A model generated the notes under the pieces. That model was not told where the DNA came from. It worked only from the letters and a program-made list of their open reading frames with translations, and did not search any database. A stretch of 64,000 nt of DNA from Chloroflexota bacterium (GTDB lineage: Bacteria; Chloroflexota; Anaerolineae; UBA2200; JACIWT01): positions 62,001 to 126,000 of the forward strand of contig JACIWT010000001.1 of the NCBI GenBank assembly GCA_014360825.1. The letters run 5' to 3'. Position numbers and translations under genes: made by a program. Positions 1-64,000 of this stretch are shown piece by piece (position 1 is the first letter of the stretch; each line of letters opens with the position of its first letter).

Positions 1-330
1 CTCCTGGGTAGCCGCAGCGACCAAAGCCTAAACCCAGAAGTCTTTCGTGCCTGCTCGTACCGGCTTCACGAGGCGTTGGCACGAAACGAGACAGTCATCT
101 GGGATGCACAAAGCCACACCTTGGCTCAGCGGAGAAACGTGCTCCGCGCTGCACGAGGCCATCATGCAACTGTGATCATCATACATTTTGATGTGCCCCT
201 GTGCGTGGCGTTAGAACGCAATCGAATGCGGGAGTTTGCTGTGCCCGATGAGGTGATAATCCGCAGTTACAGGCGCTTGTTGGAGCCCCGGGATTATGAG
301 GCAGAAGAAATCCGGCGCATCATCGCCTAG
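1..330 (+). CDS. P-loop (AAA_33-type) nucleotide/polynucleotide kinase, C-terminal part
   Basis: The frame is open from base 1 to the TAG at 328-330, so the gene begins outside the window; an internal TTG at 76 is unlikely to be the start. The visible ~109 residues resemble the second half of small AAA_33/polynucleotide-kinase-like ATPases. There is an ETVIWDAQ strand that would hold the second acidic residue, a hydrophobic VIIIHFDVP strand, then a CVALERNR lid segment with arginines, and a C-terminal region with VIIRSYRRL. The Walker A loop lies off the left edge, so function cannot be confirmed. It lies 31 bases before the hydrolase gene on the same strand and may be co-transcribed with it. 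Confidence 0.7.
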   Translation, partial: LLGSRSDQSLNPEVFRACSYRLHEALARNETVIWDAQSHTLAQRRNVLRAARGHHATVIIIHFDVPLCVALERNRMREFAVPDEVIIRSYRRLLEPRDYEAEEIRRIIA

Positions 331-361
331 TGGCACAGATTTCTCCCGGAAAGGAAAACTC

Positions 362-1138
362 ATGACCGAACAGAGCATACAGCCAGATGCCTTCTACTTT
401 ACCAGCGGCCCTGTGGGGTGTCTGCTTCTCCACGAGTTTATGGGTTCGCCGGCAGAGATGCGATCAATGGGAGAGTACTTGGCAGAGAAAGGATTCACCG
501 TGAGCGGACCGCTCCTGCCGGGTCACGGTACAGAGCCCAACAATCTGTCCAACATTCATTGGCGGGACTGGTGGGCAGCGGCAGAGGAAGCCTTCTATGA
601 ACTACGAAACAAGTGCCATCTCGTCTTTGTAGCCGGTTTCTCTATGGGCGCGTTACTCGCACTGCGTCTGGCTGCTTACCATCCAGTACGTGGGCTTATC
701 CTTATGGCTCCGGCTATTGCCGAAGGGAATCTGCGATCCGGATTGACGCTTCTCAGACATTATGCTCGGGGCGGGTGCGTGCCCCTTGAGAGAGATGACA
801 GTATTGGGGAGAGTAAAATGTGCCTCAATATCTGGCGTTATGATAAGGCACCTATCCGCGCCATTTTTCAAGTCTATCGGTTGCAGAAAGAGGTGATGCC
901 TTTTCTGAGCCGCGTTGTTGTTCCCACACTGATCTTCCAGGGGCAGTACGACCAAATACTCGGGCCCGATGCCGGGGCCCTGACTTATGAGGCAATCGCC
1001 TCCAGCGACAAGGAACTCGTATTTTTAGAACACTCCGGTCACTTCTTAACCGTGGGGGCCGATCGAGAATTCGTCTGGCGTAAGGCCGCCGAATGGATGA
1101 TGGCCCGGGCCGGCGGGCGGATCAGCACCGCCTTGTAG
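362..1138 (+). CDS. alpha/beta hydrolase (carboxylesterase / monoacylglycerol-lipase-like)
   Basis: A 258-residue soluble hydrolase. ATG at 362 is chosen over upstream in-frame starts because a purine-rich site (GGAAAGGAAAA) lies just before it. Visible features are the oxyanion-side HEFMGSP segment (about residues 24-30), the LLPGHG strand end (51-56), the nucleophile elbow G-F-S-M-G with Ser94, an Asp in QGQYDQILGP and a His in EHSGHFL near the C-terminus. Together these give a complete Ser-Asp-His triad. Length and motifs fit the Est30/monoacylglycerol-lipase-like carboxylesterases that hydrolyse short- to medium-chain esters. The natural substrate cannot be read from the sequence. It is convergent with the wecA-like gene. 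Confidence 0.88.
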   Translation: MTEQSIQPDAFYFTSGPVGCLLLHEFMGSPAEMRSMGEYLAEKGFTVSGPLLPGHGTEPNNLSNIHWRDWWAAAEEAFYELRNKCHLVFVAGFSMGALLALRLAAYHPVRGLILMAPAIAEGNLRSGLTLLRHYARGGCVPLERDDSIGESKMCLNIWRYDKAPIRAIFQVYRLQKEVMPFLSRVVVPTLIFQGQYDQILGPDAGALTYEAIASSDKELVFLEHSGHFLTVGADREFVWRKAAEWMMARAGGRISTAL

Positions 1139-1174
1139 CCCCTTGGGGGTTACCTCGGTAATTCGCAAATCACC

Positions 1175-2224
1175 TTATACTGGATCCTCTTCGCCTCCAT
1201 ATCGGCTGACTAAAACCAATACCGCGAGAGTCAGTGCGCCCAGTAAAATGAGAGCGATCAGTTTGTAGATGCGTGAGGAGATGAGCAGAGCGAGGGCACC
1301 AAAGAAGGCGCAAAAGGCCCAGTAAATCAGCACAATAACGCGGTGAGAGATGCCTATATCCAGCAGCCGGAAATGGAGGTGAGCCCGATCGCCCAGGCCA
1401 GGGGAGCGACCGCGCCGGAGACGATCTACGATTAGCCACGCCACGTCCATAATCGGGACGCCTAAGACGAGCAAGATAGTTGCCATGCGCGCGCCGCCGA
1501 CTATGGAGAGAGTGGCTACTGCGTAGCCCAAGAAGAAGGAGCCCGAACTACCCATGAAAACCTTGGCTGGGTGAAAGTTATACGGCAGGAAGCCCAAAGT
1601 CGCCCCCAGTAATGCGAGTGGCAATAGTGAAACCGTGTATTGTCCCTCACGGATCATGTGGACGGCCAAGACAGTGGCAGTAATGGCCGCCACTCCCGCT
1701 GCTAACCCATCTAGTCCATCTAAGAAGTTGAAGGTGTTGACCATGCCCACGATCCAGAAAATAGTGAAAGCCGCCGTTATAAACCAGGGGAATACGACGA
1801 GTTGGTTGGAAAAGGGGCTCGTGACGCGCTCGATGAAAACCTCCGTGCCAATGGCAATGAGCGCAGCAATTATCTGGAAAATGAGTTGGGTGGGTGCCCC
1901 CAATTCGTGTCGGTCATCCCATAGACCAACGACGAATAGGAAAGTCGAACCCAACAAGATGCCGAAGACATGCAGCGGCTCCTTTGGGTTAGGCCCCTCT
2001 GGCATGGGCAAACTGAGGGCGGGCGGCAAGAAACGCGAGAAAAGTACGCCAATCACAAAGGCCACGAAAAGGGCGATGCCCCCCAACCGTGAAACAGCAC
2101 CCGCGTGCCGACGCCGGCCACCCGGCATATCCACAATGCCCAGCCGAGAGCCCAGACGGCCAGTCAGTGGTGCTAGGGTAAACGCGAGTGCGAATGAAAG
2201 AGCGAAGACGAGAAAAAAAGCCAT
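1175..2224 (-). CDS. WecA/TagO-like undecaprenyl-phosphate sugar-1-phosphate transferase
   Basis: A polytopic protein of 349 residues in the MraY/WecA/TagO family. This family transfers a HexNAc-1-phosphate from a UDP-sugar to undecaprenyl phosphate on the inner face of the membrane, the first step of lipid-linked glycan synthesis. Family residues seen: the DD pair D103-D104 (GLWDDRHEL), the NTFNFLDGLDGLAAG segment with D169 and D172, and the His/Arg loop DRAHLHFR, which favours WecA/TagO over MraY. Oddly, the usual MGD(T/A)GS loop reads MGSSGS, with Ser226 where a conserved Mg-binding Asp is expected. ATG at 2224 follows AGAGGTAAGGA. It lies 34 nt downstream of upp and is probably co-transcribed. 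Confidence 0.9.
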   Translation of the reverse strand: MAFFLVFALSFALAFTLAPLTGRLGSRLGIVDMPGGRRRHAGAVSRLGGIALFVAFVIGVLFSRFLPPALSLPMPEGPNPKEPLHVFGILLGSTFLFVVGLWDDRHELGAPTQLIFQIIAALIAIGTEVFIERVTSPFSNQLVVFPWFITAAFTIFWIVGMVNTFNFLDGLDGLAAGVAAITATVLAVHMIREGQYTVSLLPLALLGATLGFLPYNFHPAKVFMGSSGSFFLGYAVATLSIVGGARMATILLVLGVPIMDVAWLIVDRLRRGRSPGLGDRAHLHFRLLDIGISHRVIVLIYWAFCAFFGALALLISSRIYKLIALILLGALTLAVLVLVSRYGGEEDPV

Positions 2225-2258
2225 TCCTTACCTCTTGGCACTGAAATCAGAGTCCCTC

Positions 2259-2915
2259 TCATCCGGTGCCGAATTGCCTATCGCCTGCATCGCCCAGCCC
2301 AGGGACGATATAACCCGCAGGTGGGTCACCAGGGGACTTCGGCTCAGGTGTCAAGTGATCATCTATAGCGGCCACGTGAATATCCACGTCGGGATGGGCG
2401 CTGGTCAGGCGCTCAATACCTTCGGGTGCCGCGATGATGGCTACCATTTTGATGCGCTGCGCCCCCCACTGTTTCAGGATGTCCACTGTGGCCACAGCCG
2501 ACCCGCCCGTTGCTAACATAGGGTCCAGGATGAGGCACAGTTGCACCGTTGGCGCGACTGGGAGCTTATTATAGTATTGCACCGGCCGCAGCGTACGCTC
2601 GTCCCGATACAGGCCAATATGCCATACCTCAGCGGCGGGCATCATCTCCCAAACGCCATCTACCATCCCTAACCCCGCCCGCAAGATAGGAATGAGCCCG
2701 ATCCTCTCTTTTAACTTAAAGCCTTTCGCCTGGGCTAACGGGGTAATGACAACGGTTTCCTCTACTGCTAAATCGGCGGTGGCTTCATATGCTAATAGGA
2801 TCGCGATCTCCTTCACCAACTGGCGGAACTTCTTGGGCTCGGTGTTCACATCGCGGAGCAGGGTTAACTTGTGTTTCACCAGAGGATGCTGTGAGATATG
2901 AACTCTCGGTTTCAC
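2259..2915 (-). CDS. upp: uracil phosphoribosyltransferase
   Basis: Salvages uracil by converting uracil plus PRPP to UMP. The 218 residues are close to the usual ~209. Diagnostic segments are the N-terminal [13 protein letters not shown], the [13 protein letters not shown] strand-loop, the PRPP-binding [13 protein letters not shown] loop and the uracil-binding C-terminus [17 protein letters not shown]. The start is GTG at 2915, supported by a strong GGGGGGAAGG site 5 nt upstream. The por terminator ends 36 nt upstream. I see only a weak -10 (TATAGT) and no good -35 for a dedicated promoter. The next gene on this strand is the WecA-like transferase. Confidence 0.97.
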
Positions 2916-2951
2916 CGTGGCCTTCCTCCCCCCTTGCTACTATAAACACAC

Positions 2952-2984
2952 CAAAAAGGGGCTTCAGAAAGCCTGAAGCCCCTT
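2952..2984 (-). terminator. Rho-independent terminator of the por operon
   Basis: A perfect 12-bp stem (arms 2956-2967 and 2973-2984) with a 5-nt loop is followed on the minus strand by TTTTTGG. It begins 4 nt after the porB stop codon, so it should end the porG-D-A-B transcript and separate it from upp. Confidence 0.92.
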
Positions 2985-2988
2985 GGCA

Positions 2989-3924
2989 TCACTTCTCCCC
3001 ACATTGTTGGAGAAGCCACTCCCATTCCTCATCCACCTTGGCTTGGAATTCCTCAATGATGTGGCGAAACTTAGGCTGAAAGAGGTGGCGGAATCGGCCC
3101 TGTGCCTTCAGAAACTCCTCGGCAGGCTTCTTCTCCTTGGGTTTATAGGTGAGCCGCCAGACGCCTTTCTCAACTTCGTAAAGCGGCCAGTAGCAGGTGT
3201 CCACGGCCAATCGCGAGATCTCAATGGTTTGGTCCGTATCGTGTCGCCAGCCGCGGTTGCAGGACGTGAAGGCATTGATGAACGAAGGCCCGTCGGCAGC
3301 CAGGGCTTTCTGTGTTTTCTGCATCAGATCGCGCCAGTGGCTTGGTGATACTTGTGCTACGTAAGGAATATCGTGGGCAGCCATGATCTTGGTGATGGGC
3401 TTGCGCCATTGTATTTTGCCAGGGATGACCTCGCCGGCCGGTGATGTAGTTGTGCTTGCACCAAGGGGCGTTGCCCCCGATCTCTGGATGCCCGTATTCA
3501 TGTAGGCCTCGTTGTTAAGGCACACGTAGAGGAATTTGTGCCCGCGCTCGAAGGCACCTGAAATCCACTGTAAGCCGATGTCGTACGTTGCCCCATCGCC
3601 GCCGATGGCGATAAACTTGATTCCGCGATCTTCTATCTTACCCTGGCGCACCAGTGAGCGGTACGCGGCTTCAGCCCCGGCGATAGTAGTGGATACGTTC
3701 TCGAAGGCGTTATGAATCCAAGGCACGCGCCAGGACGAGAACGGGTAGATAGAAGTAGCTATCTCTAAGCAGCCAGTGGCACAGCCGAGGACTACCGGAT
3801 CATCTATCGCCGCGAGCAATTGACGTAGGACGATACCCTCGCCGCAGCCTGCGCACAGACGATGTCCGGGGGCCAACTTCTCTACCTGGCCAGCCATCTC
3901 TTTTAACTTCAATGAAACTACCAT
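2989..3924 (-). CDS. porB: pyruvate-type 2-oxoacid:ferredoxin oxidoreductase, beta subunit (TPP-binding)
   Basis: Beta subunit of an oxygen-sensitive POR/VOR-type enzyme that oxidatively decarboxylates a 2-oxoacid to acyl-CoA and reduces ferredoxin. The TPP/Mg site is visible as GGDGATYDIG followed by NNEAYMNTG. Cysteines for the proximal 4Fe-4S cluster are in LCAGCGEG, LGCATGCLE and FTSCNRGW. ATG at 3924 (311 aa) is preferred to an upstream TTG at 3948 because a strong AGAGGAGG site lies between them, about 8 nt before the ATG. Only a few bases separate it from porA. The family is normally cytoplasmic. TPR-rich or C-terminal extensions seen in KGOR are absent. The specific acid (pyruvate or branched-chain) is not certain. 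Confidence 0.95.
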   Translation of the reverse strand: MVVSLKLKEMAGQVEKLAPGHRLCAGCGEGIVLRQLLAAIDDPVVLGCATGCLEIATSIYPFSSWRVPWIHNAFENVSTTIAGAEAAYRSLVRQGKIEDRGIKFIAIGGDGATYDIGLQWISGAFERGHKFLYVCLNNEAYMNTGIQRSGATPLGASTTTSPAGEVIPGKIQWRKPITKIMAAHDIPYVAQVSPSHWRDLMQKTQKALAADGPSFINAFTSCNRGWRHDTDQTIEISRLAVDTCYWPLYEVEKGVWRLTYKPKEKKPAEEFLKAQGRFRHLFQPKFRHIIEEFQAKVDEEWEWLLQQCGEK

Positions 3925-3951
3925 GTTCGCAATCCTCCTCTCAGGCAATCC

Positions 3952-5148
3952 CTACTCACGCAACCCCACGTAGCGGACCACTGGGTCCGTCTCACCAGTG
4001 GCGACAATGTGTTGCAAATCCGAGGCTACTTTCTCAATTTGGTCTGGTGTAGCATCGCGGCCGCCCAACCCGAAGATGTAGTTCACCATACGAGTATCGT
4101 GATTGCGAGCCACGAACAATGCCGCACATAACTCTAAGAACAGTGGCCCTGCACCCTCGATGCAACCAAATGTTGTGGAACGGTCCATCACGCCCACCGC
4201 CTGCACGTCCTGAAGTGCTTCGGCGAATTCTTTATAAGGGAAGGGTCGGAACACGCGAGGCTTCAGTAACCCGATCTTGATACCGTTCTTGCGTAACTCT
4301 CGGACCACAGTGCGCGCTGTGCCCGCCGTGGAACTAAGCACCACGATGGCCATCTCTGCGTCATCCATCTTGTAATCGTCAAAGATGCCGTAGCGGCGCC
4401 CGAACCTCTGGCCAAATTCTTCCCCTACTTGTTCGATGATCGGCAAAGCATGGCTCAGAGCGTCAACTTGTTGGCGTTTGTGTTCGAAATAGTAGTCGTA
4501 GAAATCCCAGGAGCCGAAGGTTGTGGGCTTATCCACATCTAAGAGCGAATACATGGGTTTGTACTCTCCCACAAACTCCCTTACCTCGGCGTCGTCCAGG
4601 AGTTCTACTCGCTCCACGCCGTGACCGGTGATAAAGCCATCTTGCATAGACATGACCGGCGTAAGCAAGTCCGGATGTTCCGCGATGCGTACGGCCTGAA
4701 TTGTGTTGTCATAGGCCTCTTGAGCGTTTTCGGCAAAGATCTGGATCCAACCCGCGTCGCGCGCACCCATCGAATCGCTATGGTCGCAGTGGATGTTGAG
4801 GGGCGCGGATAAAGCACGGTTCACCACGGACATCACGATGGGCAACCGTAGCGATGAGGCAATATATACCACCTCCCACATCAGCGCCAAGCCATTGGCC
4901 GACGTGGCCGTCATCACGCGCGCGCCCGCCGCCGCAGCGCCAATGCACGCACTCATAGCCGCGTGCTCGCTCTCAACAGGCACGAATTCAGTATCCACGA
5001 TGCCGTCGGCCACATACTGGGAAAAATTCTGCACAATGGCTGTTTGTGGGGTGATTGGATAGGCAGCGACTACGTCTGGGTTGATTTGTCGCATGGCATT
5101 AGAAACGGCGTTCGCGCCATCCAGAGCCATGCTCCTTGATTTAACCAT
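3952..5148 (-). CDS. porA: pyruvate-type 2-oxoacid:ferredoxin oxidoreductase, alpha subunit
   Basis: 398 residues, the usual PorA size. The N-terminal pyrimidine-binding domain has AAYPITPQT (around residue 30) and the VESEHAAMSACIGAAAAGAR helix that supplies the Glu activating TPP. A second domain (about 260-390) carries the transketolase-C-like LLKPRVFRPFPYKEF. It pairs with PorB to form the catalytic core. ATG at 5148 is preceded by GAGGAGGAAACGAA. It is third in the order porG, porD, porA, porB, the same order as in archaeal and thermophile POR operons. Confidence 0.96.
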   Translation of the reverse strand: MVKSRSMALDGANAVSNAMRQINPDVVAAYPITPQTAIVQNFSQYVADGIVDTEFVPVESEHAAMSACIGAAAAGARVMTATSANGLALMWEVVYIASSLRLPIVMSVVNRALSAPLNIHCDHSDSMGARDAGWIQIFAENAQEAYDNTIQAVRIAEHPDLLTPVMSMQDGFITGHGVERVELLDDAEVREFVGEYKPMYSLLDVDKPTTFGSWDFYDYYFEHKRQQVDALSHALPIIEQVGEEFGQRFGRRYGIFDDYKMDDAEMAIVVLSSTAGTARTVVRELRKNGIKIGLLKPRVFRPFPYKEFAEALQDVQAVGVMDRSTTFGCIEGAGPLFLELCAALFVARNHDTRMVNYIFGLGGRDATPDQIEKVASDLQHIVATGETDPVVRYVGLRE

Positions 5149-5198
5149 TTCGTTTCCTCCTCAGACAAATAAAACGTGGTCTCGGCGGGGCGAACTTT

Positions 5199-5531
5199 CT
5201 ACCCCTCAAACTTGGTCTCTTCGACCATCTGGATGACTTTGCCCGGCTGTCCGGTAACGGTATGGGCTTCCACTTTCACTGGGCACTCTACAGCGCAAAT
5301 GCCACAGCCCTTACAGTGGTCATAATCAAAAGCAACCCACTTTCCATCCTGGACTATGATCGCTCCGTCGGGACAGTACACCCAGCAAATCATGCAATTG
5401 GTGCACTTGCTGGCATCATGGACAGGACGCATAGTGCGCCAGGCGCCAGTCTTATATTCTACTGAGCTGCCAGGCTCGAACACTAGTCCAGCAATGTTTG
5501 CTTCTTTCCATGTGGCATCTAGTTTTGGCAT
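5199..5531 (-). CDS. porD: 2-oxoacid:ferredoxin oxidoreductase, delta subunit (2x[4Fe-4S] ferredoxin)
   Basis: A 110-residue electron-transfer subunit. Two complete CxxCxxCxxxCP cluster motifs are seen: CTNCMICWVYCPDG (about residues 42-55) and CKGCGICAVECPV (about 73-85). Each binds one 4Fe-4S cluster and passes electrons from the TPP centre to external ferredoxin. The N-terminal ~35 residues (TWKEANIAGLVFEPGS) match the PorD-specific extension. A separate PorD fits a four-subunit POR rather than the fused single-chain enzyme. AGGGAG lies upstream of the ATG. Confidence 0.95.
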   Translation of the reverse strand: MPKLDATWKEANIAGLVFEPGSSVEYKTGAWRTMRPVHDASKCTNCMICWVYCPDGAIIVQDGKWVAFDYDHCKGCGICAVECPVKVEAHTVTGQPGKVIQMVEETKFEG

Positions 5532-5570
5532 TGATGAGCATCTCCCTTCGTGATATCTCGAGCGGATAGA

Positions 5571-6143
5571 TTAGCCTTGCACAACCTCGTCGTAAGCGCG
5601 CTTGATCGCCTGAATGTTAGCCTCCACTACCTCGGGGCGCAGTTTTTCCCCCAGTTTTTCTCTGGTCAGGCGAATAAGGCTGTCAAGACTAATCATCCCT
5701 GTGACTTTGGCCACTGCACCCAGCATCAGTGTGCTAGGGATATCGCGGCCCAAGGTCTCCAGTGCGATGCGCGTAGCATCCAAAGTGTATACTTTCTGAC
5801 CTTTGAGGTTCAACCGTTTGCGCATAGCGGTTGGACCTTCAGACGTATTGATTAGGATCGTGCCATCGGGAGCCAATCCTTCGGTCACGTCCACCACGCC
5901 CAACAGGTTGGGATTCACCACAATGACCATCTCGGGATTCAGGATTTGGTGGTGGATCTCAATGGGTTCGTCGCTGATGCGCGTGTATGATTTGACCGGC
6001 GCACCCATGCGCTCTGGGCCGTAGTCGGGGAAGGCCTGGAAGTATTTACCTTCCTCCAATGCGGCTTCTGCCAGCAACTCGCCCGCAGTGACCACACCTT
6101 GTCCGGCGCGGCCGTGCCAGCGTATCTCCATGATTTTGCTCAT
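5571..6143 (-). CDS. porG: 2-oxoacid:ferredoxin oxidoreductase, gamma subunit
   Basis: The 190-residue first gene of the operon. MEIRWHGRAGQGVVTAGELLAEAA is split as a short leader plus the hallmark HGRAGQGVVTAG loop. PDYGPERMGAPVKSYTRIS is the second conserved segment of the PorG/KorC fold. The subunit helps bind CoA and clamps the PorA/B core. ATG at 6143 follows AAGGAGGT by about 10 nt; a second ATG five codons in (MEIRWHG) would match many homologues equally well. A leader of about 180 nt separates it from the predicted promoter at 6331-6359. Confidence 0.95.
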   Translation of the reverse strand: MSKIMEIRWHGRAGQGVVTAGELLAEAALEEGKYFQAFPDYGPERMGAPVKSYTRISDEPIEIHHQILNPEMVIVVNPNLLGVVDVTEGLAPDGTILINTSEGPTAMRKRLNLKGQKVYTLDATRIALETLGRDIPSTLMLGAVAKVTGMISLDSLIRLTREKLGEKLRPEVVEANIQAIKRAYDEVVQG

Positions 6144-6178
6144 CCTCGAGTGACCTCCTTAGTAGTACTTGCGTTCTC

Positions 6179-6262
6179 TCAGGGCCCAAAAAGAAAGTTA
6201 GGTAACCACCAAGGGAACCTAACCCAGTGGAAAGGGCTATCCCGCTTACGTTCTTGAGACAT
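6179..6262 (-). CDS. possible 27-residue leader peptide of the por operon
   Basis: A short ATG-initiated frame inside the por leader, ending in TGA. Its peptide contains three Trp codons (residues 13, 18 and 19, the last two adjacent) within 7 codons, plus several Phe and Pro. These codons fall inside the two alternative hairpins of the candidate attenuator. There is no convincing ribosome-binding site before the ATG, so translation is doubtful. If translated, it would resemble leader peptides of amino-acid-responsive attenuators. Confidence 0.25.
   Translation of the reverse strand: MSQERKRDSPFHWVRFPWWLPNFLFGP
6188..6230 (-). promoter_or_regulatory. candidate transcription attenuator in the por leader
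   Basis: On the minus strand, GTTAGGT (6223-6217) pairs with ACCTAAC (6203-6197), followed by TTTCTTTTT (6196-6188), the layout of an intrinsic terminator. An upstream alternative pairs CCACTGGG (6230-6223) with CCCTTGGTGG (6215-6206, TT bulge). It would hold the terminator's 5' arm in its loop, so the two hairpins exclude each other. It lies between a consensus promoter and the porG ribosome-binding site. Confidence 0.5.
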
Positions 6263-6330
6263 CGAAAAAGCCACGATTACCGGGACTGTGATGGATTCCT
6301 CCCTTAAAGACATACCCGCTTGTGGCCAAC

Positions 6331-6359
6331 ATTTTACCCCGTGCGGCCACCTATGTCAA
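6331..6359 (-). promoter_or_regulatory. sigma-70-type promoter of the por operon
   Basis: Minus-strand TTGACA (6359-6354), 17-nt spacer, TAAAAT (6336-6331), nearly a perfect consensus. The start would be near 6324, giving a ~180-nt leader before porG. The -35 box is part of an inverted repeat TGTCAAA (6354-6360)/TTTGACA (6373-6379) with a 12-nt spacer, a possible operator. Confidence 0.8.
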
Positions 6360-6401
6360 AGCACCCCTCCTTTTTGACAGCGGACTTTCATTTGTCACCT
6401 G

Positions 6402-6422
6402 GCCCAAACAATGACTTTGGGC
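6402..6422. repeat. short inverted repeat between dksA-like gene and por promoter
   Basis: A 7-bp perfect stem GCCCAAA/TTTGGGC with a 7-nt loop. A T run precedes rather than follows it on the minus strand, so it does not look like a terminator in either direction. Together with the promoter and leader features it accounts for most of the structure in the 377-nt gap 6144-6520; I see no gene in 6423-6520. Confidence 0.4.
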
Positions 6423-6520
6423 AAAACAGTCCAGCAGGAAAGAAGTACGCAACGCTTTGCGGAGCGAGTCCTAGCCGGCCAAAAACACTACTACGCAACC
6501 GCCTCGCTGGGTACGTCAAT

Positions 6521-6895
6521 TCACGACGGCCGACGGCCCCCTTTTCTCTCCTGCTTGGCCTGACAGGAGACACATAAGGTAGCATGAGGCATGATCTCCA
6601 AACGCGCTGGGTCTATCTTCTTACCGCACGCCTGACAGATGCCATAGGTCCCTCTTTGGGCGACTCGGAGTGCCTGTTCGATGGACTCTAGTTTGGCCTC
6701 CAGTGTCTGCAGCAATGCCAGGTTCTTCTGTCGTTCGTACATTTCAGATGCGGCATCCACGTCATCCTCACTGACGGCCTGATCCATCTCATACTGAAGA
6801 TAGACGCGCAACCTTTGCATCTCTGCCAACGTGCGCTCACGTTCGTGCTGAAGTCTGGTCACTTCATCTTCTGATTCTGTAGTACCTGTGGCCAT
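6521..6895 (-). CDS. DksA/TraR-family C4 zinc-finger protein
   Basis: 124 residues. An N-terminal coiled coil (about 8-85, rich in Glu, Arg and Leu heptads) is followed by a C4 zinc finger. The first pair is CQACG at about 89-92 and the second CVSC near 110-113, with the GTYGICQACGKKI and RLEIMPHATLC signature. DksA proteins insert the coiled coil into the RNA polymerase secondary channel, with ppGpp, while many short Gram-positive and Chloroflexi relatives have unknown targets. The acidic tip residues of E. coli DksA are not obvious here, so a true DksA role is not assured. A hairpin overlaps the ribosome-binding site. The gene follows apt by 95 nt on the same strand and may share its promoter. 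Confidence 0.88.
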   Translation of the reverse strand: MATGTTESEDEVTRLQHERERTLAEMQRLRVYLQYEMDQAVSEDDVDAASEMYERQKNLALLQTLEAKLESIEQALRVAQRGTYGICQACGKKIDPARLEIMPHATLCVSCQAKQERKGGRRPS

Positions 6896-6901
6896 AACTG
6901 T

Positions 6902-6917
6902 TCAACTCCGCAGTTGA
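6902..6917 (-). promoter_or_regulatory. hairpin covering the ribosome-binding site of the DksA-like gene
   Basis: Minus-strand TCAACT-gcgg-AGTTGA, a 6-bp stem just before the ATG at 6895. The only Shine-Dalgarno-like GGAG is split between loop and 3' arm, 10 nt from the start. The structure could reduce translation unless opened. Confidence 0.4.
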
Positions 6918-6990
6918 GTTAGAAGGTTCGTGGCTGTCGCAGGGTCTTGGCCAGCCAGACTATCACCAAAAACGAGCGGACCAACGATGA

Positions 6991-7503
6991 CTAACAAGTG
7001 ATCAACGAGAAGACATCATAACCCTTAAGCAATTCGCGTCCCTTGAGGAAGGCAAGTTCGATCAGGAAGGCGATACCCACCACCTTACCACCCAGTCGCT
7101 CCACCAATTGCACTGTGGCCTTCGCCGAACCCCCCGTGGCAAGAAGATCATCTACAACCAGCACCTTCTGCCCTGGTTTGATCGCGTCGGTATGCATTTC
7201 CAGAACATTGGTGCCATATTCCAGACTGTATTCAGCGCTGATAGTCTCGGCCGGGAGTTTGTTCGGCTTGCGTACCGGCACGAAGCCTGCGCCCAGTTCA
7301 TACGCCAGTGGTGCACCAAAGATGAATCCTCGGGCCTCGATGGCCACAACGATGTCAATGTCCTGATCTAAGTAGCGGTCTACCAGGCTGTCAATGGCTT
7401 CCTGGAAAGCGTCTGGATCCTTGCACAGTGTCGTGATGTCTTTGAACAAGATGCCTTTTACTGGGAAGTCAGGCACATCGCGGATCATTTTGGCGAGGTC
7501 CAT
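6991..7503 (-). CDS. apt: adenine phosphoribosyltransferase
   Basis: Salvages adenine to AMP using PRPP. The 170 residues are typical. The start is ATG at 7503 ([24 protein letters not shown] matches the family N-terminus in two parts); a TTG two codons earlier is less likely. Key segments are the FKDITTL hood loop, [17 protein letters not shown], and the PRPP-binding [22 protein letters not shown] lies upstream. It is preceded by its own strong promoter and followed by the DksA-like gene. Confidence 0.97.
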
Positions 7504-7553
7504 GGTCAAACTCTCCCTCCATTAACTAGATAGCGGCCTTTTGCACGGCGGGG

Positions 7554-7582
7554 ATTGTAGCGTAAAAAGTTCCTTTTGACAA
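7554..7582 (-). promoter_or_regulatory. sigma-70-type promoter of apt
   Basis: Minus-strand TTGTCA (7582-7577), 17-nt spacer, TACAAT (7559-7554). The start point would fall near 7547, about 45 nt upstream of the apt ATG. Confidence 0.7.
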
Positions 7583-7700
7583 GCGCCACTCGTACTGCGC
7601 CAAGAGATCGTTACCAGGTAATGAGCGCCATTTTGGGAAAAGCTGGCGCTTCTCCGGTAGAATTGTTGTGGAAAACCATCCACCAGGAGGAGCACCAGCT

Positions 7701-8527
7701 ATGGCCGATTTGGCCTACCGGGAAGTATACCTTATGAACCAGATCGAGGCAAGAAAACATCTCATCCAGACCTTTCAAGAAACGGGCAGTCTCAGCGAGA
7801 CGGCTCGCCGTTGGCACACCTCCCGCCAGGTGGTGCGCAAATGGCTCCGCCGTTTCCAGCAGGGAGGAGAGAAAGGCCTCCAGAACAAATCCCGGCGCCC
7901 TCACCATTCTCCGCGCCAAACCCCTTCGCAAGTGGAACAATTGGTGCTGAAGGCCCGCCAAGCTACCCATTACGGTCGAGAACGCCTGGCCCTCTACCTG
8001 CAGCGGTGCGGGATCTCCATCTCCCCCTGGCTCCGAACACATGGCATCACCACCCAGGTTACCTTTCAGACCGACTGGGGTGATGAATTCGGGGGCGATA
8101 ACCCCAGCCAAATCGCTGCCTTGGAGACCCGCTTCCTGCGCCCTCTACAGGGCGCCCTACGTCGTTACCCCAAAGGTCGGAAGCAGTGTACAATGGCCGA
8201 GTAGAGCGCAGCCACCGCGCCGATGACGAAGAGTTCTACCGACCTTACCTGCTTCAAGTAAACACCGAGGAGGATTTTATAGCCTTAAGTGCCAGGTGGG
8301 TCTATTTTTACAATGTGCTGCGGCCTCACCTCGGAACGGGGATGGAGAAGAGGACCCCTTTGCAAGTCCTGCGCAGCTTAGGTTACAATGGAGTTGATCA
8401 AATTGCTCTCTTCCCACCCCTGCTGTTGGACCGGATTAGCACTGACCTGCTTCTCGCCTGTGACCCTGAAGGTGGTAACGATCTATTGGCCTATTACACT
8501 CGTTGTAATGACGTATTGGGTAAATGA
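7701..8527 (+). pseudogene. decayed IS481-type transposase (internal deletion plus frameshift)
   Basis: ATG at 7701 has an AGGAGGAG site. The first ~95 codons give a complete N-terminal helix-turn-helix of the IS481/IS3 integrase group (TGSLSETARRWHTSRQVVRKW). The frame then jumps from the end of the linker (LYLQRCGISISP) directly to the late catalytic core (THGITTQVTFQTDWGDEF). The segment with the first catalytic Asp, roughly 100 or more residues, is missing. The frame is lost near 8180-8190 and continues in another frame (YNGRVERSH with the catalytic Glu, then LRPHLGTGMEKRTPLQVL) to 8527. So the DDE triad is incomplete and the element is dead. No convincing terminal inverted repeats were found. 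Confidence 0.85.
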
Positions 8528-8617
8528 ATGTGTGTGATCGTTGCTCGCGGCTGTGCAGACGAGTTGTGTAATTCCCGCGAGTGGATCCCTAATACAATCC
8601 AGGAGGTGGAAATCCTT

Positions 8618-8998
8618 ATGGTAGAGAACGAGAGATCAGACCAGGAGAGTGCTCCGCAGCAGCCGGATCTCACAACAGAGATGCGGATATTGGGGCAGAA
8701 CTTGGGACGGGCCCTCCGCGCCGTTGCCGAAAGTGAGGAGGCGAAGAGATTTCAGGAGGATCTCACCGACGGGCTTAGAGAACTGAAAGTCCAAGTGGAT
8801 GCCCTGTTAAAAGAGGTCACTGAAGGGGAGTTTCGCCGGAAAGTGGAGAAGCAAGTAGAATCCACTCGCCTCGATGAGTTCGTCTCAGACATTGCCAGCG
8901 GTCTCGCCTCGGCACTGCAAGAACTGAACAGCGCTATCAGCAGGGCGGTAGATGAGGCGGAGAGGAAACGCGCCGAAAAGAAGGCAAGACAAGAGTAG
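8618..8998 (+). CDS. small acidic coiled-coil protein of unknown function
   Basis: 126 residues starting at ATG 8618, which has a perfect AGGAGGTG site; the same frame extends upstream but without support. The protein is highly charged and almost entirely predicted helical. Glu/Lys/Arg heptads run from about residue 25 to the end (FQEDLTDGLRELKVQVDALL and RRKVEKQVES), with no membrane segment, signal peptide or cysteine. I do not recognise the family. The amphipathic repeats resemble phasin- or apolipoprotein-like helical proteins only in composition. It is convergent with the nitroreductase gene, 14 nt apart, and directly downstream of the transposase relic. Confidence 0.75.
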   Translation: MVENERSDQESAPQQPDLTTEMRILGQNLGRALRAVAESEEAKRFQEDLTDGLRELKVQVDALLKEVTEGEFRRKVEKQVESTRLDEFVSDIASGLASALQELNSAISRAVDEAERKRAEKKARQE

Positions 8999-9012
8999 CG
9001 TCCTCGCTAGGA

Positions 9013-9543
9013 CTACCTTTCGCCTATATAACTGACGACTTCCGCTAACGGACGTCGACCCGGGCCCCGTTCACGAGTTGTGGGGTGCCCGATGGGTATG
9101 ATGGCCACGGGACGTAGATGGGACGGCAGTTGCAGTGCTTTTGCGGCTGCCGCCTCATCAAATGCACCAACCCAACAGGCTCCCAATCCTTCGGCAACAG
9201 CGGCAAGCAAGATGTGTTCTGTCGCGGCAGCAGTTTCCTGCAGGCAATAGAGTTCTGCCCCACGCCGACCATATCGAGCCGCGGATCGCGCTGGGTCTGC
9301 GCAGACGACGATTACCACAGGTGCTCTGGCCACGAAACTTTGGCCCAAGGCGGCATGGGCCAAGGCCTCCTTTATCCGCTTTTCCCGCACCACAATGAAA
9401 TGCCAGGATTGACGGTTCCCCGCCGATGGGGCGCGGATGGCAGCGCTCAGTAGTTTGGTGATGGTCTCCGGGGGTACATCTGTGTCCGGCAGGTAATCAC
9501 GCACGCTACGCCGCTCATTCAGGACTTCCCAAAAACTCTTCAT
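9013..9543 (-). CDS. nitroreductase-family FMN oxidoreductase
   Basis: 176 residues, the short form of the family. FMN-binding elements are the N-terminal RRSVRDYLPD (phosphate-binding Arg/Ser), APSAGNRQSWHFIVV, and the C-terminal LGACWVGAFDEAAAAKAL with the GHP turn. Members reduce nitro compounds, quinones or enones with NAD(P)H, or act in flavin chemistry; the substrate is not predictable. The ATG follows AGAGGAACG. It lies 21 nt downstream of a GT2 gene on the same strand and is likely co-transcribed. Confidence 0.93.
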   Translation of the reverse strand: MKSFWEVLNERRSVRDYLPDTDVPPETITKLLSAAIRAPSAGNRQSWHFIVVREKRIKEALAHAALGQSFVARAPVVIVVCADPARSAARYGRRGAELYCLQETAAATEHILLAAVAEGLGACWVGAFDEAAAAKALQLPSHLRPVAIIPIGHPTTRERGPGRRPLAEVVSYIGER

Positions 9544-9564
9544 TTGGACGTTCCTCTCTTGACT

Positions 9565-10461
9565 CTACGCCGATCCCACGCGGCGCGCACTGGGTGGCTT
9601 GAGTGCATTAAGAAACAACTTGACCGCCGCCAGGCCGGCGATGCCTAATGCTATGAGCCAGTTGAGCACAAAACACGTGTTCTTGGCATAATGCTTGCGG
9701 TGAAAGACCCACATCGAGCGGTAGAAGTGGTAGATCATCTCCGTGCTACGCTGCTTCATGGACTCACCCTTGTAATGGGTAACGACTACCGCTGGGTAGT
9801 AGAGTACCTTCCAACCCTGGTCCTTCTTGATGCGGTAACATAAGTCCAGGTCCTCGCCGAAGGCGTAGAAATCCTCATCCATGAGCCCCACCCCCGCTAA
9901 AGCCTCGCGGCGTATCATCATACAGGCGCCAACTACAGAGTCCACTTCTGCGGGCTCATCTGGGTCGAGGTATCCGAGGTTATAGCGGTTGAACCTCCGG
10001 CTCTTAGGAAAAAGGCGGCTCAAGCCCGTCAGTCGCCAGAAAGCCACTTCTGGGGTGGGAAAACTGCGCCGACAGGCCAGGTCTAGGCTGCCATCAGGGC
10101 GAACGAGTTTTGGACCTACTACTCCTGCTTCTGGGTGTGCATCCATATAGGTGATGAGGTCGTGGAGAGCCGTTGGAGGCACGATCGTGTCAGGGTTCAG
10201 GAGCATCTGATAGCGACCCGTCGCCTCCCGCAGGCCCAGATTATTTGCGTAGGCGTACCCACCATTGATATCACTGCGAATGGTCTTGACCAGGGGGAAC
10301 TCGGTGATGACCATCTCGGCGCTGCCGTCGGTGGAGCAGTTGTCCACGACGATAACCTCATAGGTAAAATCGCCCCGGCTGGCGAAAATGGAGTTCAAAC
10401 AATCGCGCAGGAGATCGCGGGTGTTATAGTTGACAATGATTATGGAGAGATCTTTGCTCAT
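9565..10461 (-). CDS. GT2 glycosyltransferase (WbbL/rhamnosyltransferase-like)
   Basis: 298 residues. The GT-A fold has an N-terminal [15 protein letters not shown] strand-helix, [12 protein letters not shown] (nucleotide-binding Asp), the metal-binding MLLNPDTIV (DXD-like), [11 protein letters not shown] and the acceptor-side [14 protein letters not shown] with the catalytic-base ED. A C-terminal hydrophobic helix ([17 protein letters not shown]) would anchor it to the inner membrane. The family adds a deoxyhexose or similar sugar to lipid-linked glycans. There is a weak ribosome-binding site. A promoter at 10519-10546 lies about 50 nt upstream, and a second LexA-boxed promoter lies further up. 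Confidence 0.92.
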
Positions 10462-10518
10462 CAGACGAACTGGGATCCATTTCTGACAAATAGCATGGTG
10501 GACGATAGGTGTAAATTT

Positions 10519-10546
10519 ATTTTAACCCGGAAAAAGGGGGAGTCAA
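10519..10546 (-). promoter_or_regulatory. promoter for the GT2-nitroreductase unit
   Basis: Minus-strand TTGACT (10546-10541), 16-nt spacer, TAAAAT (10524-10519). The predicted start near 10512 gives a ~50-nt leader for the GT2 gene ending at 9565. Confidence 0.55.
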
Positions 10547-10586
10547 AAGCGCATTAGGACTACATTTTGGGCAAGGAGTGGGATCT

Positions 10587-10618
10587 GGCGGGGGCTGCCC
10601 CCGCCGCCCTTTGGCGGC
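10587..10618. repeat. overlapping GC-rich hairpins
   Basis: An 8-bp perfect stem GGCGGGGG/CCCCCGCC with a 3-nt loop (10587-10605) overlaps a 6-bp stem GCCGCC-cttt-GGCGGC (10603-10618). The two share bases, so only one can form at a time. No T run follows on either strand. On the minus strand it would lie right at the 5' end of a transcript from the LexA-boxed promoter. Confidence 0.5.
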
Positions 10619-10619
10619 C

Positions 10620-10648
10620 ATTATACGAACAAATGTTCGAAAAGTCAA
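10620..10648 (-). promoter_or_regulatory. promoter with a perfect LexA/SOS-type operator in its spacer
   Basis: Minus-strand TTGACT (10648-10643), 17-nt spacer, TATAAT (10625-10620). The spacer contains CGAAC-N4-GTTCG (10626-10639), the full Gram-positive-type LexA (DinR) consensus palindrome. Bound repressor would cover the promoter completely. The transcript would begin near 10613 and run toward the GT2 gene at 9565-10461. Confidence 0.6.
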
Positions 10649-10714
10649 ATGGTTATGTTTAGTATTTTAAGGTTGTGCGGGTATATCGGGGCAGCAAACC
10701 AGCTGAGGCTGGGT

Positions 10715-11689
10715 TCACAGGAGTGAACGGGTGGCGGTTCGCCGATGTTGTCTGCGCCACCATAGCCCGACAGGATAGCCTACCATCTTTGCTATGTCCC
10801 CGCTCACCCGGATAATGGGCACCAGGGCCAAGGCGGCGATTTTCTCGGCGACGCTCCGTCCGCGTAACATCGGCCATAGGCGCTTGTAAGGGGTGTAGAA
10901 CACACCCAATCCACCCAAAATGAGCGTCAGCAGCCATCGAGGGTTTCCTGCGCTTAAGATGAGGAGGGCGGGCAGGGCGATGAGATAGGTGATGTAACGG
11001 ATAGCATGTTTCCAACGCCAGAGGTCAGCCTTGCCATCGCCACGGGCATAGCGGTAATACTGGCGAACAAACGCGCCCAGAGTACTTCGTGGGCGGAAGT
11101 AGGCTATCGCAGTGGGCACGAAGGTGAAGCGATATCCTGCATCCCGCAGCCTGAAGTCGAAGATGAGATCTTCACAGTAATCCAACCACTCCGGATATCC
11201 CCCTACACTCCCCCAAGCACTTCGCCGAAAGGCTACGGAGCGACTGGATGGTAGGAACTTCTCCGGGCGAACGTCCGCCAAGGCTGGGAGAACGGTCGCG
11301 CCCATGGCTATTTCAAATAGATTTTGGGGATCAGGTTGGAAAAAGCCGCTGGCTACGTCCGCACCGCCCTCAATAGCGGCGACGAGATCGTCCAGCCAGT
11401 TTGGGCTGAGGCGCACACCGGCATCGGTGCTGGCGATAATCTGGCCTGTTGCAGCGGCGATGGCGGCGTTGCGGCCCTGGGAAATGTTATAGCCCGGACG
11501 AATCAATACTCGCAATGGCAGGCGTCTCTCCGTCACATACTCGTTGAGGATCATGACCGTTTCATCTGTTGAGCCTCCATCCACGATTACCACCTCGTCC
11601 GGTGGGCGGGTCTGGGCGGCTAATGAATCGAGCAGTCGGCGGATGGCAGAACCCTCGTTGAGCACGGTAGCAATGACGGAGACGCTCAT
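10715..11689 (-). CDS. GT2 glycosyltransferase with C-terminal membrane segments
   Basis: 324 residues. SVIATVLNEGSAIRRLL and VIVDGGSTDETV form the nucleotide-binding half, and ASTDAGVRLSPNWL holds the metal-binding Asp. The acceptor half has GGYPEWLDYCEDLIFDFRL, where ED is the likely base, followed by a QYYRYARGDGKADL interface segment. Two hydrophobic stretches (YITYLIALPALLILSAG and WLLTLILGGLGVFY) would place it on the inner membrane. Sugar donor and acceptor are unknown. The start is ATG 11689 with AGGAGG 8 nt before it. Its own promoter lies at 11711-11740, divergent from the response regulator. Confidence 0.92.
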   Translation of the reverse strand: MSVSVIATVLNEGSAIRRLLDSLAAQTRPPDEVVIVDGGSTDETVMILNEYVTERRLPLRVLIRPGYNISQGRNAAIAAATGQIIASTDAGVRLSPNWLDDLVAAIEGGADVASGFFQPDPQNLFEIAMGATVLPALADVRPEKFLPSSRSVAFRRSAWGSVGGYPEWLDYCEDLIFDFRLRDAGYRFTFVPTAIAYFRPRSTLGAFVRQYYRYARGDGKADLWRWKHAIRYITYLIALPALLILSAGNPRWLLTLILGGLGVFYTPYKRLWPMLRGRSVAEKIAALALVPIIRVSGDIAKMVGYPVGLWWRRQHRRTATRSLL

Positions 11690-11710
11690 CTGGCAGACCT
11701 CCTAGTTGAT

Positions 11711-11740
11711 ATTATAGTCGCTCGCAATTACTACTGCCAA
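11711..11740 (-). promoter_or_regulatory. promoter of the GT2 gene 10715-11689
   Basis: Minus-strand TTGGCA (11740-11735), 18-nt spacer, TATAAT (11716-11711). It gives a very short leader that carries the AGGAGG site. Confidence 0.65.
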
Positions 11741-11862
11741 CTAACCGTCCGCTTGTCTTGATAGGCATCAGGCGCTTACCTGTACTGCGCAAGCGTAACC
11801 ATCGCCTCAAAAGTGCGTCATAGTTTATTGAAAATGGGTGATGGTCAGGAGTGAGGAATAGT

Positions 11863-11891
11863 TTGGTGAAAAGGCTGGGGCGTGGTATATT
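11863..11891 (+). promoter_or_regulatory. promoter of the response regulator gene
   Basis: TTGGTG (11863-11868), 17-nt spacer, TATATT (11886-11891), about 37 nt before the ATG at 11928. It is divergent from the GT2 promoter at 11711-11740, with about 120 nt between them in which I see nothing further. Confidence 0.6.
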
Positions 11892-11927
11892 TATAGTGTA
11901 AACATTTCCTTGCACAAGGGGTGACCG

Positions 11928-12614
11928 ATGCGTGTACTGGTAGTAGACGACGACCCGCCCAGCGTGAAAATGATCGGGTTCCTGTTACGTGAGGAAGGGT
12001 ATCAAGTGCTGACGGCGGATAATGGATTGGCCGCATTGGAAATTGTCAGGCGTGAGTCGCCAGATCTGGTCATCCTGGATGTAATGATGCCCCACATGGA
12101 TGGCCTCGAAGTTTGTCGTCGTATCCGCGAAAAGGCCGACGTGCCTATCATCTTCCTTTCTGCGAAGGGCGAAACAGTGGACCGAGTGACGGGTCTGGAA
12201 GTTGGGGCGGACGATTATTTAGCCAAGCCCTTCGAGCCGGCAGAACTTCTGGCACGCGTGAAAGCCGTCTTGCGGCGCAGTGAAGCCTTTGCTGTGGAGG
12301 AAGTGCAAAGCCGATTGTCTGTCGGCGATGTCAGTCTGGATCCTATGAGCAGCAAAGTAATGCTGGCCAACGGGCGCGAGGCCGAGCTGACCCCCATTGA
12401 GTTCCGCCTGTTACACGTGCTCATGCGCAATGCAGGGCGCATTCTTAGCCATGACGTGTTAATGAGCAGCGTCTGGGGATATGATTATGAAGGCTACAGT
12501 AACCAGATTGCAGTCTATATGCGCCGCCTGCGCATGAAAATCGAGGATGATCCCAATAATCCAAAGTATCTGGTGACTGTGCGGGGCCTGGGCTATAAGT
12601 TCGAGCGCCCTTGA
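11928..12614 (+). CDS. OmpR/PhoB-type two-component response regulator
   Basis: 228 residues. The receiver domain (1-~115) has the acidic pocket D7-D8-D9, the phosphoacceptor Asp51 (LVILDVMMPHMDG), a Ser/Thr switch in FLSAKG and Lys100 (YLAKPF). A C-terminal winged helix (about 130-228) has the LTPIEFRLLHVLMRNAGRIL and VAVYMRRLRMKIE-like recognition region (here QIAVYMRRLRMKIEDD), ending GLGYKFERP. It should bind direct repeats as a dimer. No histidine kinase is adjacent; the nearest is 7 kb downstream at 19970-22258. RBS AAGGGGTGACC. Confidence 0.96.
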   Translation: MRVLVVDDDPPSVKMIGFLLREEGYQVLTADNGLAALEIVRRESPDLVILDVMMPHMDGLEVCRRIREKADVPIIFLSAKGETVDRVTGLEVGADDYLAKPFEPAELLARVKAVLRRSEAFAVEEVQSRLSVGDVSLDPMSSKVMLANGREAELTPIEFRLLHVLMRNAGRILSHDVLMSSVWGYDYEGYSNQIAVYMRRLRMKIEDDPNNPKYLVTVRGLGYKFERP

Positions 12615-12734
12615 TAATCCCCTATACTCATCATTCTGCGTTCATCCTACCCAATATCTCGACCGAGCACGCTCATTTATGAACCTGCTTCGAATGTGCA
12701 TTTGCGGGGAGTGAAGAAACCGGGGGCAAGAATT

Positions 12735-15700
12735 ATGACCGAAAGCCGTTCGGAAAATCGAATGTGGTATATTCTATCGCGTTGGGGGCTTCTCCTACTG
12801 GTAGGCGGGCTCCTGTTCATTTCTTTGACATTGGTGACATTTGTGGCCGACGCCGCGCAAAAGGGGGTTGTTTCTCTGAGTCCGAGTACCAGCACCTGGT
12901 GGGATTTTACACCCACAGGGTGGGTCACTTCCGTGCCGTTGACGGCGGCGATTTCGGTAAACGACTCTCTGGGACTGGATCCCGGTACGGCGGAATACCG
13001 CATTTCCACAGACGGTGGAATGTCATGGACCACATGGGGTAACGCGAACCTCACTTATTACAGTCCCATTTCGGTGGCCATGCGCATCACAGTCACCAAC
13101 CTGATGTTGCCTGACTCGGCGAGCGATAACATTATCGCGTTCCGTGTCAATGATTTGCTCGGGGGAACGGACTCCACGACTCGCACGATTATGGTGGATG
13201 CTCGTGGTCCCACAACCACTATCAGTGTCCCTGCCTATGCGGGCCCGGCCTGGGACCGACTGATTCGCGGTACTGCCAGCGACACGACGAACGCTGTGCA
13301 GCGCGTGGAAATCACCGTCCAACGGGCCTCGGACCATTCTTATCTCAACGCCGCGGGTGGTTGGAGTGTAATCCAAACGTGGCTCACGGCGACGGGTACC
13401 ACCATGTGGCAGTACTCCTTGGCTGGTGTCCTACTGGAGACGGGGTCTCACACGGTAACTGCCCGGGCTTTTGACACCTTGGGCAACGAGCAATCGCCAC
13501 ACACAACGGCTGTTTTTGTGTACGACATCTTGCCTCCTGAAACTGTTGTTTCGACGTGCGTCATTTCCCCATACTATGGCCCCAACTCGTGGCCTGGCCA
13601 GGTGCATGGATACGCGCAGGATGCCTCAGGCGTTGTAGCGGTGAATCTCACTTTGCAGCGTCAAGACAACGGCACTTATTACAATGGCCTAGGCGGCTGG
13701 TCAGGCACAGTCGTCACGCTGTCTGCAGACCTGGTTAACCCCGGCGGCTCCTATACCGATTGGTCCTACCCTTTCGCGCCAACCGAGGATGTGACGCTCA
13801 CTGTCAGGGCATCGGCTGTGGACTTGGCAGGCAATCGGCAGGAACCTCTTGCAAGTTGTGCCTTTGTGTACGATGCGACGTCTCCCAGTGCCCCAACAAA
13901 TATCACTGTATATCCTGATACCTGGACGCGGATCAATAGTTTCGAAATATTCTGGCAGAACCCTGCTGATCCGTCAGGTATTGTAGGTGCGTATTATAAG
14001 ATCGGTGCTCCCCCAGAGGCATCGAGCGATTATACTGGCTTCAGCTCAGGCGCTGATATTTCGGCGATCGCAGGCATCACTGTGACGGGCGAGGGCAAAC
14101 ATAATGTCTACCTGTGGCTTGAGGATGGCGCCGGCAACAGTGACTATCGCCTACCTCATCGCGCTGAAGTGATAGATGCCTTCAAGCTGGACACCACGCC
14201 CCCAGCGACCTCGATCATCACAGAGGGCACTTCAGTCCAGAACGGTTGGTGGCATCCCCCGGTCATACTCCGCCTGTTCCCCAATGATGAGAAAGTTGGT
14301 ATCAATGCGACATCTGGGGTTAGCGCGACTTTCCACCAGATCGGTGCGGGTTCCTGGATTTCGGGCACGGAAGTCACGGTGACGACGCAGTGTACTACCA
14401 CAGTCTCGTACTATTCGGTTGATCGAGCCGGCAACGAGGAGTTACCTCACAGCATCCACGTGAAGATAGACAGTGTGCCGCCCACGACGACAATAGGGGT
14501 CATCACGGGCACCATTGGCTGCCTGGATTGGTATACAGGACCGGTTCAAGCCCTATTGAGTGTGTTTGACGAGTGTTCAGGGGTAGATATCACGCGCTAC
14601 AGGATCGAAACCGACGGACTCTGGCGACAAGGCACGCTCATGTCTATTGAGAACGATGGAGTCTTCACCCCCACCTTTTATTCCACTGATCTGGCGGGCA
14701 ATGCTGAGAGCGTAGTGACAGCAACAACGCCGATTAAGATTGACACTCGTGCCCCATGGACGACGGTTGCGATCACAGGCCCAGGCAGTGTGCCGGGTTG
14801 GTTTACCGGCTCGGTAACGGCTACCCTGACAGTTACAGATGGCTTTCCACTGTGGGCTGTTTCGGGAGTGAAGCGGACCGAATACAACCGGAACAATACG
14901 GGCTGGGTTACGTGGACCGGCGGTCCTGTTCAGATCAGTGGGGAGGGGCGACACAGTTTCGCCTACCGCTCTGTGGACAACGCATGTAACATCTCGCCGA
15001 CGGCGGTGATCACCGTGAACATTGACCAGACGCCTCCCAGCCGCTTCCCAGTGCTGCCACAGGTTCAGCCTTCGGATTGGACGCGTACGAATGCCTTTAC
15101 CATCAGTTGGACACAAAATCCGGTAGACGCGCTCTCTGGTTTCGGCGGGGTGCGGTATGTTCTGGATGTGCCCCCGCAGTCGGCGTATGTAGGGACGCTG
15201 ATTACAGGCACTAATCTGAGTGCTATCGGGCCGATCACTGTCCCGAGCGAGGGTGCTCATACACTGTATATATGGCCACAGGATGTGGCGGGCAATGCGC
15301 AGGCGGGTTACGATATATTATCCCTCAAGTACGATGCCACGCCCCCTACTACCACACCGGTTATCAGTGGCACTCGGTGCGTGGGGAGCCAGTGGTACAA
15401 ACCGCCAGTAGTTGTTACCCTGACCGCAGTGGATGCCCTGCCCGGTTCGACGATGAACGGAGGCCTGATTGCTTGGAACGATATTCTCGAAGGCATGCCA
15501 ACGGGATGGATCACAGAGACTTACCCCTCTGGCGGTAAGGTCATCACCCTGACGGCAAGTGGGCGACACTATCTGGACTATCGGGCAGTGGACAGAGCTG
15601 GAAATGTGGAAAGTGCGGGGCGAGCCACGATCTGGATAGATGGTGTGGCACCTAATGTACCTACTATCGTTGGGGTTAACCCGGTCACTTGGACTGCAAA

Positions 15701-17216
15701 TAATAATTTCACCATTTCCTATCTGGCCAGCGATCCAGCGCCGGGCTCTGGTATCAAGCAGGCATATTACAAGGTGGGGACGGCGCCGGTATCACCAGGT
15801 GATTACGATGGCTACCAAGCAGCGGCGGGGTTTCCTTATATGATTGAGAACGTTCACATCCCATCTGAGGGCCGCTGGACGGTGTACGTGTGGCTGGAGG
15901 ATGTGGCCTGCAACGCTGATTACACTCGATACGCCACGGCAACGCTTTATTACGACGCGACTGGGCCCACAATGACGGTCAGTTACACCGGTACGTCAGG
16001 GCTAAATGGCTGGCATGTTTCATTGCCCCTGACCATTACTATCTCCGGCGTTGACACAGCCTCTGGCTGGGACCCTGCCAGTCTGCGGTACCGGTACCAG
16101 GGATGTGACGGCGATTGGTCGGCCTGGATTACCGGTACCAGTTTCCCTATCACCTGTGAGGGGGTGATCTCCTTTGAATACAGTTCTAAAGATGTGGCTG
16201 GCAACTGGGTGACCGCAACGAATGCAGTAAAAATAGATACCACTGCCCCAACCCCCTGGGTTGAGGTGGGCCTGCGCCAGACCGCAAGTTCATTTCCGGT
16301 GACCTGGGGGGCCACCGATGTGGGAGGATCAGGATTGGCAATAACGGAGACCTACGACGTGCAGTGGCGGCGTGGGACAGACGGCTCTTGGCAGGACTGG
16401 CAGGTGGGAGTGACGGCCACCTCGGCACAGTTCAGCGGCGCGATTCCGGGCTGGACGTATTACTTCCGCGCTCGAGCCCGTGATCAGGCCGGGAACGCGC
16501 GGGATTGGGCAGATGTGTACACCGCATACACGTTTGTGGACGTCGGCATCATCCAGAACCCGGGTTTCGAAAGCGGCCTTACGGGGTGGACGACGGGCGG
16601 CGAACTAGGAGTGAGCATTGTCCAGACAGACTGGTGCGGACAGGGTCAGACGAAAGCCGTTCGTCTGGGCAACCCCGACTACCCCAACGATGAGGTGCCC
16701 GTAGCGCAAGCCGTGGTATCCCAGTGGATTAATGTGCCTCCTGCCAACCAGATTCCTAATCCTGGATTGCTGTTTGGGTACCATATTCGAACCTATGATT
16801 TCGTGTGGGGTTGTTGGTTGGATTTATACTACGACTCTTTCGAAGTCCATGTACAAACCCAAGATGGAAAAGACCACTGGCTTTTCTGGGATGGTAATTG
16901 GGAGCGTTGCCGCTTGCGCCTGTTCACAGACCTCGGTTGTCGGCAGGGCTTTGTAGATCTTACCCCATTTAGCGGCCAAAGAGTCCTCCTGCAATTCTCC
17001 GTGCGTAACAGTTCGGGCACGCCATATCCGCCTTCGGGGCCTGTCGTATTTGAAGGAACTGACTGGTATAACACATGGGCCGAGGTTGACGATTTGCAAA
17101 TCGTGAATCTCGAGGCTAAAATTAGGTTGCCAGTGATACGTCGCGGCATTTGCGCTGGGCCTCCAAGTTGCGGCTTTGGCTGGAGTTCACTTGATCTCGC
17201 CGGCCCCAGCAGATAG
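12735..17216 (+). CDS. giant exported multi-Ig-like (OmpL47-type) protein with C-terminal jelly-roll-like module
   Basis: 1,493 residues from ATG 12735 (a GTG at 12696 lacks support). The N-terminus has positive residues and a long hydrophobic helix (WGLLLLVGGLLFISLTLVTFVADA, in parts), acting as signal peptide or anchor. The body is a chain of about 11 Ig/FN3-like modules, each opening with a DxxxP linker (for example LDTTPPATS, IDSVPPTTT, YDATPPTTT). Most end with DRAGN/DVAGN-type turns, as in OmpL47-type bacterial Ig repeats. After an FN3-like module (VQWRRGTDGSWQDWQ) comes a region opening NPGFESGLTGW, typical of carbohydrate-binding jelly rolls. No LPXTG or sortase tail is visible. It is likely a cell-surface or stalk protein; the ligand is unknown. 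Confidence 0.85.
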   Translation: MTESRSENRMWYILSRWGLLLLVGGLLFISLTLVTFVADAAQKGVVSLSPSTSTWWDFTPTGWVTSVPLTAAISVNDSLGLDPGTAEYRISTDGGMSWTTWGNANLTYYSPISVAMRITVTNLMLPDSASDNIIAFRVNDLLGGTDSTTRTIMVDARGPTTTISVPAYAGPAWDRLIRGTASDTTNAVQRVEITVQRASDHSYLNAAGGWSVIQTWLTATGTTMWQYSLAGVLLETGSHTVTARAFDTLGNEQSPHTTAVFVYDILPPETVVSTCVISPYYGPNSWPGQVHGYAQDASGVVAVNLTLQRQDNGTYYNGLGGWSGTVVTLSADLVNPGGSYTDWSYPFAPTEDVTLTVRASAVDLAGNRQEPLASCAFVYDATSPSAPTNITVYPDTWTRINSFEIFWQNPADPSGIVGAYYKIGAPPEASSDYTGFSSGADISAIAGITVTGEGKHNVYLWLEDGAGNSDYRLPHRAEVIDAFKLDTTPPATSIITEGTSVQNGWWHPPVILRLFPNDEKVGINATSGVSATFHQIGAGSWISGTEVTVTTQCTTTVSYYSVDRAGNEELPHSIHVKIDSVPPTTTIGVITGTIGCLDWYTGPVQALLSVFDECSGVDITRYRIETDGLWRQGTLMSIENDGVFTPTFYSTDLAGNAESVVTATTPIKIDTRAPWTTVAITGPGSVPGWFTGSVTATLTVTDGFPLWAVSGVKRTEYNRNNTGWVTWTGGPVQISGEGRHSFAYRSVDNACNISPTAVITVNIDQTPPSRFPVLPQVQPSDWTRTNAFTISWTQNPVDALSGFGGVRYVLDVPPQSAYVGTLITGTNLSAIGPITVPSEGAHTLYIWPQDVAGNAQAGYDILSLKYDATPPTTTPVISGTRCVGSQWYKPPVVVTLTAVDALPGSTMNGGLIAWNDILEGMPTGWITETYPSGGKVITLTASGRHYLDYRAVDRAGNVESAGRATIWIDGVAPNVPTIVGVNPVTWTANNNFTISYLASDPAPGSGIKQAYYKVGTAPVSPGDYDGYQAAAGFPYMIENVHIPSEGRWTVYVWLEDVACNADYTRYATATLYYDATGPTMTVSYTGTSGLNGWHVSLPLTITISGVDTASGWDPASLRYRYQGCDGDWSAWITGTSFPITCEGVISFEYSSKDVAGNWVTATNAVKIDTTAPTPWVEVGLRQTASSFPVTWGATDVGGSGLAITETYDVQWRRGTDGSWQDWQVGVTATSAQFSGAIPGWTYYFRARARDQAGNARDWADVYTAYTFVDVGIIQNPGFESGLTGWTTGGELGVSIVQTDWCGQGQTKAVRLGNPDYPNDEVPVAQAVVSQWINVPPANQIPNPGLLFGYHIRTYDFVWGCWLDLYYDSFEVHVQTQDGKDHWLFWDGNWERCRLRLFTDLGCRQGFVDLTPFSGQRVLLQFSVRNSSGTPYPPSGPVVFEGTDWYNTWAEVDDLQIVNLEAKIRLPVIRRGICAGPPSCGFGWSSLDLAGPSR

Positions 17217-17285
17217 CCTATTCGAGCGCCCATCCTGTAACGGCACCGTTGGCATTCACTGGCATCCTGTGTGGGAGGAGAGCCC

Positions 17286-18716
17286 ATGTACGGCGATGCT
17301 CAACCCGGACCCGATGAGGAAGAGGTCAGAAACGAAGACGAAGTAACGGCCTCGAGCCCACCACTTGATGCGGAAACCCTGTATGTTCAGGGCATGGCCC
17401 ATTACCGCAGCCGCGAGTGGGAACAGGCACGGGAGTGTTTCTTGCGGCTGAAAGAGATAGACCCCACACGGCGAGGCGTTGACGCTCTCCTCAATGAAGT
17501 GGACATTTTCATTCAACTGGAGAGGGTCCAACCTGATCGTCGCAAGCCTTCAGCAGAGCCTGCTGAGGTACCCGAAGCGTATGCTGTCCCCGAAGAAGAG
17601 GCGGTTCCTCGTGATTCCGGTATTCCAATGTGGCTGGTGGTCGCCCTGGTAGTAGTGGCGCTCGCTGTAGCAGTGATGACGCTGATCTATGTCGGTGTGA
17701 TACCCATCGGCGGCAGTGATGTACCCAGTTATATTAACCAGGGACGTGCCTTTTTCATCGTCGAGAACTACGAGGAGGCTATCAAGAACTTCAACAAAGC
17801 CTTGGAACTCGATCCCAACAATGCCGATGCCAAATTATGGCTGCAAAAAGCGCAGCAGCGCCTCCAGGTGAAGGAACTCTATAACGAGGCCAAAGCGCTG
17901 GTTAATCAGAACCGCTGCGATTTGGCGATTGACAAACTGGAAGCCCTCATGAAGTTGGACCCATCGTACAGGGACGCTGGCAACCTCCTGACCCAGTGCC
18001 GCCGTTATCAGGAATTAGACGGACTCTATGAGGAGGCGATGGGCTACTATAACGCCGGCGAGTGGGGCAAAGCGGCGGGCGTATTTGAGGTCATACAGGA
18101 CAAGGATGCCTCTTATCGCCAGACGGATATCAAGAGCAAGTTGTTTGATTGTTACTTGAACGATGGCAAACAGCGAATCGCCAATGCGAACGATTCGCTG
18201 GATATCATTCGCCAAGCAATACAGAGTTTTGACAACGCTCTGAATCTATTCCCTGATAGCACCGCCGTGCAGGAAGAGAAGCGTTTGGCGAGTCTTTACC
18301 GAGAGGGATATCTTGCTTACAGCCAGGCCAATTGGCCCCAGGCGACTGCCAGTCTATCCACAATTTACCATGTACGCCCGGACTATGCGGGAGGACGCAT
18401 TGCCCAATTACTGTGCGAGTCCTACATGAAACTTGGGGGCGCTTACCAAGCGGCCGGGGAGTTGCAACAGGCCTTAGACCAGTATAGGGCTGTCCTGTCC
18501 ATGCCCGAGTGTGAACAAGCCGAAGCGCGGGTGAAAGAACGTGAGGTTTTCTTGCTGCTCTTCCCACCTACAGCGACACCACGGCCTACTTCCACACCAA
18601 CGCGCACGCCAACAGCCACGCCAACGTCCACCGTGACGCTGACGCCTACCCTTGAGCCCACTGCCACACCCAAGCCCCCAGGACCAGGTCCTAAACCATC
18701 GCCAACACCTCGGTGA
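17286..18716 (+). CDS. single-pass membrane TPR protein with Thr/Pro-rich tail
   Basis: 476 residues; ATG 17286 is preceded by GGGAGGAG. Residues ~30-65 form one TPR-like helix pair (YVQGMAHYRSREWEQARECF) and 114-138 a single membrane helix (MWLVVALVVVALAVAVM and on). About 150-430 is a series of TPR units (AFFIVENYEEAIKNFNKALE and ALDQYRAVLSMPECEQ). The last ~50 residues are a low-complexity TP-repeat (TPTRTPTATPTSTVTLTPT), as in many Chloroflexi envelope proteins and probably O-glycosylated or wall-spanning. With no cleavable signal, the bulk is expected outside. It sits between the giant Ig protein and the propeller and may scaffold them. Confidence 0.85.
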   Translation: MYGDAQPGPDEEEVRNEDEVTASSPPLDAETLYVQGMAHYRSREWEQARECFLRLKEIDPTRRGVDALLNEVDIFIQLERVQPDRRKPSAEPAEVPEAYAVPEEEAVPRDSGIPMWLVVALVVVALAVAVMTLIYVGVIPIGGSDVPSYINQGRAFFIVENYEEAIKNFNKALELDPNNADAKLWLQKAQQRLQVKELYNEAKALVNQNRCDLAIDKLEALMKLDPSYRDAGNLLTQCRRYQELDGLYEEAMGYYNAGEWGKAAGVFEVIQDKDASYRQTDIKSKLFDCYLNDGKQRIANANDSLDIIRQAIQSFDNALNLFPDSTAVQEEKRLASLYREGYLAYSQANWPQATASLSTIYHVRPDYAGGRIAQLLCESYMKLGGAYQAAGELQQALDQYRAVLSMPECEQAEARVKEREVFLLLFPPTATPRPTSTPTRTPTATPTSTVTLTPTLEPTATPKPPGPGPKPSPTPR

Positions 18717-18724
18717 GCAGTTCG

Positions 18725-19819
18725 ATGAGATTTCAAACGGGGATCAGAAAACGCATTGGCGTTCGAGCGGCACAATTGGCCCTGGCTGTGGGTCTATTCT
18801 TGATCCCGCTTTTGGCGTTGCCATTCGCTATTAGCGAGGCACATAGGGGTCATTGGGAGCAGCTGGGCCTGTCAAAAAGTCTGGTGCGGCAGATAGTGGT
18901 GGCCAGTGGAGTTATGCCCACCATTTACGCTGTGGCCGAGGGGCAGGGGGTCTTCCGCAGCACTGACAACGGGATGACCTGGACACCGGTCAACAGCGGG
19001 CTACCCGCCGACTACATGGGCCGGCTCGGGGTGCAGTGTATCGCTGTTGACCCCCACAACCCTCAGGTTCTATTTGTCGGGCTCGATACCGTGGGGCGCA
19101 ACATTTCGAGCCTCTCTGCCAGTCTCTATCGGAGTACCGATGGGGGGATGTCGTGGCAGGGCCTGGGCCGTGACTTGGGCGGCGAGGAGGTGCGAGCCAT
19201 CGGGATTGCTCCGCCGATGGCTACTATTACTACTACGTGGGTATATGCGGCCGTGGGAGCAGGCCTTTATGTCAGCGCGGATAGCGGTAACTCGTGGACG
19301 CGGTTGGACTGGCGAGGTGGTGAAGTGAGGATTCCCATCACCACTATTTTGGTGGCCCCGGGCAATGTGCAAGTGGTCTACGTAGGAACCGCTGGCGGTG
19401 GTGTGTATAAGTCCGTGGATGGGGGCCTGACTTGGACGGCAGCAAATAAAGGCATTGAGACCGCTCACGTCTTGGCGTTGGCAATGTCGCCGGGTACAGG
19501 TGACATTTTGTACGCCGGGACGACGCTGGGTCTGTTTAGCAGCACCGATGAAGGTGCCTCGTGGCAACGGCAGGGAGAGCGTCTGGGCGAACAGGCGGTT
19601 TACGCTGTCGCGGTCCATCCCCTGGATGAGAAAATCGTGTACATTGGACTAGATGGTAGTGGTGTGCTGTGTTCCACTGATGGTGGGCACACATGGGCGC
19701 CAGCAAAACGTGGTTTGGGACATGCTCGTGTTTTCGCCTTGACAATAGATCCGTTGCTACCCTCTGCGATTTACGCAGGGACGCGGGATGGCGTGTGGTG
19801 CTACGTAGGCACAGAATGA
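18725..19819 (+). CDS. exported beta-propeller with six Asp-box (BNR/sortilin-like) repeats
   Basis: 364 residues. The start is ATG 18725 with GGTGAG 7 nt before it; a GTG at 18713 overlapping the previous stop is the alternative. The N-terminal RKRIGVRAAQLALAVGLFL region is a signal peptide or anchor. Six Asp-box motifs (S-x-D-x-G-x-x-W) are seen: STDNGMTW, STDGGMSW, SADSGNSW, SVDGGLTW, STDEGASW and STDGGHTW. They alternate with VYVGT/LYAGT strands, giving a sialidase- or Ycf48-like propeller fold. No sialidase catalytic Arg triad is obvious, so a binding or structural role is more likely. A hairpin terminator follows. Confidence 0.87.
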   Translation: MRFQTGIRKRIGVRAAQLALAVGLFLIPLLALPFAISEAHRGHWEQLGLSKSLVRQIVVASGVMPTIYAVAEGQGVFRSTDNGMTWTPVNSGLPADYMGRLGVQCIAVDPHNPQVLFVGLDTVGRNISSLSASLYRSTDGGMSWQGLGRDLGGEEVRAIGIAPPMATITTTWVYAAVGAGLYVSADSGNSWTRLDWRGGEVRIPITTILVAPGNVQVVYVGTAGGGVYKSVDGGLTWTAANKGIETAHVLALAMSPGTGDILYAGTTLGLFSSTDEGASWQRQGERLGEQAVYAVAVHPLDEKIVYIGLDGSGVLCSTDGGHTWAPAKRGLGHARVFALTIDPLLPSAIYAGTRDGVWCYVGTE

Positions 19820-19858
19820 ACCAGTTTGTCCAAGGTAAACGTTGTTGTGAGTAGTACG

Positions 19859-19881
19859 AGCCCGCCGTGTGCGGGCTTCTT
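19859..19881 (+). terminator. probable intrinsic terminator after the propeller gene
   Basis: A 7-bp perfect stem AGCCCGC/GCGGGCT with a 5-nt loop, followed by TCTTG, 40 nt after the stop codon at 19819. The T run is short, so termination may be partial. Confidence 0.55.
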
Positions 19882-19969
19882 GCGCTCTCCGGCGAGATCG
19901 GCGATCGGGATGTTTCTACTTGCCCTTTCATCACTTCGCTCTGGCGGTTAACGTTGAAACGGTGCGCTG

Positions 19970-22258
19970 ATGTATCTCAGGGATGACCCTGCTCGAGAAT
20001 ATGAGGAGTTCATCTACCGCAACGAGCGGCTGTTCGGCACGTTGTTGCGTTGGGTGCTGCTCGCTGTGGGTTTAATAGGGACTCGGTTTCTCCAGACTTT
20101 CCGCTACCACAGTTTTCTGGCGTTAGGATGCCTTGTGTATCTCATCGCCACGGTCATTCTCACCTATGTATTTGTGGTGGAGAAGGAACTAGTCCAGCGG
20201 GCCAGTCGCAATTTCTACTTGGGGATTTATGTGCTGGACATTGCTTTTGTCAGTTTAGTTATTTATTTCAGTGGCGGAGTTTCCAGCGAGGCGTTTTTGA
20301 TGTATGGCTTGCTGGCCATTAAGGGGGCGCTCTACTATCCCGCCTGGCATAGCGCTGTGCTCATCTCCCTGTTCCTTGCCCCGCTGTATGTGCTGGTACT
20401 TTACCTTGCTGCAGGTAGCGTGTATTTCCTTACCGATACAGATTTCTGGCTGCGTTATGCCCTGCTCTTTGCAGGTGTCCTGGGGGGCATTTATCTGGGT
20501 TGGGTTCTGGAGGAGCGCCAATCGTATATCAACACTCTGGATCGAGAGTTGGATCTGAAAAGCATCGACCTGGATCGCAAGGCGCGAGTGTTGCAGAAGA
20601 CGGCCAGCGATCTGGGAGATCGGGTGTTAGAACTACGGACCCTCCAAGAGGGCATCAAGGCGATCAACTCTGCATTGGCTTTGGAGAGCGTACTGCGTTT
20701 GATTGTGGCGAATGCCTCCCAGGTGCTTGGCGGAGCACGTTGCACCATCGCCTTATTTGATGAAGAGGCAGGGGGAGTCGTCACCAGAGCTGCCTCTGGC
20801 GTAGCGCTTGAGGATTTGCAGGCCACGCGGTTCAAACTGGATCAGGGTATCGAAGGCTGGGTCATTCAATCTGGCCGGCCAGCGCTTGTCAGCGATGTGG
20901 AGACCGATTCCCGCTTCGTAAACCTGAGCGGGGTACCCGTAGCTTCATTAATCTGTGTGCCCCTATTCTCGGATGGACGGGCTATCGGGGCACTCACTGC
21001 TATGAGCCCTGAACGCGATGCCTTTAATACTGAGTCTCTCAATTTGCTGGATGCCTTTGCGGATCAGGCTGCGGTGGCGGTGAAGAACGCTCGCCTTTAC
21101 GAGAGGCTGACGCAAGAGCAGAGGCAGACGGCAGCGCTTTACCAGCGAGTATATGAAAAGAGCAACGAACTGGAGGCTATCCTGCGAGGCATCGGCGATG
21201 GAGTGATTGTTACAGACCCCAAGTTGCGGCTTTTACTGGTGAACCCAGTCGCAACCCGCATCTTTGGCATTGGCAGCGATGTAGATACTAGTGTACCTAT
21301 CTCTCAATTGGTGTTAGACCACGCTGCTCTTTCCCAGTTGTTTGAGGACGCACTGGCTAACCCGGACAAGGCAGTGGCCCGTGAGATCACTCTATCCAAA
21401 GGGGACAAGGAAATGATTTTCGCCGCCCTGGCCTCTACAGTGCGAGGTGCTGACGGGAACGTGCGCGGAGTAGTGACGGTCCTGCGGGATGTGACCAGTC
21501 AGAAAGAACTCGACCGCATGAAATCGGATTTCTTGTCAGTTGTCTCCCATGAATTGAAGACACCCTTGCATTCGATCAAGGGTTTTGTGGACATCATTTT
21601 GATGGGAAAGACCGGCGAGATCAATGAAGTGCAACGCGATTTTCTCCAGACCGTTATGGATCAGGCGACACAACTGCAGAATCTCATCAATGACTTATTG
21701 GAGTTCTCACGTCTGGAGTCTGGGCAAGTCAAACTGCGCCCAGAGCCGATGTCGCTGTATGAGGTTGCTGACCGTGTGGTGGGCAGACTCAAGCCCCTGG
21801 CCGATCAGGGCGGCGTGAATCTAAAGAGCGATATTGCCGCGGATTTCACAGTGATTGAGGCTGATGCCGCGCGCGTCGAGCAGGTGATCACAAATCTGGT
21901 GGACAACGCCATCAAATTCACGCCATCTGGAGGCCGTGTCGTGATTTCTGCCGAAGATCGAGGTAATCATGTGCAGGTCTCGGTCTCAGATACGGGCATC
22001 GGAATCCCCCCTGAAGAACAGGAACGGATTTTTGATCGCTTCTATCAGGTAGAGAAAGGACCGACGCGTTCCTACCGAGGCACCGGTTTGGGGCTCACTA
22101 TTTGTAAGCATATCGTGGAACACCATCATGGGCGGATTTGGGTGGAGTCACGCGAAGGAGAAGGCAGCGTCTTCCATTTCACCTTGCCCAAGCGTATGCC
22201 GGATCAGGAGGAATTGCTTTTAGACTTCTCCACATTGCCGGAACGAGAAACGCCTTAG
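19970..22258 (+). CDS. membrane hybrid sensor histidine kinase (6TM-GAF-PAS-HisKA-HATPase)
   Basis: 762 residues. About 25-185 is a six-helix membrane sensor domain. It is followed by a coiled coil and a GAF domain (~225-375, QEGIKAINSALALESVLRLI onward) and a PAS domain (~395-515, GDGVIVTDPKLRLLLVNPVA). Then come HisKA with phosphoacceptor His527 (SHELKTPLHSIKG) and HATPase_c with N box (NLVDNAIKFTPSGG), DTGIGIPPEEQ, and GTGLGLTICKHIVEHHHG. All catalytic motifs are intact. The signal is unknown; the GAF/PAS pair suggests cytoplasmic ligand or redox input as well. No response regulator is adjacent; the OmpR-type regulator at 11928 is the only one in the window. Confidence 0.96.
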   Translation: MYLRDDPAREYEEFIYRNERLFGTLLRWVLLAVGLIGTRFLQTFRYHSFLALGCLVYLIATVILTYVFVVEKELVQRASRNFYLGIYVLDIAFVSLVIYFSGGVSSEAFLMYGLLAIKGALYYPAWHSAVLISLFLAPLYVLVLYLAAGSVYFLTDTDFWLRYALLFAGVLGGIYLGWVLEERQSYINTLDRELDLKSIDLDRKARVLQKTASDLGDRVLELRTLQEGIKAINSALALESVLRLIVANASQVLGGARCTIALFDEEAGGVVTRAASGVALEDLQATRFKLDQGIEGWVIQSGRPALVSDVETDSRFVNLSGVPVASLICVPLFSDGRAIGALTAMSPERDAFNTESLNLLDAFADQAAVAVKNARLYERLTQEQRQTAALYQRVYEKSNELEAILRGIGDGVIVTDPKLRLLLVNPVATRIFGIGSDVDTSVPISQLVLDHAALSQLFEDALANPDKAVAREITLSKGDKEMIFAALASTVRGADGNVRGVVTVLRDVTSQKELDRMKSDFLSVVSHELKTPLHSIKGFVDIILMGKTGEINEVQRDFLQTVMDQATQLQNLINDLLEFSRLESGQVKLRPEPMSLYEVADRVVGRLKPLADQGGVNLKSDIAADFTVIEADAARVEQVITNLVDNAIKFTPSGGRVVISAEDRGNHVQVSVSDTGIGIPPEEQERIFDRFYQVEKGPTRSYRGTGLGLTICKHIVEHHHGRIWVESREGEGSVFHFTLPKRMPDQEELLLDFSTLPERETP

Positions 22259-22267
22259 GAACTGCTC

Positions 22268-22335
22268 ATAAGCCCCTGAAACACCTATTTGAATGACTGG
22301 ATTTTGGTTTAAGGTAGTTTCGGGGCTTATTTCAT
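22268..22335 (+). terminator. long-loop terminator hairpin after the histidine kinase
   Basis: Arms ATAAGCCCC-t-GAAAC (22268-22282) and GTTTCGGGGCTTAT (22317-22330), 14 pairs with one bulged T, 34-nt loop, then TTCATT. It starts 10 nt after the stop codon. The rest of the gap to 22536 is AT-rich with no gene seen. Confidence 0.55.
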
Positions 22336-22536
22336 TGTTGAGCACCCAAAAGCGCATAGCATCCTGAAAAATTTGATATGAAAGTTGCTTTAAAAAGTGT
22401 GAATATGAGTTTATTGTAACCTCCCCGGCGAGCCCAGTTCATCTTCTTTTCACCTTGCAAACGTAGAATGATGCCAGGTCAAGGGAGACTGCCCAGAATA
22501 TATAGGGCTCGGAGGCATCATCATGAGGGGGTTACC

Positions 22537-22998
22537 ATGGCTCTTTACGTGCGAGAGCTGAGCGAGTCCGAGGAATTGCAGTTGCGCCAATGGCTCTCGA
22601 GCGGGGACCGGGAACTGGAGCACCGGGCGCGAATTATCTTGCTCTCCAGCGAGGGCTACCGGGTGCCGGAGATTGGCCCGATGACCCGTTCGCATCCCGC
22701 CAACCTCCGCAAATGGATTCGCCGCTTCAATGACCGGGGATGTGCGGGCCTACTAACTAAGAGATCTGGTGGTCCTCGCCCGCGTTTTTCCTCTACACAG
22801 CGTGAACAGATTGTCTCTTTAGCACAACAGAATCCACGTGAGTTGGGCCTGAATTTCAGCCGCTGGACATTACACCGGCTGGCTGCGGAAGCCAAGAAAC
22901 GCGGCATCGTGGATAATATCAGCCATGAATCCGTGCGGCAGATCTTGTTAAGGGCTGGTCTCTACAGCCATGCGCGGAAGCACAGGGAAGCGGCTTAA
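22537..22998 (+). pseudogene. N-terminal DNA-binding part of an IS630-type transposase, lacking the DDE domain
   Basis: A 153-residue intact frame from ATG 22537 (upstream in-frame ATG at 22468 has no support). It contains the IS630/Tc1 tandem helix-turn-helix region: ELEHRARIILLSSEGYRVPEI, then ANLRKWIRRFNDRGCAGLL, then SRWTLHRLAAEAKKRG and ISHESVRQILLRAG. It ends where the catalytic DDE domain would start, and no DDE sequence follows before the radical SAM gene. It could be a degenerate insertion sequence or a retained stand-alone DNA-binding protein, since there is no internal stop. Confidence 0.75.
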
Positions 22999-23036
22999 GT
23001 CGTTCCAACTCTCACACCAAAAGGCATGGGGTAAGC

Positions 23037-24503
23037 GTGCGTGTTTGCCTGATCTCGCCCAAATGGCATGCAATGGCCAATAGTTACCCACCGCTAGGTT
23101 TGGGCTACTTGGCAGCCGTCCTGGAAAAGGCTGGTCACCAGGTGGCTATATTTGATTTCGGCCTGAACCCACGTTCGTCCGTGGATGAGGACCTGGCACA
23201 AATAGCCTCTTTTCACCCTCATCTGGTGGGTTTTACCTCTATGACAAATGTATATCACAGTGCCGCAGATCTGGCGAGGTGGGTGAAGAGGGCCTTGGGT
23301 TGTCCCATTGTCTTTGGTGGCCCCCACGCCACGGTCTACCCTCTGCGCGTATTAGCCGAGCCGTTTGTGGATTATGTGGTCTACGGTGAAGGGGAGGAGA
23401 CGCTCTTAGAACTGGTGAGCGCGCTGGAGGGAAAAGGCCCGGACATCGAAGACATCCGCGGTCTTTGCTACAAAGCCAACAGCGAACTGCGTCAGAATCC
23501 TGCGCGCCCACTCCTGACCGATCTCGATGCCTTGCCTTTCCCGGCGCGGCATTTGTTCGAAATAGAGCGATATGGGCTATACACCCCAGATGGGGAGCGT
23601 ATGATCACCGTTCTTTCCAGTCGTGGCTGTCCTTTCAATTGTTCCTACTGTTTCAAGGGTATTGTGGGTCGGACATATCGCCAGCGTAGCCCACAGAACA
23701 TCATTGCCGAGTTGCGCCACGTGATGGCTGAGTATAACGTTCACAACTTCTACTTCATAGATGACCTGTTCACTATTGATAGCCGTCGCCTGGAAGCCTT
23801 TACGCAGAGGGTGATTGAGGAGGGGCTCGAGATACGCTGGCAGTGTCTGGGACGTGTGGACCGGGTGAAACCGGAGTTGTTGCGGAAAATGTACCAGGCT
23901 GGCTGTCGCCAGATCCATTACGGCATCGAATCTGGCAATCAGCGCATCTTGGATGAGGTGGGTAAAGGCATCACATTAGAGCAAGTTCGCCAAGCAGTCA
24001 CATGGACTGAGCAGGCTGGCATCGCTGCAAAGGGGTACTTTATGTTGGGTTTGCCAGGCGACACGGTGGAAACCATTGAGCAGACCATCGCTTTCGCTGC
24101 CAGTCTCGACCTAAAGGAAGCGATGTTCAGCATTACTACACCATTCCCTGGCACACGGCTGTGGGATGAACTGGTGCGGAAGCGTCCTGAGACGGAGTTC
24201 AATCAGGATTTCAGCCGCGCTTATTATTACACAAATTACGAAGATGAGGTCGCGCCCTTCCTGAATGTGTCTGAGGTGCCCGATACTACATTGGGCCACA
24301 TGGTGAAAGTGGCTCACTCCCATTTTCAAGAGGCCAAGCGCCGGCGGGTATATCGACGCGCTTTCGGTCGTTTTTGGGGCGATGTGCTCTGGTACTTGAG
24401 CCGGTTGCCGGGCGTGCGGGCGCTTGGACGGCGAATGTTGGGGTTGCCCTTTTTCGATGCGTTTCGCCAGATGCGGCGCGGGAGGGCTAAGACATGGGCT
24501 TGA
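23037..24503 (+). CDS. B12-binding-domain radical SAM protein
   Basis: 488 residues. An N-terminal cobalamin-binding Rossmann domain has YPPLGLGYLAAVLEKAGH, VGFTSMT and FGGPHATVYP (about 18-150). A radical SAM barrel holds the cluster Cys198, Cys202 and Cys205 (RGCPFNCSYC), with GIESGNQRILDEVGKG and MLGLPGDTVETIEQT further on. Relatives methylate unactivated carbons or make C-C bonds in lipids, hopanoids and natural products. The ~100-residue C-terminus (KRRRVYRRAFGRFW) is basic and may contact the membrane. Start GTG 23037, with GGGGTAAGC nearby. Next to glycosyltransferases, a lipid or sugar substrate is likely, but not identifiable. Confidence 0.92.
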   Translation: MRVCLISPKWHAMANSYPPLGLGYLAAVLEKAGHQVAIFDFGLNPRSSVDEDLAQIASFHPHLVGFTSMTNVYHSAADLARWVKRALGCPIVFGGPHATVYPLRVLAEPFVDYVVYGEGEETLLELVSALEGKGPDIEDIRGLCYKANSELRQNPARPLLTDLDALPFPARHLFEIERYGLYTPDGERMITVLSSRGCPFNCSYCFKGIVGRTYRQRSPQNIIAELRHVMAEYNVHNFYFIDDLFTIDSRRLEAFTQRVIEEGLEIRWQCLGRVDRVKPELLRKMYQAGCRQIHYGIESGNQRILDEVGKGITLEQVRQAVTWTEQAGIAAKGYFMLGLPGDTVETIEQTIAFAASLDLKEAMFSITTPFPGTRLWDELVRKRPETEFNQDFSRAYYYTNYEDEVAPFLNVSEVPDTTLGHMVKVAHSHFQEAKRRRVYRRAFGRFWGDVLWYLSRLPGVRALGRRMLGLPFFDAFRQMRRGRAKTWA

Positions 24504-25495
24504 TGGAGAAGATAAACCGCCGCGCGCAGCGCTATCGCTATAAGGGGAAAATGTTGGCCAGTTGGGTTTCTTACCGGACCGGTCAACTCCATCCCTGGAC
24601 CTACCCTGATCGCATGTATCTGGAGTCCACCAATGCTTGTAACCTCTCGTGCATTATGTGTCCGACGGGTCTCAGGCTTATGGAACGGCCTAAGGGGATG
24701 ATGGACTACGACCTGTTCACACGCATTGTGGATGAGATGGCCCCCCACGTTTCGACGACCACACTCCATATCTGGGGTGAGCCGCTCCTACACCCCCGTA
24801 TCTACGATATGATGCGATACTGCCGCGAACGGGGGTTACACGCCGAGATCTCAACCAATGCAACTCGTCTGGATGAGGAGGCAAGTCGTAAGATACTGGA
24901 TGCGGGTCTGGGGGCGATTTATCTTTGCCTGGATGGAGTGAAACCCGAAACCTATGAGCGAATTCGCCGCGCCGCTGACTTCGAGCGCACTCGAACGAAT
25001 ATCGAGCGATTTGTCCGGATGCGCCATGAGTATGGCGATGGACCCCGCGTCAACGTCCAAATCATTGAGTTCAAACCCACGATGGAGGAAGTGGCCGAAT
25101 TCGTGCGTACCTGGTCCATTCCGGGCGTGGACCGGGTGCACGTCAAAGCATTTGATTCCTGGGGTAACCAGGTATCCAAGATCAGCGAGTTACGGGCCGG
25201 CGGGCTGGAGGACCTTCCCCCTCGCTATCACTGCCCGAACCTTTGGTATCACGTGCACATTTATTGGGATGGCACGCTGGTTTGCTGTGACCGCGATTTT
25301 GATGCCAAATATCCGCTTGGTAATGTGAAGGATGGCGTCATGCGGGCGTGGAGAGATGGGGAACGGATGGTTGGCCTGCGACACAAACACTTGACTGGTG
25401 ACCTGGATGATGTGCCCTCTTGCCGCGGGTGTGTCGAGTGGGCCTGGTGGCGGCCAAAACCCTTTGCTGCCCATGGTAATGCGCCCCAACGGTAG
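24494..25495 (+). CDS. radical SAM/SPASM-domain protein
   Basis: 333 residues overlapping the previous gene by 10 nt, so translationally coupled. The radical SAM cluster is Cys49, Cys53 and Cys56 (CNLSCIMC). HIWGEPLLHP is the GGEP-like SAM-binding motif, here with Trp-Gly in place of Gly-Gly. The C-terminal SPASM-like region has YHCPNLW, LVCCDRDF and CRGCV for an auxiliary 4Fe-4S cluster. SPASM enzymes modify peptides or carbohydrates by hydrogen abstraction. No candidate precursor peptide is seen nearby. Its closeness to the B12 radical SAM gene suggests sequential steps on the same substrate. Confidence 0.92.
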   Translation: MGLMEKINRRAQRYRYKGKMLASWVSYRTGQLHPWTYPDRMYLESTNACNLSCIMCPTGLRLMERPKGMMDYDLFTRIVDEMAPHVSTTTLHIWGEPLLHPRIYDMMRYCRERGLHAEISTNATRLDEEASRKILDAGLGAIYLCLDGVKPETYERIRRAADFERTRTNIERFVRMRHEYGDGPRVNVQIIEFKPTMEEVAEFVRTWSIPGVDRVHVKAFDSWGNQVSKISELRAGGLEDLPPRYHCPNLWYHVHIYWDGTLVCCDRDFDAKYPLGNVKDGVMRAWRDGERMVGLRHKHLTGDLDDVPSCRGCVEWAWWRPKPFAAHGNAPQR

Positions 25496-25504
25496 CAGTG
25501 GCGT

Positions 25505-27010
25505 ATGAATGGCTCGACACAGTACGGGGATCACCCATCGCGAATGGGTTGGGATGAGTGGGTAGTTTTCGTTCTGATCGTTCTGGTCAGCACAATCTTG
25601 CGCTTCTACCGGCTTGGGGTGGAGAGCATCTGGCTGGATGAGGCCACTAGTATTCTCATTGCCCAACACAGCATCCCAGGAGTGATGGCGTGGGCGGCGG
25701 GTGACATCCACCCGCCCCTGTACTATCTGATCCTGCACTTTTGGTTGGTTGCAGGGACAAGCGAGTATGCAGTACGCGCCTTGTCTGCTGTGGCTGGAAT
25801 TGTTACAGTGGCCGTTACTTACAGGCTGAGTAGTGCGCTATTCGGTTGGAAGACAGGGGCCATTGCTGCGTTGCTGCTAGCCATCGCGCCAATGCATGTT
25901 TGGTACTCCCAAGAAGTGCGGATGTATGCGTTGGTCACAATGTTCACTGTGATGGCGACTTATGGCCTGGCACGTGGTTTGCAAACAGACAAACGGCGCT
26001 TCTGGTTGTTCTATTTAATCTGTACAACTTTGGCTCTCTACACCCACTATTACGCTTTGTTCGTTCTTGTCTTTCAGAACCTTTACATGCTGAAACTGTG
26101 GCTGCAGGGGAAGCGCGGCCAATTAGTTCGACATTGGATAGGGGCGCAAATTGGGGCCTTGGCGCTATTTGCACCGTGGGTGCCCGTGATGTTTGGGCAG
26201 GTTGTGTCTGGTGGCGGTGGCTGGGTGGAGCGGGCGGTAGGGCAACCCTCTGTTCGACAGTTGCTGAGCACATTTGTGGTATATACGGTTGGTGTAACAG
26301 GGGCGGATTTCCCAAAATGGTTGCTCTATGCTTCGTGTGTTCTCTTTGGTCTGGTGTTGCTTTTTGGTGTTTACTCTGCCGTTGCTCGCTCCAGAGCGGA
26401 GAATGCTAAAGAGGCCGAGGCGCTGTTGTTCATTGCACTGTATCTCTTGGTGCCACTGGGCCTGGCATGGGCGATTTCACAAATCAAGCCTCTGTATGCC
26501 TTGCGCTACTTGCTACCATTTCTGCCGCCCTATACCATTGCTGTGGCTTACGGTGCATCTCGGGTGCGCCACGCAGTTCTTCGTCTGGGGTTGATAGGCT
26601 TATTGCTTGCTGCGCCCGCGGTGAGTGATTACTCGCTGTATTCGTACCAGCAAAACCCAGATTGGCGAAGTGTGGCCGCCCATATTACCAAAGCCGCAGC
26701 ACCAGGTGATGTCGTTGTCTTTGACCCGCGTTGGAATGCCAAACCGTTCGACTACTACGCCAAACAGGCAGTGCCGGTGAGCCTGGATTTGCCGATCCCA
26801 TTGCGCGAGAGCGACGTGGCACCCGCACTGGCTGGAGTTACAACCAAGTACCAGCGGCTGTGGTTGGTATGGGATCCAGTACATTATAGCGATCCCCAGG
26901 GCTGGGTGCGTGAGTACTTGGACGCTCGTTATTCGCGTCTGGACGAGCGTGAATACCGTGGTGTTGGGGAGGTTATCCTGTATGATCTGCGAGGGACGTC
27001 CTCCTCGTAG
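25505..27010 (+). CDS. GT39/ArnT-like polytopic glycosyltransferase (GT-C fold)
   Basis: 501 residues with about 11 hydrophobic helices. The first outer loop carries the GT-C acidic motif ESIWLDEATS. PPLYYLILHFW (after DIHP) and APMHVWYSQEVRMYAL are the other conserved PMT_2-type segments. Such enzymes use a polyprenyl-phosphate sugar as donor and act on the outer face of the membrane. A soluble ~120-residue C-terminal region follows the last helix (NPDWRSVAAHITKAAAPGD). It is 35% or more alike by eye to the next gene, so the two are tandem paralogues. ATG 25505, 9 nt after the radical SAM stop. Confidence 0.88.
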   Translation: MNGSTQYGDHPSRMGWDEWVVFVLIVLVSTILRFYRLGVESIWLDEATSILIAQHSIPGVMAWAAGDIHPPLYYLILHFWLVAGTSEYAVRALSAVAGIVTVAVTYRLSSALFGWKTGAIAALLLAIAPMHVWYSQEVRMYALVTMFTVMATYGLARGLQTDKRRFWLFYLICTTLALYTHYYALFVLVFQNLYMLKLWLQGKRGQLVRHWIGAQIGALALFAPWVPVMFGQVVSGGGGWVERAVGQPSVRQLLSTFVVYTVGVTGADFPKWLLYASCVLFGLVLLFGVYSAVARSRAENAKEAEALLFIALYLLVPLGLAWAISQIKPLYALRYLLPFLPPYTIAVAYGASRVRHAVLRLGLIGLLLAAPAVSDYSLYSYQQNPDWRSVAAHITKAAAPGDVVVFDPRWNAKPFDYYAKQAVPVSLDLPIPLRESDVAPALAGVTTKYQRLWLVWDPVHYSDPQGWVREYLDARYSRLDEREYRGVGEVILYDLRGTSSS

Positions 27011-27085
27011 TTAGAACGCCGGTCATTCGAATAACGGGTCAAGGTAAAGGCCAGCCTGGTTGGCCCGTCTGCTGTGGGTTACGTG

Positions 27086-28555
27086 ATGACTGTCTGTGAA
27101 CGAGGTGATGGTAATCGCAGAAAGACTATCGTGGCGCTGCTTGGCATCCTATTGCTTGCGGCGGTGCTACGTTTGGGTGGACTCGCCTCAGAGAGTCTTT
27201 GGTACGACGAGGCCTATAGCGTCTGGGTAGCCCGACACGATCTGGCTTGGCAGATTGCTATGAGCATCGAGCGCATCTATCCGCCGACCTATTACTTGCT
27301 TTTGCATATCTGGATGTTCCTTGGCGATAGCGAGTTCGTGGTCCGCGCTCTCTCGGCGGTCTTAGGGATAGTTTCAGTTGCCCTGATCTACATATTGGGA
27401 CAGGCGCTGTTTGATAGCGAGACTGGTCTTGTTGGTGCGTTCTTGCTTGCTATTGCGCCCCTGCATATATGGTATTCTCAAGAGGCGCGTATGTACATTC
27501 TGGTGGCATTGTTGCTCTCGGTCGGGAATTGGGCGCTCTGGCGGGCAGTGCACGCAAGTGAGCGGCGCTATTGGGCTCTTTACGCTGTTACAATAGGGCT
27601 GGCTTTCAGCGCACATTACCACGCTGTTTTCATTCTCACGGCGCATAATCTGTACATGATAGCGCGCTCTCTGATCCGTGGTAAATGGTGCGAGTGGCGG
27701 CCCTGGCTGGTGACCCAAGGGGCAGCGTTGGCGCTGGCTGCGGTGGGTTTAGCGGGCATATTCAGCGAAGAGGCCACCTTGTGGTGGGGTGAGTTAACCA
27801 AGCGGTATAGTGTGTCCTGGGTGGACCTTATCCGTACCGCTGCTGAATTCACCTATGGACTTACTTTCACTGGTGGAAGAATTGCCTATTGGGGCGGTCT
27901 GGCGCTCACTGGGGCATGTTGCATGGTGGCGTTGGTCAGTGCACGGCATCGAGGTGCGATTTCGGGTGCTGATTGGCCAGTAGATGAGGGAACGGTTTAC
28001 TGCTTGTTCCTCGCGGTCGTGCCCGTGTTGGCGGTGTGGGTGGTATCTCTGTGGAAATCGTTCTATGTATTGCGGTATCTGTTCCCGTTCATGCCCCCAT
28101 ATCTACTCTTGGTGGCGCGAGGAGCGCGCTTGCTGCGGTCCCCGTTTCTTCAGGCGTTCGCCTTAATCGCGATGGTGGTGCTGCTGGCCACGCCGCTAAT
28201 CAACATCTATATCCTCCCACAGAAAGAGGACTGGCGGGCAGCAGTAGCATATGTAAGCGAGCGCGAGGAACCTGGTGACTGGATTTATTTTGTGGATTAT
28301 TCGCTTTGGATACCATTTGACTACTACTATCAGGGCAGAGCCCATGAATCTGGCCTCAGTCGCTGGGTCACAGATTACGAACGCATTGGACAACAGGCCG
28401 ATGAGATGGCCGCAGACGCATCGCGGGTGTGGCTGGTGCAAAGTCATCTGGACAAATACGCAGTGGAAGAATATCTGTTGCGTGATCCGCGTTTCCTCCC
28501 GGTAGAGAGGGTGGAATTTTTGGGCATTCGGGTGGTGCTTTTCGAAGTGCTATGA
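27086..28555 (+). CDS. GT39/ArnT-like polytopic glycosyltransferase, paralogue of the preceding gene
   Basis: 489 residues from ATG 27086 (GTG at 27074 is possible; no strong ribosome-binding site for either). The acidic motif is ESLWYDEAYSVW, and the second family block is APLHIWYSQEARMYIL, almost the same as in its neighbour. The C-terminal soluble part has KEDWRAAVAYVSEREEPGDW. About ten membrane helices. The donor is expected to be a polyprenyl-linked sugar; the acceptor is unknown. Its stop overlaps the next start by 4 nt (ATGA). A 75-nt gap before it holds a weak GGCCA/TGGCC stem without a T run. Confidence 0.87.
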   Translation: MTVCERGDGNRRKTIVALLGILLLAAVLRLGGLASESLWYDEAYSVWVARHDLAWQIAMSIERIYPPTYYLLLHIWMFLGDSEFVVRALSAVLGIVSVALIYILGQALFDSETGLVGAFLLAIAPLHIWYSQEARMYILVALLLSVGNWALWRAVHASERRYWALYAVTIGLAFSAHYHAVFILTAHNLYMIARSLIRGKWCEWRPWLVTQGAALALAAVGLAGIFSEEATLWWGELTKRYSVSWVDLIRTAAEFTYGLTFTGGRIAYWGGLALTGACCMVALVSARHRGAISGADWPVDEGTVYCLFLAVVPVLAVWVVSLWKSFYVLRYLFPFMPPYLLLVARGARLLRSPFLQAFALIAMVVLLATPLINIYILPQKEDWRAAVAYVSEREEPGDWIYFVDYSLWIPFDYYYQGRAHESGLSRWVTDYERIGQQADEMAADASRVWLVQSHLDKYAVEEYLLRDPRFLPVERVEFLGIRVVLFEVL

Positions 28556-30153
28556 TGCTGCGAAGGAATTGGGCTCAACACATAGGTCTTTTTTTGGCCG
28601 TCATCGGGGTAATACTGGCCTTGTTGTTGGTGAACGGGCACCTGATGCTCGCCGGTGACAACGCGACATACATAGTACTGGGTCAGTCGCTTGCCTTGGG
28701 CAAGGGCTATCGCTTGATCAGCGACCCTCGAGAGCCACTGATGGCTCTCTACCCGTTTGGCTACCCGCTGTTATTGGCAGCAGTGCTGCGGCTGACTGGA
28801 AACACGCAAGATCTGTTGGCCGCTATTGTGCCCATGAAATTACTTTCAATTGCCTTTTTCGGCGGGTCTCTAGTGCTACTCTATGATCTACTGCAGAAGG
28901 AAGGACACTGGCTCGCAACGTTAGTAACGCTTCTCACTGCCGCTAACCCATACATGCTCGGGTTCGCCACCGAAGTGCAGACGGAGATAACGTTCTTCTT
29001 CCTTTCGCTGCTGGCATTGTGGCTCTATGAGAAACAGTATGCCTCAGGCCCAAGTTATCGTTGGCTGGCTATGGTTGCCGTGGTGTTGGGGGCATCGTGC
29101 TACATCCGCTCTTTGGGCCTCACGTTAGCGGTGGCACTAGGGCTGGCTTTGCTGTTGCGCAGATCATTCCGAGAAGCGATGACTCTTCTCGCCATATCCA
29201 CAGGGCTGGTTCTGCCTTGGGTGCTCTATGGGATGAGCCTGCCCTCCACGGGCACGCACGTGGCCTTAGGTCGGAGTTATCTGAGTATATATCTGGCGGG
29301 CGACCCATATGGCACCTTTGGCTTGACACCGGGCTTTGTCGTCGAGCGTTTAACGCAGAATCTCTACCTATACGGCGTGGAAATATTGCCCTATATGATT
29401 TTCCCTCATCTGCAGAGCATGCTGCGCTGGGAGGCAATGCGCTCGGTGTTACCGTTTTTGGCTGCGGGCATCAGCCTCCTGCCGGTTGTGGGTTTGATCA
29501 GGAGGTGGCGCAGTGGAGCGCGAGCAATGGAGTGCTATTTTGCCTTGTTTGTACTCTCAACCATTGCGTATCTGTGGGCGCAAGGTCGGCTGCTCGTGCC
29601 AGCACTGCCATTGATCCTGTACTACACGTTGCAGGGTCTAGAGGGTGTACTGAGTTTGGGGCAAGCGCTCCTGCGGGGACGGGTGCGAGAGGGTGCTATT
29701 TTGCTGACCGCAGTATTACTGCTCTCAGCACTAGTCGTAGACGGGCGGCGGATTGCCCGTAACATTGGGGAGAATATACACCTCTCGACCCTCGAATACT
29801 ATGACCGTGACGCGCCGCAGTGGTCGAACTACCTGCGTGCGATCTATTGGATTGATGGCGTAGCGCCGCGGGATGTCCACGTTATGTGCCGCAAGGCCGA
29901 TATCGTGTATTTGCTGACGGGACGGCAGGCGCTGGAATACCCTTATGTACCGCAACCGGAGCCGATGCTGGAATTAGCGGCAGAGACGAATGTGGGCTAC
30001 ATTATCCGCGATGCATTCACGTGGACAACGACCACGGTACAGTATCTTAGCCAGGCGTTGCGGGATGCTCAGAAAATGACGCCCAGTCCGGTAACGCTGG
30101 TGTACCGGACCGAGCCGCCAGTAACAGAGGTTTGGAAGGTGAAGGAGAACTGA
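28552..30153 (+). CDS. GT-C-type polytopic membrane protein (GT39-like)
   Basis: 533 residues with ATG overlapping the previous stop by 4 nt. The first outer loop is divergent: LAGDNATYIVLGQSLALG replaces the W-DE motif, with Asp in GDN as the likely acidic residue. Next come YPFGYPLLLAAVLRL and TANPYMLGFATEVQTE, where the family shows the P-motif and the ‘QTE’ acidic pair. Around 11 helices, then a C-terminal soluble part (IDGVAPRDVHVMCRKADIVY). Function as a glycosyltransferase is inferred from fold and context only. Confidence 0.8.
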   Translation: MMLRRNWAQHIGLFLAVIGVILALLLVNGHLMLAGDNATYIVLGQSLALGKGYRLISDPREPLMALYPFGYPLLLAAVLRLTGNTQDLLAAIVPMKLLSIAFFGGSLVLLYDLLQKEGHWLATLVTLLTAANPYMLGFATEVQTEITFFFLSLLALWLYEKQYASGPSYRWLAMVAVVLGASCYIRSLGLTLAVALGLALLLRRSFREAMTLLAISTGLVLPWVLYGMSLPSTGTHVALGRSYLSIYLAGDPYGTFGLTPGFVVERLTQNLYLYGVEILPYMIFPHLQSMLRWEAMRSVLPFLAAGISLLPVVGLIRRWRSGARAMECYFALFVLSTIAYLWAQGRLLVPALPLILYYTLQGLEGVLSLGQALLRGRVREGAILLTAVLLLSALVVDGRRIARNIGENIHLSTLEYYDRDAPQWSNYLRAIYWIDGVAPRDVHVMCRKADIVYLLTGRQALEYPYVPQPEPMLELAAETNVGYIIRDAFTWTTTTVQYLSQALRDAQKMTPSPVTLVYRTEPPVTEVWKVKEN

Positions 30154-30173
30154 CAATTGAGAGGAGCAATGGT

Positions 30174-30530
30174 ATGGGCAATCCAATCGGATTGGTTATG
30201 ATCGCTGTCGCTCTGGGCGTGACAGGACAATTGCTGATGAAAATGGGCATGAATCAAGTGGGCGCAATCGATGCCCTCAGCCTGGACATAGCCAAAAGCG
30301 TGGCAAGTAATCTGTACGTTGTCTTTGGCTTCGCCTGCTATGGGTTGTCATCAGTATTCTACCTCTTAGGGCTATCCAAGTTGGACCTGAGCGTAGCCTA
30401 TCCCCTGGTGGGTCTGGGTTACGTGTTGGTGGTGTTTTTCTCCTGGGCTCTGCTCAAGGAACCGGTTGATGTCTGGCGTTGGCTCGGAGTATTGTTGATT
30501 TTCGGTGGCGTGTGGTTGATCGGGCGCTAG
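30174..30530 (+). CDS. small multidrug-resistance/EamA-type membrane protein (ArnE/ArnF-like)
   Basis: 118 residues with four predicted membrane helices, the size of half an EamA protein. ATG 30174 is set by GAGGAG 8 nt upstream. The segment LDLSVAYPLVGLGYVLVV matches the conserved third helix of SMR/ArnE proteins (AYP). The helix-one Glu needed for drug/proton SMR transport is not seen, which argues against drug efflux. ArnE/F flip undecaprenyl-phosphate aminoarabinose; here a role in moving a lipid-linked sugar for the neighbouring GT-C enzymes is plausible (inference). Confidence 0.8.
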   Translation: MGNPIGLVMIAVALGVTGQLLMKMGMNQVGAIDALSLDIAKSVASNLYVVFGFACYGLSSVFYLLGLSKLDLSVAYPLVGLGYVLVVFFSWALLKEPVDVWRWLGVLLIFGGVWLIGR

Positions 30531-30539
30531 CGTGGTGGT

Positions 30540-32321
30540 GTGAGTGGGGCGATGGTCCGGACTCTCAAACTGAAGAGCGGTGTGGCGATACCGGCTACAA
30601 TGTTGGCTTTCTTGTGCGTGGTGATGACCTATCCGCTCATCACGGCGTTGGATTCGGCCATCCCCGACTTGAGCACATTAGACGCTTTCGAATATTGCTA
30701 CAAGTTGTGGTGGTTTAAGCACGCGATAGTGGACTTGCATATCTCGCCGTTTTTCAACTCGCGAGTCTTTTATCCGTTTGGCTATGATTTCGCCATGTCT
30801 GAAACCACATTGCCCAACATGGTGCTGGCGCTGCCTATCACGATGATGGCGGGCCACGTGGTAGGGTACAACATTCTCGTTTTGTTCTCGTTTTTCTTAT
30901 CGGCGCTGGGAGCCTATCTACTTGTGGTCTATTTAACGGAAAATCGGGCAGCAGGGATGGTAGCCGGCGCGATCTATGCGTTTTCGCCCTACCGCTACCA
31001 CATGGTTGTAGAGGGTGTGCTGCCGACATTCAGTACCCAGTGGGTGCCGTTCCTGTTCCTTAGTCTGGAGATCTACCTCCGCCGCTGGAGACCCTTTTAC
31101 GCCGTGCTGGCAGGATTTTTCTTGGCGCTGACAGCGCTCTCATCGTGGTACTACGGTTATATGGTGGGTTTGTTCGTACCGGTCTATGTGGTGGTGCGGA
31201 TGTGGGGTGCAGGTAGGCAGGTCTGGAGGCGCATTCTGCAGGGAGGCATTCTCTTGGCAGCGGTGACATTCGTGGCGTCTCTGCCGGGGCTGGTGCCGCT
31301 TTTGAGTGTGTGGGGTTCCGGGACGAATTGGTCATTGAGCCACGTGGACTGGTGGTCAGCCAGCCTGTCGGATTTCGTGTGGCCCAATATCCGGCACCCG
31401 TTGTGGGGGCGGGTGCTTTATCCGGCCTACGAGCAATTGACACGGGAGAATGACCTGTATTTGGGCATTGTGGCACTCACGTTAGCAGTAGTGGCTCTCC
31501 GAACACGGCGAGATCGGACCACTTGGGCCTACACCTGGTTGAGTGGGCTGGCTGGAGTGCTGGCATTGGGGCTAACATTGCATGTTCTACGAGATAGGCT
31601 CTACATAGGTGTTCCGAGTGAGGTCGAACGGGTTTTCACTGTGGGGATGGGGATGCTTGCCAAGCGCCTGGCGCTTAACCCCGCGCCAACGTACTACGCA
31701 TTGCGCCAACAGAACGCCATTTATGTTCCAATGCCCACATTTTTTCTATATCTTTTCTTGCCCTTCTTTAACACTATGCGTTTCTTCGCTCGTTTTGGGG
31801 TGTTGGTGACACTGGGTATGTCGGTGCTGGCTGGTTTGGGCACGACAGAGGTGCTTCGGCGTGTGAGCCGACCGTTGGCTGTCGCTGGAGTGCTCCTGGC
31901 ACTGGTCCTTTTCGAGTTCGCCGTCGAACCGACACAGATGGGCCTGGCTAGCGCTGCACCCAGAGCGATTGACAAATGGTTAGCAGCGCAACCGGGGGAT
32001 TTTGCAGTTATCGAGTTCCCGATAGATTCCGCGCTCACGGGCCGAGGTCTATTTGGCACGATCACTCACGGCAAAGCCATTGCTTATGGTTATGGCACCT
32101 TTTATCCCGCTGGCTTCCAAGCAGCGCGAGCGGAGTTGAGCCAGTTCCCAAGTGAGGCCAGCGTAGATATTTTGCGACGCTGGGGTGTGCGTTATGCCCT
32201 GGTGGACACAGTTCGGTATGGGGATGAGTGGCCTCGCATATTAGCAGAACTGACGTCCATGACGGGTCTGCGGATGGTGGAGATAGCCGGCCAATTTCAC
32301 GTATATGAGGTCTTGCCATGA
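30540..32321 (+). CDS. ~600-aa polytopic GT-C/YfhO-like membrane protein, array copy 1
   Basis: 593 residues (GTG 30540; ATG 30552 is an alternative). First of five tandem paralogues. Shared blocks in order: MTYPL at the end of helix 1; WWFKHAI..DLHISPFF and VFYPFGYD in the first outer loop with SETTL; APYR/SPYRYH; STQWVPFLF; TALSSWYY; HPLWG; RLYIGVPSEVE; AKRLALNP; MPTFFLYLFLPFFN-MR. A soluble tail follows (QPGDFAVIEFP, HGKAIAYGYGTFYP, RRWGVRYALVD) ending YEVLP. About 12 helices. It resembles YfhO- or PTPS-related membrane proteins, a presumed glycosyltransferase group. The tail codons supply the Shine-Dalgarno site for copy 2. Confidence 0.82.
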   Translation: MSGAMVRTLKLKSGVAIPATMLAFLCVVMTYPLITALDSAIPDLSTLDAFEYCYKLWWFKHAIVDLHISPFFNSRVFYPFGYDFAMSETTLPNMVLALPITMMAGHVVGYNILVLFSFFLSALGAYLLVVYLTENRAAGMVAGAIYAFSPYRYHMVVEGVLPTFSTQWVPFLFLSLEIYLRRWRPFYAVLAGFFLALTALSSWYYGYMVGLFVPVYVVVRMWGAGRQVWRRILQGGILLAAVTFVASLPGLVPLLSVWGSGTNWSLSHVDWWSASLSDFVWPNIRHPLWGRVLYPAYEQLTRENDLYLGIVALTLAVVALRTRRDRTTWAYTWLSGLAGVLALGLTLHVLRDRLYIGVPSEVERVFTVGMGMLAKRLALNPAPTYYALRQQNAIYVPMPTFFLYLFLPFFNTMRFFARFGVLVTLGMSVLAGLGTTEVLRRVSRPLAVAGVLLALVLFEFAVEPTQMGLASAAPRAIDKWLAAQPGDFAVIEFPIDSALTGRGLFGTITHGKAIAYGYGTFYPAGFQAARAELSQFPSEASVDILRRWGVRYALVDTVRYGDEWPRILAELTSMTGLRMVEIAGQFHVYEVLP

Positions 32322-34153
32322 GGGCGCAGGGGCGGATGCTATCAGTCCTGGGTCTTTTCGTGGCGCTCAGTGCCGTGATGACCTATCCAATGGTGCTCCA
32401 TGCGATGAATGCCATTCCCGGTCCGCCAGCCGATAATTTTGAGGTGCTTTACCGCGTCTGGTGGTTTAAGCACAGCCTGTTTGATTTACATATATCGCCT
32501 TTCTTCAACCCAGATGTGTTTTATCCCTTTGGCTACGACCTGAGTCTGGGCGAGTCCACACTCGCAAATATGGCGTTCAGCCTGCCCGTGACGCTGGCTG
32601 GTGGGCATATATTTTCCTATAACCTGATCATGTGGGGTACCTTTGTTCTATCGGGTTTCGGCATGTACCTGTGGGCCCATCGGGTCCTTGGCCATCGGGG
32701 AGCAGCCATTGTCGCAGGGGTGGTCTATGCTTACTGTCCTTACCGGCTATTGCATTTGACGAGCGGTCAAGTTGCCCAGGTGAGCACGCAATGGCTGCCA
32801 TTTATGTTGCTTTGTTTAGATCGCGCTCTCGAGCGGCGGGATGTACGCGCTGCAGCGATGGCTGGGTTGTTTTACGCGCTGACGGCGCTCTCGGCGTGGT
32901 ATTACCTGGCCATTGCAGGGTTGTTCGTGGTGCTGTATGGAATCCTGCGGATGCGTCCGTGGAGAGAATCCTTGCGCGATCGAGCGCTCTGGCATTGTGC
33001 GCTGGTGTTTGTGACAGTGGTAGCGGTATGCTTAGGGCCGTTGGTGGTGCGAAACCTCAGCCTTTTGTGGGGCGATGAGATGGGTTATTCGCTGTGGTAT
33101 GTAGATGCACTCTCGCCCAGTCTCAACGATCTGTTTTTCCCACGGGTGTTACGCCCGCTGTGGGGCGGCGAACCACTCAACCAGGATGAATATGATTTCT
33201 CCGTGCACCTGTACTTGGGCGTCCCGGCACTGGCACTGGCAACGGTGGGAGTATGGAAACAGCGGAGGCCGTTCGTCAAAATAATGCTCGTCATTGAGTT
33301 GGTGGCGCTGGTCCTGTCATTGGGACCACGGCTGCGCTGGGATGGTGGACCGGTGTTGATACCGGTGCCGCCGACCGTGGAGAGGGCTTTCACGGCGGGA
33401 ATGGGCATTCTCGCCAAGCGGTTGGCGTTGTACCCAGCACCATCGTATTACATGCTCCGCGAGCCAGGCAGCGTCTACATCCCGCTTCCGGCGCTCCTTT
33501 TGCGACTTTTTGTACCCTCTTTCCAGTATGTGCGCCAATGGTCCCGCTTCCTAGTGCTCACACTACTGGCGCTGGCAATGCTGGCGGGGTTTGGTGCGGC
33601 GGCGATCTCCCAACAGGTGGGTGGTCGGGCGGCGTGGGTATTGGCTCTATTGGTCGCGTTATCCATGTTTGATAGCGCCATTTTGCCCTACCGTTTCGGC
33701 TTGTGCATGGTAGGGCCACAGCCGGTGGATGATTGGCTGGCGGCCCAGCCTGGCCACGACCCGGTAGCGGAGTTCCCCTATTACCGTTTTGGAGGCAATG
33801 GGCCGCTGCTCTATCGCGCGGTGTATCACGGTAAGCCCATCGTTTCAGGTGCAAGCACGTTCGTTCCATCCGGCCACCGCGAGGCACGCCCTGTGTTGGT
33901 TGCTTTTCCTGACGAAGAGGCGCTCGTGTTGCTGCGCAGTTGGGGTGTGCGTTACATCGTGATGAGTTCGGCAGCCTACGGAGCAGATTGGCCGCAAGTC
34001 CAGGGGGTATTGACAGCCCAACCTGATCTACGTTTTGTGGCATCTTTCGATGATGTACCAGTCTATCACGATGGCCGGTTGCTGGATATCGTGCCTGGCT
34101 ATGAGTTATCTTTGCCTCTTGGTCAGGAATTTGTATACGAGATAATCTACTAA
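32318..34153 (+). CDS. ~600-aa polytopic GT-C/YfhO-like membrane protein, array copy 2
   Basis: 611 residues; ATG overlaps the previous stop (ATGA) behind a GAGGTC site. It has the same block order as copy 1: PPADNFEVLYRVWWFKH, FNPDVFYPFGYDLSLGES, STQWLPFMLL, LTALSAWYY, RPLWGG, LIPVPPTVE, AKRLALYPAPSYY, IPLPALLLRLFVPSF. The soluble tail is AAQPGHDPVAEFPYYRF, with SWGVRYIVMSS. Compared with copy 1, it carries an extra ~20 residues at the C-terminus (VYHDGRLLDIVPGYEL) before YEIIY. These are shared with copy 5, so copies 2 and 5 look closer in this region. Presumed membrane glycosyltransferase or glycan-handling protein. Confidence 0.82.
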   Translation: MRAQGRMLSVLGLFVALSAVMTYPMVLHAMNAIPGPPADNFEVLYRVWWFKHSLFDLHISPFFNPDVFYPFGYDLSLGESTLANMAFSLPVTLAGGHIFSYNLIMWGTFVLSGFGMYLWAHRVLGHRGAAIVAGVVYAYCPYRLLHLTSGQVAQVSTQWLPFMLLCLDRALERRDVRAAAMAGLFYALTALSAWYYLAIAGLFVVLYGILRMRPWRESLRDRALWHCALVFVTVVAVCLGPLVVRNLSLLWGDEMGYSLWYVDALSPSLNDLFFPRVLRPLWGGEPLNQDEYDFSVHLYLGVPALALATVGVWKQRRPFVKIMLVIELVALVLSLGPRLRWDGGPVLIPVPPTVERAFTAGMGILAKRLALYPAPSYYMLREPGSVYIPLPALLLRLFVPSFQYVRQWSRFLVLTLLALAMLAGFGAAAISQQVGGRAAWVLALLVALSMFDSAILPYRFGLCMVGPQPVDDWLAAQPGHDPVAEFPYYRFGGNGPLLYRAVYHGKPIVSGASTFVPSGHREARPVLVAFPDEEALVLLRSWGVRYIVMSSAAYGADWPQVQGVLTAQPDLRFVASFDDVPVYHDGRLLDIVPGYELSLPLGQEFVYEIIY

Positions 34154-34180
34154 CAATGCTGCTTTTCACAGGGGGATAAC

Positions 34181-35077
34181 TTGGAAGAGGTGCGTTGTAA
34201 TCTTTGCGGTGGAGATAGCACTGTTCCTGTGGCTCAAATCAATGGGTTCAATATCGTTCGGTGCCAGCATTGTGGCCTAACTTATGTGAACCCCCGCCTC
34301 AATATTGACGAAGTTCACGCCATCTACGATGAGCGGTATTACCGCAATGAGGGTCTGCAAAATGGCAATGGGTCACAGTTTTTTGGCTACGATGATTATT
34401 TGGGTGACGAGGAGAACATCCGGCTGACCTTTGCTAAGCGCCTACGCACCATTGAAGTCTATGTTGAGCGCGGACGGCTATTGGACATCGGGTGTGCAAC
34501 TGGCTTTTTCCTTAATGTGGCGCGCGACCATGGTTGGGATGTGGTGGGTACAGAAGTCTCGGAATACAGTGTAGACTATGCTCGTTCGCATTTCGGATTA
34601 GACGTGCGACTGGGAACTTTGCGGGATATTCGTTTCGAAAGCGACACTTTCGATGTGGTGACGATGTGGGATGTGATTGAGCATCTGACTGACCCGATGG
34701 GCGAGTTGCAGGAGATCCGACGGATCCTTCGCCCCGGGGGACTGCTCTCCATCATCACGCCCAATGTAGATAGCCTGGTGGCCCGTGTGTTGGGACCACG
34801 CTGGGAGGAATTCCGCCGAGTCCGAGAGCATCTTTACTTCTTCTCGCCCAGGACGCTGGCCGCCATGCTCGATCGCGTTGGTTTCGTGGTGCTCAAGACG
34901 GAGAGCGCAGACAAGTTTTTCTATCTGGGTCCTGCCGTCCGACGGATGCGCTACTACCTGTGGGACAGCGTGGCTACGGATATACTTTATCGGATTGTGC
35001 ATCGCCTGCGGCTGGACAAGGTGCGGCTGAACGTGAATCCATTCACCAAGGTAGCACTTTATGCGCGTAAGGAGTGA
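34181..35077 (+). CDS. class I SAM methyltransferase with N-terminal zinc ribbon
   Basis: 298 residues, starting at TTG 34181 set by AGGGGGATAAC directly before it; no ATG fits. An N-terminal zinc-ribbon has Cys6, Cys9, Cys28 and Cys31 (CNLCGG...RCQHCGLTYVNPR). A Methyltransf_23-type Rossmann domain has LLDIGCATGFF near residue 105, VGTEVSEYSVDYA, and DVVTMWDVIEHLTDP. Such enzymes methylate sugars, glycolipids or polyketide-like substrates in glycan loci. It lies within the tandem array between copies 2 and 3, in the same orientation and closely spaced, so probably co-translated. Confidence 0.92.
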   Translation: MEEVRCNLCGGDSTVPVAQINGFNIVRCQHCGLTYVNPRLNIDEVHAIYDERYYRNEGLQNGNGSQFFGYDDYLGDEENIRLTFAKRLRTIEVYVERGRLLDIGCATGFFLNVARDHGWDVVGTEVSEYSVDYARSHFGLDVRLGTLRDIRFESDTFDVVTMWDVIEHLTDPMGELQEIRRILRPGGLLSIITPNVDSLVARVLGPRWEEFRRVREHLYFFSPRTLAAMLDRVGFVVLKTESADKFFYLGPAVRRMRYYLWDSVATDILYRIVHRLRLDKVRLNVNPFTKVALYARKE

Positions 35078-35080
35078 GAG

Positions 35081-36994
35081 GTGCAGGTAGCGGGGAGAGA
35101 ACGTCAGTGGGTCTTGCCCTGGGCAGTGTTAGGGCTGTTACTGGTCCTGACGCTGGCCATGACCTACCCGTTAATCACATATATGACCGAGGCGGTACCG
35201 GGACCACCAGGCGATAACCTGAGTTATCTTTGGAAGTTATGGTGGTTCAAACACGCCTTCTTTGAACGACATTGTAATCCGTTGTTTAATCCCGATGTGT
35301 TCTATCCGACTGGCTACGACCTGCAGTCTGATGAGACGTCTCTGGCCAATGTTCTAATTGGCATGCCTTTCATCCTAATTGGCGGGGACATCGTGGGTTT
35401 CAATGTGCTGATCCTACTGTCGTATGTCCTCAGTGGATTGGGAATGTACCTTTTGGCTTATTACCTCACTGGCAGCCGACTCGCGGGACTGGTGGGCGGG
35501 GTATTCTTTGCTTTTGCACCCTATCGTGCTTATGTGGTAGGCGCGGGATGGATGAATAGTATTGGGACGCAGTGGTTACCACTCATGCTCTTATACACGG
35601 AAATGACCATTCGCAAGCGAGCCTGGACTCGGGGAGCAATGACGGGATTTTTCTATGCGCTGGCCGGGTTGTCATCGTGGTATTATGCCTGGCTGGGGGC
35701 GATTTTGCTCTTACTCTACGTGCTCTTGCGGGCACGGCCCTGGCCGGAGTATCTGACTGATAGGCAGATTTGGGCTTGTCTGTTAGCATTCGCCTTGGTG
35801 ACGGCAGTGCTTTTCGGGCCGGTGATCTTCTCTATGGTGTGTTCGCGGGCTGCAATTGGCTCGCCGAGTGTGCCTCTGAGCGATGGGCCGGGGATGAGCC
35901 TGGATGATTTCGTGGTGCCCAGCCTGTACCATCCGTTTTGGGGCCCGCGCTTGCTGGAATTGAGGGATCGAGTTGTGCCAGGGTACCCCTTCTGGATTTA
36001 CGGGCTCGGTTATCTAGGTTGGGTGGTGCTTGGATTGGCTGCACTAGCCCTATGGCGTTGGCGTCGTGGGAACATGCGGAGTGAGGGTCTGGCAGCATTG
36101 GTGACCATCAGCGTGGTATGCGCGTTTCTGGCATTGGGGCCACTTCTCCATGTTGCTGGGCAACGGGTATACATCTCTGTTCCGGGAATGGTCGAGAACC
36201 TCTTCAACCGTGCGATCAGTTTCGTCTCGCGGCGGCTCGCTCTACACCCGACTGCTGCCTATTACCACTTCCAACAATCAGGAACCATCTGGTTGCCTAT
36301 GCCGACCTATTTCCTATACCTATGGGTTCCAACGTTTAACGTGATGCGGATTTGGGCACGTTTTGGGCTACTCACTACACTGGCCGTATGCGCGATTGCT
36401 GCAATCGGGGTAGCGTGCTTGTTAGAGAATGTGCGAAGGCAGCACGTGCGGTGGGCTATAGTGGTCATCGTGATGGGTTTAGCCTTGGCGGATTTCGCCA
36501 CCATACCTTTGCCATACGGCCGCTCATTGATCGTGGAACAGCCGTATGACGTATGGCTTCGAGAACATGCCAGTGAGGGGCCTATTATGGCCTTCCCACC
36601 TTTAGAAGCAGCCATGAGCACGACACTCCTATACAGTACCAAGTTCCACGGGCGGCCGGTGTGTTATGGTTTCACGTCGTTCTACCCGCCACAATTCCAG
36701 GAGGCCGTAGCACAGTTATGGGGATTCCCAGATGAGGCTAGTTTAATGGTTTTAAGGCGTTGGGGTGTGCGTTATGTGATAGTGTTTTCCAGTCGGTACG
36801 AGCCAAGTGCGTGGCGAGATATGTTAGTTCGGTTGGAAGCGGAGCCCAGTTTGCGGCTGGTGACCCGCTGCGAGGAAAAGCCCATTTTCGAGGACGACCG
36901 TTTAGACTCAAGGAATATCAAGACCGAAACGGTGATCAGTCGGGCCATGTTTTGGGATCCCGGTACCGTCTACATTTATGAGTGTGACTTATGA
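35081..36994 (+). CDS. ~600-aa polytopic GT-C/YfhO-like membrane protein, array copy 3
   Basis: 637 residues, the longest copy. GTG 35081 follows GGAGTGAGAG. Family blocks: MTYPLITYM, PPGDNLSYLWKLWWFKHAF, FNPDVFYPTGYDLQSDETSL, APYRAY, GTQWLPLMLL, GLSSWYYAWL, HPFWGP, RVYISVPGMVE, SRRLALHPTAAYY, MPTYFLYLWVPTFNVMRIW, RRWGVRYVIVF, ending IYECDL. It is divergent from the others at several positions (HCNPLF for HISPFF, YPTGYD for YPFGYD), suggesting an older split or different acceptor. Overlaps copy 4 by 4 nt. Confidence 0.82.
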   Translation: MQVAGRERQWVLPWAVLGLLLVLTLAMTYPLITYMTEAVPGPPGDNLSYLWKLWWFKHAFFERHCNPLFNPDVFYPTGYDLQSDETSLANVLIGMPFILIGGDIVGFNVLILLSYVLSGLGMYLLAYYLTGSRLAGLVGGVFFAFAPYRAYVVGAGWMNSIGTQWLPLMLLYTEMTIRKRAWTRGAMTGFFYALAGLSSWYYAWLGAILLLLYVLLRARPWPEYLTDRQIWACLLAFALVTAVLFGPVIFSMVCSRAAIGSPSVPLSDGPGMSLDDFVVPSLYHPFWGPRLLELRDRVVPGYPFWIYGLGYLGWVVLGLAALALWRWRRGNMRSEGLAALVTISVVCAFLALGPLLHVAGQRVYISVPGMVENLFNRAISFVSRRLALHPTAAYYHFQQSGTIWLPMPTYFLYLWVPTFNVMRIWARFGLLTTLAVCAIAAIGVACLLENVRRQHVRWAIVVIVMGLALADFATIPLPYGRSLIVEQPYDVWLREHASEGPIMAFPPLEAAMSTTLLYSTKFHGRPVCYGFTSFYPPQFQEAVAQLWGFPDEASLMVLRRWGVRYVIVFSSRYEPSAWRDMLVRLEAEPSLRLVTRCEEKPIFEDDRLDSRNIKTETVISRAMFWDPGTVYIYECDL

Positions 36995-38868
36995 TGAGTT
37001 GGCAGACACGAAAAAGAATACAGACCGCCCTCGTCATCATACTCTTTCTTGCACTGACCGTGATTCTCACCTACCCGATGGTTACTTATTTCCGCGAGGC
37101 AATACCCGGACCTCCTTGGGATGGCTTTTATTATTTAACTCTGCTGCACTGGTTCAGAGAGGCACTCTTTGAGCGTCATGTTTCACCTTGGTTCCACCCT
37201 GACATCTTCTATCCCTTTGGCTACAACCTGGCGCTCTCAGAAACTACGTTGAGCAACGTGGCATTGGGGATGCCTGTGAATTTGCTGTGGGGCGAGGTGG
37301 TGGCGTTTAACGCCCTGATGTGGCTGTCTTTCGTACTTTCTGGATTTGGGGCCTATTTGCTGACCTATGACTTGACCGGGCAGAGAATTGCAGGCTTAGT
37401 GAGCGGGGTAGCCTTCGCTTTCTGTGCCTACCGGATGCAGGCCATGAGTTCAGGTTGGTTACCTACAGTCAGCACGCAGTGGGTGCCCCTCACCTTTTTG
37501 TATGTGGAGCGGACCATTCGTCTCCAGCGGCGTCGCGACGCAGTGCTGGCGGGGTTGTTCTACATCCTGAATTGCCAGGCCACATGGTACTACGCTTACG
37601 TATTGGGTCTCGTGTTGATGGTCTATGTGTTCGTCCGCCTGCGGCCCTGGCGTGAAACCATGCGTAACCGACGACTGTGGTACTGTGGGCTGGCTTTCGC
37701 GCTCACCTTGCTGCTCATGGTTCCGGCTGCAATGCCGTTGATACGGCTCTGGGGGCAACGGCAGATGCAGTATAGCCTGCCCGAGGTGGATTGGCTATCC
37801 ACATCGCTGGATGACTTTTTCTTGCCGTGTGCTTATCATCCCCTTTGGGGTAGCCTATCGTTAAAGTGGTACAACGATTGGGTGCCTTACTATCCCTGGA
37901 TTGTGCCTGGCATGGCATATCCAGGCCTGAGCGTCGTTGTTTTGGCCGTCTTGGCAAGGCGTTCTCGAAAAGACCGTCTGCTGTGGAGAGCGTTGCTTAT
38001 GATTGCAGCGGTGGCCTTCGTGCTGGCGTTGGGTATGACGCTGCATTTACGTGGCGAACGGGTGTACATTCCAGTTCCAGCGGTGGTGGAGCGCGCTTTT
38101 ACCAAGGTTATGATTGCGCTCTCCAAGCGAGTAGCACTGAACCCGGTGGCAGCCTATGCTATGCCCGAAGGCCAGGGCATCTATATTCCGTTGCCGACCT
38201 TTTTCCTTTATTTGTTTCTGCCATTTTTCAATGCCATGCGTGATTGGACGCGTTTCGCGCTGGTGCCAGCCTTCGCGCTCTCCATTTTGGCGGGGATAGG
38301 AGCAGGACGTCTGTTGGCTACGAGGTATGGGGTCGCGCGGTCTGTTTTGACGGCAGGGCTGATAGGAGTCGTAGTCGTGGACCTGGCGGCAGTCCCGCTG
38401 CCCTTCGGAATGTCGTTAGTACAGCCAAGACCATCGGATACCTGGCTGGCGCAACAGCCGGGCGACTTCGCGATCATGCAGTTTCCATTCCGAGCGCGCG
38501 CGTATGCGGGGCCATCGCTCTATGGCATGGTGACGCACCAAAAGAAAGTGACCTACGGCTCTGGTCTTACATTTTTCCCGCTGGCTTATGCGGCGTATCT
38601 AGAGACCTTGCAGAGTTTTCCCAGTGCAGAGAGTGTGAGTTTACTGCGGGGTTGGGGTGTGAGGTTCATTTTGGTGGGCTCCACGCGTTATGCGCACGAG
38701 TGGCCGGCCGTGGAAGCCGGTATCCGAGCGCGCGCTGACCTGAAATTGGTGGCCGTGTTGGACGAACCGTCCGTGTACGTAGCGTATCGGCCAGGCCCTA
38801 TGACAGGACGCACGAATGACCTGCGTTGGACAGCAGATCGGGTTTACCTTTATGAGGTGTTGCCTTGA
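36991..38868 (+). CDS. ~600-aa polytopic GT-C/YfhO-like membrane protein, array copy 4
   Basis: 625 residues; ATGATG start overlapping the copy 3 stop. Blocks: LTYPMVTYF, PPWDGFYYLTLLHWFREAL, FHPDIFYPFGYNLALSETTL, STQWVPLTFLY, then NCQATWYYAY where others have TALSSWYY. Then HPLWGS, RVYIPVPAVVE, SKRVALNPVAAY, IPLPTFFLYLFLPFFNAMRDW, RGWGVRFILVGS, ending YEVLP. The WWFKH block is changed to HWFRE, the clearest loss of a conserved feature in the array. If WWFKH helps bind a lipid phosphate, this copy should differ in activity. The final codons carry GAGGTG for copy 5. Confidence 0.82.
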   Translation: MMSWQTRKRIQTALVIILFLALTVILTYPMVTYFREAIPGPPWDGFYYLTLLHWFREALFERHVSPWFHPDIFYPFGYNLALSETTLSNVALGMPVNLLWGEVVAFNALMWLSFVLSGFGAYLLTYDLTGQRIAGLVSGVAFAFCAYRMQAMSSGWLPTVSTQWVPLTFLYVERTIRLQRRRDAVLAGLFYILNCQATWYYAYVLGLVLMVYVFVRLRPWRETMRNRRLWYCGLAFALTLLLMVPAAMPLIRLWGQRQMQYSLPEVDWLSTSLDDFFLPCAYHPLWGSLSLKWYNDWVPYYPWIVPGMAYPGLSVVVLAVLARRSRKDRLLWRALLMIAAVAFVLALGMTLHLRGERVYIPVPAVVERAFTKVMIALSKRVALNPVAAYAMPEGQGIYIPLPTFFLYLFLPFFNAMRDWTRFALVPAFALSILAGIGAGRLLATRYGVARSVLTAGLIGVVVVDLAAVPLPFGMSLVQPRPSDTWLAQQPGDFAIMQFPFRARAYAGPSLYGMVTHQKKVTYGSGLTFFPLAYAAYLETLQSFPSAESVSLLRGWGVRFILVGSTRYAHEWPAVEAGIRARADLKLVAVLDEPSVYVAYRPGPMTGRTNDLRWTADRVYLYEVLP

Positions 38869-40694
38869 ATGAGGGAAGGAGGCACTTAGTTGCCCTCACA
38901 ATATTCATCGCATTGACGCTGGTGATGACTTACCCTCTTGGCCTGCGAATTGGGAATGCCATCTTAGGGGTCCCAGTGCCCGGAGATGGCTACGAATATA
39001 TGTACAAGTGTTGGTGGCTGAAACACGCGTTGCTAGATGAGCACATATCACCATTGTATAACCCTGACGTGTTCTATCCATTTGGCTATGGTTTTGAGAT
39101 GTCGGAGGGCACGTTAGCCAATACTCTCTGGGCGTTGCCATTCACATTGATGTTCGGTGAAGTCGCCGCTTATAACCTAGTCATGTTGTGGTCATTTGTG
39201 CTATCGGGTTTCACAGCCTATTTGCTTGTCTTTCAGATGACCCGCTCGGGGATGGCAGGATTGTTGGCGGGCGTCGTTTTCGCTTTTTTGCCCTACCGTA
39301 TGGTGCACCTTGGGTTAGGCCAGGTGCCTATGATGAGCACAGGCTGGATGCCTTTGTGCTTCTTGTATCTGCGATGGGGTATAAGGGAGGACAAAACACG
39401 CTGGGGGATAATGGCAGGCCTAATGTACGCGCTGACCGCTCTGTCCTCGTGGTACTACGCCTATATCCTGGGGCTTTTCGCTGGGCTGTATGTGTTGTGG
39501 CGGGGAAGGCTGCGGCAACGGGAGTGTTGGCAGTGGGTCGCCTCTTTTGTGGTGGTGGCCATACTTATGGTGGGTCCATTTGCGTGGCGGCTGGCAGGAT
39601 TGTCAGAACAACTGGGGGGTAGGCGATACTCGCTCTCGTACGTAGATCAATGGTCTGCGGGCCTTCTGGAGTTCGTCTTGCCAGCCAATGCCTATCATCC
39701 CATTTGGGGAAGTGCGTTTCGACCTTTTTTCCGCTATGAGACCCAGAGCATCGTCTATTTAGGGCTGGTGTCTCTGGCGCTGGCAGGGGTGGCTCTGCGA
39801 GCACGATGGAGAGACAGAGGTGTGCGTGATTTCGCCGTGCTGGGCGCTGTGGCAGTAGTGCTGGCTTTAGGGACAACGTTGCACATATTGCGTGAACGGT
39901 TGTATGTATCCGTTCCGGCGGGAGTCGAGCGGTTGTTCACTGCAGGCATGAGTGTGCTGACGAAGCAACTGGCTTTAAATCCGATTTCCTCTTACGTCCT
40001 GCGTGTACCAGGGGCGCTGTACATTCCGCTGCCAACGTTACTGCTATATTTATTTATGCCCTCGTTCAATCTCATGAGGGTGTGGGCACGATTCGGCGTC
40101 ATAGCGGGGCTGTCGGTGGCCGTATTGGCGGGTGTGGGGTTGGCATCACTGCTGGAACGGGTAACTCGTGGGAGGTGGTTGGTAGCCGTCGTGGCAATTG
40201 GGATGGTGTTAATCGATTTCGCTGTGTTGCCCTACCCGTTGGGTTGGTGCGAGGTGCGTGCGCAGACCACTGCCCAATGGCTGGCTGCACAGGATGGAGA
40301 TTTTGTAGTAATGCGGTTGCCGACCCATTATGCCTTGCGCGGCTCATCGCTTTACGATACCATCACTCACGGTAAGCGTATCGCGTACGGCTATGGGACC
40401 TTTTTCCCCCAAGGCTTTGAGGAAGAACGGGAGACACTGGACAGTTTTCCGTCGCCGGAAAGCCTAGAGGTGATGCGCGGATGGGATGTGCGTTACGTGC
40501 TTGTGGGCTCCCAAGCGTTTGGGAAGCGCTGGCCGGAGATAGAGCACGCTTTGGATGTTGCGGATTTGCGTTTGGCAGCGATCGTGGATGAGCAGCCCGT
40601 TTATCACGATGACCGCTTGCTAAAGACGCGCCCTGGTTATGAGGAGGCCTTTCTGGTGGATCGAGTTTATATCTACGAGTTGTTGCCGCAATGA
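38865..40694 (+). CDS. ~600-aa polytopic GT-C/YfhO-like membrane protein, array copy 5
   Basis: 609 residues starting at TTG 38865, which overlaps the stop of copy 4 (TTGA) and sits 5 nt after GAGGTG; no ATG is available before helix 1. Blocks: MTYPLGLRI, PGDGYEYMYKCWWLKHAL, YNPDVFYPFGYGFEMSEGTL, PYRMVHLG, STGWMPLCFL, TALSSWYYAY, HPIWGS, RLYVSVPAGVE, TKQLALNPISSYV, IPLPTLLLYLFMPSFNLMRVW, MRGWDVRYVLVGS. The tail has VYHDDRLLKTRPGYEEAF, like copy 2, then IYELLPQ. Its stop overlaps the next gene by 4 nt. Confidence 0.82.
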   Translation: MNEGRRHLVALTIFIALTLVMTYPLGLRIGNAILGVPVPGDGYEYMYKCWWLKHALLDEHISPLYNPDVFYPFGYGFEMSEGTLANTLWALPFTLMFGEVAAYNLVMLWSFVLSGFTAYLLVFQMTRSGMAGLLAGVVFAFLPYRMVHLGLGQVPMMSTGWMPLCFLYLRWGIREDKTRWGIMAGLMYALTALSSWYYAYILGLFAGLYVLWRGRLRQRECWQWVASFVVVAILMVGPFAWRLAGLSEQLGGRRYSLSYVDQWSAGLLEFVLPANAYHPIWGSAFRPFFRYETQSIVYLGLVSLALAGVALRARWRDRGVRDFAVLGAVAVVLALGTTLHILRERLYVSVPAGVERLFTAGMSVLTKQLALNPISSYVLRVPGALYIPLPTLLLYLFMPSFNLMRVWARFGVIAGLSVAVLAGVGLASLLERVTRGRWLVAVVAIGMVLIDFAVLPYPLGWCEVRAQTTAQWLAAQDGDFVVMRLPTHYALRGSSLYDTITHGKRIAYGYGTFFPQGFEEERETLDSFPSPESLEVMRGWDVRYVLVGSQAFGKRWPEIEHALDVADLRLAAIVDEQPVYHDDRLLKTRPGYEEAFLVDRVYIYELLPQ

Positions 40695-42310
40695 ACGCAA
40701 AACGCATGTCGCGTCAAAAGTGGATATTGGGCATGCTTGTCGGCCTGCTGGTTTTCGCTATCTTGGCGACGACGCTGGACGATTTCGGCATTAACTGGGA
40801 TGAGCCCTTATACATGAAAGCAGCCACGCGCTATCTGGCTTGGTTAGGTATTCTGCGCCAAGATTTGCTGCGCGGAAATCTGGGCCATGCGTTGAGCGAC
40901 TCGGTAATAACCGAGTGGTGGGTGCAGCCGTTTGAGTTACACCCACCGGTGGGCAAATTGGTAGCAGGCATAAGTTGGGCATTGACCCGCCGCTTCGCTC
41001 ACCCGATAGCAATGTTCCGATTGGGTTATGCAGCCATTTTCGCCCTGATGACAATGGTCCTTTTCTGGATGGTTGCTGAAATAAGAGATACCAGGAGCGC
41101 AACGTTCAGTGTCTCGGCGCTATTGCTCATGCCCCACGTGTTTGCTTACGCTAACATGGTTGCGCTTGACTCCCTGCTTACTTCCCTCTGGGTTATGGCA
41201 GTCTATGTTTTCTGGAAAGTGCGCGATAAAGCACACTGGGGTTGGACGTTCGTGCTCGGCCTGCTATTCGGTCTTGCGTTTGGCACCAAATTCACTGCTA
41301 TATTGATGCCTGCGACCTTGTTCCTGTGGGTTCTTCTCTACCGACGATCGCGGGGGCTTTTCTTCCGCCTGGTCGCCATGGGTCTGATCGGTTTTGCGAC
41401 GTTCTTCCTGATATGGCCTTGGCTCTACGCTGCACCGCTTGAACGCTTAGCGATGTATTTGGGCGCGGTTTTCGGCATTGGACAGCAGATGGGAGTTGAA
41501 TTCAGCCATGCTACCAAGACGCAGTACTATCTGGGACAGGTGTATCATGGCTCTCCATGGCATTACCCTTTCGTGCTAACCTTCGCCACTGTCCCTGCGA
41601 CCTTAATGCTGACTTGTCTGGTCGGTGGAATTGTGTTCGTTCGGGCAGCACGGCGAGACGAGGCAGCGGGGCTTGTACTGCTCAACATCGCTGTGCCGAT
41701 CGCGGTGACGGCTACCGGTTTATCGGCGGCTTACAATGGTGTGCGCCAGTTCCTGCCGGTGTTCCCCTATCTGGCGGCGCTGGCGGGGACTGGGTTTGGT
41801 GTGCTGGCGGATTGGGTAGAGGCTCGGCTGAGTGGTCGCGGGTTCTGGCTTGTGGTGTTGGTCACGGTTGTGGTGGCTCTGGCTTTGCTTATTCCACCAG
41901 CGCGCTCGTTGGTTAACATTCATCCATACGAACTGGCGTACTACAGTGAGTGGGTGGGTGGGGTGCCGGGTGCGTATCGTCTCGGTTTAGAGACAACCTT
42001 TTGGTGTGACACGTATATAGATGCACTGCCTTATCTCAACGCCCACGCAGCGCCGGGTGAATTGATCTGGGCTGAGAGTCCGGCCCCTTTGCGGATGTAC
42101 CAACAGTTGGGTATGTTGCGATGCGATGTGACCATCCGAGGTGGCGATCTCGTGGATCCGTATACATGCGATTTTGCGGTGATCCAGGCACGACAGAGTG
42201 GATACACTACTCGCATCCGTGAGATATTAGCCACTCGCCAAGCGGTTCATAGCCTGTGGTATAATGGGGTATTACTGATGGCGATCTACCATTGGGAGAA
42301 AGCGCTGTGA
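40691..42310 (+). CDS. PMT/GT39-like polytopic mannosyl- or glycosyltransferase
   Basis: 539 residues; ATG overlaps the preceding stop. Acidic first-loop motif FGINWDEPLYMKAATRYL and, unlike ArnT, a long first loop (~50 residues) ending EWWVQPFELHPPVGKLV with HPP. The second block is LLMPHVFAYANMVALDSLL, with KFTAILMPATLFLW afterwards. These match PMT_2/dolichyl-P-mannose mannosyltransferase-like bacterial proteins. The C-terminal third has VNIHPYELAYYSEWVGG, a recognisable motif in this subgroup. About 11 helices. It should take a sugar from polyprenyl phosphate on the outer side. Confidence 0.87.
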   Translation: MNAKRMSRQKWILGMLVGLLVFAILATTLDDFGINWDEPLYMKAATRYLAWLGILRQDLLRGNLGHALSDSVITEWWVQPFELHPPVGKLVAGISWALTRRFAHPIAMFRLGYAAIFALMTMVLFWMVAEIRDTRSATFSVSALLLMPHVFAYANMVALDSLLTSLWVMAVYVFWKVRDKAHWGWTFVLGLLFGLAFGTKFTAILMPATLFLWVLLYRRSRGLFFRLVAMGLIGFATFFLIWPWLYAAPLERLAMYLGAVFGIGQQMGVEFSHATKTQYYLGQVYHGSPWHYPFVLTFATVPATLMLTCLVGGIVFVRAARRDEAAGLVLLNIAVPIAVTATGLSAAYNGVRQFLPVFPYLAALAGTGFGVLADWVEARLSGRGFWLVVLVTVVVALALLIPPARSLVNIHPYELAYYSEWVGGVPGAYRLGLETTFWCDTYIDALPYLNAHAAPGELIWAESPAPLRMYQQLGMLRCDVTIRGGDLVDPYTCDFAVIQARQSGYTTRIREILATRQAVHSLWYNGVLLMAIYHWEKAL

Positions 42311-43746
42311 GAGTCGTGGAGCGTTTGCGTGCCGTGTGGAATGGCAGTCTCCGACTGGATATAAGCGTTCGTGATGTATTTAGCCTGACTCTATTGCTTG
42401 GGTTGGCTACGGTGCTTTTGTTCTTCAGGCTAGGGGAGGGGAGCCTGGCCGACTACGATGAGGCAACGTATGCCCAGATCGCCAAAGAAGCCCTGAGGAC
42501 AAACGATTGGCTGACGCCGCATTGGAACGGCGTGCCCATTTTCGACAAACCGCCACTCTCGATGTGGCTGACAGCGCTGGCATACAAGGTCTTCGGCATC
42601 AACGAATTCGCCGCGCGGTTCTGGTCGGCGGCTTTCGGCTTGGGTGTTGTGGTGATAACCTATGCCATTGGGAGGATGCTATTTGGCTGGGTCGCGGGAT
42701 TGGGCGGGGCACTACTCTTGCTGACGGTGCAGAATACACCTCACAGTTATGGCTACAATTTCGTGGCCCTTTCGCGACAAGGGATGCTGGATAGTACGCT
42801 TATCTTTTGGCTATGTCTGGCTGCACTCTTGGCTTGGAAGGGCCGTGAAAGGCCTCGGTGCTGGGTGTGGATGGGCGTGCCGCTAGGACTGGCGTTGATG
42901 ACTAAGAGCGCTGCGGCACTGGTGCACTATGGGATCATCACGCTATATCTGTTTCTGAGCCAAGGGCCCAGGCTGTTTCGCCGCGCCGAATTCTGGGCGG
43001 GCCTCGGCGTCAGCGCCCTCATTGGGCTACCCTGGTATCTCTATCAATTGGTGATTCATGGTTACGAGTTCTTCTTTCGCTTTGTAATACTACACATCTT
43101 TGGCTACGCTAGTGGTTGGCAAGGTCATACTGAAACGACACCATGGTTCTACCTGGGGGTTATCCGCAACGGGTTCCCGGTTTCCTGGCTGGCCATGATT
43201 CCGGCAGCAGGATACGGACTCTGGCAGGTCATTTACAAGCGAGGGTACCAGTGGCTTCTTTTGCTCTGCTGGGTGGTGGTACCGCTGATATTGTTCAGCG
43301 CGGCCAACACCCGCATCGCCTGGTATATCCAGCCGACATACCCAGCCCTAGCACTCCTAATCGCCGGGCTGATCACCAGGCTCTTTAGAGGCGGATGGGG
43401 GATACTGGTCATTGGGATTTTGGTGGCCTTTGGGTTGCGCCTGCCGATGGTAGGCGATCTCAGCGCTGACGTAAAGCGGGTGGCCCAAGAAGCACGCTGT
43501 CTGGCGGGGCCCGACGGCGAATATCTCATTTTCTGGCGTGATGCGCCTATCCCAAGGCCATCCGCCCTCTATTATCTGGATGCAGCTCGCTTTGCGGCGA
43601 CCGAGGAGGATTTGGTGATGCAATTACCGGAGACAGCGTATATCGTGACCGATGTGGTGTCTTGGGATGGTATGGAGCGTTGGGGCAACATCGTATATCG
43701 TGCTGGCAACGAATTGCTGGTTGTGCCACGGCGTAACGGGAGGTAA
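42307..43746 (+). CDS. ArnT/GT39-type polytopic glycosyltransferase
   Basis: 479 residues from GTG 42307, which overlaps the previous stop (GTGA) behind GGGAGAA; a TTG at 42292 is less likely. Of all GT-C proteins here it is closest to ArnT. EGSLADYDEATYAQIAKEAL is the first-loop acidic motif, WNGVPIFDKPPLSMWLTAL the second (DKPPL), and NFVALSRQGMLDSTL the third. ArnT moves aminoarabinose from undecaprenyl phosphate to lipid A. No lipid A genes are present here, so the acceptor is something else. The next gene is a sugar aminotransferase, a pairing that fits an amino-sugar donor (inference). Confidence 0.9.
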   Translation: MRVVERLRAVWNGSLRLDISVRDVFSLTLLLGLATVLLFFRLGEGSLADYDEATYAQIAKEALRTNDWLTPHWNGVPIFDKPPLSMWLTALAYKVFGINEFAARFWSAAFGLGVVVITYAIGRMLFGWVAGLGGALLLLTVQNTPHSYGYNFVALSRQGMLDSTLIFWLCLAALLAWKGRERPRCWVWMGVPLGLALMTKSAAALVHYGIITLYLFLSQGPRLFRRAEFWAGLGVSALIGLPWYLYQLVIHGYEFFFRFVILHIFGYASGWQGHTETTPWFYLGVIRNGFPVSWLAMIPAAGYGLWQVIYKRGYQWLLLLCWVVVPLILFSAANTRIAWYIQPTYPALALLIAGLITRLFRGGWGILVIGILVAFGLRLPMVGDLSADVKRVAQEARCLAGPDGEYLIFWRDAPIPRPSALYYLDAARFAATEEDLVMQLPETAYIVTDVVSWDGMERWGNIVYRAGNELLVVPRRNGR

Positions 43747-43751
43747 GAACA

Positions 43752-44897
43752 TTGGCGGATAAGTGGATACCATTGACCAAACCATATTACGGACCTGAGG
43801 AGGAAGCAGCCGTCCTGGCGGTGCTTCGCACAGGCAACGTGGGCGGTGACGGCGAGCAATGTAAGGCCGCCGAAGCCTATATGCGGGAGCGATTCGGTGT
43901 CAAACACGCCTTGCTGACCACCTCGTGCACCCATGCGATGGAACTAGCGCTGATGGCCTGTGGCATCGGACCAGGAGATGAGGTTATCCTGCCCAGTTTT
44001 ACTTTCACCTCCACTGCCAACGTGATCTTGCGTCAGGGGGCGAGGCCAGTTTTCGCTGAGATTGAGGAGGCAACCTTTAATCTGGACCCGGAGGATATCA
44101 AGCACCGCATCAGCCCCCGCACTCGTGCTATTATGCCTGTGCACTACGCTGGGATCGGTTGCCGGATGGATGAAATCATGGAGATCGCCCAGCGATACGG
44201 CCTCTTGGTCATTGAGGATGCAGCCCAGGGGGTTGGAGCCAAGTACAATGGCCGATGGCTGGGTGCGATTGGAACGGCTGGTTGCTATAGTTTTCATGTT
44301 ACTAAAAATGTCACCTGTGGCGAGGGCGGAGCCCTGTTGACCGATGACGATCAGTTGGCCGAACGGGCAGAGATAATCCGCGAAAAGGGGACCAACCGTT
44401 CCCAATTTCTACGGGGCCAGGTAGACAAGTACACCTGGGTGGATTGGGGTAGCAGTTTCGTTCTCTCCGACCTCTTGGCAGCGGTGCTGGTACAGCAACT
44501 GCGGAAGATGGACGAGATCAATGCCAAACGCCGAGTGATCTGGGAATACTACTATCACCGCCTGGAGGAACTGGCACTTGAAGGGCAAATCATCCTGCCG
44601 GCTCTTGATCCGCTGGCCGAAAGCAACTGGCACATCTTTGCCATCCGCACGGACCTCGCTCGACGTGACAAAGTGTTGGCCGCTCTGCGAGCCCGGGGTA
44701 TTGGGGCCACATTCCACTACATCCCCTTGCACTCTTCGCCGTATGGGCGGAAGATGTGGGGTTACACGGCTGAAGATTTGCCAATTACGGAGAAGGTGAG
44801 CGCTTCACTCATCCGCTTGCCCATTTATCCTGACCTGACACCACAAGAGCAGGAATACATCATTGATTCGCTCTACGAGATCTACGCAGAAATCTGA
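43752..44897 (+). CDS. DegT/DnrJ/EryC1 sugar aminotransferase (WecE/RffA-like)
   Basis: 381 residues, starting TTG 43752 behind GGGAGGTAAG. A PLP fold type I enzyme. TTSCTHAMELALMACGI opens the cofactor domain, PSFTFTSTANVILRQGARPVF is the substrate strand, VIEDAAQGVGA holds the PLP-pyridine Asp, and Lys185 (SFHVTKNVTCGEGG) is the Schiff-base lysine. The wording SFHxTKNxxCGEGG is typical of dTDP-4-keto-6-deoxy-sugar transaminases (WecE/RffA, giving Fuc4N) rather than ArnB, where SFHxxKNxT-x-EGG is also common, so the exact sugar is uncertain. No RmlA/RmlB partner in the window. It feeds an amino-sugar to nearby transferases. Confidence 0.93.
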   Translation: MADKWIPLTKPYYGPEEEAAVLAVLRTGNVGGDGEQCKAAEAYMRERFGVKHALLTTSCTHAMELALMACGIGPGDEVILPSFTFTSTANVILRQGARPVFAEIEEATFNLDPEDIKHRISPRTRAIMPVHYAGIGCRMDEIMEIAQRYGLLVIEDAAQGVGAKYNGRWLGAIGTAGCYSFHVTKNVTCGEGGALLTDDDQLAERAEIIREKGTNRSQFLRGQVDKYTWVDWGSSFVLSDLLAAVLVQQLRKMDEINAKRRVIWEYYYHRLEELALEGQIILPALDPLAESNWHIFAIRTDLARRDKVLAALRARGIGATFHYIPLHSSPYGRKMWGYTAEDLPITEKVSASLIRLPIYPDLTPQEQEYIIDSLYEIYAEI

Positions 44898-44903
44898 AGA
44901 CAA

Positions 44904-45674
44904 ATGACTGAACCTGTTGATCTGACTCTGGTACTTGCCTGTTACAATGAAGAACCTATTATCGAGAGAAGCGTCCGCGAGATCGTAGATATCTTGGACA
45001 TGGCGCGTTTCCGTTATGAGATCATCTTCGTGGATGATTGTAGCCGTGACCGCACGCGAGAGTTGATTGATCACATCATCGCTGCGTATCCAGATCACCG
45101 GATGAGTCGTATCTTCCATGAGCACAATGTCGGGCGTGGTGGGACGGTTGCTGATGGCATTCGTGCCAGCCAGGCGGAATTCGCAGGGTTCATTGACATT
45201 GATCTGGAGGTGCATGCTCGCTACATTCCTTCATGCGTGCTGGCCTTGCAGCAAGGTGCGGACGTAGTGACGGGCTTGCGCAATTACAAATTCAGTCTGC
45301 GGCGCATGGATCGTTATTTCATGAGCCGGGGGTACGCCTGGCTGATGCGGACTCTTTTAGAAGTACCTATTCAAGACTCAGAGACGGGCTACAAATTCTT
45401 CCGCCGGGAGAAGATATTGCCGGTCTTGAACGAGATCGAAGACACCCGTTGGTTTTGGGACACGGAAGTCATGGTGCGCTCTTACTTACGGGGGTACAAA
45501 ATCGCCGAAATTCCTTGCCTATTTCAACGCCGTCCCGACAAGGTTTCCACGGTGAACAGCCTCAGGGACACGTGGGACTATTTCATCAAATTGTGGCGTT
45601 TCCGCCGGGTGGTGCGTGCTCTTCGAGCACACGGAGGCGTGCCTGCGCCAGCGAAGGGGGTAGCAAGTGAGTGA
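44904..45674 (+). CDS. GT2 glycosyltransferase (DPM1/ArnC-like)
   Basis: 256 residues, no membrane helix. LVLACYNEEPIIERSVREI, IIFVDDCSRDRT (nucleotide-binding DD), GFIDIDLEVHARYI (DXD metal site, here DID), VTGLRNYK, and ETGYKFFRREKIL match dolichol/polyprenyl-phosphate sugar synthases. The enzyme likely charges polyprenyl phosphate with a sugar on the inner face, providing donor for GT-C proteins. The extra ~60 residues after the GT-A core include LWRFRRVVRALRAH. ATG 44904, 6 nt after the aminotransferase stop; overlaps the methyltransferase by 8 nt. Confidence 0.92.
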   Translation: MTEPVDLTLVLACYNEEPIIERSVREIVDILDMARFRYEIIFVDDCSRDRTRELIDHIIAAYPDHRMSRIFHEHNVGRGGTVADGIRASQAEFAGFIDIDLEVHARYIPSCVLALQQGADVVTGLRNYKFSLRRMDRYFMSRGYAWLMRTLLEVPIQDSETGYKFFRREKILPVLNEIEDTRWFWDTEVMVRSYLRGYKIAEIPCLFQRRPDKVSTVNSLRDTWDYFIKLWRFRRVVRALRAHGGVPAPAKGVASE

Positions 45675-46359
45675 AACCAAACACGTACAGGAGGACATAC
45701 AGGCTTATTGGCTGAAGCAGCCGGAATTGTTTGCGGGAGCCTATGAGGAGCGAGGGCGTGGGTTTCTCAGCGGGTTCTTGGCTCGCTTCTTGCGTGACAG
45801 GTTGGGCCAAATCATCCCTCTTCTGCAAGTCAGGCCGGGTGAGCGAGTGATTGATGTGGGTTGTGGGTCCGGGCCATATTTGGAAGCGCTGGTGAAGATG
45901 GGGGCGCAGGTTACCGGAGTGGACTATTCGGCGGAGATGCTACGCCTGGCCAAAGAGCGCTTGGCTCGGGCGGGCATCCATGATGTACCATTGATTCAAG
46001 CCGATGCACGAGATCTATCGGCTATTGCCGGCCCGTTCGATTGGGTACTGGCCGTGGGGCTATTGGACTATGTGCCCGATACGTTACAAGTACTGCGCGA
46101 ATTCAACCGGCTGCTACGAGCCGGCGGCCGGTTGTTAGCGACAATTCCCAAAAATCCCAGTCCATTCTTTTTCATCCGCAGTGGCCCGGGTAACTGGCTA
46201 CGGCGGATGGCATTGGATCTGCCACCCATCCTAGTGGCGGTTAATCGCGCCGAGTTGGAGGCGCTATGGACCAGGGCAGGCTTTGCACTGCAACAGGTAG
46301 CCGTGACCCAGGCGACTATGTGGATCACATTAAGCCAAAAGACAACTGCGCAGGAGTGA
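45667..46359 (+). CDS. class I SAM-dependent methyltransferase
   Basis: 230 residues; GTG 45667 overlaps the previous gene by 8 nt. A Methyltransf_11/25-type fold: VIDVGCGSGPYLEAL (motif I, about residue 61), VTGVDYSAEMLRLAKERL (motif II with the ribose-binding Asp), IQADARDLSA, and LRAGGRLLATIPKNPS (motif III). The first ~50 residues, with two aromatic-rich helices, form the substrate lid. No zinc ribbon. It sits between two GT2 genes, so a sugar or glycolipid hydroxyl is the likely target. Confidence 0.92.
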   Translation: MSETKHVQEDIQAYWLKQPELFAGAYEERGRGFLSGFLARFLRDRLGQIIPLLQVRPGERVIDVGCGSGPYLEALVKMGAQVTGVDYSAEMLRLAKERLARAGIHDVPLIQADARDLSAIAGPFDWVLAVGLLDYVPDTLQVLREFNRLLRAGGRLLATIPKNPSPFFFIRSGPGNWLRRMALDLPPILVAVNRAELEALWTRAGFALQQVAVTQATMWITLSQKTTAQE

Positions 46360-46364
46360 ATCTG

Positions 46365-47114
46365 GTGCCAAGGGACACTATCTTGATCATTCCGGCCCAT
46401 AACGAGGAAGCCAATTTGGGCTCTGTGCTGGATGAGGTACGTGCAGTTGGCTACAAAGGGGATGTAGTGGTCATTAACGATTTCTCTACCGACCGCACGG
46501 CTTTGGTGGCCAGACGCAAAGGAGCGGAGGTCGTCAACTTGCCCTGTAACTTGGGATACGGCGGCGCGGTGCAGGCTGGCTTCAAGTACGCCGTAGAACG
46601 CGGGTACCGCTTCGCAGCGGTCATGGATGCCGATGGTCAGCATGCGCCAGAGAGTTTGGCAGCCCTGTTGCAGCCTGTGGTCGAAGGTCGCGCCGATATC
46701 GCAGTGGGGTCGCGCTACCTGGGACGTGCGGAATACCGAGTTGGACTGGCGCGCACTATGGGTATGAGATTTTTCAGCAATCTTGTCTCTTGGATCACTG
46801 GCCAACGCATCACGGACCCCACGTCGGGCTACCAGGCTATGAACGCGGAGGTCATGCGCTTTTTCTCGCAGGACAACTATCCGGCCGATTACCCAGATGC
46901 AGACACGATCATACTGGTGAAACTGGCAGGCTTCCGCCTCATTGAGGTGCCAGTCGTGATGCGTGGCCGGCTGAGCGGCGTCTCCATGCACTCCGGTCTG
47001 AAGCCACTTTACTATGTGGTCAAGATGATGTTGTCTATCATGATAGTGCTTTTGCGCCAGAGGTCACGCATGCGCGCGGTGCGACCAGGCCCCGATATAG
47101 AGGGTGGCTTTTAA
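46365..47114 (+). CDS. GT2 glycosyltransferase (DPM1/UppP-sugar synthase-like)
   Basis: 249 residues. GTG 46365 is chosen because AGGAGTG lies 8 nt before it; a GTG at 46356 overlaps the previous stop and is the alternative. IIPAHNEEANLGSVLDEV, VVVINDFSTDRT, AAVMDADGQHAPESL (DADGQ metal site) and PTSGYQAMNAEVMRFF are DPM1-type blocks. The C-terminus, MMLSIMIVLLRQRSRMR, is an amphipathic membrane-contact helix. The DADGQ motif with HAPESL fits the family that makes polyprenyl-phosphate hexoses. Precedes the deacetylase. Confidence 0.93.
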   Translation: MPRDTILIIPAHNEEANLGSVLDEVRAVGYKGDVVVINDFSTDRTALVARRKGAEVVNLPCNLGYGGAVQAGFKYAVERGYRFAAVMDADGQHAPESLAALLQPVVEGRADIAVGSRYLGRAEYRVGLARTMGMRFFSNLVSWITGQRITDPTSGYQAMNAEVMRFFSQDNYPADYPDADTIILVKLAGFRLIEVPVVMRGRLSGVSMHSGLKPLYYVVKMMLSIMIVLLRQRSRMRAVRPGPDIEGGF

Positions 47115-47115
47115 C

Positions 47116-47985
47116 ATGGTTAAATGTCAACATGCCCTCTCCATCGATGTGGAGGATTGGTATCATCCCGAACTTATTCGTCCACATGCTGTAGAGGAGC
47201 GCGACTCTATCGTTGTTGAGGCGACGCAAATAATATTGAAACTTTTAGAACGGCACGATGTGCGGGCCACATTCTTCGTTGTCGGTGAAGTGGCAGCCAG
47301 GCACCCCGATCTGGTGCGCGAGATTCATACTGCCGGGCATGAAGTCGCGTGCCATGGGATGTCGCATAGACCACTGTGGGATCTAACGCCGGAGGACCTG
47401 CGCGCGGAATTGGAAGCGTTTGCGAGTATAGTGACCCCACTTGTTGGAGAGGGCTCTGTCGTAGGGTTTCGTGCCCCGACCTTCTCGCTGGATAACCGTA
47501 CGGCCTGGGCGATAGATGTGCTGCGAGAGTTCGCCTACCAATATGATTCCAGTGTATTCCCCGTTCGAACTCCATTATATGGGGTGCAAGACTGCCCGTC
47601 AGGGCCCTATTACCCTTCATCGGATGATGTGACGAAAGCAGACCAAGCAGGGGGTTTCGTTGAGTTTCCGTTGCCTGTGTTTCGTTGGGCGTGGCTGAAG
47701 ATACCCGTGGGGGGCGGGTTCTACCTCCGTGCCATGCCCTTCAGGGTGCTGGTGCAACTGTTACGAGCGATAGAAAAGAGGGCACCCTTTGTATTGTATG
47801 TTCACCCATGGGAGATGTATGAAGAGGTACCGCGAGTAACCTTGACACCTCTCTCCCAGTTAGTCTCGTATTACAACATCAGGGGTGCGTTAGCCAAGTT
47901 AGAAGGCCTATTGCGGGTTTTCGCTTTCGCACCAATCAGGGAGGTATTGGCCGGTTATCTACCTCGGCGAGGGATGACCACATGA
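47116..47985 (+). CDS. polysaccharide deacetylase (NodB domain, exosortase/PEP-CTERM-locus type)
   Basis: 289 residues from ATG 47116 (a GTG at 47104 is unlikely). ALSIDVEDWYHPEL has the catalytic Asp11 and the D-V-E-D metal segment. ATFFVVGEVAARHPDLVREI and EVACHGMSHRPL supply the HxxxH metal-binding histidines. FRAPTFSLDNRTAWAIDVL, YQYDSSVFPVRTPLYG, IPVGGGFYLRAMP and YVHPWEMYEEVPR follow the family found beside exosortase loci (DUF3473 tail). It removes acetyl groups from HexNAc in a glycan or lipid-linked sugar. No signal peptide, so it acts in the cytoplasm, as in ArnD- or PuhB-like cases. No exosortase is seen here. Confidence 0.93.
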   Translation: MVKCQHALSIDVEDWYHPELIRPHAVEERDSIVVEATQIILKLLERHDVRATFFVVGEVAARHPDLVREIHTAGHEVACHGMSHRPLWDLTPEDLRAELEAFASIVTPLVGEGSVVGFRAPTFSLDNRTAWAIDVLREFAYQYDSSVFPVRTPLYGVQDCPSGPYYPSSDDVTKADQAGGFVEFPLPVFRWAWLKIPVGGGFYLRAMPFRVLVQLLRAIEKRAPFVLYVHPWEMYEEVPRVTLTPLSQLVSYYNIRGALAKLEGLLRVFAFAPIREVLAGYLPRRGMTT

Positions 47986-49529
47986 GTGAGAACCGGCGTT
48001 TTACCATCCTTGTTTTCGTGATCTACGCGGCATTGGCGCTTTTCTGGTTGTTGTTCGGGCGGGTCAACCAGGATGAGGGCTGGTATTTGTACGCGAGCAA
48101 ACTGGTGTATCGAGGCCAGGTGCCTTATCGCGATTTTTCGTACACCCAGATGCCGCTTCTGCCCTATGTCTATGGCCTGGTTCAGATGCCGTTTGGGGGT
48201 AGCCTGTTGATAGGGCGGCTTACATCTATCGCCTGTGGATTGCTTGCCTTGGGCCTGACGATGGCTGCGGCCCGGCGCTTGAATGGCGACCAGGCAGGGT
48301 GGGCAGCGGGGGCATTGGTCTGTACCAATTCCTTCACCATCTATTACTTCACATTAGTGAAGACCTACGCATTGACAGGCCTGCTTTTGGTGGCGATGGC
48401 CTATGCTCTTGCCCGCTGGCCTCGTTCATGGCAGGGGTACGCCCTGGCATTAGCGGCGACGACAGCAGCGGTGGGGGTGCGTCTCTCGGTGGCCCCAGCG
48501 CTGATCTGTGTGATTGCCTATGTGCTGTGGCAGAATCGCCAGTGCGTTCGCCGCCTGCTGCAGTGGACACTTTTGGCTATAGCCTCTGCAATTCTGCTCG
48601 TTGTGCCCTATCTTCTATATAGCGACGTTTTTATATTCAACGTAATGGGGCATCACTTGGGCAAGTACAATCTGGAAGGGAGCACGCTGGGCGTGGCCCT
48701 GCGTATCTTCGTTGAGAAGGCATATATTCTCTCCGAAGTAGTAAAGCAGTATTTCCTGGTGTACACCCTTATTGTGGCTAGTGTAGCGCTGGGTTGGCAA
48801 CATAGCCTGCGCCAGTGGTGGCAAAGGAACGCTGTGGTGGCCCTTCTGTTGGTCGTGTACACTCTGGTCTTTGTGGCCAACTTTGTCCCCGGAGTGGCCC
48901 AGGATGAGTATCAGACGTCCCTCTTACCCATCGCTGCAATAGTCGCTGGTACAGGCTGGGAGCAATTCGTACGCGAACTTAGCGCACGGAGGCGACGTGA
49001 TGCTTGGGCTTTGCTGTTGGCGGGATGTGCTCTGGCGCCCATCGCCTTTGGGCTGGGCCGAGGGACCTTTTCGCCGTTCACGGTGCAGGGCAAGACATTG
49101 CCATTGGCGCAGGTGGCGGCGGCAGGCCGGTTTGTAAACGAGCATACTGCACCTGACAGTAGGGTCTTAACGCTGGACACGTATGTGGCCATCGAGGCAA
49201 AGCGCGATGTGATACCGGGTCTGGAGATGTCCATTTTCTCCTTGTATCCCCAGATCTCGACGGATCAGGCTCGCCGATTGCGAGTGATGAATGCGGAGAT
49301 ACTATTGGCTGCGTTGGAGAGCGGACAGGCAAAAGCAGTGGTCGCCTCTGAAACGGCGTTGGGCATAATTGCTGGTGCAGAGCATCAGGATATACAAGGC
49401 TTTTCCAGCTATTCGATAGAGGGGAGTCGTTTCTACGCGGCACTGAAGGAGCGTTACACGTTGGCCCGTGAGATACCATATTTCGGCCAGTTTGGAGACA
49501 CCCTTTGCATCTACCTCCCTCGAGAATGA
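47982..49529 (+). CDS. GT39-like polytopic glycosyltransferase
   Basis: 515 residues; ATG overlaps the previous stop (ATGA). First-loop acidic motif RVNQDEGWYLYASKLVYRGQ, with the DFSYTQMPLLPYVYG second block (QMPLL). The KTYALTGLLLVAMAYAL helix and AATTAAVGVRLSVAPALI follow. About 12 helices in two groups, and a short soluble tail (EIPYFGQFGDTLCIY). The YRDFSYTQMP pattern is characteristic of a GT39 branch common in Chloroflexi and cyanobacteria. Donor and acceptor are unknown. Confidence 0.87.
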   Translation: MSENRRFTILVFVIYAALALFWLLFGRVNQDEGWYLYASKLVYRGQVPYRDFSYTQMPLLPYVYGLVQMPFGGSLLIGRLTSIACGLLALGLTMAAARRLNGDQAGWAAGALVCTNSFTIYYFTLVKTYALTGLLLVAMAYALARWPRSWQGYALALAATTAAVGVRLSVAPALICVIAYVLWQNRQCVRRLLQWTLLAIASAILLVVPYLLYSDVFIFNVMGHHLGKYNLEGSTLGVALRIFVEKAYILSEVVKQYFLVYTLIVASVALGWQHSLRQWWQRNAVVALLLVVYTLVFVANFVPGVAQDEYQTSLLPIAAIVAGTGWEQFVRELSARRRRDAWALLLAGCALAPIAFGLGRGTFSPFTVQGKTLPLAQVAAAGRFVNEHTAPDSRVLTLDTYVAIEAKRDVIPGLEMSIFSLYPQISTDQARRLRVMNAEILLAALESGQAKAVVASETALGIIAGAEHQDIQGFSSYSIEGSRFYAALKERYTLAREIPYFGQFGDTLCIYLPRE

Positions 49530-49530
49530 T

Positions 49531-50808
49531 ATGGAACTCAGCATTCTTATCCCGGCATTGAACGAGGAGAAAAACATTGCCCGACTCATCCTGCGAGTGC
49601 GTGAGCAGGTGAGCAGACTTGTGCCAGAACACGAGATCATCGTGGTAGATGGGCACTCACAAGACCATACATGCGAGTTGGCACAGAGAGCAGGAGCGAT
49701 CGTGGTGGAGCAGGATGCGCCTGGCTATGGTGGTGCTCTCAGGGAAGGTTTCGACCTTGCGAGTGGTAATTATATTCTGACCTTGGACGCGGACTTTTCC
49801 CATAGCCCGGATTTCATTGCCACCCTATGGGCGGTCCGCGAACGTGCAGAGGTGGTCATTGCTTCCCGGTATGTAGAAGGGGGAAGCGCTGAGATGCCCT
49901 TCTACCGGCGGGTATTTAGCGTGTTGCTGAACTTCTTCTTCGGGCGAGCACTTGCTCTGCCGGTACGGGATGTATCCAGTGGTTTCCGACTTTATAACGC
50001 CCGGGCAGTGCGCAGTCTAGAATTGAAGAGCGAGGACTTTGATATTCTCGAGGAGATCCTGATAGAGTGTCTCGCGCGTGGGATGACGGTGAAGGAAGTG
50101 CCCTTCCATTTTGTGCCAAGGGGGGAGGGCAGATCCCATGTTAAGTTGCTGAGGCTCGGCCTTGCATGTTGCAAGACGTTCACGCGTATGTGGAAGTTGC
50201 GCAACTCTATCGACAGCGCAGATTACGACGCAAGGGCTTTCGACAGCCTCATTCCACTACAGCGCTACTGGCAACGGAAACGCCACCGTATCATTACCGG
50301 TTGGGCTGAGGGGTACCAACACTGCCTGGACGTGGGATGTGGATCGAGTTGCATTCTGCGGGACCTGGGAGGACTTGCGATAGGTCTGGACATCCAGCAT
50401 AACAAGCTGCGCTATGCGCGCCGTTATGGTCGGCCTCTCATTCATGCCTCTGTCTTCGCGCTGCCATTCGTAGACCAGAGTTTTGACTGCGTGATCTGTT
50501 CAGAGGTAATTGAACATATCCCTCGGGATGAATGCCTCTTTAGCGAATTGGCTAGGGTGCTGAAAGGAAACGGGAGGTTGATTTTGGGCACTCCAGACTA
50601 TGGGCGTTGGCAGTGGCGACTCATTGAGTGGTTTTATGCCCGCCTGGCCCCTGGCGGATACGCTGACGAGCATGTCACTCACTATAGGCGGAACGAATTG
50701 ATTGCTATTCTACGTGGGCTTAGATTTCAACTTGAGCAAACGGCGTACGTGCTCGGCTCAGAGTTGATATTGGCTTTCACAAAGCGCGATCAAGGGAAAG
50801 AGTTGTGA
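49531..50808 (+). CDS. bifunctional GT2 glycosyltransferase - SAM methyltransferase fusion
   Basis: 425 residues from ATG 49531, one base after the preceding stop. Residues ~1-230 are a complete DPM1-like GT2: ILIPALNEEKNIARLIL, IIVVDGHSQDHT, LTLDADFSHSPDFI (DADFS, metal site) and VRDVSSGFRLYNARAV. Residues ~245-425 are a class I methyltransferase: CLDVGCGSSCILRDLGG near residue 265, FDCVICSEVIEHIPRDE and LKGNGRLILGTPDYG. There is no stop or frameshift between them. The pairing suggests a sugar is transferred to and methylated on the same lipid, or that product capping is coupled to transfer. Its stop overlaps the next gene. Confidence 0.92.
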   Translation: MELSILIPALNEEKNIARLILRVREQVSRLVPEHEIIVVDGHSQDHTCELAQRAGAIVVEQDAPGYGGALREGFDLASGNYILTLDADFSHSPDFIATLWAVRERAEVVIASRYVEGGSAEMPFYRRVFSVLLNFFFGRALALPVRDVSSGFRLYNARAVRSLELKSEDFDILEEILIECLARGMTVKEVPFHFVPRGEGRSHVKLLRLGLACCKTFTRMWKLRNSIDSADYDARAFDSLIPLQRYWQRKRHRIITGWAEGYQHCLDVGCGSSCILRDLGGLAIGLDIQHNKLRYARRYGRPLIHASVFALPFVDQSFDCVICSEVIEHIPRDECLFSELARVLKGNGRLILGTPDYGRWQWRLIEWFYARLAPGGYADEHVTHYRRNELIAILRGLRFQLEQTAYVLGSELILAFTKRDQGKEL

Positions 50809-51812
50809 TTTCAGTGGTAATCCCCGTGCATAACGGGGCTGAAACTATAGGCGAGTGCTTGGAAGCCATCGGGCGATCGGATTATCGTGACTATGAAGTC
50901 GTAGTAGTAGATGATGCTTCCACTGACAATACCGCTGAAGTCGCTGCCCGGTACCCTTGTCAGTTGGTGCGGCTCGAACGCAACGTGGGGGCAGCCACTG
51001 CCAAGAATATCGGGGCGCGCAAGGCTCGGGGCGATATCATCCTCTTTACTGACGATGATATCTTGCTCCAACCAGATACTCTACGCCTTGTGGCAGAAGA
51101 TTTCAGCGATCCACGGTGTGATGGGGTAGTGGGCCTATTAAGCAAGGATTTGAGATATCCGGACTTTCCTGCTCAATTCAAGAACCTGTGGATGCACTAT
51201 ACATACATTCGTTTAGCAAACACATCAGAGGCTGGACAAAATGTCGGGGTTTTCTATACTAGTCTGGCAGCCATTCGTCGGGAGGCATTTGAAGCGTTAG
51301 GTGGCTTCGATGAGCATTACTGCGGGGCCAGTGTAACGGAAGACATAGAATTTGGCCAGCGCCTGATGACGGCGGGTTACCGTATTTTCGTGGATCGGCG
51401 GTTAACAGTGGAGCACCTGAAACGCTATACACTGTTGGGCCTCCTTCGTGAAGATCTCCAGCGCGCCAGCGGATTGATGAAGACCTGGTTGCGAAAAAGA
51501 CTAGGCAATACTGGCCAACGGTATTATGCCTCGGTGCCCTGGTTCTTTGCCCTGGCTGTGCCGTTATCCTACGGCATTCTCCTCTTTGCATTTTTTGGCC
51601 TGCTCTCGGCCCACAAGGTGTGGTGGGCGCTGGCCGGGGCCTGCTGGTTAGGCGCGCTGATTTGTAACGCCCCGTTCCTGGGCGCACTCTACCAGGCGCG
51701 TGGGTTACACTTTCTGGTGAAGAGTTGTCTTTTCTTACCACTAGACCTGTTGGTTTCTGGGATGGGAATTGTGCTCGCTATCCTCGATTTCATGCGCGGC
51801 AAACGATACTGA
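50805..51812 (+). CDS. GT2 glycosyltransferase with C-terminal membrane helices
   Basis: 335 residues; GTG 50805 overlaps the previous stop (GTGA). The GT-A core has VVIPVHNGAETIGECLEAI, VVVVDDASTDNTAEV, IILFTDDDILLQPDTL (DDD metal site) and GGFDEHYCGASVTEDIEFG, where TEDIEFG includes the catalytic base. Two or three helices at 240-320 (FFALAVPLSYGILLFAFF and on) would hold it in the membrane. Family members polymerise or extend glycans processively or singly; no QXXRW motif is visible, so processive synthesis is unlikely. Confidence 0.92.
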   Translation: MISVVIPVHNGAETIGECLEAIGRSDYRDYEVVVVDDASTDNTAEVAARYPCQLVRLERNVGAATAKNIGARKARGDIILFTDDDILLQPDTLRLVAEDFSDPRCDGVVGLLSKDLRYPDFPAQFKNLWMHYTYIRLANTSEAGQNVGVFYTSLAAIRREAFEALGGFDEHYCGASVTEDIEFGQRLMTAGYRIFVDRRLTVEHLKRYTLLGLLREDLQRASGLMKTWLRKRLGNTGQRYYASVPWFFALAVPLSYGILLFAFFGLLSAHKVWWALAGACWLGALICNAPFLGALYQARGLHFLVKSCLFLPLDLLVSGMGIVLAILDFMRGKRY

Positions 51813-51815
51813 GAG

Positions 51816-53363
51816 ATGTTTATGATCGCTTTCGCGAGAGAAAGAGCCAATTGCATTAAGATACCTGCACTGCTCATTCTGGCGGGCGTGCTCTTGTTCA
51901 CATCCTTTTATCGCCTGGATGCCTGGCCTGCGACATGGCAAGATGAAGGCATCATCCTCCAGGCCGCTTGGAACTTAGCGGAGCGGGGTGTTTATGGCCT
52001 GCGTTCGTCTGAGGGCATGCGGCCCTTTGATCCGGCGTTGACCACCGGGCCAACCGTAGTGGTGCCTGTTACCTTGGCTTTTAGATTGTTCGGGATCGGT
52101 CTCATCCCAGGGCGGGCGGTGATGGGTTTATATCTCATATGGACGGTCATCGCTATCTACGCTTTGATGCAGCACTTGTATGATTGGCAAGTGGCTTTGC
52201 TGGCTGCCTTTATGGTGCTGGCCTGCTACACTTACGATGCGAATCTCGTGCAGCGTGGGCGTTATGTGCTCGGTGAGGTACCAGGGTTATGTTTTATCTT
52301 ATGGGGAGCGTACTTCTGGGTAAAGGCACTGTGGGGGACGAGATGCCGTGATGTCGCATTAAGCGGGCTGTTCTTCGGCTTGGCGATTTTGACAAAGGAA
52401 ATTTATATCCTGGTCATGCCAGCGCTCGTGGGATTGTGGTTGCTGGATTCGGCATACTATAAACAGCGACGGCATGCTGTATTCCTTTGGTCCCTCGTGT
52501 TAGCCATCATGCCCTATGCGGGCTGGGTTGTTCTGCGACGCGTCTTGATGGATCCGGAGGCTTTTGCTGCGGCGATGGAGGTGACGCACGATGCGGCGTT
52601 CATCACCGTGGCCATGCCCAAATTAAGTTGGATGTTGAATAGCCTCAAATTCCTGATGCAATCCACTTTCTTCGAATGGTGGTTGCCGGGGCTCATTTAC
52701 GTGTTTGGAGCAAGCCTGGCGCAACGTGATAGGAATGTCGAGCGGCTGTTCTTGCCTGTCTTTGCCTTAGTGTGGCTAGCGTGGTATCTCTTTGTGTCCA
52801 GTGGTTGGTATCGTTATGCGTTCGGTTTGTTGGCAGTGACTCCAGTCTTCGCCGCAGTGCTCTTACGCGACCTGACCAATGCACTTGAGACTTGGTGGAG
52901 GACACACAGTGTACCTACATCTTGGTTAGCGCGGGGCAGTGCGGGCTTAGCGTTAGCGTTTTTGGTTTTCTTCCCACTGCGTAACCGCATCCATACCGTT
53001 GCTACAGCCAGTGAGATGGACACACAAGCCCTGGCATCGTATATTGTGGCGAATATCGTGCCGGGGGAACTCATTGAGTCCTGCGAGTGGGAGGTGGATA
53101 TCTTTGCCCGGGATCATCTCTTCCACCACCCATCTCCACAAGCCATGCGCGATTTCCGAATGGCCAATCTAGGTCGCAACCCGGCGAAAGCATACGACTT
53201 CCAACGGTACAGTCCATCTTATTTGATCGATGGGCACTATTCCAAGATGTTAGGGGTTTACTCGCAGGAATTCTTGGAGGAACATTGCATACTGCTCACC
53301 TCGGTGGGTCGCTATGATCTCTATCGCATCGAGCCGTCTGAAGGCTCTATGCTGAGGAAGTGA
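51816..53363 (+). CDS. GT39-like polytopic glycosyltransferase
   Basis: 515 residues, ATG 51816, 3 nt after the GT2 stop, with a weak GAGAG site. First-loop block: PATWQDEGIILQAAWNLAERG, with a ‘QDE’ acidic pair. The next segment, TYDANLVQRGRYVLGEVPGL, resembles the family's R-x-Y-x-L-x-E region. KEIYILVMPALVGLWLLD and a soluble tail starting ATASEMDTQALASYIVAN follow. About 11 helices. The ~150-residue tail ends with YDLYRIEPSEG. Probably transfers sugar from polyprenyl phosphate outside. Confidence 0.86.
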   Translation: MFMIAFARERANCIKIPALLILAGVLLFTSFYRLDAWPATWQDEGIILQAAWNLAERGVYGLRSSEGMRPFDPALTTGPTVVVPVTLAFRLFGIGLIPGRAVMGLYLIWTVIAIYALMQHLYDWQVALLAAFMVLACYTYDANLVQRGRYVLGEVPGLCFILWGAYFWVKALWGTRCRDVALSGLFFGLAILTKEIYILVMPALVGLWLLDSAYYKQRRHAVFLWSLVLAIMPYAGWVVLRRVLMDPEAFAAAMEVTHDAAFITVAMPKLSWMLNSLKFLMQSTFFEWWLPGLIYVFGASLAQRDRNVERLFLPVFALVWLAWYLFVSSGWYRYAFGLLAVTPVFAAVLLRDLTNALETWWRTHSVPTSWLARGSAGLALAFLVFFPLRNRIHTVATASEMDTQALASYIVANIVPGELIESCEWEVDIFARDHLFHHPSPQAMRDFRMANLGRNPAKAYDFQRYSPSYLIDGHYSKMLGVYSQEFLEEHCILLTSVGRYDLYRIEPSEGSMLRK

Positions 53364-53403
53364 ACGGAACCCGTTGCACAAATTACGGATTGGAGGATAG
53401 AGG

Positions 53404-54210
53404 ATGCGGAAAGCGAGAGATGTTTTCTCGATTGGGGGTATTGCGGAGGACGCCTACATAGGGGATAATGTGGAAATCGGAAAAGGTGTCTCCATTGGCA
53501 GCGGCGCTATTATCCATGATCACGTGTGTATCGGCGATGGCTGCATCATTGGCCCCCATGTCGTTTTGGGTGAGCCATTGGAGGCTCAGTATACTCAAGA
53601 AGGCTACGAGAACCCGCCCACAATTATTGGTGATGGCGCCATCATCCGTTCTGGCACGGTCATTTACGCCGGGACGACTATTGGCCCCGGCTTCCGCAGC
53701 GGACATCAGGCTCTTATCCGCGAGTTTTGCACTTTCGGTGAAGGGTGCAGCGTAGGAACCGCTTCGCAAGTCAGCGAGTACGTGACTTTTGGTGATCATA
53801 GCCGCTTTCACAGTATGGCCTTCTTAGGAGCATATACGACGATTGGCAATTTTGTCTCTGGATATCCCTACGTTATCACTTTAGGCTCTGTACACCCTCC
53901 TTGTCCAGATTGCTGGGAAGCACCTGTCATTGAGGACTTTGTGGTGCTGAGTACCCACGCCATAATCTATCCACGGGTACGAGTCGGCAAAAATGCAGTC
54001 ATTTCTGCGGGAGCTGTGGTTACCCGCGACGTGGCTCCGGGTACGCTCGTGGTAGGTATGCCAGGTCGGGGCATACGCCGCGTGGAAGATATTCGCTGTG
54101 AGAAAGGGATTTATGAACGGGCGTATCCGTGGCAGGAGAATTTCGTGGGCGGCAATTACCCGTGGGAACGCAAAAAAACCAAAGGCGCTGGCGGTATCGG
54201 ACGACGTTAA
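53404..54210 (+). CDS. left-handed beta-helix (hexapeptide) acyltransferase-like protein 1
   Basis: 268 residues; ATG 53404 has a GGAGGATAGAGG region. Many imperfect [IV]-G-x4 hexapeptide turns (IGDNVEIGKGVSIGSG, IGDGCIIGPHVVLG, IRSGTVIYAGTTIGPG) form a left-handed helix. A conserved loop HPPCPDC has a CxxC in the last turns, before FVVLSTHAIIYPRVRVGKNAVISAGAVVTRDVAPGT. The C-terminal MPGRGIR and WQENF are also shared with the next gene. The usual catalytic His of the WbbJ/LacA acetyltransferases is not certain. Likely modifies a nucleotide sugar or lipid sugar as a trimer. Confidence 0.88.
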   Translation: MRKARDVFSIGGIAEDAYIGDNVEIGKGVSIGSGAIIHDHVCIGDGCIIGPHVVLGEPLEAQYTQEGYENPPTIIGDGAIIRSGTVIYAGTTIGPGFRSGHQALIREFCTFGEGCSVGTASQVSEYVTFGDHSRFHSMAFLGAYTTIGNFVSGYPYVITLGSVHPPCPDCWEAPVIEDFVVLSTHAIIYPRVRVGKNAVISAGAVVTRDVAPGTLVVGMPGRGIRRVEDIRCEKGIYERAYPWQENFVGGNYPWERKKTKGAGGIGRR

Positions 54211-54221
54211 GGGGTGCGGAG

Positions 54222-54953
54222 ATGAGTCGGATTGCAGAAGATGCTTGGATAGGGGACAATGTGGAGATCGGTGAGGGTGTCATCATTGGCCCAGGGGCAG
54301 TGATTCATGACAATGTGCGCATAGGTGATTACACAGTAGTCGGGGCCTATGTGACATTAGGCGAACCACTCGCCGCTTTTTACAGTGACCCGAACTACCG
54401 GAACCCTCCGACTATCATCGGCCCCCATTCTGTTTTTCGAACAGGAGCGCGGCTCTATGCCGGGAACACAGTGGGAGCGTACTTCGAAGCCGGGCAGTAT
54501 GCTACTATGCGGGAATACTGCACTTTCGGTGACTATTGTCGGTTCGATGCTTTCGCCCAGACTGACCCTTACGTGACGGCGGGGAATTACTGTCATCTGC
54601 ATTACAAGGTCATCATTGCTTCGTTCAACCTGCTGGAAGACTATGTGGTTTTTTACCCCTACTCAGCAGCGGCGGATTCGATTCACCCACCGTGTGGAGA
54701 GTGTCGACAAGGCTCTCACATCGAGAAATATGTGGTGGTTGGAGCCCACGCCTTGATTTTTCCCGGCCTGCGCATTGGCGAGGGAGCGGTGATCTGCCAT
54801 GGGGCGATGGTGAACAAGAGCGTGCCACCAGGTAGAGTGGTCTCAGGTATACCAGCGAAAGATGTGGGGGCAGCAAGGGCACTGGAATGTGACCGGGATA
54901 TCTATGCCCGCGCTTACCCGTGGCGGATGAACTTGCCGGATTTCCGGCCATAA
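54222..54953 (+). CDS. left-handed beta-helix (hexapeptide) acyltransferase-like protein 2
   Basis: 243 residues; ATG 54222 with GGGGTGCGGAG before it, 11 nt after copy 1. Tandem paralogue of the previous gene with nearly the same order: IAEDAWIGDNVEIGEG, VRIGDYTVVGAYVTLGEPL, NPPTIIG, FEAGQYATMREYCTFG, HPPCGEC, VGAHALIFPGLRIGEG, SVPPGRVVSGIPAKDV, and RAYPWRMN, matching RAYPWQEN of copy 1. The paired CxxC loop is kept. It has fewer loop residues and lacks the basic C-terminal extension. The pair may form a hetero-oligomer. Confidence 0.88.
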   Translation: MSRIAEDAWIGDNVEIGEGVIIGPGAVIHDNVRIGDYTVVGAYVTLGEPLAAFYSDPNYRNPPTIIGPHSVFRTGARLYAGNTVGAYFEAGQYATMREYCTFGDYCRFDAFAQTDPYVTAGNYCHLHYKVIIASFNLLEDYVVFYPYSAAADSIHPPCGECRQGSHIEKYVVVGAHALIFPGLRIGEGAVICHGAMVNKSVPPGRVVSGIPAKDVGAARALECDRDIYARAYPWRMNLPDFRP

Positions 54954-54992
54954 CAGTGATGGGAAGTGATGTAAAGTGCTTGGGTTTGGTCT

Positions 54993-57230
54993 ATGAGTAC
55001 AGGACCTATGCTGCGGCAACCGCCAAATAAACCGTTGGAACGTTTTAGTGCACTACGCCTGTGGATGCCGGGGCTCATCATAGCGATCGGAGCGCTTGCA
55101 TTGCGCCTGTGGTACGTGCTGTTTCGCCCGCAGGTGCAGCCTGTGTGGGATGCGGCACTCTACGATGCGACGGCCATGCGCATCGCAGCCATAATCCGCG
55201 GCAGTAGCATCACACGAGAAACGTTGGTGGAATTAGATGCAGTGTGGCTGAAAGGACCAATTCACCCGCTCGTCCTGGGATTGGTTTACGCTCTCTTTGG
55301 CCATAGTTACACCATCGTGCGCCTCCTACAGGCTCTGCTCGACGCCGGAACATGCTTGGTGCTCTACGCTCTAGGATGTCGGCTGTATGGCAGAAGGGGG
55401 GCCGTTTTCGGTGCTTCCCTGGCTGCGATTTACACCCCCTTTGTGCTTGTCACGGGCACGATCATTCAGGAACCGCTTACCTTTTTTCTGCTTGCGGTTG
55501 CCGTTTATCTTTTGGTGCGCGCGAGCGAGAGCACGCAGGTGTGGGATTTCCTATGGGCCGGGGTGGCATTGGGTCTCGTGGTGCTCTCGCGCGTAGCGTT
55601 GCAGTTCCTGTTCATTGTCTTCTTGCCGGTGGTTGTGTTGGTGTTGTGGCGTAAGGTTACTGCTTTCTGGCGGCATGTGCTGGCTTTTTCGTTGGGCTTG
55701 GTGATCCTGTTAGGTCCGTGGATGTTTCTCACTCAGGCTGTGCAAGGCCGGGTCTCCCTCAGTGGCGGTTATGGCTATGGGTTGGTCTTCTATCGCGGAC
55801 TTTATCTACCGGATGAATGGTGGATTGCCGACGTTATCCCACAGAGCACACAACTGAAGCAGGTGATGGCTGTGCGTGGTCACGTTGAGCCCACGGACGC
55901 AGACTATTGGTCGGCTTATTTCTTGACAGTGCAGCAAAATCCGCTACACGCTTTATCGGTGATGGTTGGGCGACTTTACTACTACTGGCAATACCCATTC
56001 AATCTCTTCGCCCAGCATGTTGTCATGCCCCGGGGGGTGGATATAGCGATTCACCAATTCGTTGTGATAATGGGCGTATTAGGGGCGTTTTTGGGCTTGG
56101 GGGCGCGGCGAGAGCCCCTCTTTCTCATTAGTGTGGTGGTCTATGTTTTAGTGACATTGATGGCTTTCCCACTGGAAATACGCATTGCTATGCCAGCCAT
56201 GCCATTCTTGTGCGTGCTGGCGGGCGGCGCAGTGGACTTTGTGGTAGCATGCTTGGGCGATCTGTGGCGCGGGGACGTGGATTGTAGGAGACGATTTCTG
56301 GATGGTTTGGTTGTGGCGGTAATTGCGTTCGGGCTTTTCTCTTTTCTACCTGTGCCAATTCTCTTGCGTATTGCGCCTGGGCTGGGGCCGGTAGTCGCAC
56401 GCGGATTGACCATCCTGTTGACAGTTTTTCTGGCTGCTACGTTGGCGCGATTAGGTTATCTTGTTCTGTGGACGCGGTTGCCGCGGCGTCGGGCCTTGTT
56501 CATTGCTGGCTTTGGAACGTGCGTGTTCTTAACCCTGTGGCTTTTACATGCACGTGTGGACGGCACGTGGCGGCGGTGGAGCGTGCGCTTGGTTGACAGC
56601 GAGGTGCGTTTGCGCCAGCAGATTGCTTTGCCCGAGGAGTTGGGTCCAGTGAAATGGGCGGCGGTTTTCGTGGACATGAATTCTGGGCCGGGACGAAATT
56701 ATGGCTTAGGTCTGTGGCTAAACGGCAAAGTGCTGGCTTACTGGCCGAACGGTCTGCTCATTGAACAGAGCGGCCCACTGGGCGAGGATTTACAGTATCG
56801 CATCCTGTTGGAGCAACAGCGGCGGCTGCTGGAGGAAGTGCCACAGTGGGTAGTGATACCCGTTGAACCCACACGCCTGAAGAGGCTACGGAGTGTGGTG
56901 CTAGAACTAGGGTTGGGGCCGGCAGGCAATCCCCGCACCGACTACGTCGAGGTCTACGGCGATTACCGTCTGTGGGAGCCTGTGTTCAACGGCCCGTCCT
57001 TCAATGCCCTGGGTGTTACTGAGCGCACATCGTTCTATCGCTACGTGATAGACGGCGAGTATCGGCTGTGGGAAGCCGTTCCGTTTGCTACCGGCTGGCC
57101 GCGTAGCGAGTATGTTGTCTCGTCGGGCTCCTTTGTCGATGATTTGTCGCCTGTGGCGGGCCTGCAAACGGGCCAATATCGTATGTTTATTGTTGCCATG
57201 GGTGAGGATGACGTGATCAGGGTGTATTGA
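54993..57230 (+). CDS. large GT39-like polytopic glycosyltransferase
   Basis: 745 residues, the longest GT-C protein in the window. The first outer loop is QPVWDAALYDATAMRIAAII (W-D, replacing W-DE), then KGPIHPLVLGLVYALFGHSY and GTIIQEPLTFFLLAVAVYLL, which is the family pattern for the branch with ‘QEP’ in the third block. A second set of three helices (VVAVIAFGLFSFLPVPILL and on) follows at ~440-520, then a ~230-residue soluble outer domain (VDMNSGPGRNYGLGLWLNGK onward) rich in Tyr and Trp, maybe a carbohydrate-binding domain. ATG 54993, no strong ribosome-binding site. Confidence 0.86.
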   Translation: MSTGPMLRQPPNKPLERFSALRLWMPGLIIAIGALALRLWYVLFRPQVQPVWDAALYDATAMRIAAIIRGSSITRETLVELDAVWLKGPIHPLVLGLVYALFGHSYTIVRLLQALLDAGTCLVLYALGCRLYGRRGAVFGASLAAIYTPFVLVTGTIIQEPLTFFLLAVAVYLLVRASESTQVWDFLWAGVALGLVVLSRVALQFLFIVFLPVVVLVLWRKVTAFWRHVLAFSLGLVILLGPWMFLTQAVQGRVSLSGGYGYGLVFYRGLYLPDEWWIADVIPQSTQLKQVMAVRGHVEPTDADYWSAYFLTVQQNPLHALSVMVGRLYYYWQYPFNLFAQHVVMPRGVDIAIHQFVVIMGVLGAFLGLGARREPLFLISVVVYVLVTLMAFPLEIRIAMPAMPFLCVLAGGAVDFVVACLGDLWRGDVDCRRRFLDGLVVAVIAFGLFSFLPVPILLRIAPGLGPVVARGLTILLTVFLAATLARLGYLVLWTRLPRRRALFIAGFGTCVFLTLWLLHARVDGTWRRWSVRLVDSEVRLRQQIALPEELGPVKWAAVFVDMNSGPGRNYGLGLWLNGKVLAYWPNGLLIEQSGPLGEDLQYRILLEQQRRLLEEVPQWVVIPVEPTRLKRLRSVVLELGLGPAGNPRTDYVEVYGDYRLWEPVFNGPSFNALGVTERTSFYRYVIDGEYRLWEAVPFATGWPRSEYVVSSGSFVDDLSPVAGLQTGQYRMFIVAMGEDDVIRVY

Positions 57231-57238
57231 GGAGTAGG

Positions 57239-57925
57239 ATGAGTGAGTCGATCTCCATAATCATACCGGCTTACAATGATGAAGGCACTGTAGCGGGTGT
57301 GGTGGGCGAGGCAGTGGATGTGGCTTCGCACCTGGTGTCAGATTATGAGATATTTGTTATCAACGATGGTAGCCGTGATGATACTGGCAAAGTATTGGAA
57401 CAACTGAAGTTGACCACGCCCAATTTGCGAGTCGCGCACCACGAAGTGAATCGGGGGTTCGGCGCTACAATTCGCGAACTTTACCTGGGGGCATGTAAGG
57501 AATTCGTTTTCTCCTCACCGGGTGACGGACAAATACGCCCCGGCGAACTACGCAAGCTCTGGCCCTATCGCCATGATTACGATCTGATCATCGGCCAGAG
57601 GCAGATACGCAATGACCCATGGCAGCGACGTTTCCAATCTTTGGTGTATAATATGCTGATTCGTTTGCTCTACGGAGTCACCATCCGAGATGTGAATAGT
57701 GTCAAACTCTTTCGTCGTTCGTTTGTGGCTGGCATAATTCTGGAGTCCACGACGCCTTTCGTGGATGCGGAACTCTGCATCCGCGTGGCGAAACAAGGCG
57801 GTCGCCTGGGTGTCATACCAATCGAGCACAAGCCGCGTGAATACGGGCGCGGATCAGGGGGCAAATTCTCCGTTATCTGGGAGACTTTCCGTGATGCTAT
57901 CATCATGTGGCCACGGCTACACTGA
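57239..57925 (+). CDS. GT2 glycosyltransferase (polyprenyl-phosphate sugar synthase-like)
   Basis: 228 residues; ATG 57239 follows TGAGGAGTAGG, better than a TTG at 57227. SIIIPAYNDEGTVAGVV, IFVINDGSRDDT (DG), FVFSSPGDGQIRPGEL (here SPGDGQ replaces the usual D-x-D-G-Q), IRDVNSVKLFRRSFV and KPREYGRGSGGKF are present. The expected DxD metal ligand is only partly kept: GDG rather than DADG. Other family members also keep GDG, so it may still be active. Short C-terminus without a membrane helix. Precedes the third radical SAM gene by 40 nt. Confidence 0.9.
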   Translation: MSESISIIIPAYNDEGTVAGVVGEAVDVASHLVSDYEIFVINDGSRDDTGKVLEQLKLTTPNLRVAHHEVNRGFGATIRELYLGACKEFVFSSPGDGQIRPGELRKLWPYRHDYDLIIGQRQIRNDPWQRRFQSLVYNMLIRLLYGVTIRDVNSVKLFRRSFVAGIILESTTPFVDAELCIRVAKQGGRLGVIPIEHKPREYGRGSGGKFSVIWETFRDAIIMWPRLH

Positions 57926-57964
57926 CGGTGGGTTTCACCCTCCGTATTCAAGGGATGGAGAACT

Positions 57965-59128
57965 TTGAGTTTCACTAACTATCTGAAATATGGGAGTCGA
58001 ATATTCTACAAAAGTGGGGCCACGCCTCTCTACTTCGTCTACTTTGTGACTGATTTTTGCAATGCTCGATGCAAACACTGCCTCCTGGCGGAGCATAATC
58101 CGGTGGCGAAGAGCGAAGAGTTGACTATTGATGAGATCGAGAAGGTCTCACGCAGTATGGATGACATGCTGTTCTTTACCCCCACTGGCGGCGAACCCTT
58201 TCTGCGACGAGACCTGGCGGAAATCGTGCGCATTTTCCACAAGAACAACCATGCCCTCAACGTTGGCATCCCTACTAACGGTAGTTTGACTACGCGAGTA
58301 GTAGAGACTACGAGAGAAATGTTGGATACGATGCCTGATATAGACCTGCACATAGATGTTTCCATTGATGGCATCGGCGAAAAACACGATCAAATCCGCA
58401 ATTTTCCCGGCCTTTTCGAACGCGCTATACGTACCTATAAAGAGTTGCGCGATCTGGAACGACACTACCACAACTTTAGTACCTGCGTGGAGATCACTGT
58501 TTCCTCCTTTAACCAAGACGAGTTACTCGAACTGTATGAGTACCTCAAACGGCAGGTAGGTGTGAATACTGTGTTCACATTGCTCACTCGAGGTGCACCG
58601 CGGGATCCCATCGCCAAGGAATTTGATATCCGGCGCTACGAAGAACTGCACGAAGCATTGGAGCGTGACAATAAGGCACTGATCCTCAGTGGCTATTACA
58701 AGATGCCCTTTTCAGATGTGCTGAACGCCTATCGCATTGTGCGCCCGCGGATTATTGCCAAAACCGTCCGCGAGCGACGTTTTCAGATACCATGTTATGC
58801 TGGGTCTCTGGGCGGGGCCATGTTTAGCAAGGGCCAAGTACTGCCATGCGAGTTACACATTGACATGGAACTCGGCAACGTCCGCGATTACAATTACGAT
58901 TTCAGGGCGATTTGGCACAGCCCGCAGGCTGATCAGGCAAGGCGCTGGATACGCGACAACAAATGTTTTTGCACTTACGAGTGTTTCCTGACGATTAACA
59001 TTCTGTTCAATCCGTTGGTTTTGCCAAGCGTTTTTCGCGAGTGGCTAGCGCTTAAGGCTTTTAAGTTGTCTCGACGACTGCAGCCGTCTTCTGTGCAGAC
59101 CCCTGCACCCTCGACCGCGCGAGAGTGA
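57965..59128 (+). CDS. radical SAM/SPASM-domain protein
   Basis: 387 residues, TTG start at 57965 supported by GGAGAAC a few bases before; no ATG is available before the cluster. Radical SAM Cys32, Cys36 and Cys39 (TDFCNARCKHC), GGEP in FTPTGGEPFLRRD, and IDVSIDGIGEKHDQIRN, a common mark of SPASM/PqqE-like enzymes. C-terminal auxiliary-cluster cysteines: IPCYAGSLGG, LPCELHIDME, and NKCFCTYECF. Then a basic amphipathic tail. It sits between two GT2 genes; no precursor peptide is seen. It may modify a lipid or sugar on the glycan. Confidence 0.92.
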   Translation: MSFTNYLKYGSRIFYKSGATPLYFVYFVTDFCNARCKHCLLAEHNPVAKSEELTIDEIEKVSRSMDDMLFFTPTGGEPFLRRDLAEIVRIFHKNNHALNVGIPTNGSLTTRVVETTREMLDTMPDIDLHIDVSIDGIGEKHDQIRNFPGLFERAIRTYKELRDLERHYHNFSTCVEITVSSFNQDELLELYEYLKRQVGVNTVFTLLTRGAPRDPIAKEFDIRRYEELHEALERDNKALILSGYYKMPFSDVLNAYRIVRPRIIAKTVRERRFQIPCYAGSLGGAMFSKGQVLPCELHIDMELGNVRDYNYDFRAIWHSPQADQARRWIRDNKCFCTYECFLTINILFNPLVLPSVFREWLALKAFKLSRRLQPSSVQTPAPSTARE

Positions 59129-59141
59129 GGAGATATCAACT

Positions 59142-59897
59142 ATGTATAAGAATCACACTGTATCAGTGGTGCTCCCATGCTATAACGAGGAAGAGGGCGT
59201 GCGGGCGGTGTTGTCGGATATGCCATCTGTGGTGGATGAGGTCATTGTTGTGGACAATAACAGTACCGATCGCACGGCAGAGGTGGCTCGGTCGTTGGGT
59301 GCACGGGTGATTGAGGAGAAGCGACAGGGCTATGGCGCGGCATACAAAGCAGGGTTTCGGGCCGCAACAGGCGATATCATTGTGACGATGGATGGCGATG
59401 GTACCTATCCGCGCAATTTCATCCCTGTGCTCTTGGATGTGATGTTTGCAGAGGATATTGATTTCATCACCTGTGACCGTACCGGTCACAAGATTGGTCA
59501 GAAGGGGTTCACACTCCGAGTATTGGGCAATTCGATCCTCAACTTTTTCCTGGCCCTGCTGTTTTTCGTGCGGCTCCGCGATTCACAATCGGGGATGTGG
59601 GTCTTTCGGCGGGAGATACTCTCGCTACTCACACTCACAAGCGATGGGATGCCTTTCTCGGAAGAAATCAAGGTGGAGGCATTCACCCATCCTCAGGTAA
59701 GGGCGGAGGAGTTGCCAATTTACTACGTCTCGCGCGTGGGTGACAGCAAGTTAAATATGTGGCGCGATGGGTTTAACAACCTCTTCTTCCTATTCAAAAA
59801 ACGCTGGGAGAGATGGTTCCATGACCGTCGCCCCATTCTTTTCCCGGAAGAGGCAGGCCATTCACAAGAGCATGTGCAAGGAAGTGGAGGGCAATAG
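59142..59897 (+). CDS. GT2 glycosyltransferase (DPM1-like)
   Basis: 251 residues; ATG 59142 follows GAGGAGATAT. VVLPCYNEEEGVRAVLSDM, VIVVDNNSTDRT, VTMDGDGTYPRNFI (DGDG metal site), RDSQSGMWVFRREIL and FSEEIKVEAFTH are seen. The region after the core (YYVSRVGDSKLNMWRDG) has a second charged patch used to recognise the lipid carrier. Membrane-contacting hydrophobic stretch near residue 130 (ILNFFLALLFFV). Expected product: polyprenyl-phosphate sugar for the GT-C enzymes. Confidence 0.92.
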   Translation: MYKNHTVSVVLPCYNEEEGVRAVLSDMPSVVDEVIVVDNNSTDRTAEVARSLGARVIEEKRQGYGAAYKAGFRAATGDIIVTMDGDGTYPRNFIPVLLDVMFAEDIDFITCDRTGHKIGQKGFTLRVLGNSILNFFLALLFFVRLRDSQSGMWVFRREILSLLTLTSDGMPFSEEIKVEAFTHPQVRAEELPIYYVSRVGDSKLNMWRDGFNNLFFLFKKRWERWFHDRRPILFPEEAGHSQEHVQGSGGQ

Positions 59898-60970
59898 TGG
59901 AAGACTACGAACGAGCATACATCGGTAAAAGGGTATTGATCACTGGGGGTCTAGGTTTTATTGGCAGCAATCTGGCTATTCGACTGGTCAACATTGGCGC
60001 GTTGGTCACTGTTGTGGACTCGCTGATACCGGAGTACGGGGGCAACTTGTACAACATAGCTCCGGTGCGCGATCGGGTGGAGGTCAACATCGCGGATGTG
60101 CGTGATGTAAGCAGCATGAACTATCTGGTGCGCTGCCGTGATTACATCTTCAATTTGGCTGGTCAGGTAAGCCACTTAGACAGCATGATAGACCCATATA
60201 CAGACCTAGAGATCAATTGTCGCGCCCAACTTTCCTTCTTGGAGGCTTGTCGCCATAATAACCCAGACGTGAAGGTGATCTTCGCCAGCACACGTCAAAT
60301 TTATGGCGTGCCAGATTACCTGCCCGTGGATGAGAGACACCTGCTGCATCCCACGGATGTAAACGGCATCAATAAAATGGCAGGCGAATGGTACCACATT
60401 TTGTACAATAACGTCTACGGTGTGCGGACTGTATCACTACGACTGACCAACACCTATGGCCCGCGGTTGCTGATGAAGCATTACCGCCAAGGGTTCGTCG
60501 CCAAATTCATCCGGTTCGCCATTGAGAATCGATGCATCGAAATATTCGGCGACGGGCGACAGAGGCGCGACTTCAACTATGTGGACGACGCGGTAGATGC
60601 CTTGCTATGCGCCGGGGCCACAGATGCTACAAACGGGCAGATTTATAATTTGGGGAGCACACCACCCTACAGCCTGATCGAATTTGTTGAAATCCTGCGG
60701 GAGGTCTGTGGCGAGTTGGGTATCGAGAGGCCCTCGTACAGGCTGGTGCCATTTCCGCCCGACCAGAAGCGCATTGACATTGGTGATTACTTTGCCGACT
60801 ACAGTAAAATCCACAAAGAATTAGGTTGGGAACCCAAGGTGGATTTAAGGGAAGGGTTGCGGCGTACGGTTCAGTACTATCTGGAACATAAGGAGCATTA
60901 CTGGGAGGTCGAGCCGGTCAAAGTACCATGCGAGTTGGTGGTGGGGAGGAGCGAGGGGGAGGAGAAATGA
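59897..60970 (+). CDS. NAD-dependent epimerase/dehydratase-like SDR with Asn in place of catalytic Tyr
   Basis: 357 residues; GTG 59897 overlaps the previous stop by one base and lies 6 nt after GGAGG. An extended SDR: GGLGFIGSNLA (residues 17-27, NAD-binding), VVDSLIP, FNLAGQVSHLDSM, ASTRQIYG with Ser131/Thr132, and R-L-T-N-T-Y-G-P-R. The active-site YxxxK position reads N156-G-I-N-K160, so the usual Tyr is Asn. The C-terminal domain (LGSTPPYSLIEFVEIL, LGWEPKVDLREGL) is normal. It resembles UDP-/dTDP-/GDP-sugar 4,6-dehydratases or epimerases, but the real reaction is uncertain; it could be a regulator or another epimerase class. Confidence 0.9.
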   Translation: MEDYERAYIGKRVLITGGLGFIGSNLAIRLVNIGALVTVVDSLIPEYGGNLYNIAPVRDRVEVNIADVRDVSSMNYLVRCRDYIFNLAGQVSHLDSMIDPYTDLEINCRAQLSFLEACRHNNPDVKVIFASTRQIYGVPDYLPVDERHLLHPTDVNGINKMAGEWYHILYNNVYGVRTVSLRLTNTYGPRLLMKHYRQGFVAKFIRFAIENRCIEIFGDGRQRRDFNYVDDAVDALLCAGATDATNGQIYNLGSTPPYSLIEFVEILREVCGELGIERPSYRLVPFPPDQKRIDIGDYFADYSKIHKELGWEPKVDLREGLRRTVQYYLEHKEHYWEVEPVKVPCELVVGRSEGEEK

Positions 60971-61794
60971 CCGAGAAGCAGCGCGATCGGGTTATCGTAG
61001 TTATGCCTGCCTACAACGCCGCCAAAACGCTGGAACGCACTTACAACGACATCCCAGCAGGTGTGGTGGACAAGGTTATCTTGGTGGATGATGTGAGCCA
61101 AGATGAAACGGTAGAGATTGCCCAGCGGTTGGGCCTGAAGGTCATCATCCACATTCAGAACAAAGGCTACGGGGGCAATCAGAAAACCTGTTATATTGAA
61201 GCCCTGAAAGATGGCGCTGACATCGTGGTTATGTTGCATCCCGACTACCAGTACGATTCTACCCTCGTGCCCGAACTTATCCGGCCCATTCAGGAGGGCC
61301 GAGCTGATATGGTGTTGGGTTCGCGGCTGTTGGGCGGAGGTACTCTGGCTGGTGGAATGCCCATCTGGAAGTATATATCAAACCGCTTCCTGACCATTGT
61401 GGAGAACCTGGTTTTGGGGCAGCATCTATCCGAATGTCATACTGGCTTTCGTGCCTATAGTCGCCGGATGCTTGAAACGATTCCCTTCTTGCTCAACAGC
61501 GATGACTTCGTCTTTGATACTGAAGTCATTGCTCAGGCGGCGGCATTTGGATTTGCTATCGGTGAGATCGCTGTGCCCACCCGCTACTTTCCCGAGGCGT
61601 CTTCGGTGAATTTCGTGAATAGCGTCATCTACGGCACTAAGACGTTACTCACGATGCTCAAGTACCTGTTGACAAAGTGGGGCATCAAGAAGTATCCGCA
61701 GTTTACCAAGCGTTTGCCGGAGATTATCAGCCGCTACCACCGCGGCGAGATATTGCGGGGGGACGCACGAGGACAGCCGGCCAAGGGGGCTTAA
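60967..61794 (+). CDS. GT2 glycosyltransferase (DPM1-like)
   Basis: 275 residues; ATG 60967 overlaps the previous stop (ATGA) and follows GGGGAGGAG. VVMPAYNAAKTLERTYNDI, VILVDDVSQDETVEIA, VVMLHPDYQYDSTLV (HPDYQ replaces the DXD core), SECHTGFRAYSRRMLE and DDFVFDTEVIAQAA are the family blocks. C-terminal ~70 residues, LLTMLKYLLTKWGIKKYPQ, form a hydrophobic-basic membrane anchor. This is the last gene before a strong terminator. The HPDYQ motif is seen in other polyprenyl-sugar synthases and does not rule out activity. Confidence 0.92.
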   Translation: MTEKQRDRVIVVMPAYNAAKTLERTYNDIPAGVVDKVILVDDVSQDETVEIAQRLGLKVIIHIQNKGYGGNQKTCYIEALKDGADIVVMLHPDYQYDSTLVPELIRPIQEGRADMVLGSRLLGGGTLAGGMPIWKYISNRFLTIVENLVLGQHLSECHTGFRAYSRRMLETIPFLLNSDDFVFDTEVIAQAAAFGFAIGEIAVPTRYFPEASSVNFVNSVIYGTKTLLTMLKYLLTKWGIKKYPQFTKRLPEIISRYHRGEILRGDARGQPAKGA

Positions 61795-61799
61795 AACAG

Positions 61800-61836
61800 G
61801 TACTCCCCGCCGAAAGGTGCGGGGAGTACGTTTATT
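61800..61836 (+). terminator. strong hairpin terminator after the GT2 gene
   Basis: An 11-bp perfect stem GTACTCCCCGC/GCGGGGAGTAC (61800-61810 and 61819-61829), 8-nt loop, then GTTTATT, 6 nt after the stop codon. It probably ends the long co-oriented unit that begins near 23 kb. The following genes continue in the same direction. Confidence 0.75.
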
Positions 61837-61849
61837 GGATCGCTGAGAT

Positions 61850-63481
61850 ATGCAGGCATTGGTTCGCTGGCAAATGGAGCAACACTTTGTTGCGGAGCGC
61901 ATCTTCTTCGCCATCGTCATGGCCGTCGCTGGCATTTTATTATTTGCGGATCTAGACGACCAGTACCTTTGGCAAGACGAGGCAGAAACAGCCGTGCTTT
62001 CCAGGCGTCTGCTGAGTTGTGGGTTGCCACTGGCGAACGACGGACGCAACTTGGTACAGCAAGCGGATGCTCCTTTTGTGGAGTACACGGCGGACTATAT
62101 CTGGATTTACCATTCCTGGCTCCAATATGGCCTGACAGCGCTTTTCTTTGCCCTACTGGGACCCACAACCACGGCTGCGCGGTTGCCCTTTGTTACGGTG
62201 GGCCTGTTGACCATTGTCTTATTCTACCGGCTTAGCACCTGTTGGCTGGAGAACGCGAGGATACCTCGTCTGGCAATGTTGCTGCTCGTTTTCTGCATCC
62301 CATTCATCCTTCATATGCGGCAGTGCCGTTACTATGCTTTGGCAGCACTGTTTACACTGACGACGCTGGATGCTTATCTGCTATTGCCGAGTGGGAAGGC
62401 GTACGCCATGCCCTATTTTGTGCTTTCGGCGATGCTGCTCTATCACAGTCATTATGGTGCCTTCTTTCCAACCATGGGTGCGCTCACGCTGGGCACGCTC
62501 TTTTCGTCCGCACACTGCCGTGAGCGGCGCTTGTTTGTGCCTGCGCTAGTGCTGGTCATCTTAGGCGTACTGCCTTGGGCCATCTTCATGCGTGTCTGGG
62601 CCCGTGGTGCGCCATTTACGTTCGACCGTTTCACGGCACACCTGACGCAGTATTTTGTTTACGTAACGGGCTGGCTTTTCCCACTGTTGCTACTGCTACT
62701 TTTGGCTGGCTGGTATGCCCGCAGCCGAACAGCAGAGGGGCCACTGGATGCGCGAGAGGCTCCCTTGCTGGCTCTGTTTTCCCTGGTGATCGTCGCGAAC
62801 ATCATATTGTTGGCCGCTTTCGCTGTCTACGACTGGGTGTATTTCCGCTACATCGTGCATCTCGTCCCCCTATTGCGGCTGCCGCTTGCTATCACTGTGG
62901 ACAAGATTTACGGCTGGGTAAGACCTCTGGGCATCGTTGTGCTCGTGATGTTGACCACAACCAATGTGTTACACCTCGTGCCTTATGGTTTGCCAAGTTT
63001 CTCGGAGTTGCCGCTCCGCAACGTTTTTCCTACCTCAGTGGCTTGGTGGAACGCTGAGGAGGTTTGGCATAAGACCGGCCAATTTCGCTCTGAGTTATGG
63101 ATGTACGCCCTGGAATTGATACATCCCTATGAGGGACCCATCGAGGGGCTCGTGGCCTATCTTCAGACCCACGCCAAGCCTGGCGACACTGTTCTCGTCA
63201 ACAATGAGGACTTGCCCCTCATGTTTTACACTGATTTAAAGATCATAGGCGGGCTTTCGGCCCATGATGTCACTGGCATTGTTGAGCCCGATTGGGTGAT
63301 TGACCGGCAGTACGGCCATTATCGAGATACACTAGCTAAGATCATCGCCGCAGGACATTACGAGCGTATTGAATTGCCTTACCCTGATATCCATTGGGAG
63401 AACCGTCCACAGCCAGGTTCCCATCACTATCTGACAGCACGCGGTATAGCCAATGTCACCTTGTATCGGCGGATCGAGTGA
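61850..63481 (+). CDS. GT39-like polytopic glycosyltransferase
   Basis: 543 residues, ATG 61850, about 20 nt after the terminator; I see no strong ribosome-binding site. First outer loop: DDQYLWQDEAETAVLSRRLL, then CGLPLANDGRN and YIWIYHSWLQYGLTALFFAL. Later LHMRQCRYYALAALFTLTTL, where RQCRYY is the Q-x-R-Y-Y pattern of this branch. About 11 helices, with a ~110-residue soluble end (YLQTHAKPGDTVLVNNEDLP). Highly similar to the next, truncated gene. Confidence 0.88.
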   Translation: MQALVRWQMEQHFVAERIFFAIVMAVAGILLFADLDDQYLWQDEAETAVLSRRLLSCGLPLANDGRNLVQQADAPFVEYTADYIWIYHSWLQYGLTALFFALLGPTTTAARLPFVTVGLLTIVLFYRLSTCWLENARIPRLAMLLLVFCIPFILHMRQCRYYALAALFTLTTLDAYLLLPSGKAYAMPYFVLSAMLLYHSHYGAFFPTMGALTLGTLFSSAHCRERRLFVPALVLVILGVLPWAIFMRVWARGAPFTFDRFTAHLTQYFVYVTGWLFPLLLLLLLAGWYARSRTAEGPLDAREAPLLALFSLVIVANIILLAAFAVYDWVYFRYIVHLVPLLRLPLAITVDKIYGWVRPLGIVVLVMLTTTNVLHLVPYGLPSFSELPLRNVFPTSVAWWNAEEVWHKTGQFRSELWMYALELIHPYEGPIEGLVAYLQTHAKPGDTVLVNNEDLPLMFYTDLKIIGGLSAHDVTGIVEPDWVIDRQYGHYRDTLAKIIAAGHYERIELPYPDIHWENRPQPGSHHYLTARGIANVTLYRRIE

Positions 63482-64000
63482 AGATCCCTGTGGAAGCGAT
63501 TAGCAAGACTACAGCCCAGATGGGAAAAACAAACAGGTTAGCGCCTTGGCTACTACTGCTTTTGGCGGCAGTGTTGTTTTTTGCCAACCTGGATAATCAG
63601 TACCTGTGGCAGGACGAAGCCGAGACCGCGCTCCTGGCGCGGCGCATTCTGAACTATGGGTTGCCGTTAGCATTTGATGGGCGCAATATGATCAACCAGT
63701 ATCCCACTCGTACGGAACTGCAATTCAATGCCGATTATATTTGGATCTATCATCCCTGGCTCCCACATTACCTGACGGCGTTGTCTTTTTTCCTTTTCCC
63801 ACCTGGCACCCTGTCGGCCAGGCTTCCTGTGGTATTGGCCAGTCTCATTAGTGTTCTGATCTTCTATCAGTCCTGCCGCCACCATCTGGGCGGAGATCGG
63901 TTAGCGACCATAGCCACGGTATTGCTTCTCAGCATTGTGCCGTTGGTCATCCATTTGCGGCAGGCCAAATACTTTGGCTGGACGGTCCTCTTCACCATTC
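63478..64000 (+). CDS. GT39-like polytopic glycosyltransferase, 5' part (runs off the window)
   Basis: Frame open from GTG 63478, overlapping the previous stop (GTGA), to the right edge; about 174 residues visible. It has the same blocks as its neighbour, in order: DNQYLWQDEAETALLARRIL, YGLPLAFDGRN, YIWIYHPWLPHYLTAL, PLVIHLRQAKYFGWTVLF. So it is a tandem duplicate, with RQAKYF replacing RQCRYY. An ATG at 63520 (MGKTNRLAPW) is an alternative start. Confidence 0.85.
   Translation, partial: MKIPVEAISKTTAQMGKTNRLAPWLLLLLAAVLFFANLDNQYLWQDEAETALLARRILNYGLPLAFDGRNMINQYPTRTELQFNADYIWIYHPWLPHYLTALSFFLFPPGTLSARLPVVLASLISVLIFYQSCRHHLGGDRLATIATVLLLSIVPLVIHLRQAKYFGWTVLFTI

Follow-up and report, generated by a model that had tools for sequence, protein, structure and literature searches.

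Organization of the array and its gene block

Five genes encoding members of one membrane protein family (P1-P5) are arranged in tandem between positions 30540 and 40694 of the window, that is, the whole stretch of 64,000 nucleotides analyzed ( Table 1 ). All five genes are intact, lie on the + strand and encode products of 593-637 aa. Overlaps of 4 nt join P1 to P2, P3 to P4, P4 to P5 and P5 to the gene that follows, and a single methyltransferase gene is inserted between P2 and P3. In full-length alignments the identity to P1 is 41% for P2, 38% for P3, 42% for P4 and 47% for P5, with a mean column identity of 58% among the five. With P1 as query, a genome search recovered P2-P5 at E values of 6e-111 to 5e-149, which excludes chance. 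A previous reading of this DNA from the sequence alone had described five tandem paralogues of about 600 residues, joined mostly by 4-nt overlaps and interrupted by one methyltransferase that separates copy 2 from copy 3; the open reading frames and the 38-47% identities to P1 confirm this layout.

Table 1. Genes of the array and its immediate surroundings.
Feature	Position	Strand	Remarks
ArnF/ArnE-like SMR protein, predicted polyprenyl-phosphate-sugar flippase	30132-30530	+	NCBIfam ArnF/ArnE, Pfam EamA and Multi_Drug_Res
P1, GT-C-like family	30540-32321	+	593 aa; candidate catalytic Asp48, codon 30681-30683
P2, GT-C-like family	32318-34153	+	611 aa; equivalent residue Asp39
SAM-dependent methyltransferase between P2 and P3	34181-35077	+	Pfam Methyltransf_23, 1.4e-30
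P3, GT-C-like family	35081-36994	+	637 aa; equivalent residue Asp45
P4, GT-C-like family	36991-38868	+	625 aa; HWFRE replaces WWFKH; equivalent Asp44 kept
P5, GT-C-like family	38865-40694	+	609 aa; equivalent residue Asp41
Two PMT_2 (GT39-type) genes after the array, the second ArnT-like	40691-43746	+	Pfam, synteny

The array lies inside a co-directional, glycosyltransferase-rich gene block running from about 23037 to 63481. Two radical-SAM-like genes (23037-25495) head the block, and their position is kept in related genomes. The first and second of the genes directly downstream of the array match Pfam PMT_2 at 3.5e-14 and 1.7e-18, respectively, and the second (42292-43746) also matches the ArnT model at 1.4e-30, below its cutoff. 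A further gene (43752-44897) encodes a WecE-type dTDP-4-amino-4,6-dideoxygalactose transaminase scoring above one NCBIfam cutoff, which suggests that a 4-amino-4,6-dideoxy sugar, one with no evident tie to P1-P5, is made in the block. Also, a single open reading frame at 49468-50808 joins an AglJ-like GT2 domain to a methyltransferase domain behind it, apparently as a fusion.

Family status, predicted fold and candidate active site

GT-C enzymes build much of the bacterial cell exterior, and their fast divergence makes new families difficult to recognize in sequence searches. Most members of the P1-P5 family are covered by neither Pfam nor NCBIfam models. P2 is the only copy to reach a Pfam cutoff, that of PTPS_related (PF10131), and does so exactly (26.4 bits, cutoff 26.4); among 35 relatives, 10 have matches to this model with E values of 0.01 or lower. 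In contrast, no match to it was listed for P1, P3, P4 or P5, nor was one found in eight distant relatives scanned singly, none of which had any GT-C-type Pfam match. YfhO (PF09586; cutoff 28.5 bits) scored below cutoff with P1 (16.2) and P5 (8.1), as did PMT_2 (PF13231; cutoff 26.1 bits) with P2 (21.8), the only copy listed. At E 0.01 or better, YfhO matched nine of the 35 relatives, weakly and over part of their length, PMT_2 four and STT3 one. These four Pfam families belong to a single clan, GT-C. The NCBIfam scan of P1-P5 returned nothing relevant, with no match to ArnT (NF009784), and no related PDB sequence came up when the family profile was used as query. Profile comparison did reveal a remote relationship to the PMT_2 gene at 25505-27010, with an E value of 3e-7 where reversed controls gave 0.1 or worse. 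Weak hhalign matches to three further GT-C-type genes of the window, 40691-42310, 42292-43746 and 28552-30153 (E 0.002-0.003; reversed controls 0.13-0.23), were not relied on. The sequence-only reading had proposed an undescribed glycosyltransferase family. To Pfam and NCBIfam the family does look new, while enzymes and systems of this type are already known.

The gene at 28552-30153, syntenic in related genomes, encodes a membrane protein of 533 aa for which neither Pfam nor NCBIfam gave a meaningful match. Its GDNATY...YPFGYP stretch is similar to the first-loop motif of P1-P5, and it perhaps represents another unnamed GT-C family.

An AlphaFold2 model of P1 was built from 16 sequences of the window and of named relatives (pLDDT 87.9, pTM 0.89); an earlier model from the five window copies alone was poor (pLDDT 62.7) and was set aside. 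In structural comparison, the 50 listed matches of the P1 model consisted entirely of GT-C enzymes and related proteins like PIG-U. The highest scores were obtained with yeast and human STT3 (Z 20-21 over about 460 residues, the best being 20.9 over 461), followed by Pmt4 (20.2), AftD (19.2), DPY19 (18.6), PglB (18.0), ArnT (17.4 over 445 residues) and AftA (17.2), and at greater distance by ALG9/ALG12 (14-15), the Emb proteins (12-13) and PIG-U (about 10). The match extends to the last residue of P1 and thus takes in the C-terminal alpha/beta domain (about 470-593). Foldseek placed these same proteins on top with probability 1.00 and gave transporters 0.15 or less. A transporter fold had been named beforehand as one outcome that would count against a glycosyltransferase; the model and the structure searches point to GT-C instead, and a GT-C fold for the P1-P5 family has, as a prediction, good support.

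The top rank of STT3 (Z 20.9) could speak for another reading, in which P1-P5 would use a polyprenyl-diphosphate-linked oligosaccharide and, like STT3 and PglB, function as oligosaccharyltransferases or ligases instead of transferring single sugars from a monophosphate. Enzymes using monophosphate donors (Pmt4, AftD, DPY19, ArnT) score so close behind, however, that the structural ranking does not decide the donor type. The WWD(Y/N)G motif of STT3 is absent from all five translations, and flippases of the ArnF-like kind partner single-sugar lipid phosphates (PMC9574504), which makes a diphosphate donor improbable.

Since PIG-U shares the GT-C fold without having glycosyltransferase activity (PMC12041525), the fold by itself is no proof of catalysis, and P1-P5 could in principle be PIG-U-like scaffold or transport proteins. 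In the P1 model a loop and then a helix at 49-65 come after the first transmembrane helix (residues 16-35). Asp48 lies directly before the 49-65 helix, and the loop charges agree with an outer placement of this first loop. The catalytic Asp of PimE, ALG6, ArnT and PglB lies at the JM1 apex (PMC12041525), and Asp48 appears to occupy the same place, as compared by its position in the model rather than by superposition. Pairing of Asp48 with the catalytic residues of GT39 enzymes by profile alignment was attempted, but the alignment was unreadable there, so that the assignment rests on model position. All 35 relatives have residues identical to Asp48, Arg414 and Arg418, the two Arg being found in the loop ahead of a late transmembrane helix, and 34 of the 35 keep His510. 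An invariant Asp at the catalytic position, scores for active GT-C enzymes far above that of PIG-U and the low Foldseek probabilities for transporters all argue against a non-enzymatic role, which we regard as highly improbable.

The residue patterns also bear on earlier proposals. An acidic residue of the first outer loop had been predicted as part of the active site, and Asp48 answers to this description. The WWFKH motif, to which the sequence-only reading also gave weight, did not hold up as a signature of that site: located on the juxtamembrane helix, it is exact in P1-P3 and reads HWFRE in P4 and WWLKH in P5, and the second W is its one residue that comes close to being invariant among the 35 relatives (33/35; K 24/35, H 19/35), whereas Asp48, Arg414 and Arg418 are invariant. 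Copy 4 had further been said to lose both WWFKH and TALSSWYY. Its sequences are indeed HWFRE and NCQATWYY, yet the WYY portion, present in all five copies, is still there. P4 retains the Asp, both Arg, the His and WYY, and therefore shows no sign of being dead.

Predicted flippase, partner transferases and proposed mechanism

A gene encoding a 132-residue SMR protein ends 10 bp upstream of P1. The best NCBIfam matches of its product are ArnF (1.8e-16) and ArnE (1.1e-10), subunits of the flippase for undecaprenyl-phosphate-aminoarabinose, both below the equivalog cutoffs. Its first transmembrane stretch contains no acidic residue, and the same is true of its aligned homologues. Lipid-type SMR proteins often replace the central Glu (PMC9574504, a review). 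In seven related genomes (G001-G007) the best match to this protein adjoins a member of the P1-P5 family. In the f2 genomes examined for gene order (five whole, G006 in part) two radical-SAM genes, two PMT_2 genes, a gene of the 28552 type and the SMR gene precede one family copy, which is followed by a PMT_2 gene, an ArnT-like gene and later by GT2 and NodB-like genes. This order is that of the window, but with one family gene in place of the window's five plus methyltransferase. A methyltransferase homologue adjoins a family gene in G005 and G006.

The window holds several AglJ/PpgS/ArnC-like GT2 genes, none of them adjacent to P1-P5; one, at 59142-59897, matches AglJ at E 1.4e-35. In other genomes a GT2 of the lipid-sugar-synthase type lies next to a family gene. 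This is the case in G007, G013, G027 and L011, where a homologue of the GT2 at 59142-59897 precedes another family copy, and in L013 and L014, where the order is family gene, SMR, GT2. The combination of a GT2, a flippase and a GT-C enzyme is a known three-component or multi-component arrangement (PMC11127046, PMC8035078). The lipid-phosphate donor suggested by the sequence-only reading fits this context, given the ArnF-like flippase gene here and its counterpart beside a family gene in seven genomes.

Taking the modeled fold and the neighborhood together, P1-P5 are probably GT-C glycosyltransferases dependent on polyprenyl-phosphate sugars. Adding these sugars on the outer side of the cytoplasmic membrane would be the final step of a multi-component system. 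A GT2 of the DPM1 type would load the sugar onto polyprenyl phosphate in the cytoplasm, as its family and the context suggest, and the ArnF-like SMR protein would flip the lipid-linked sugar across the membrane. Each GT-C copy would then pass the sugar on to an acceptor at the cell surface, probably either a polysaccharide or the glycan of a glycoprotein. Asp48 of P1, capping the first juxtamembrane helix, would serve as general base, with Arg414, Arg418 and His510 as candidates for holding the phosphate or the acceptor.

Three known systems resemble this one in part. With the arn system (ArnC, ArnE/ArnF, ArnT) it shares the GT-C fold (ArnT, Z 17.4), a gene for an ArnE/ArnF-type SMR flippase adjoining that for the GT-C protein and ArnC-similar GT2s in the same block; it differs in having five paralogues, in which ArnT membership is not detectable by sequence, and a separate ArnT-like gene of its own (42292-43746). 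The YfhO/CsbB/GtcA systems of Gram-positive bacteria show the same division of labor between GT-A, flippase and GT-C (PMC8035078), and weak, partial YfhO matches occur in 9/35 relatives. P1, however, reaches 16.2 of the 28.5 bits that YfhO requires, and the flippase is of the GtrA type there and of the ArnE/F type here. In mycobacteria, AftA, AftD and the Emb proteins, together with the SMR protein Rv3789, use a polyprenyl-phosphate sugar to build one envelope polymer (PMC11127046). Several GT-C enzymes and an SMR-family flippase are common to both cases (AftD Z 19.2, AftA 17.2), but no sequence relationship was detected with the arabinosyltransferases, and here the enzymes are tandem paralogues in an operon-like block. 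With the flippase and partner transferases in a conserved block, both donor and acceptor are open to testing.

Distribution and history of the array

A search with P1 found two more close copies in its own genome, on contigs C5 and C17, both isolated, with no flippase or GT2 partners nearby. Searched with the family profile, this genome (2.9 Mb, 64 contigs) yielded 11 matches, more distant ones included. Profile matches occur in 38 of 41 related genomes, and the wide family is therefore common in the class, although mostly missed by Pfam and NCBIfam. The close form of about 600 residues is rarer; it includes some 40 residues (profile positions ~357-400) that the alignments of most distant members skip. 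In the phylum-wide search six candidates were scored in each genome, which makes its counts minimum values. Nearly all named relatives belong to the Chloroflexota, class Anaerolineae, the one exception being an actinomycetotal MAG. Among the relatives found, no close one has the five-gene array.

In a tree of 30 family members, P1 groups with the two other copies of its own genome (100/99). P3 and P4 fall together with copies belonging to other families in the class (97/95), whereas P5 joins, weakly, the syntenic single copies (79/95.9). Forcing the seven own-genome copies into one clade costs 30 log-likelihood units and is rejected (AU p = 0.023); the array is therefore not simply a recent duplication series. 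Repeated duplication, the origin previously supposed, is thus at best part of the story, related genomes having a single copy at this site. More likely, old paralogues were gathered at a former one-gene site, or old duplications were combined with lateral movement. P5 is the best candidate for the counterpart of the relatives' single syntenic copy; the same placement for P1 is not rejected (p = 0.23), P5 being favored. The idea that P3 arrived together with the methyltransferase as one cassette, prompted by the methyltransferase beside a family gene in G005 and G006, was discarded, the grouping of P3 with the family copies of those two genomes being weakly rejected (p = 0.047).

The old, mixed-clade history makes it likely that the five products differ in specificity. 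That they serve different acceptors or linkages is nonetheless the most speculative step of the mechanism, drawn from their divergence and tree positions. Five divergent old paralogues and a methyltransferase behind one flippase might make different linkages of one branched, perhaps methylated, surface glycan, a picture that we offer as tentative. Redundant or dosage copies of a single activity would explain why all five have the same invariant residues, why they stand behind one flippase gene and why one copy at this site suffices in related genomes, yet identities of 38-47% to P1, placement in different clades and the AU test (p = 0.023) speak for old, separate roles, and we consider redundancy rather unlikely. 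The array offers a natural set for studying how GT-C paralogues change linkage or acceptor.

In another Chloroflexota MAG two family members stand in tandem behind an AglJ-like GT2 (L011:5701-9927), a second case independent of the first. Also, the open frame of a distant member (L037:820-3417) contains a formiminotransferase-cyclodeaminase domain (FTCD_C, E 4.8e-33), which may be either fused to it or part of an upstream gene in the same frame.
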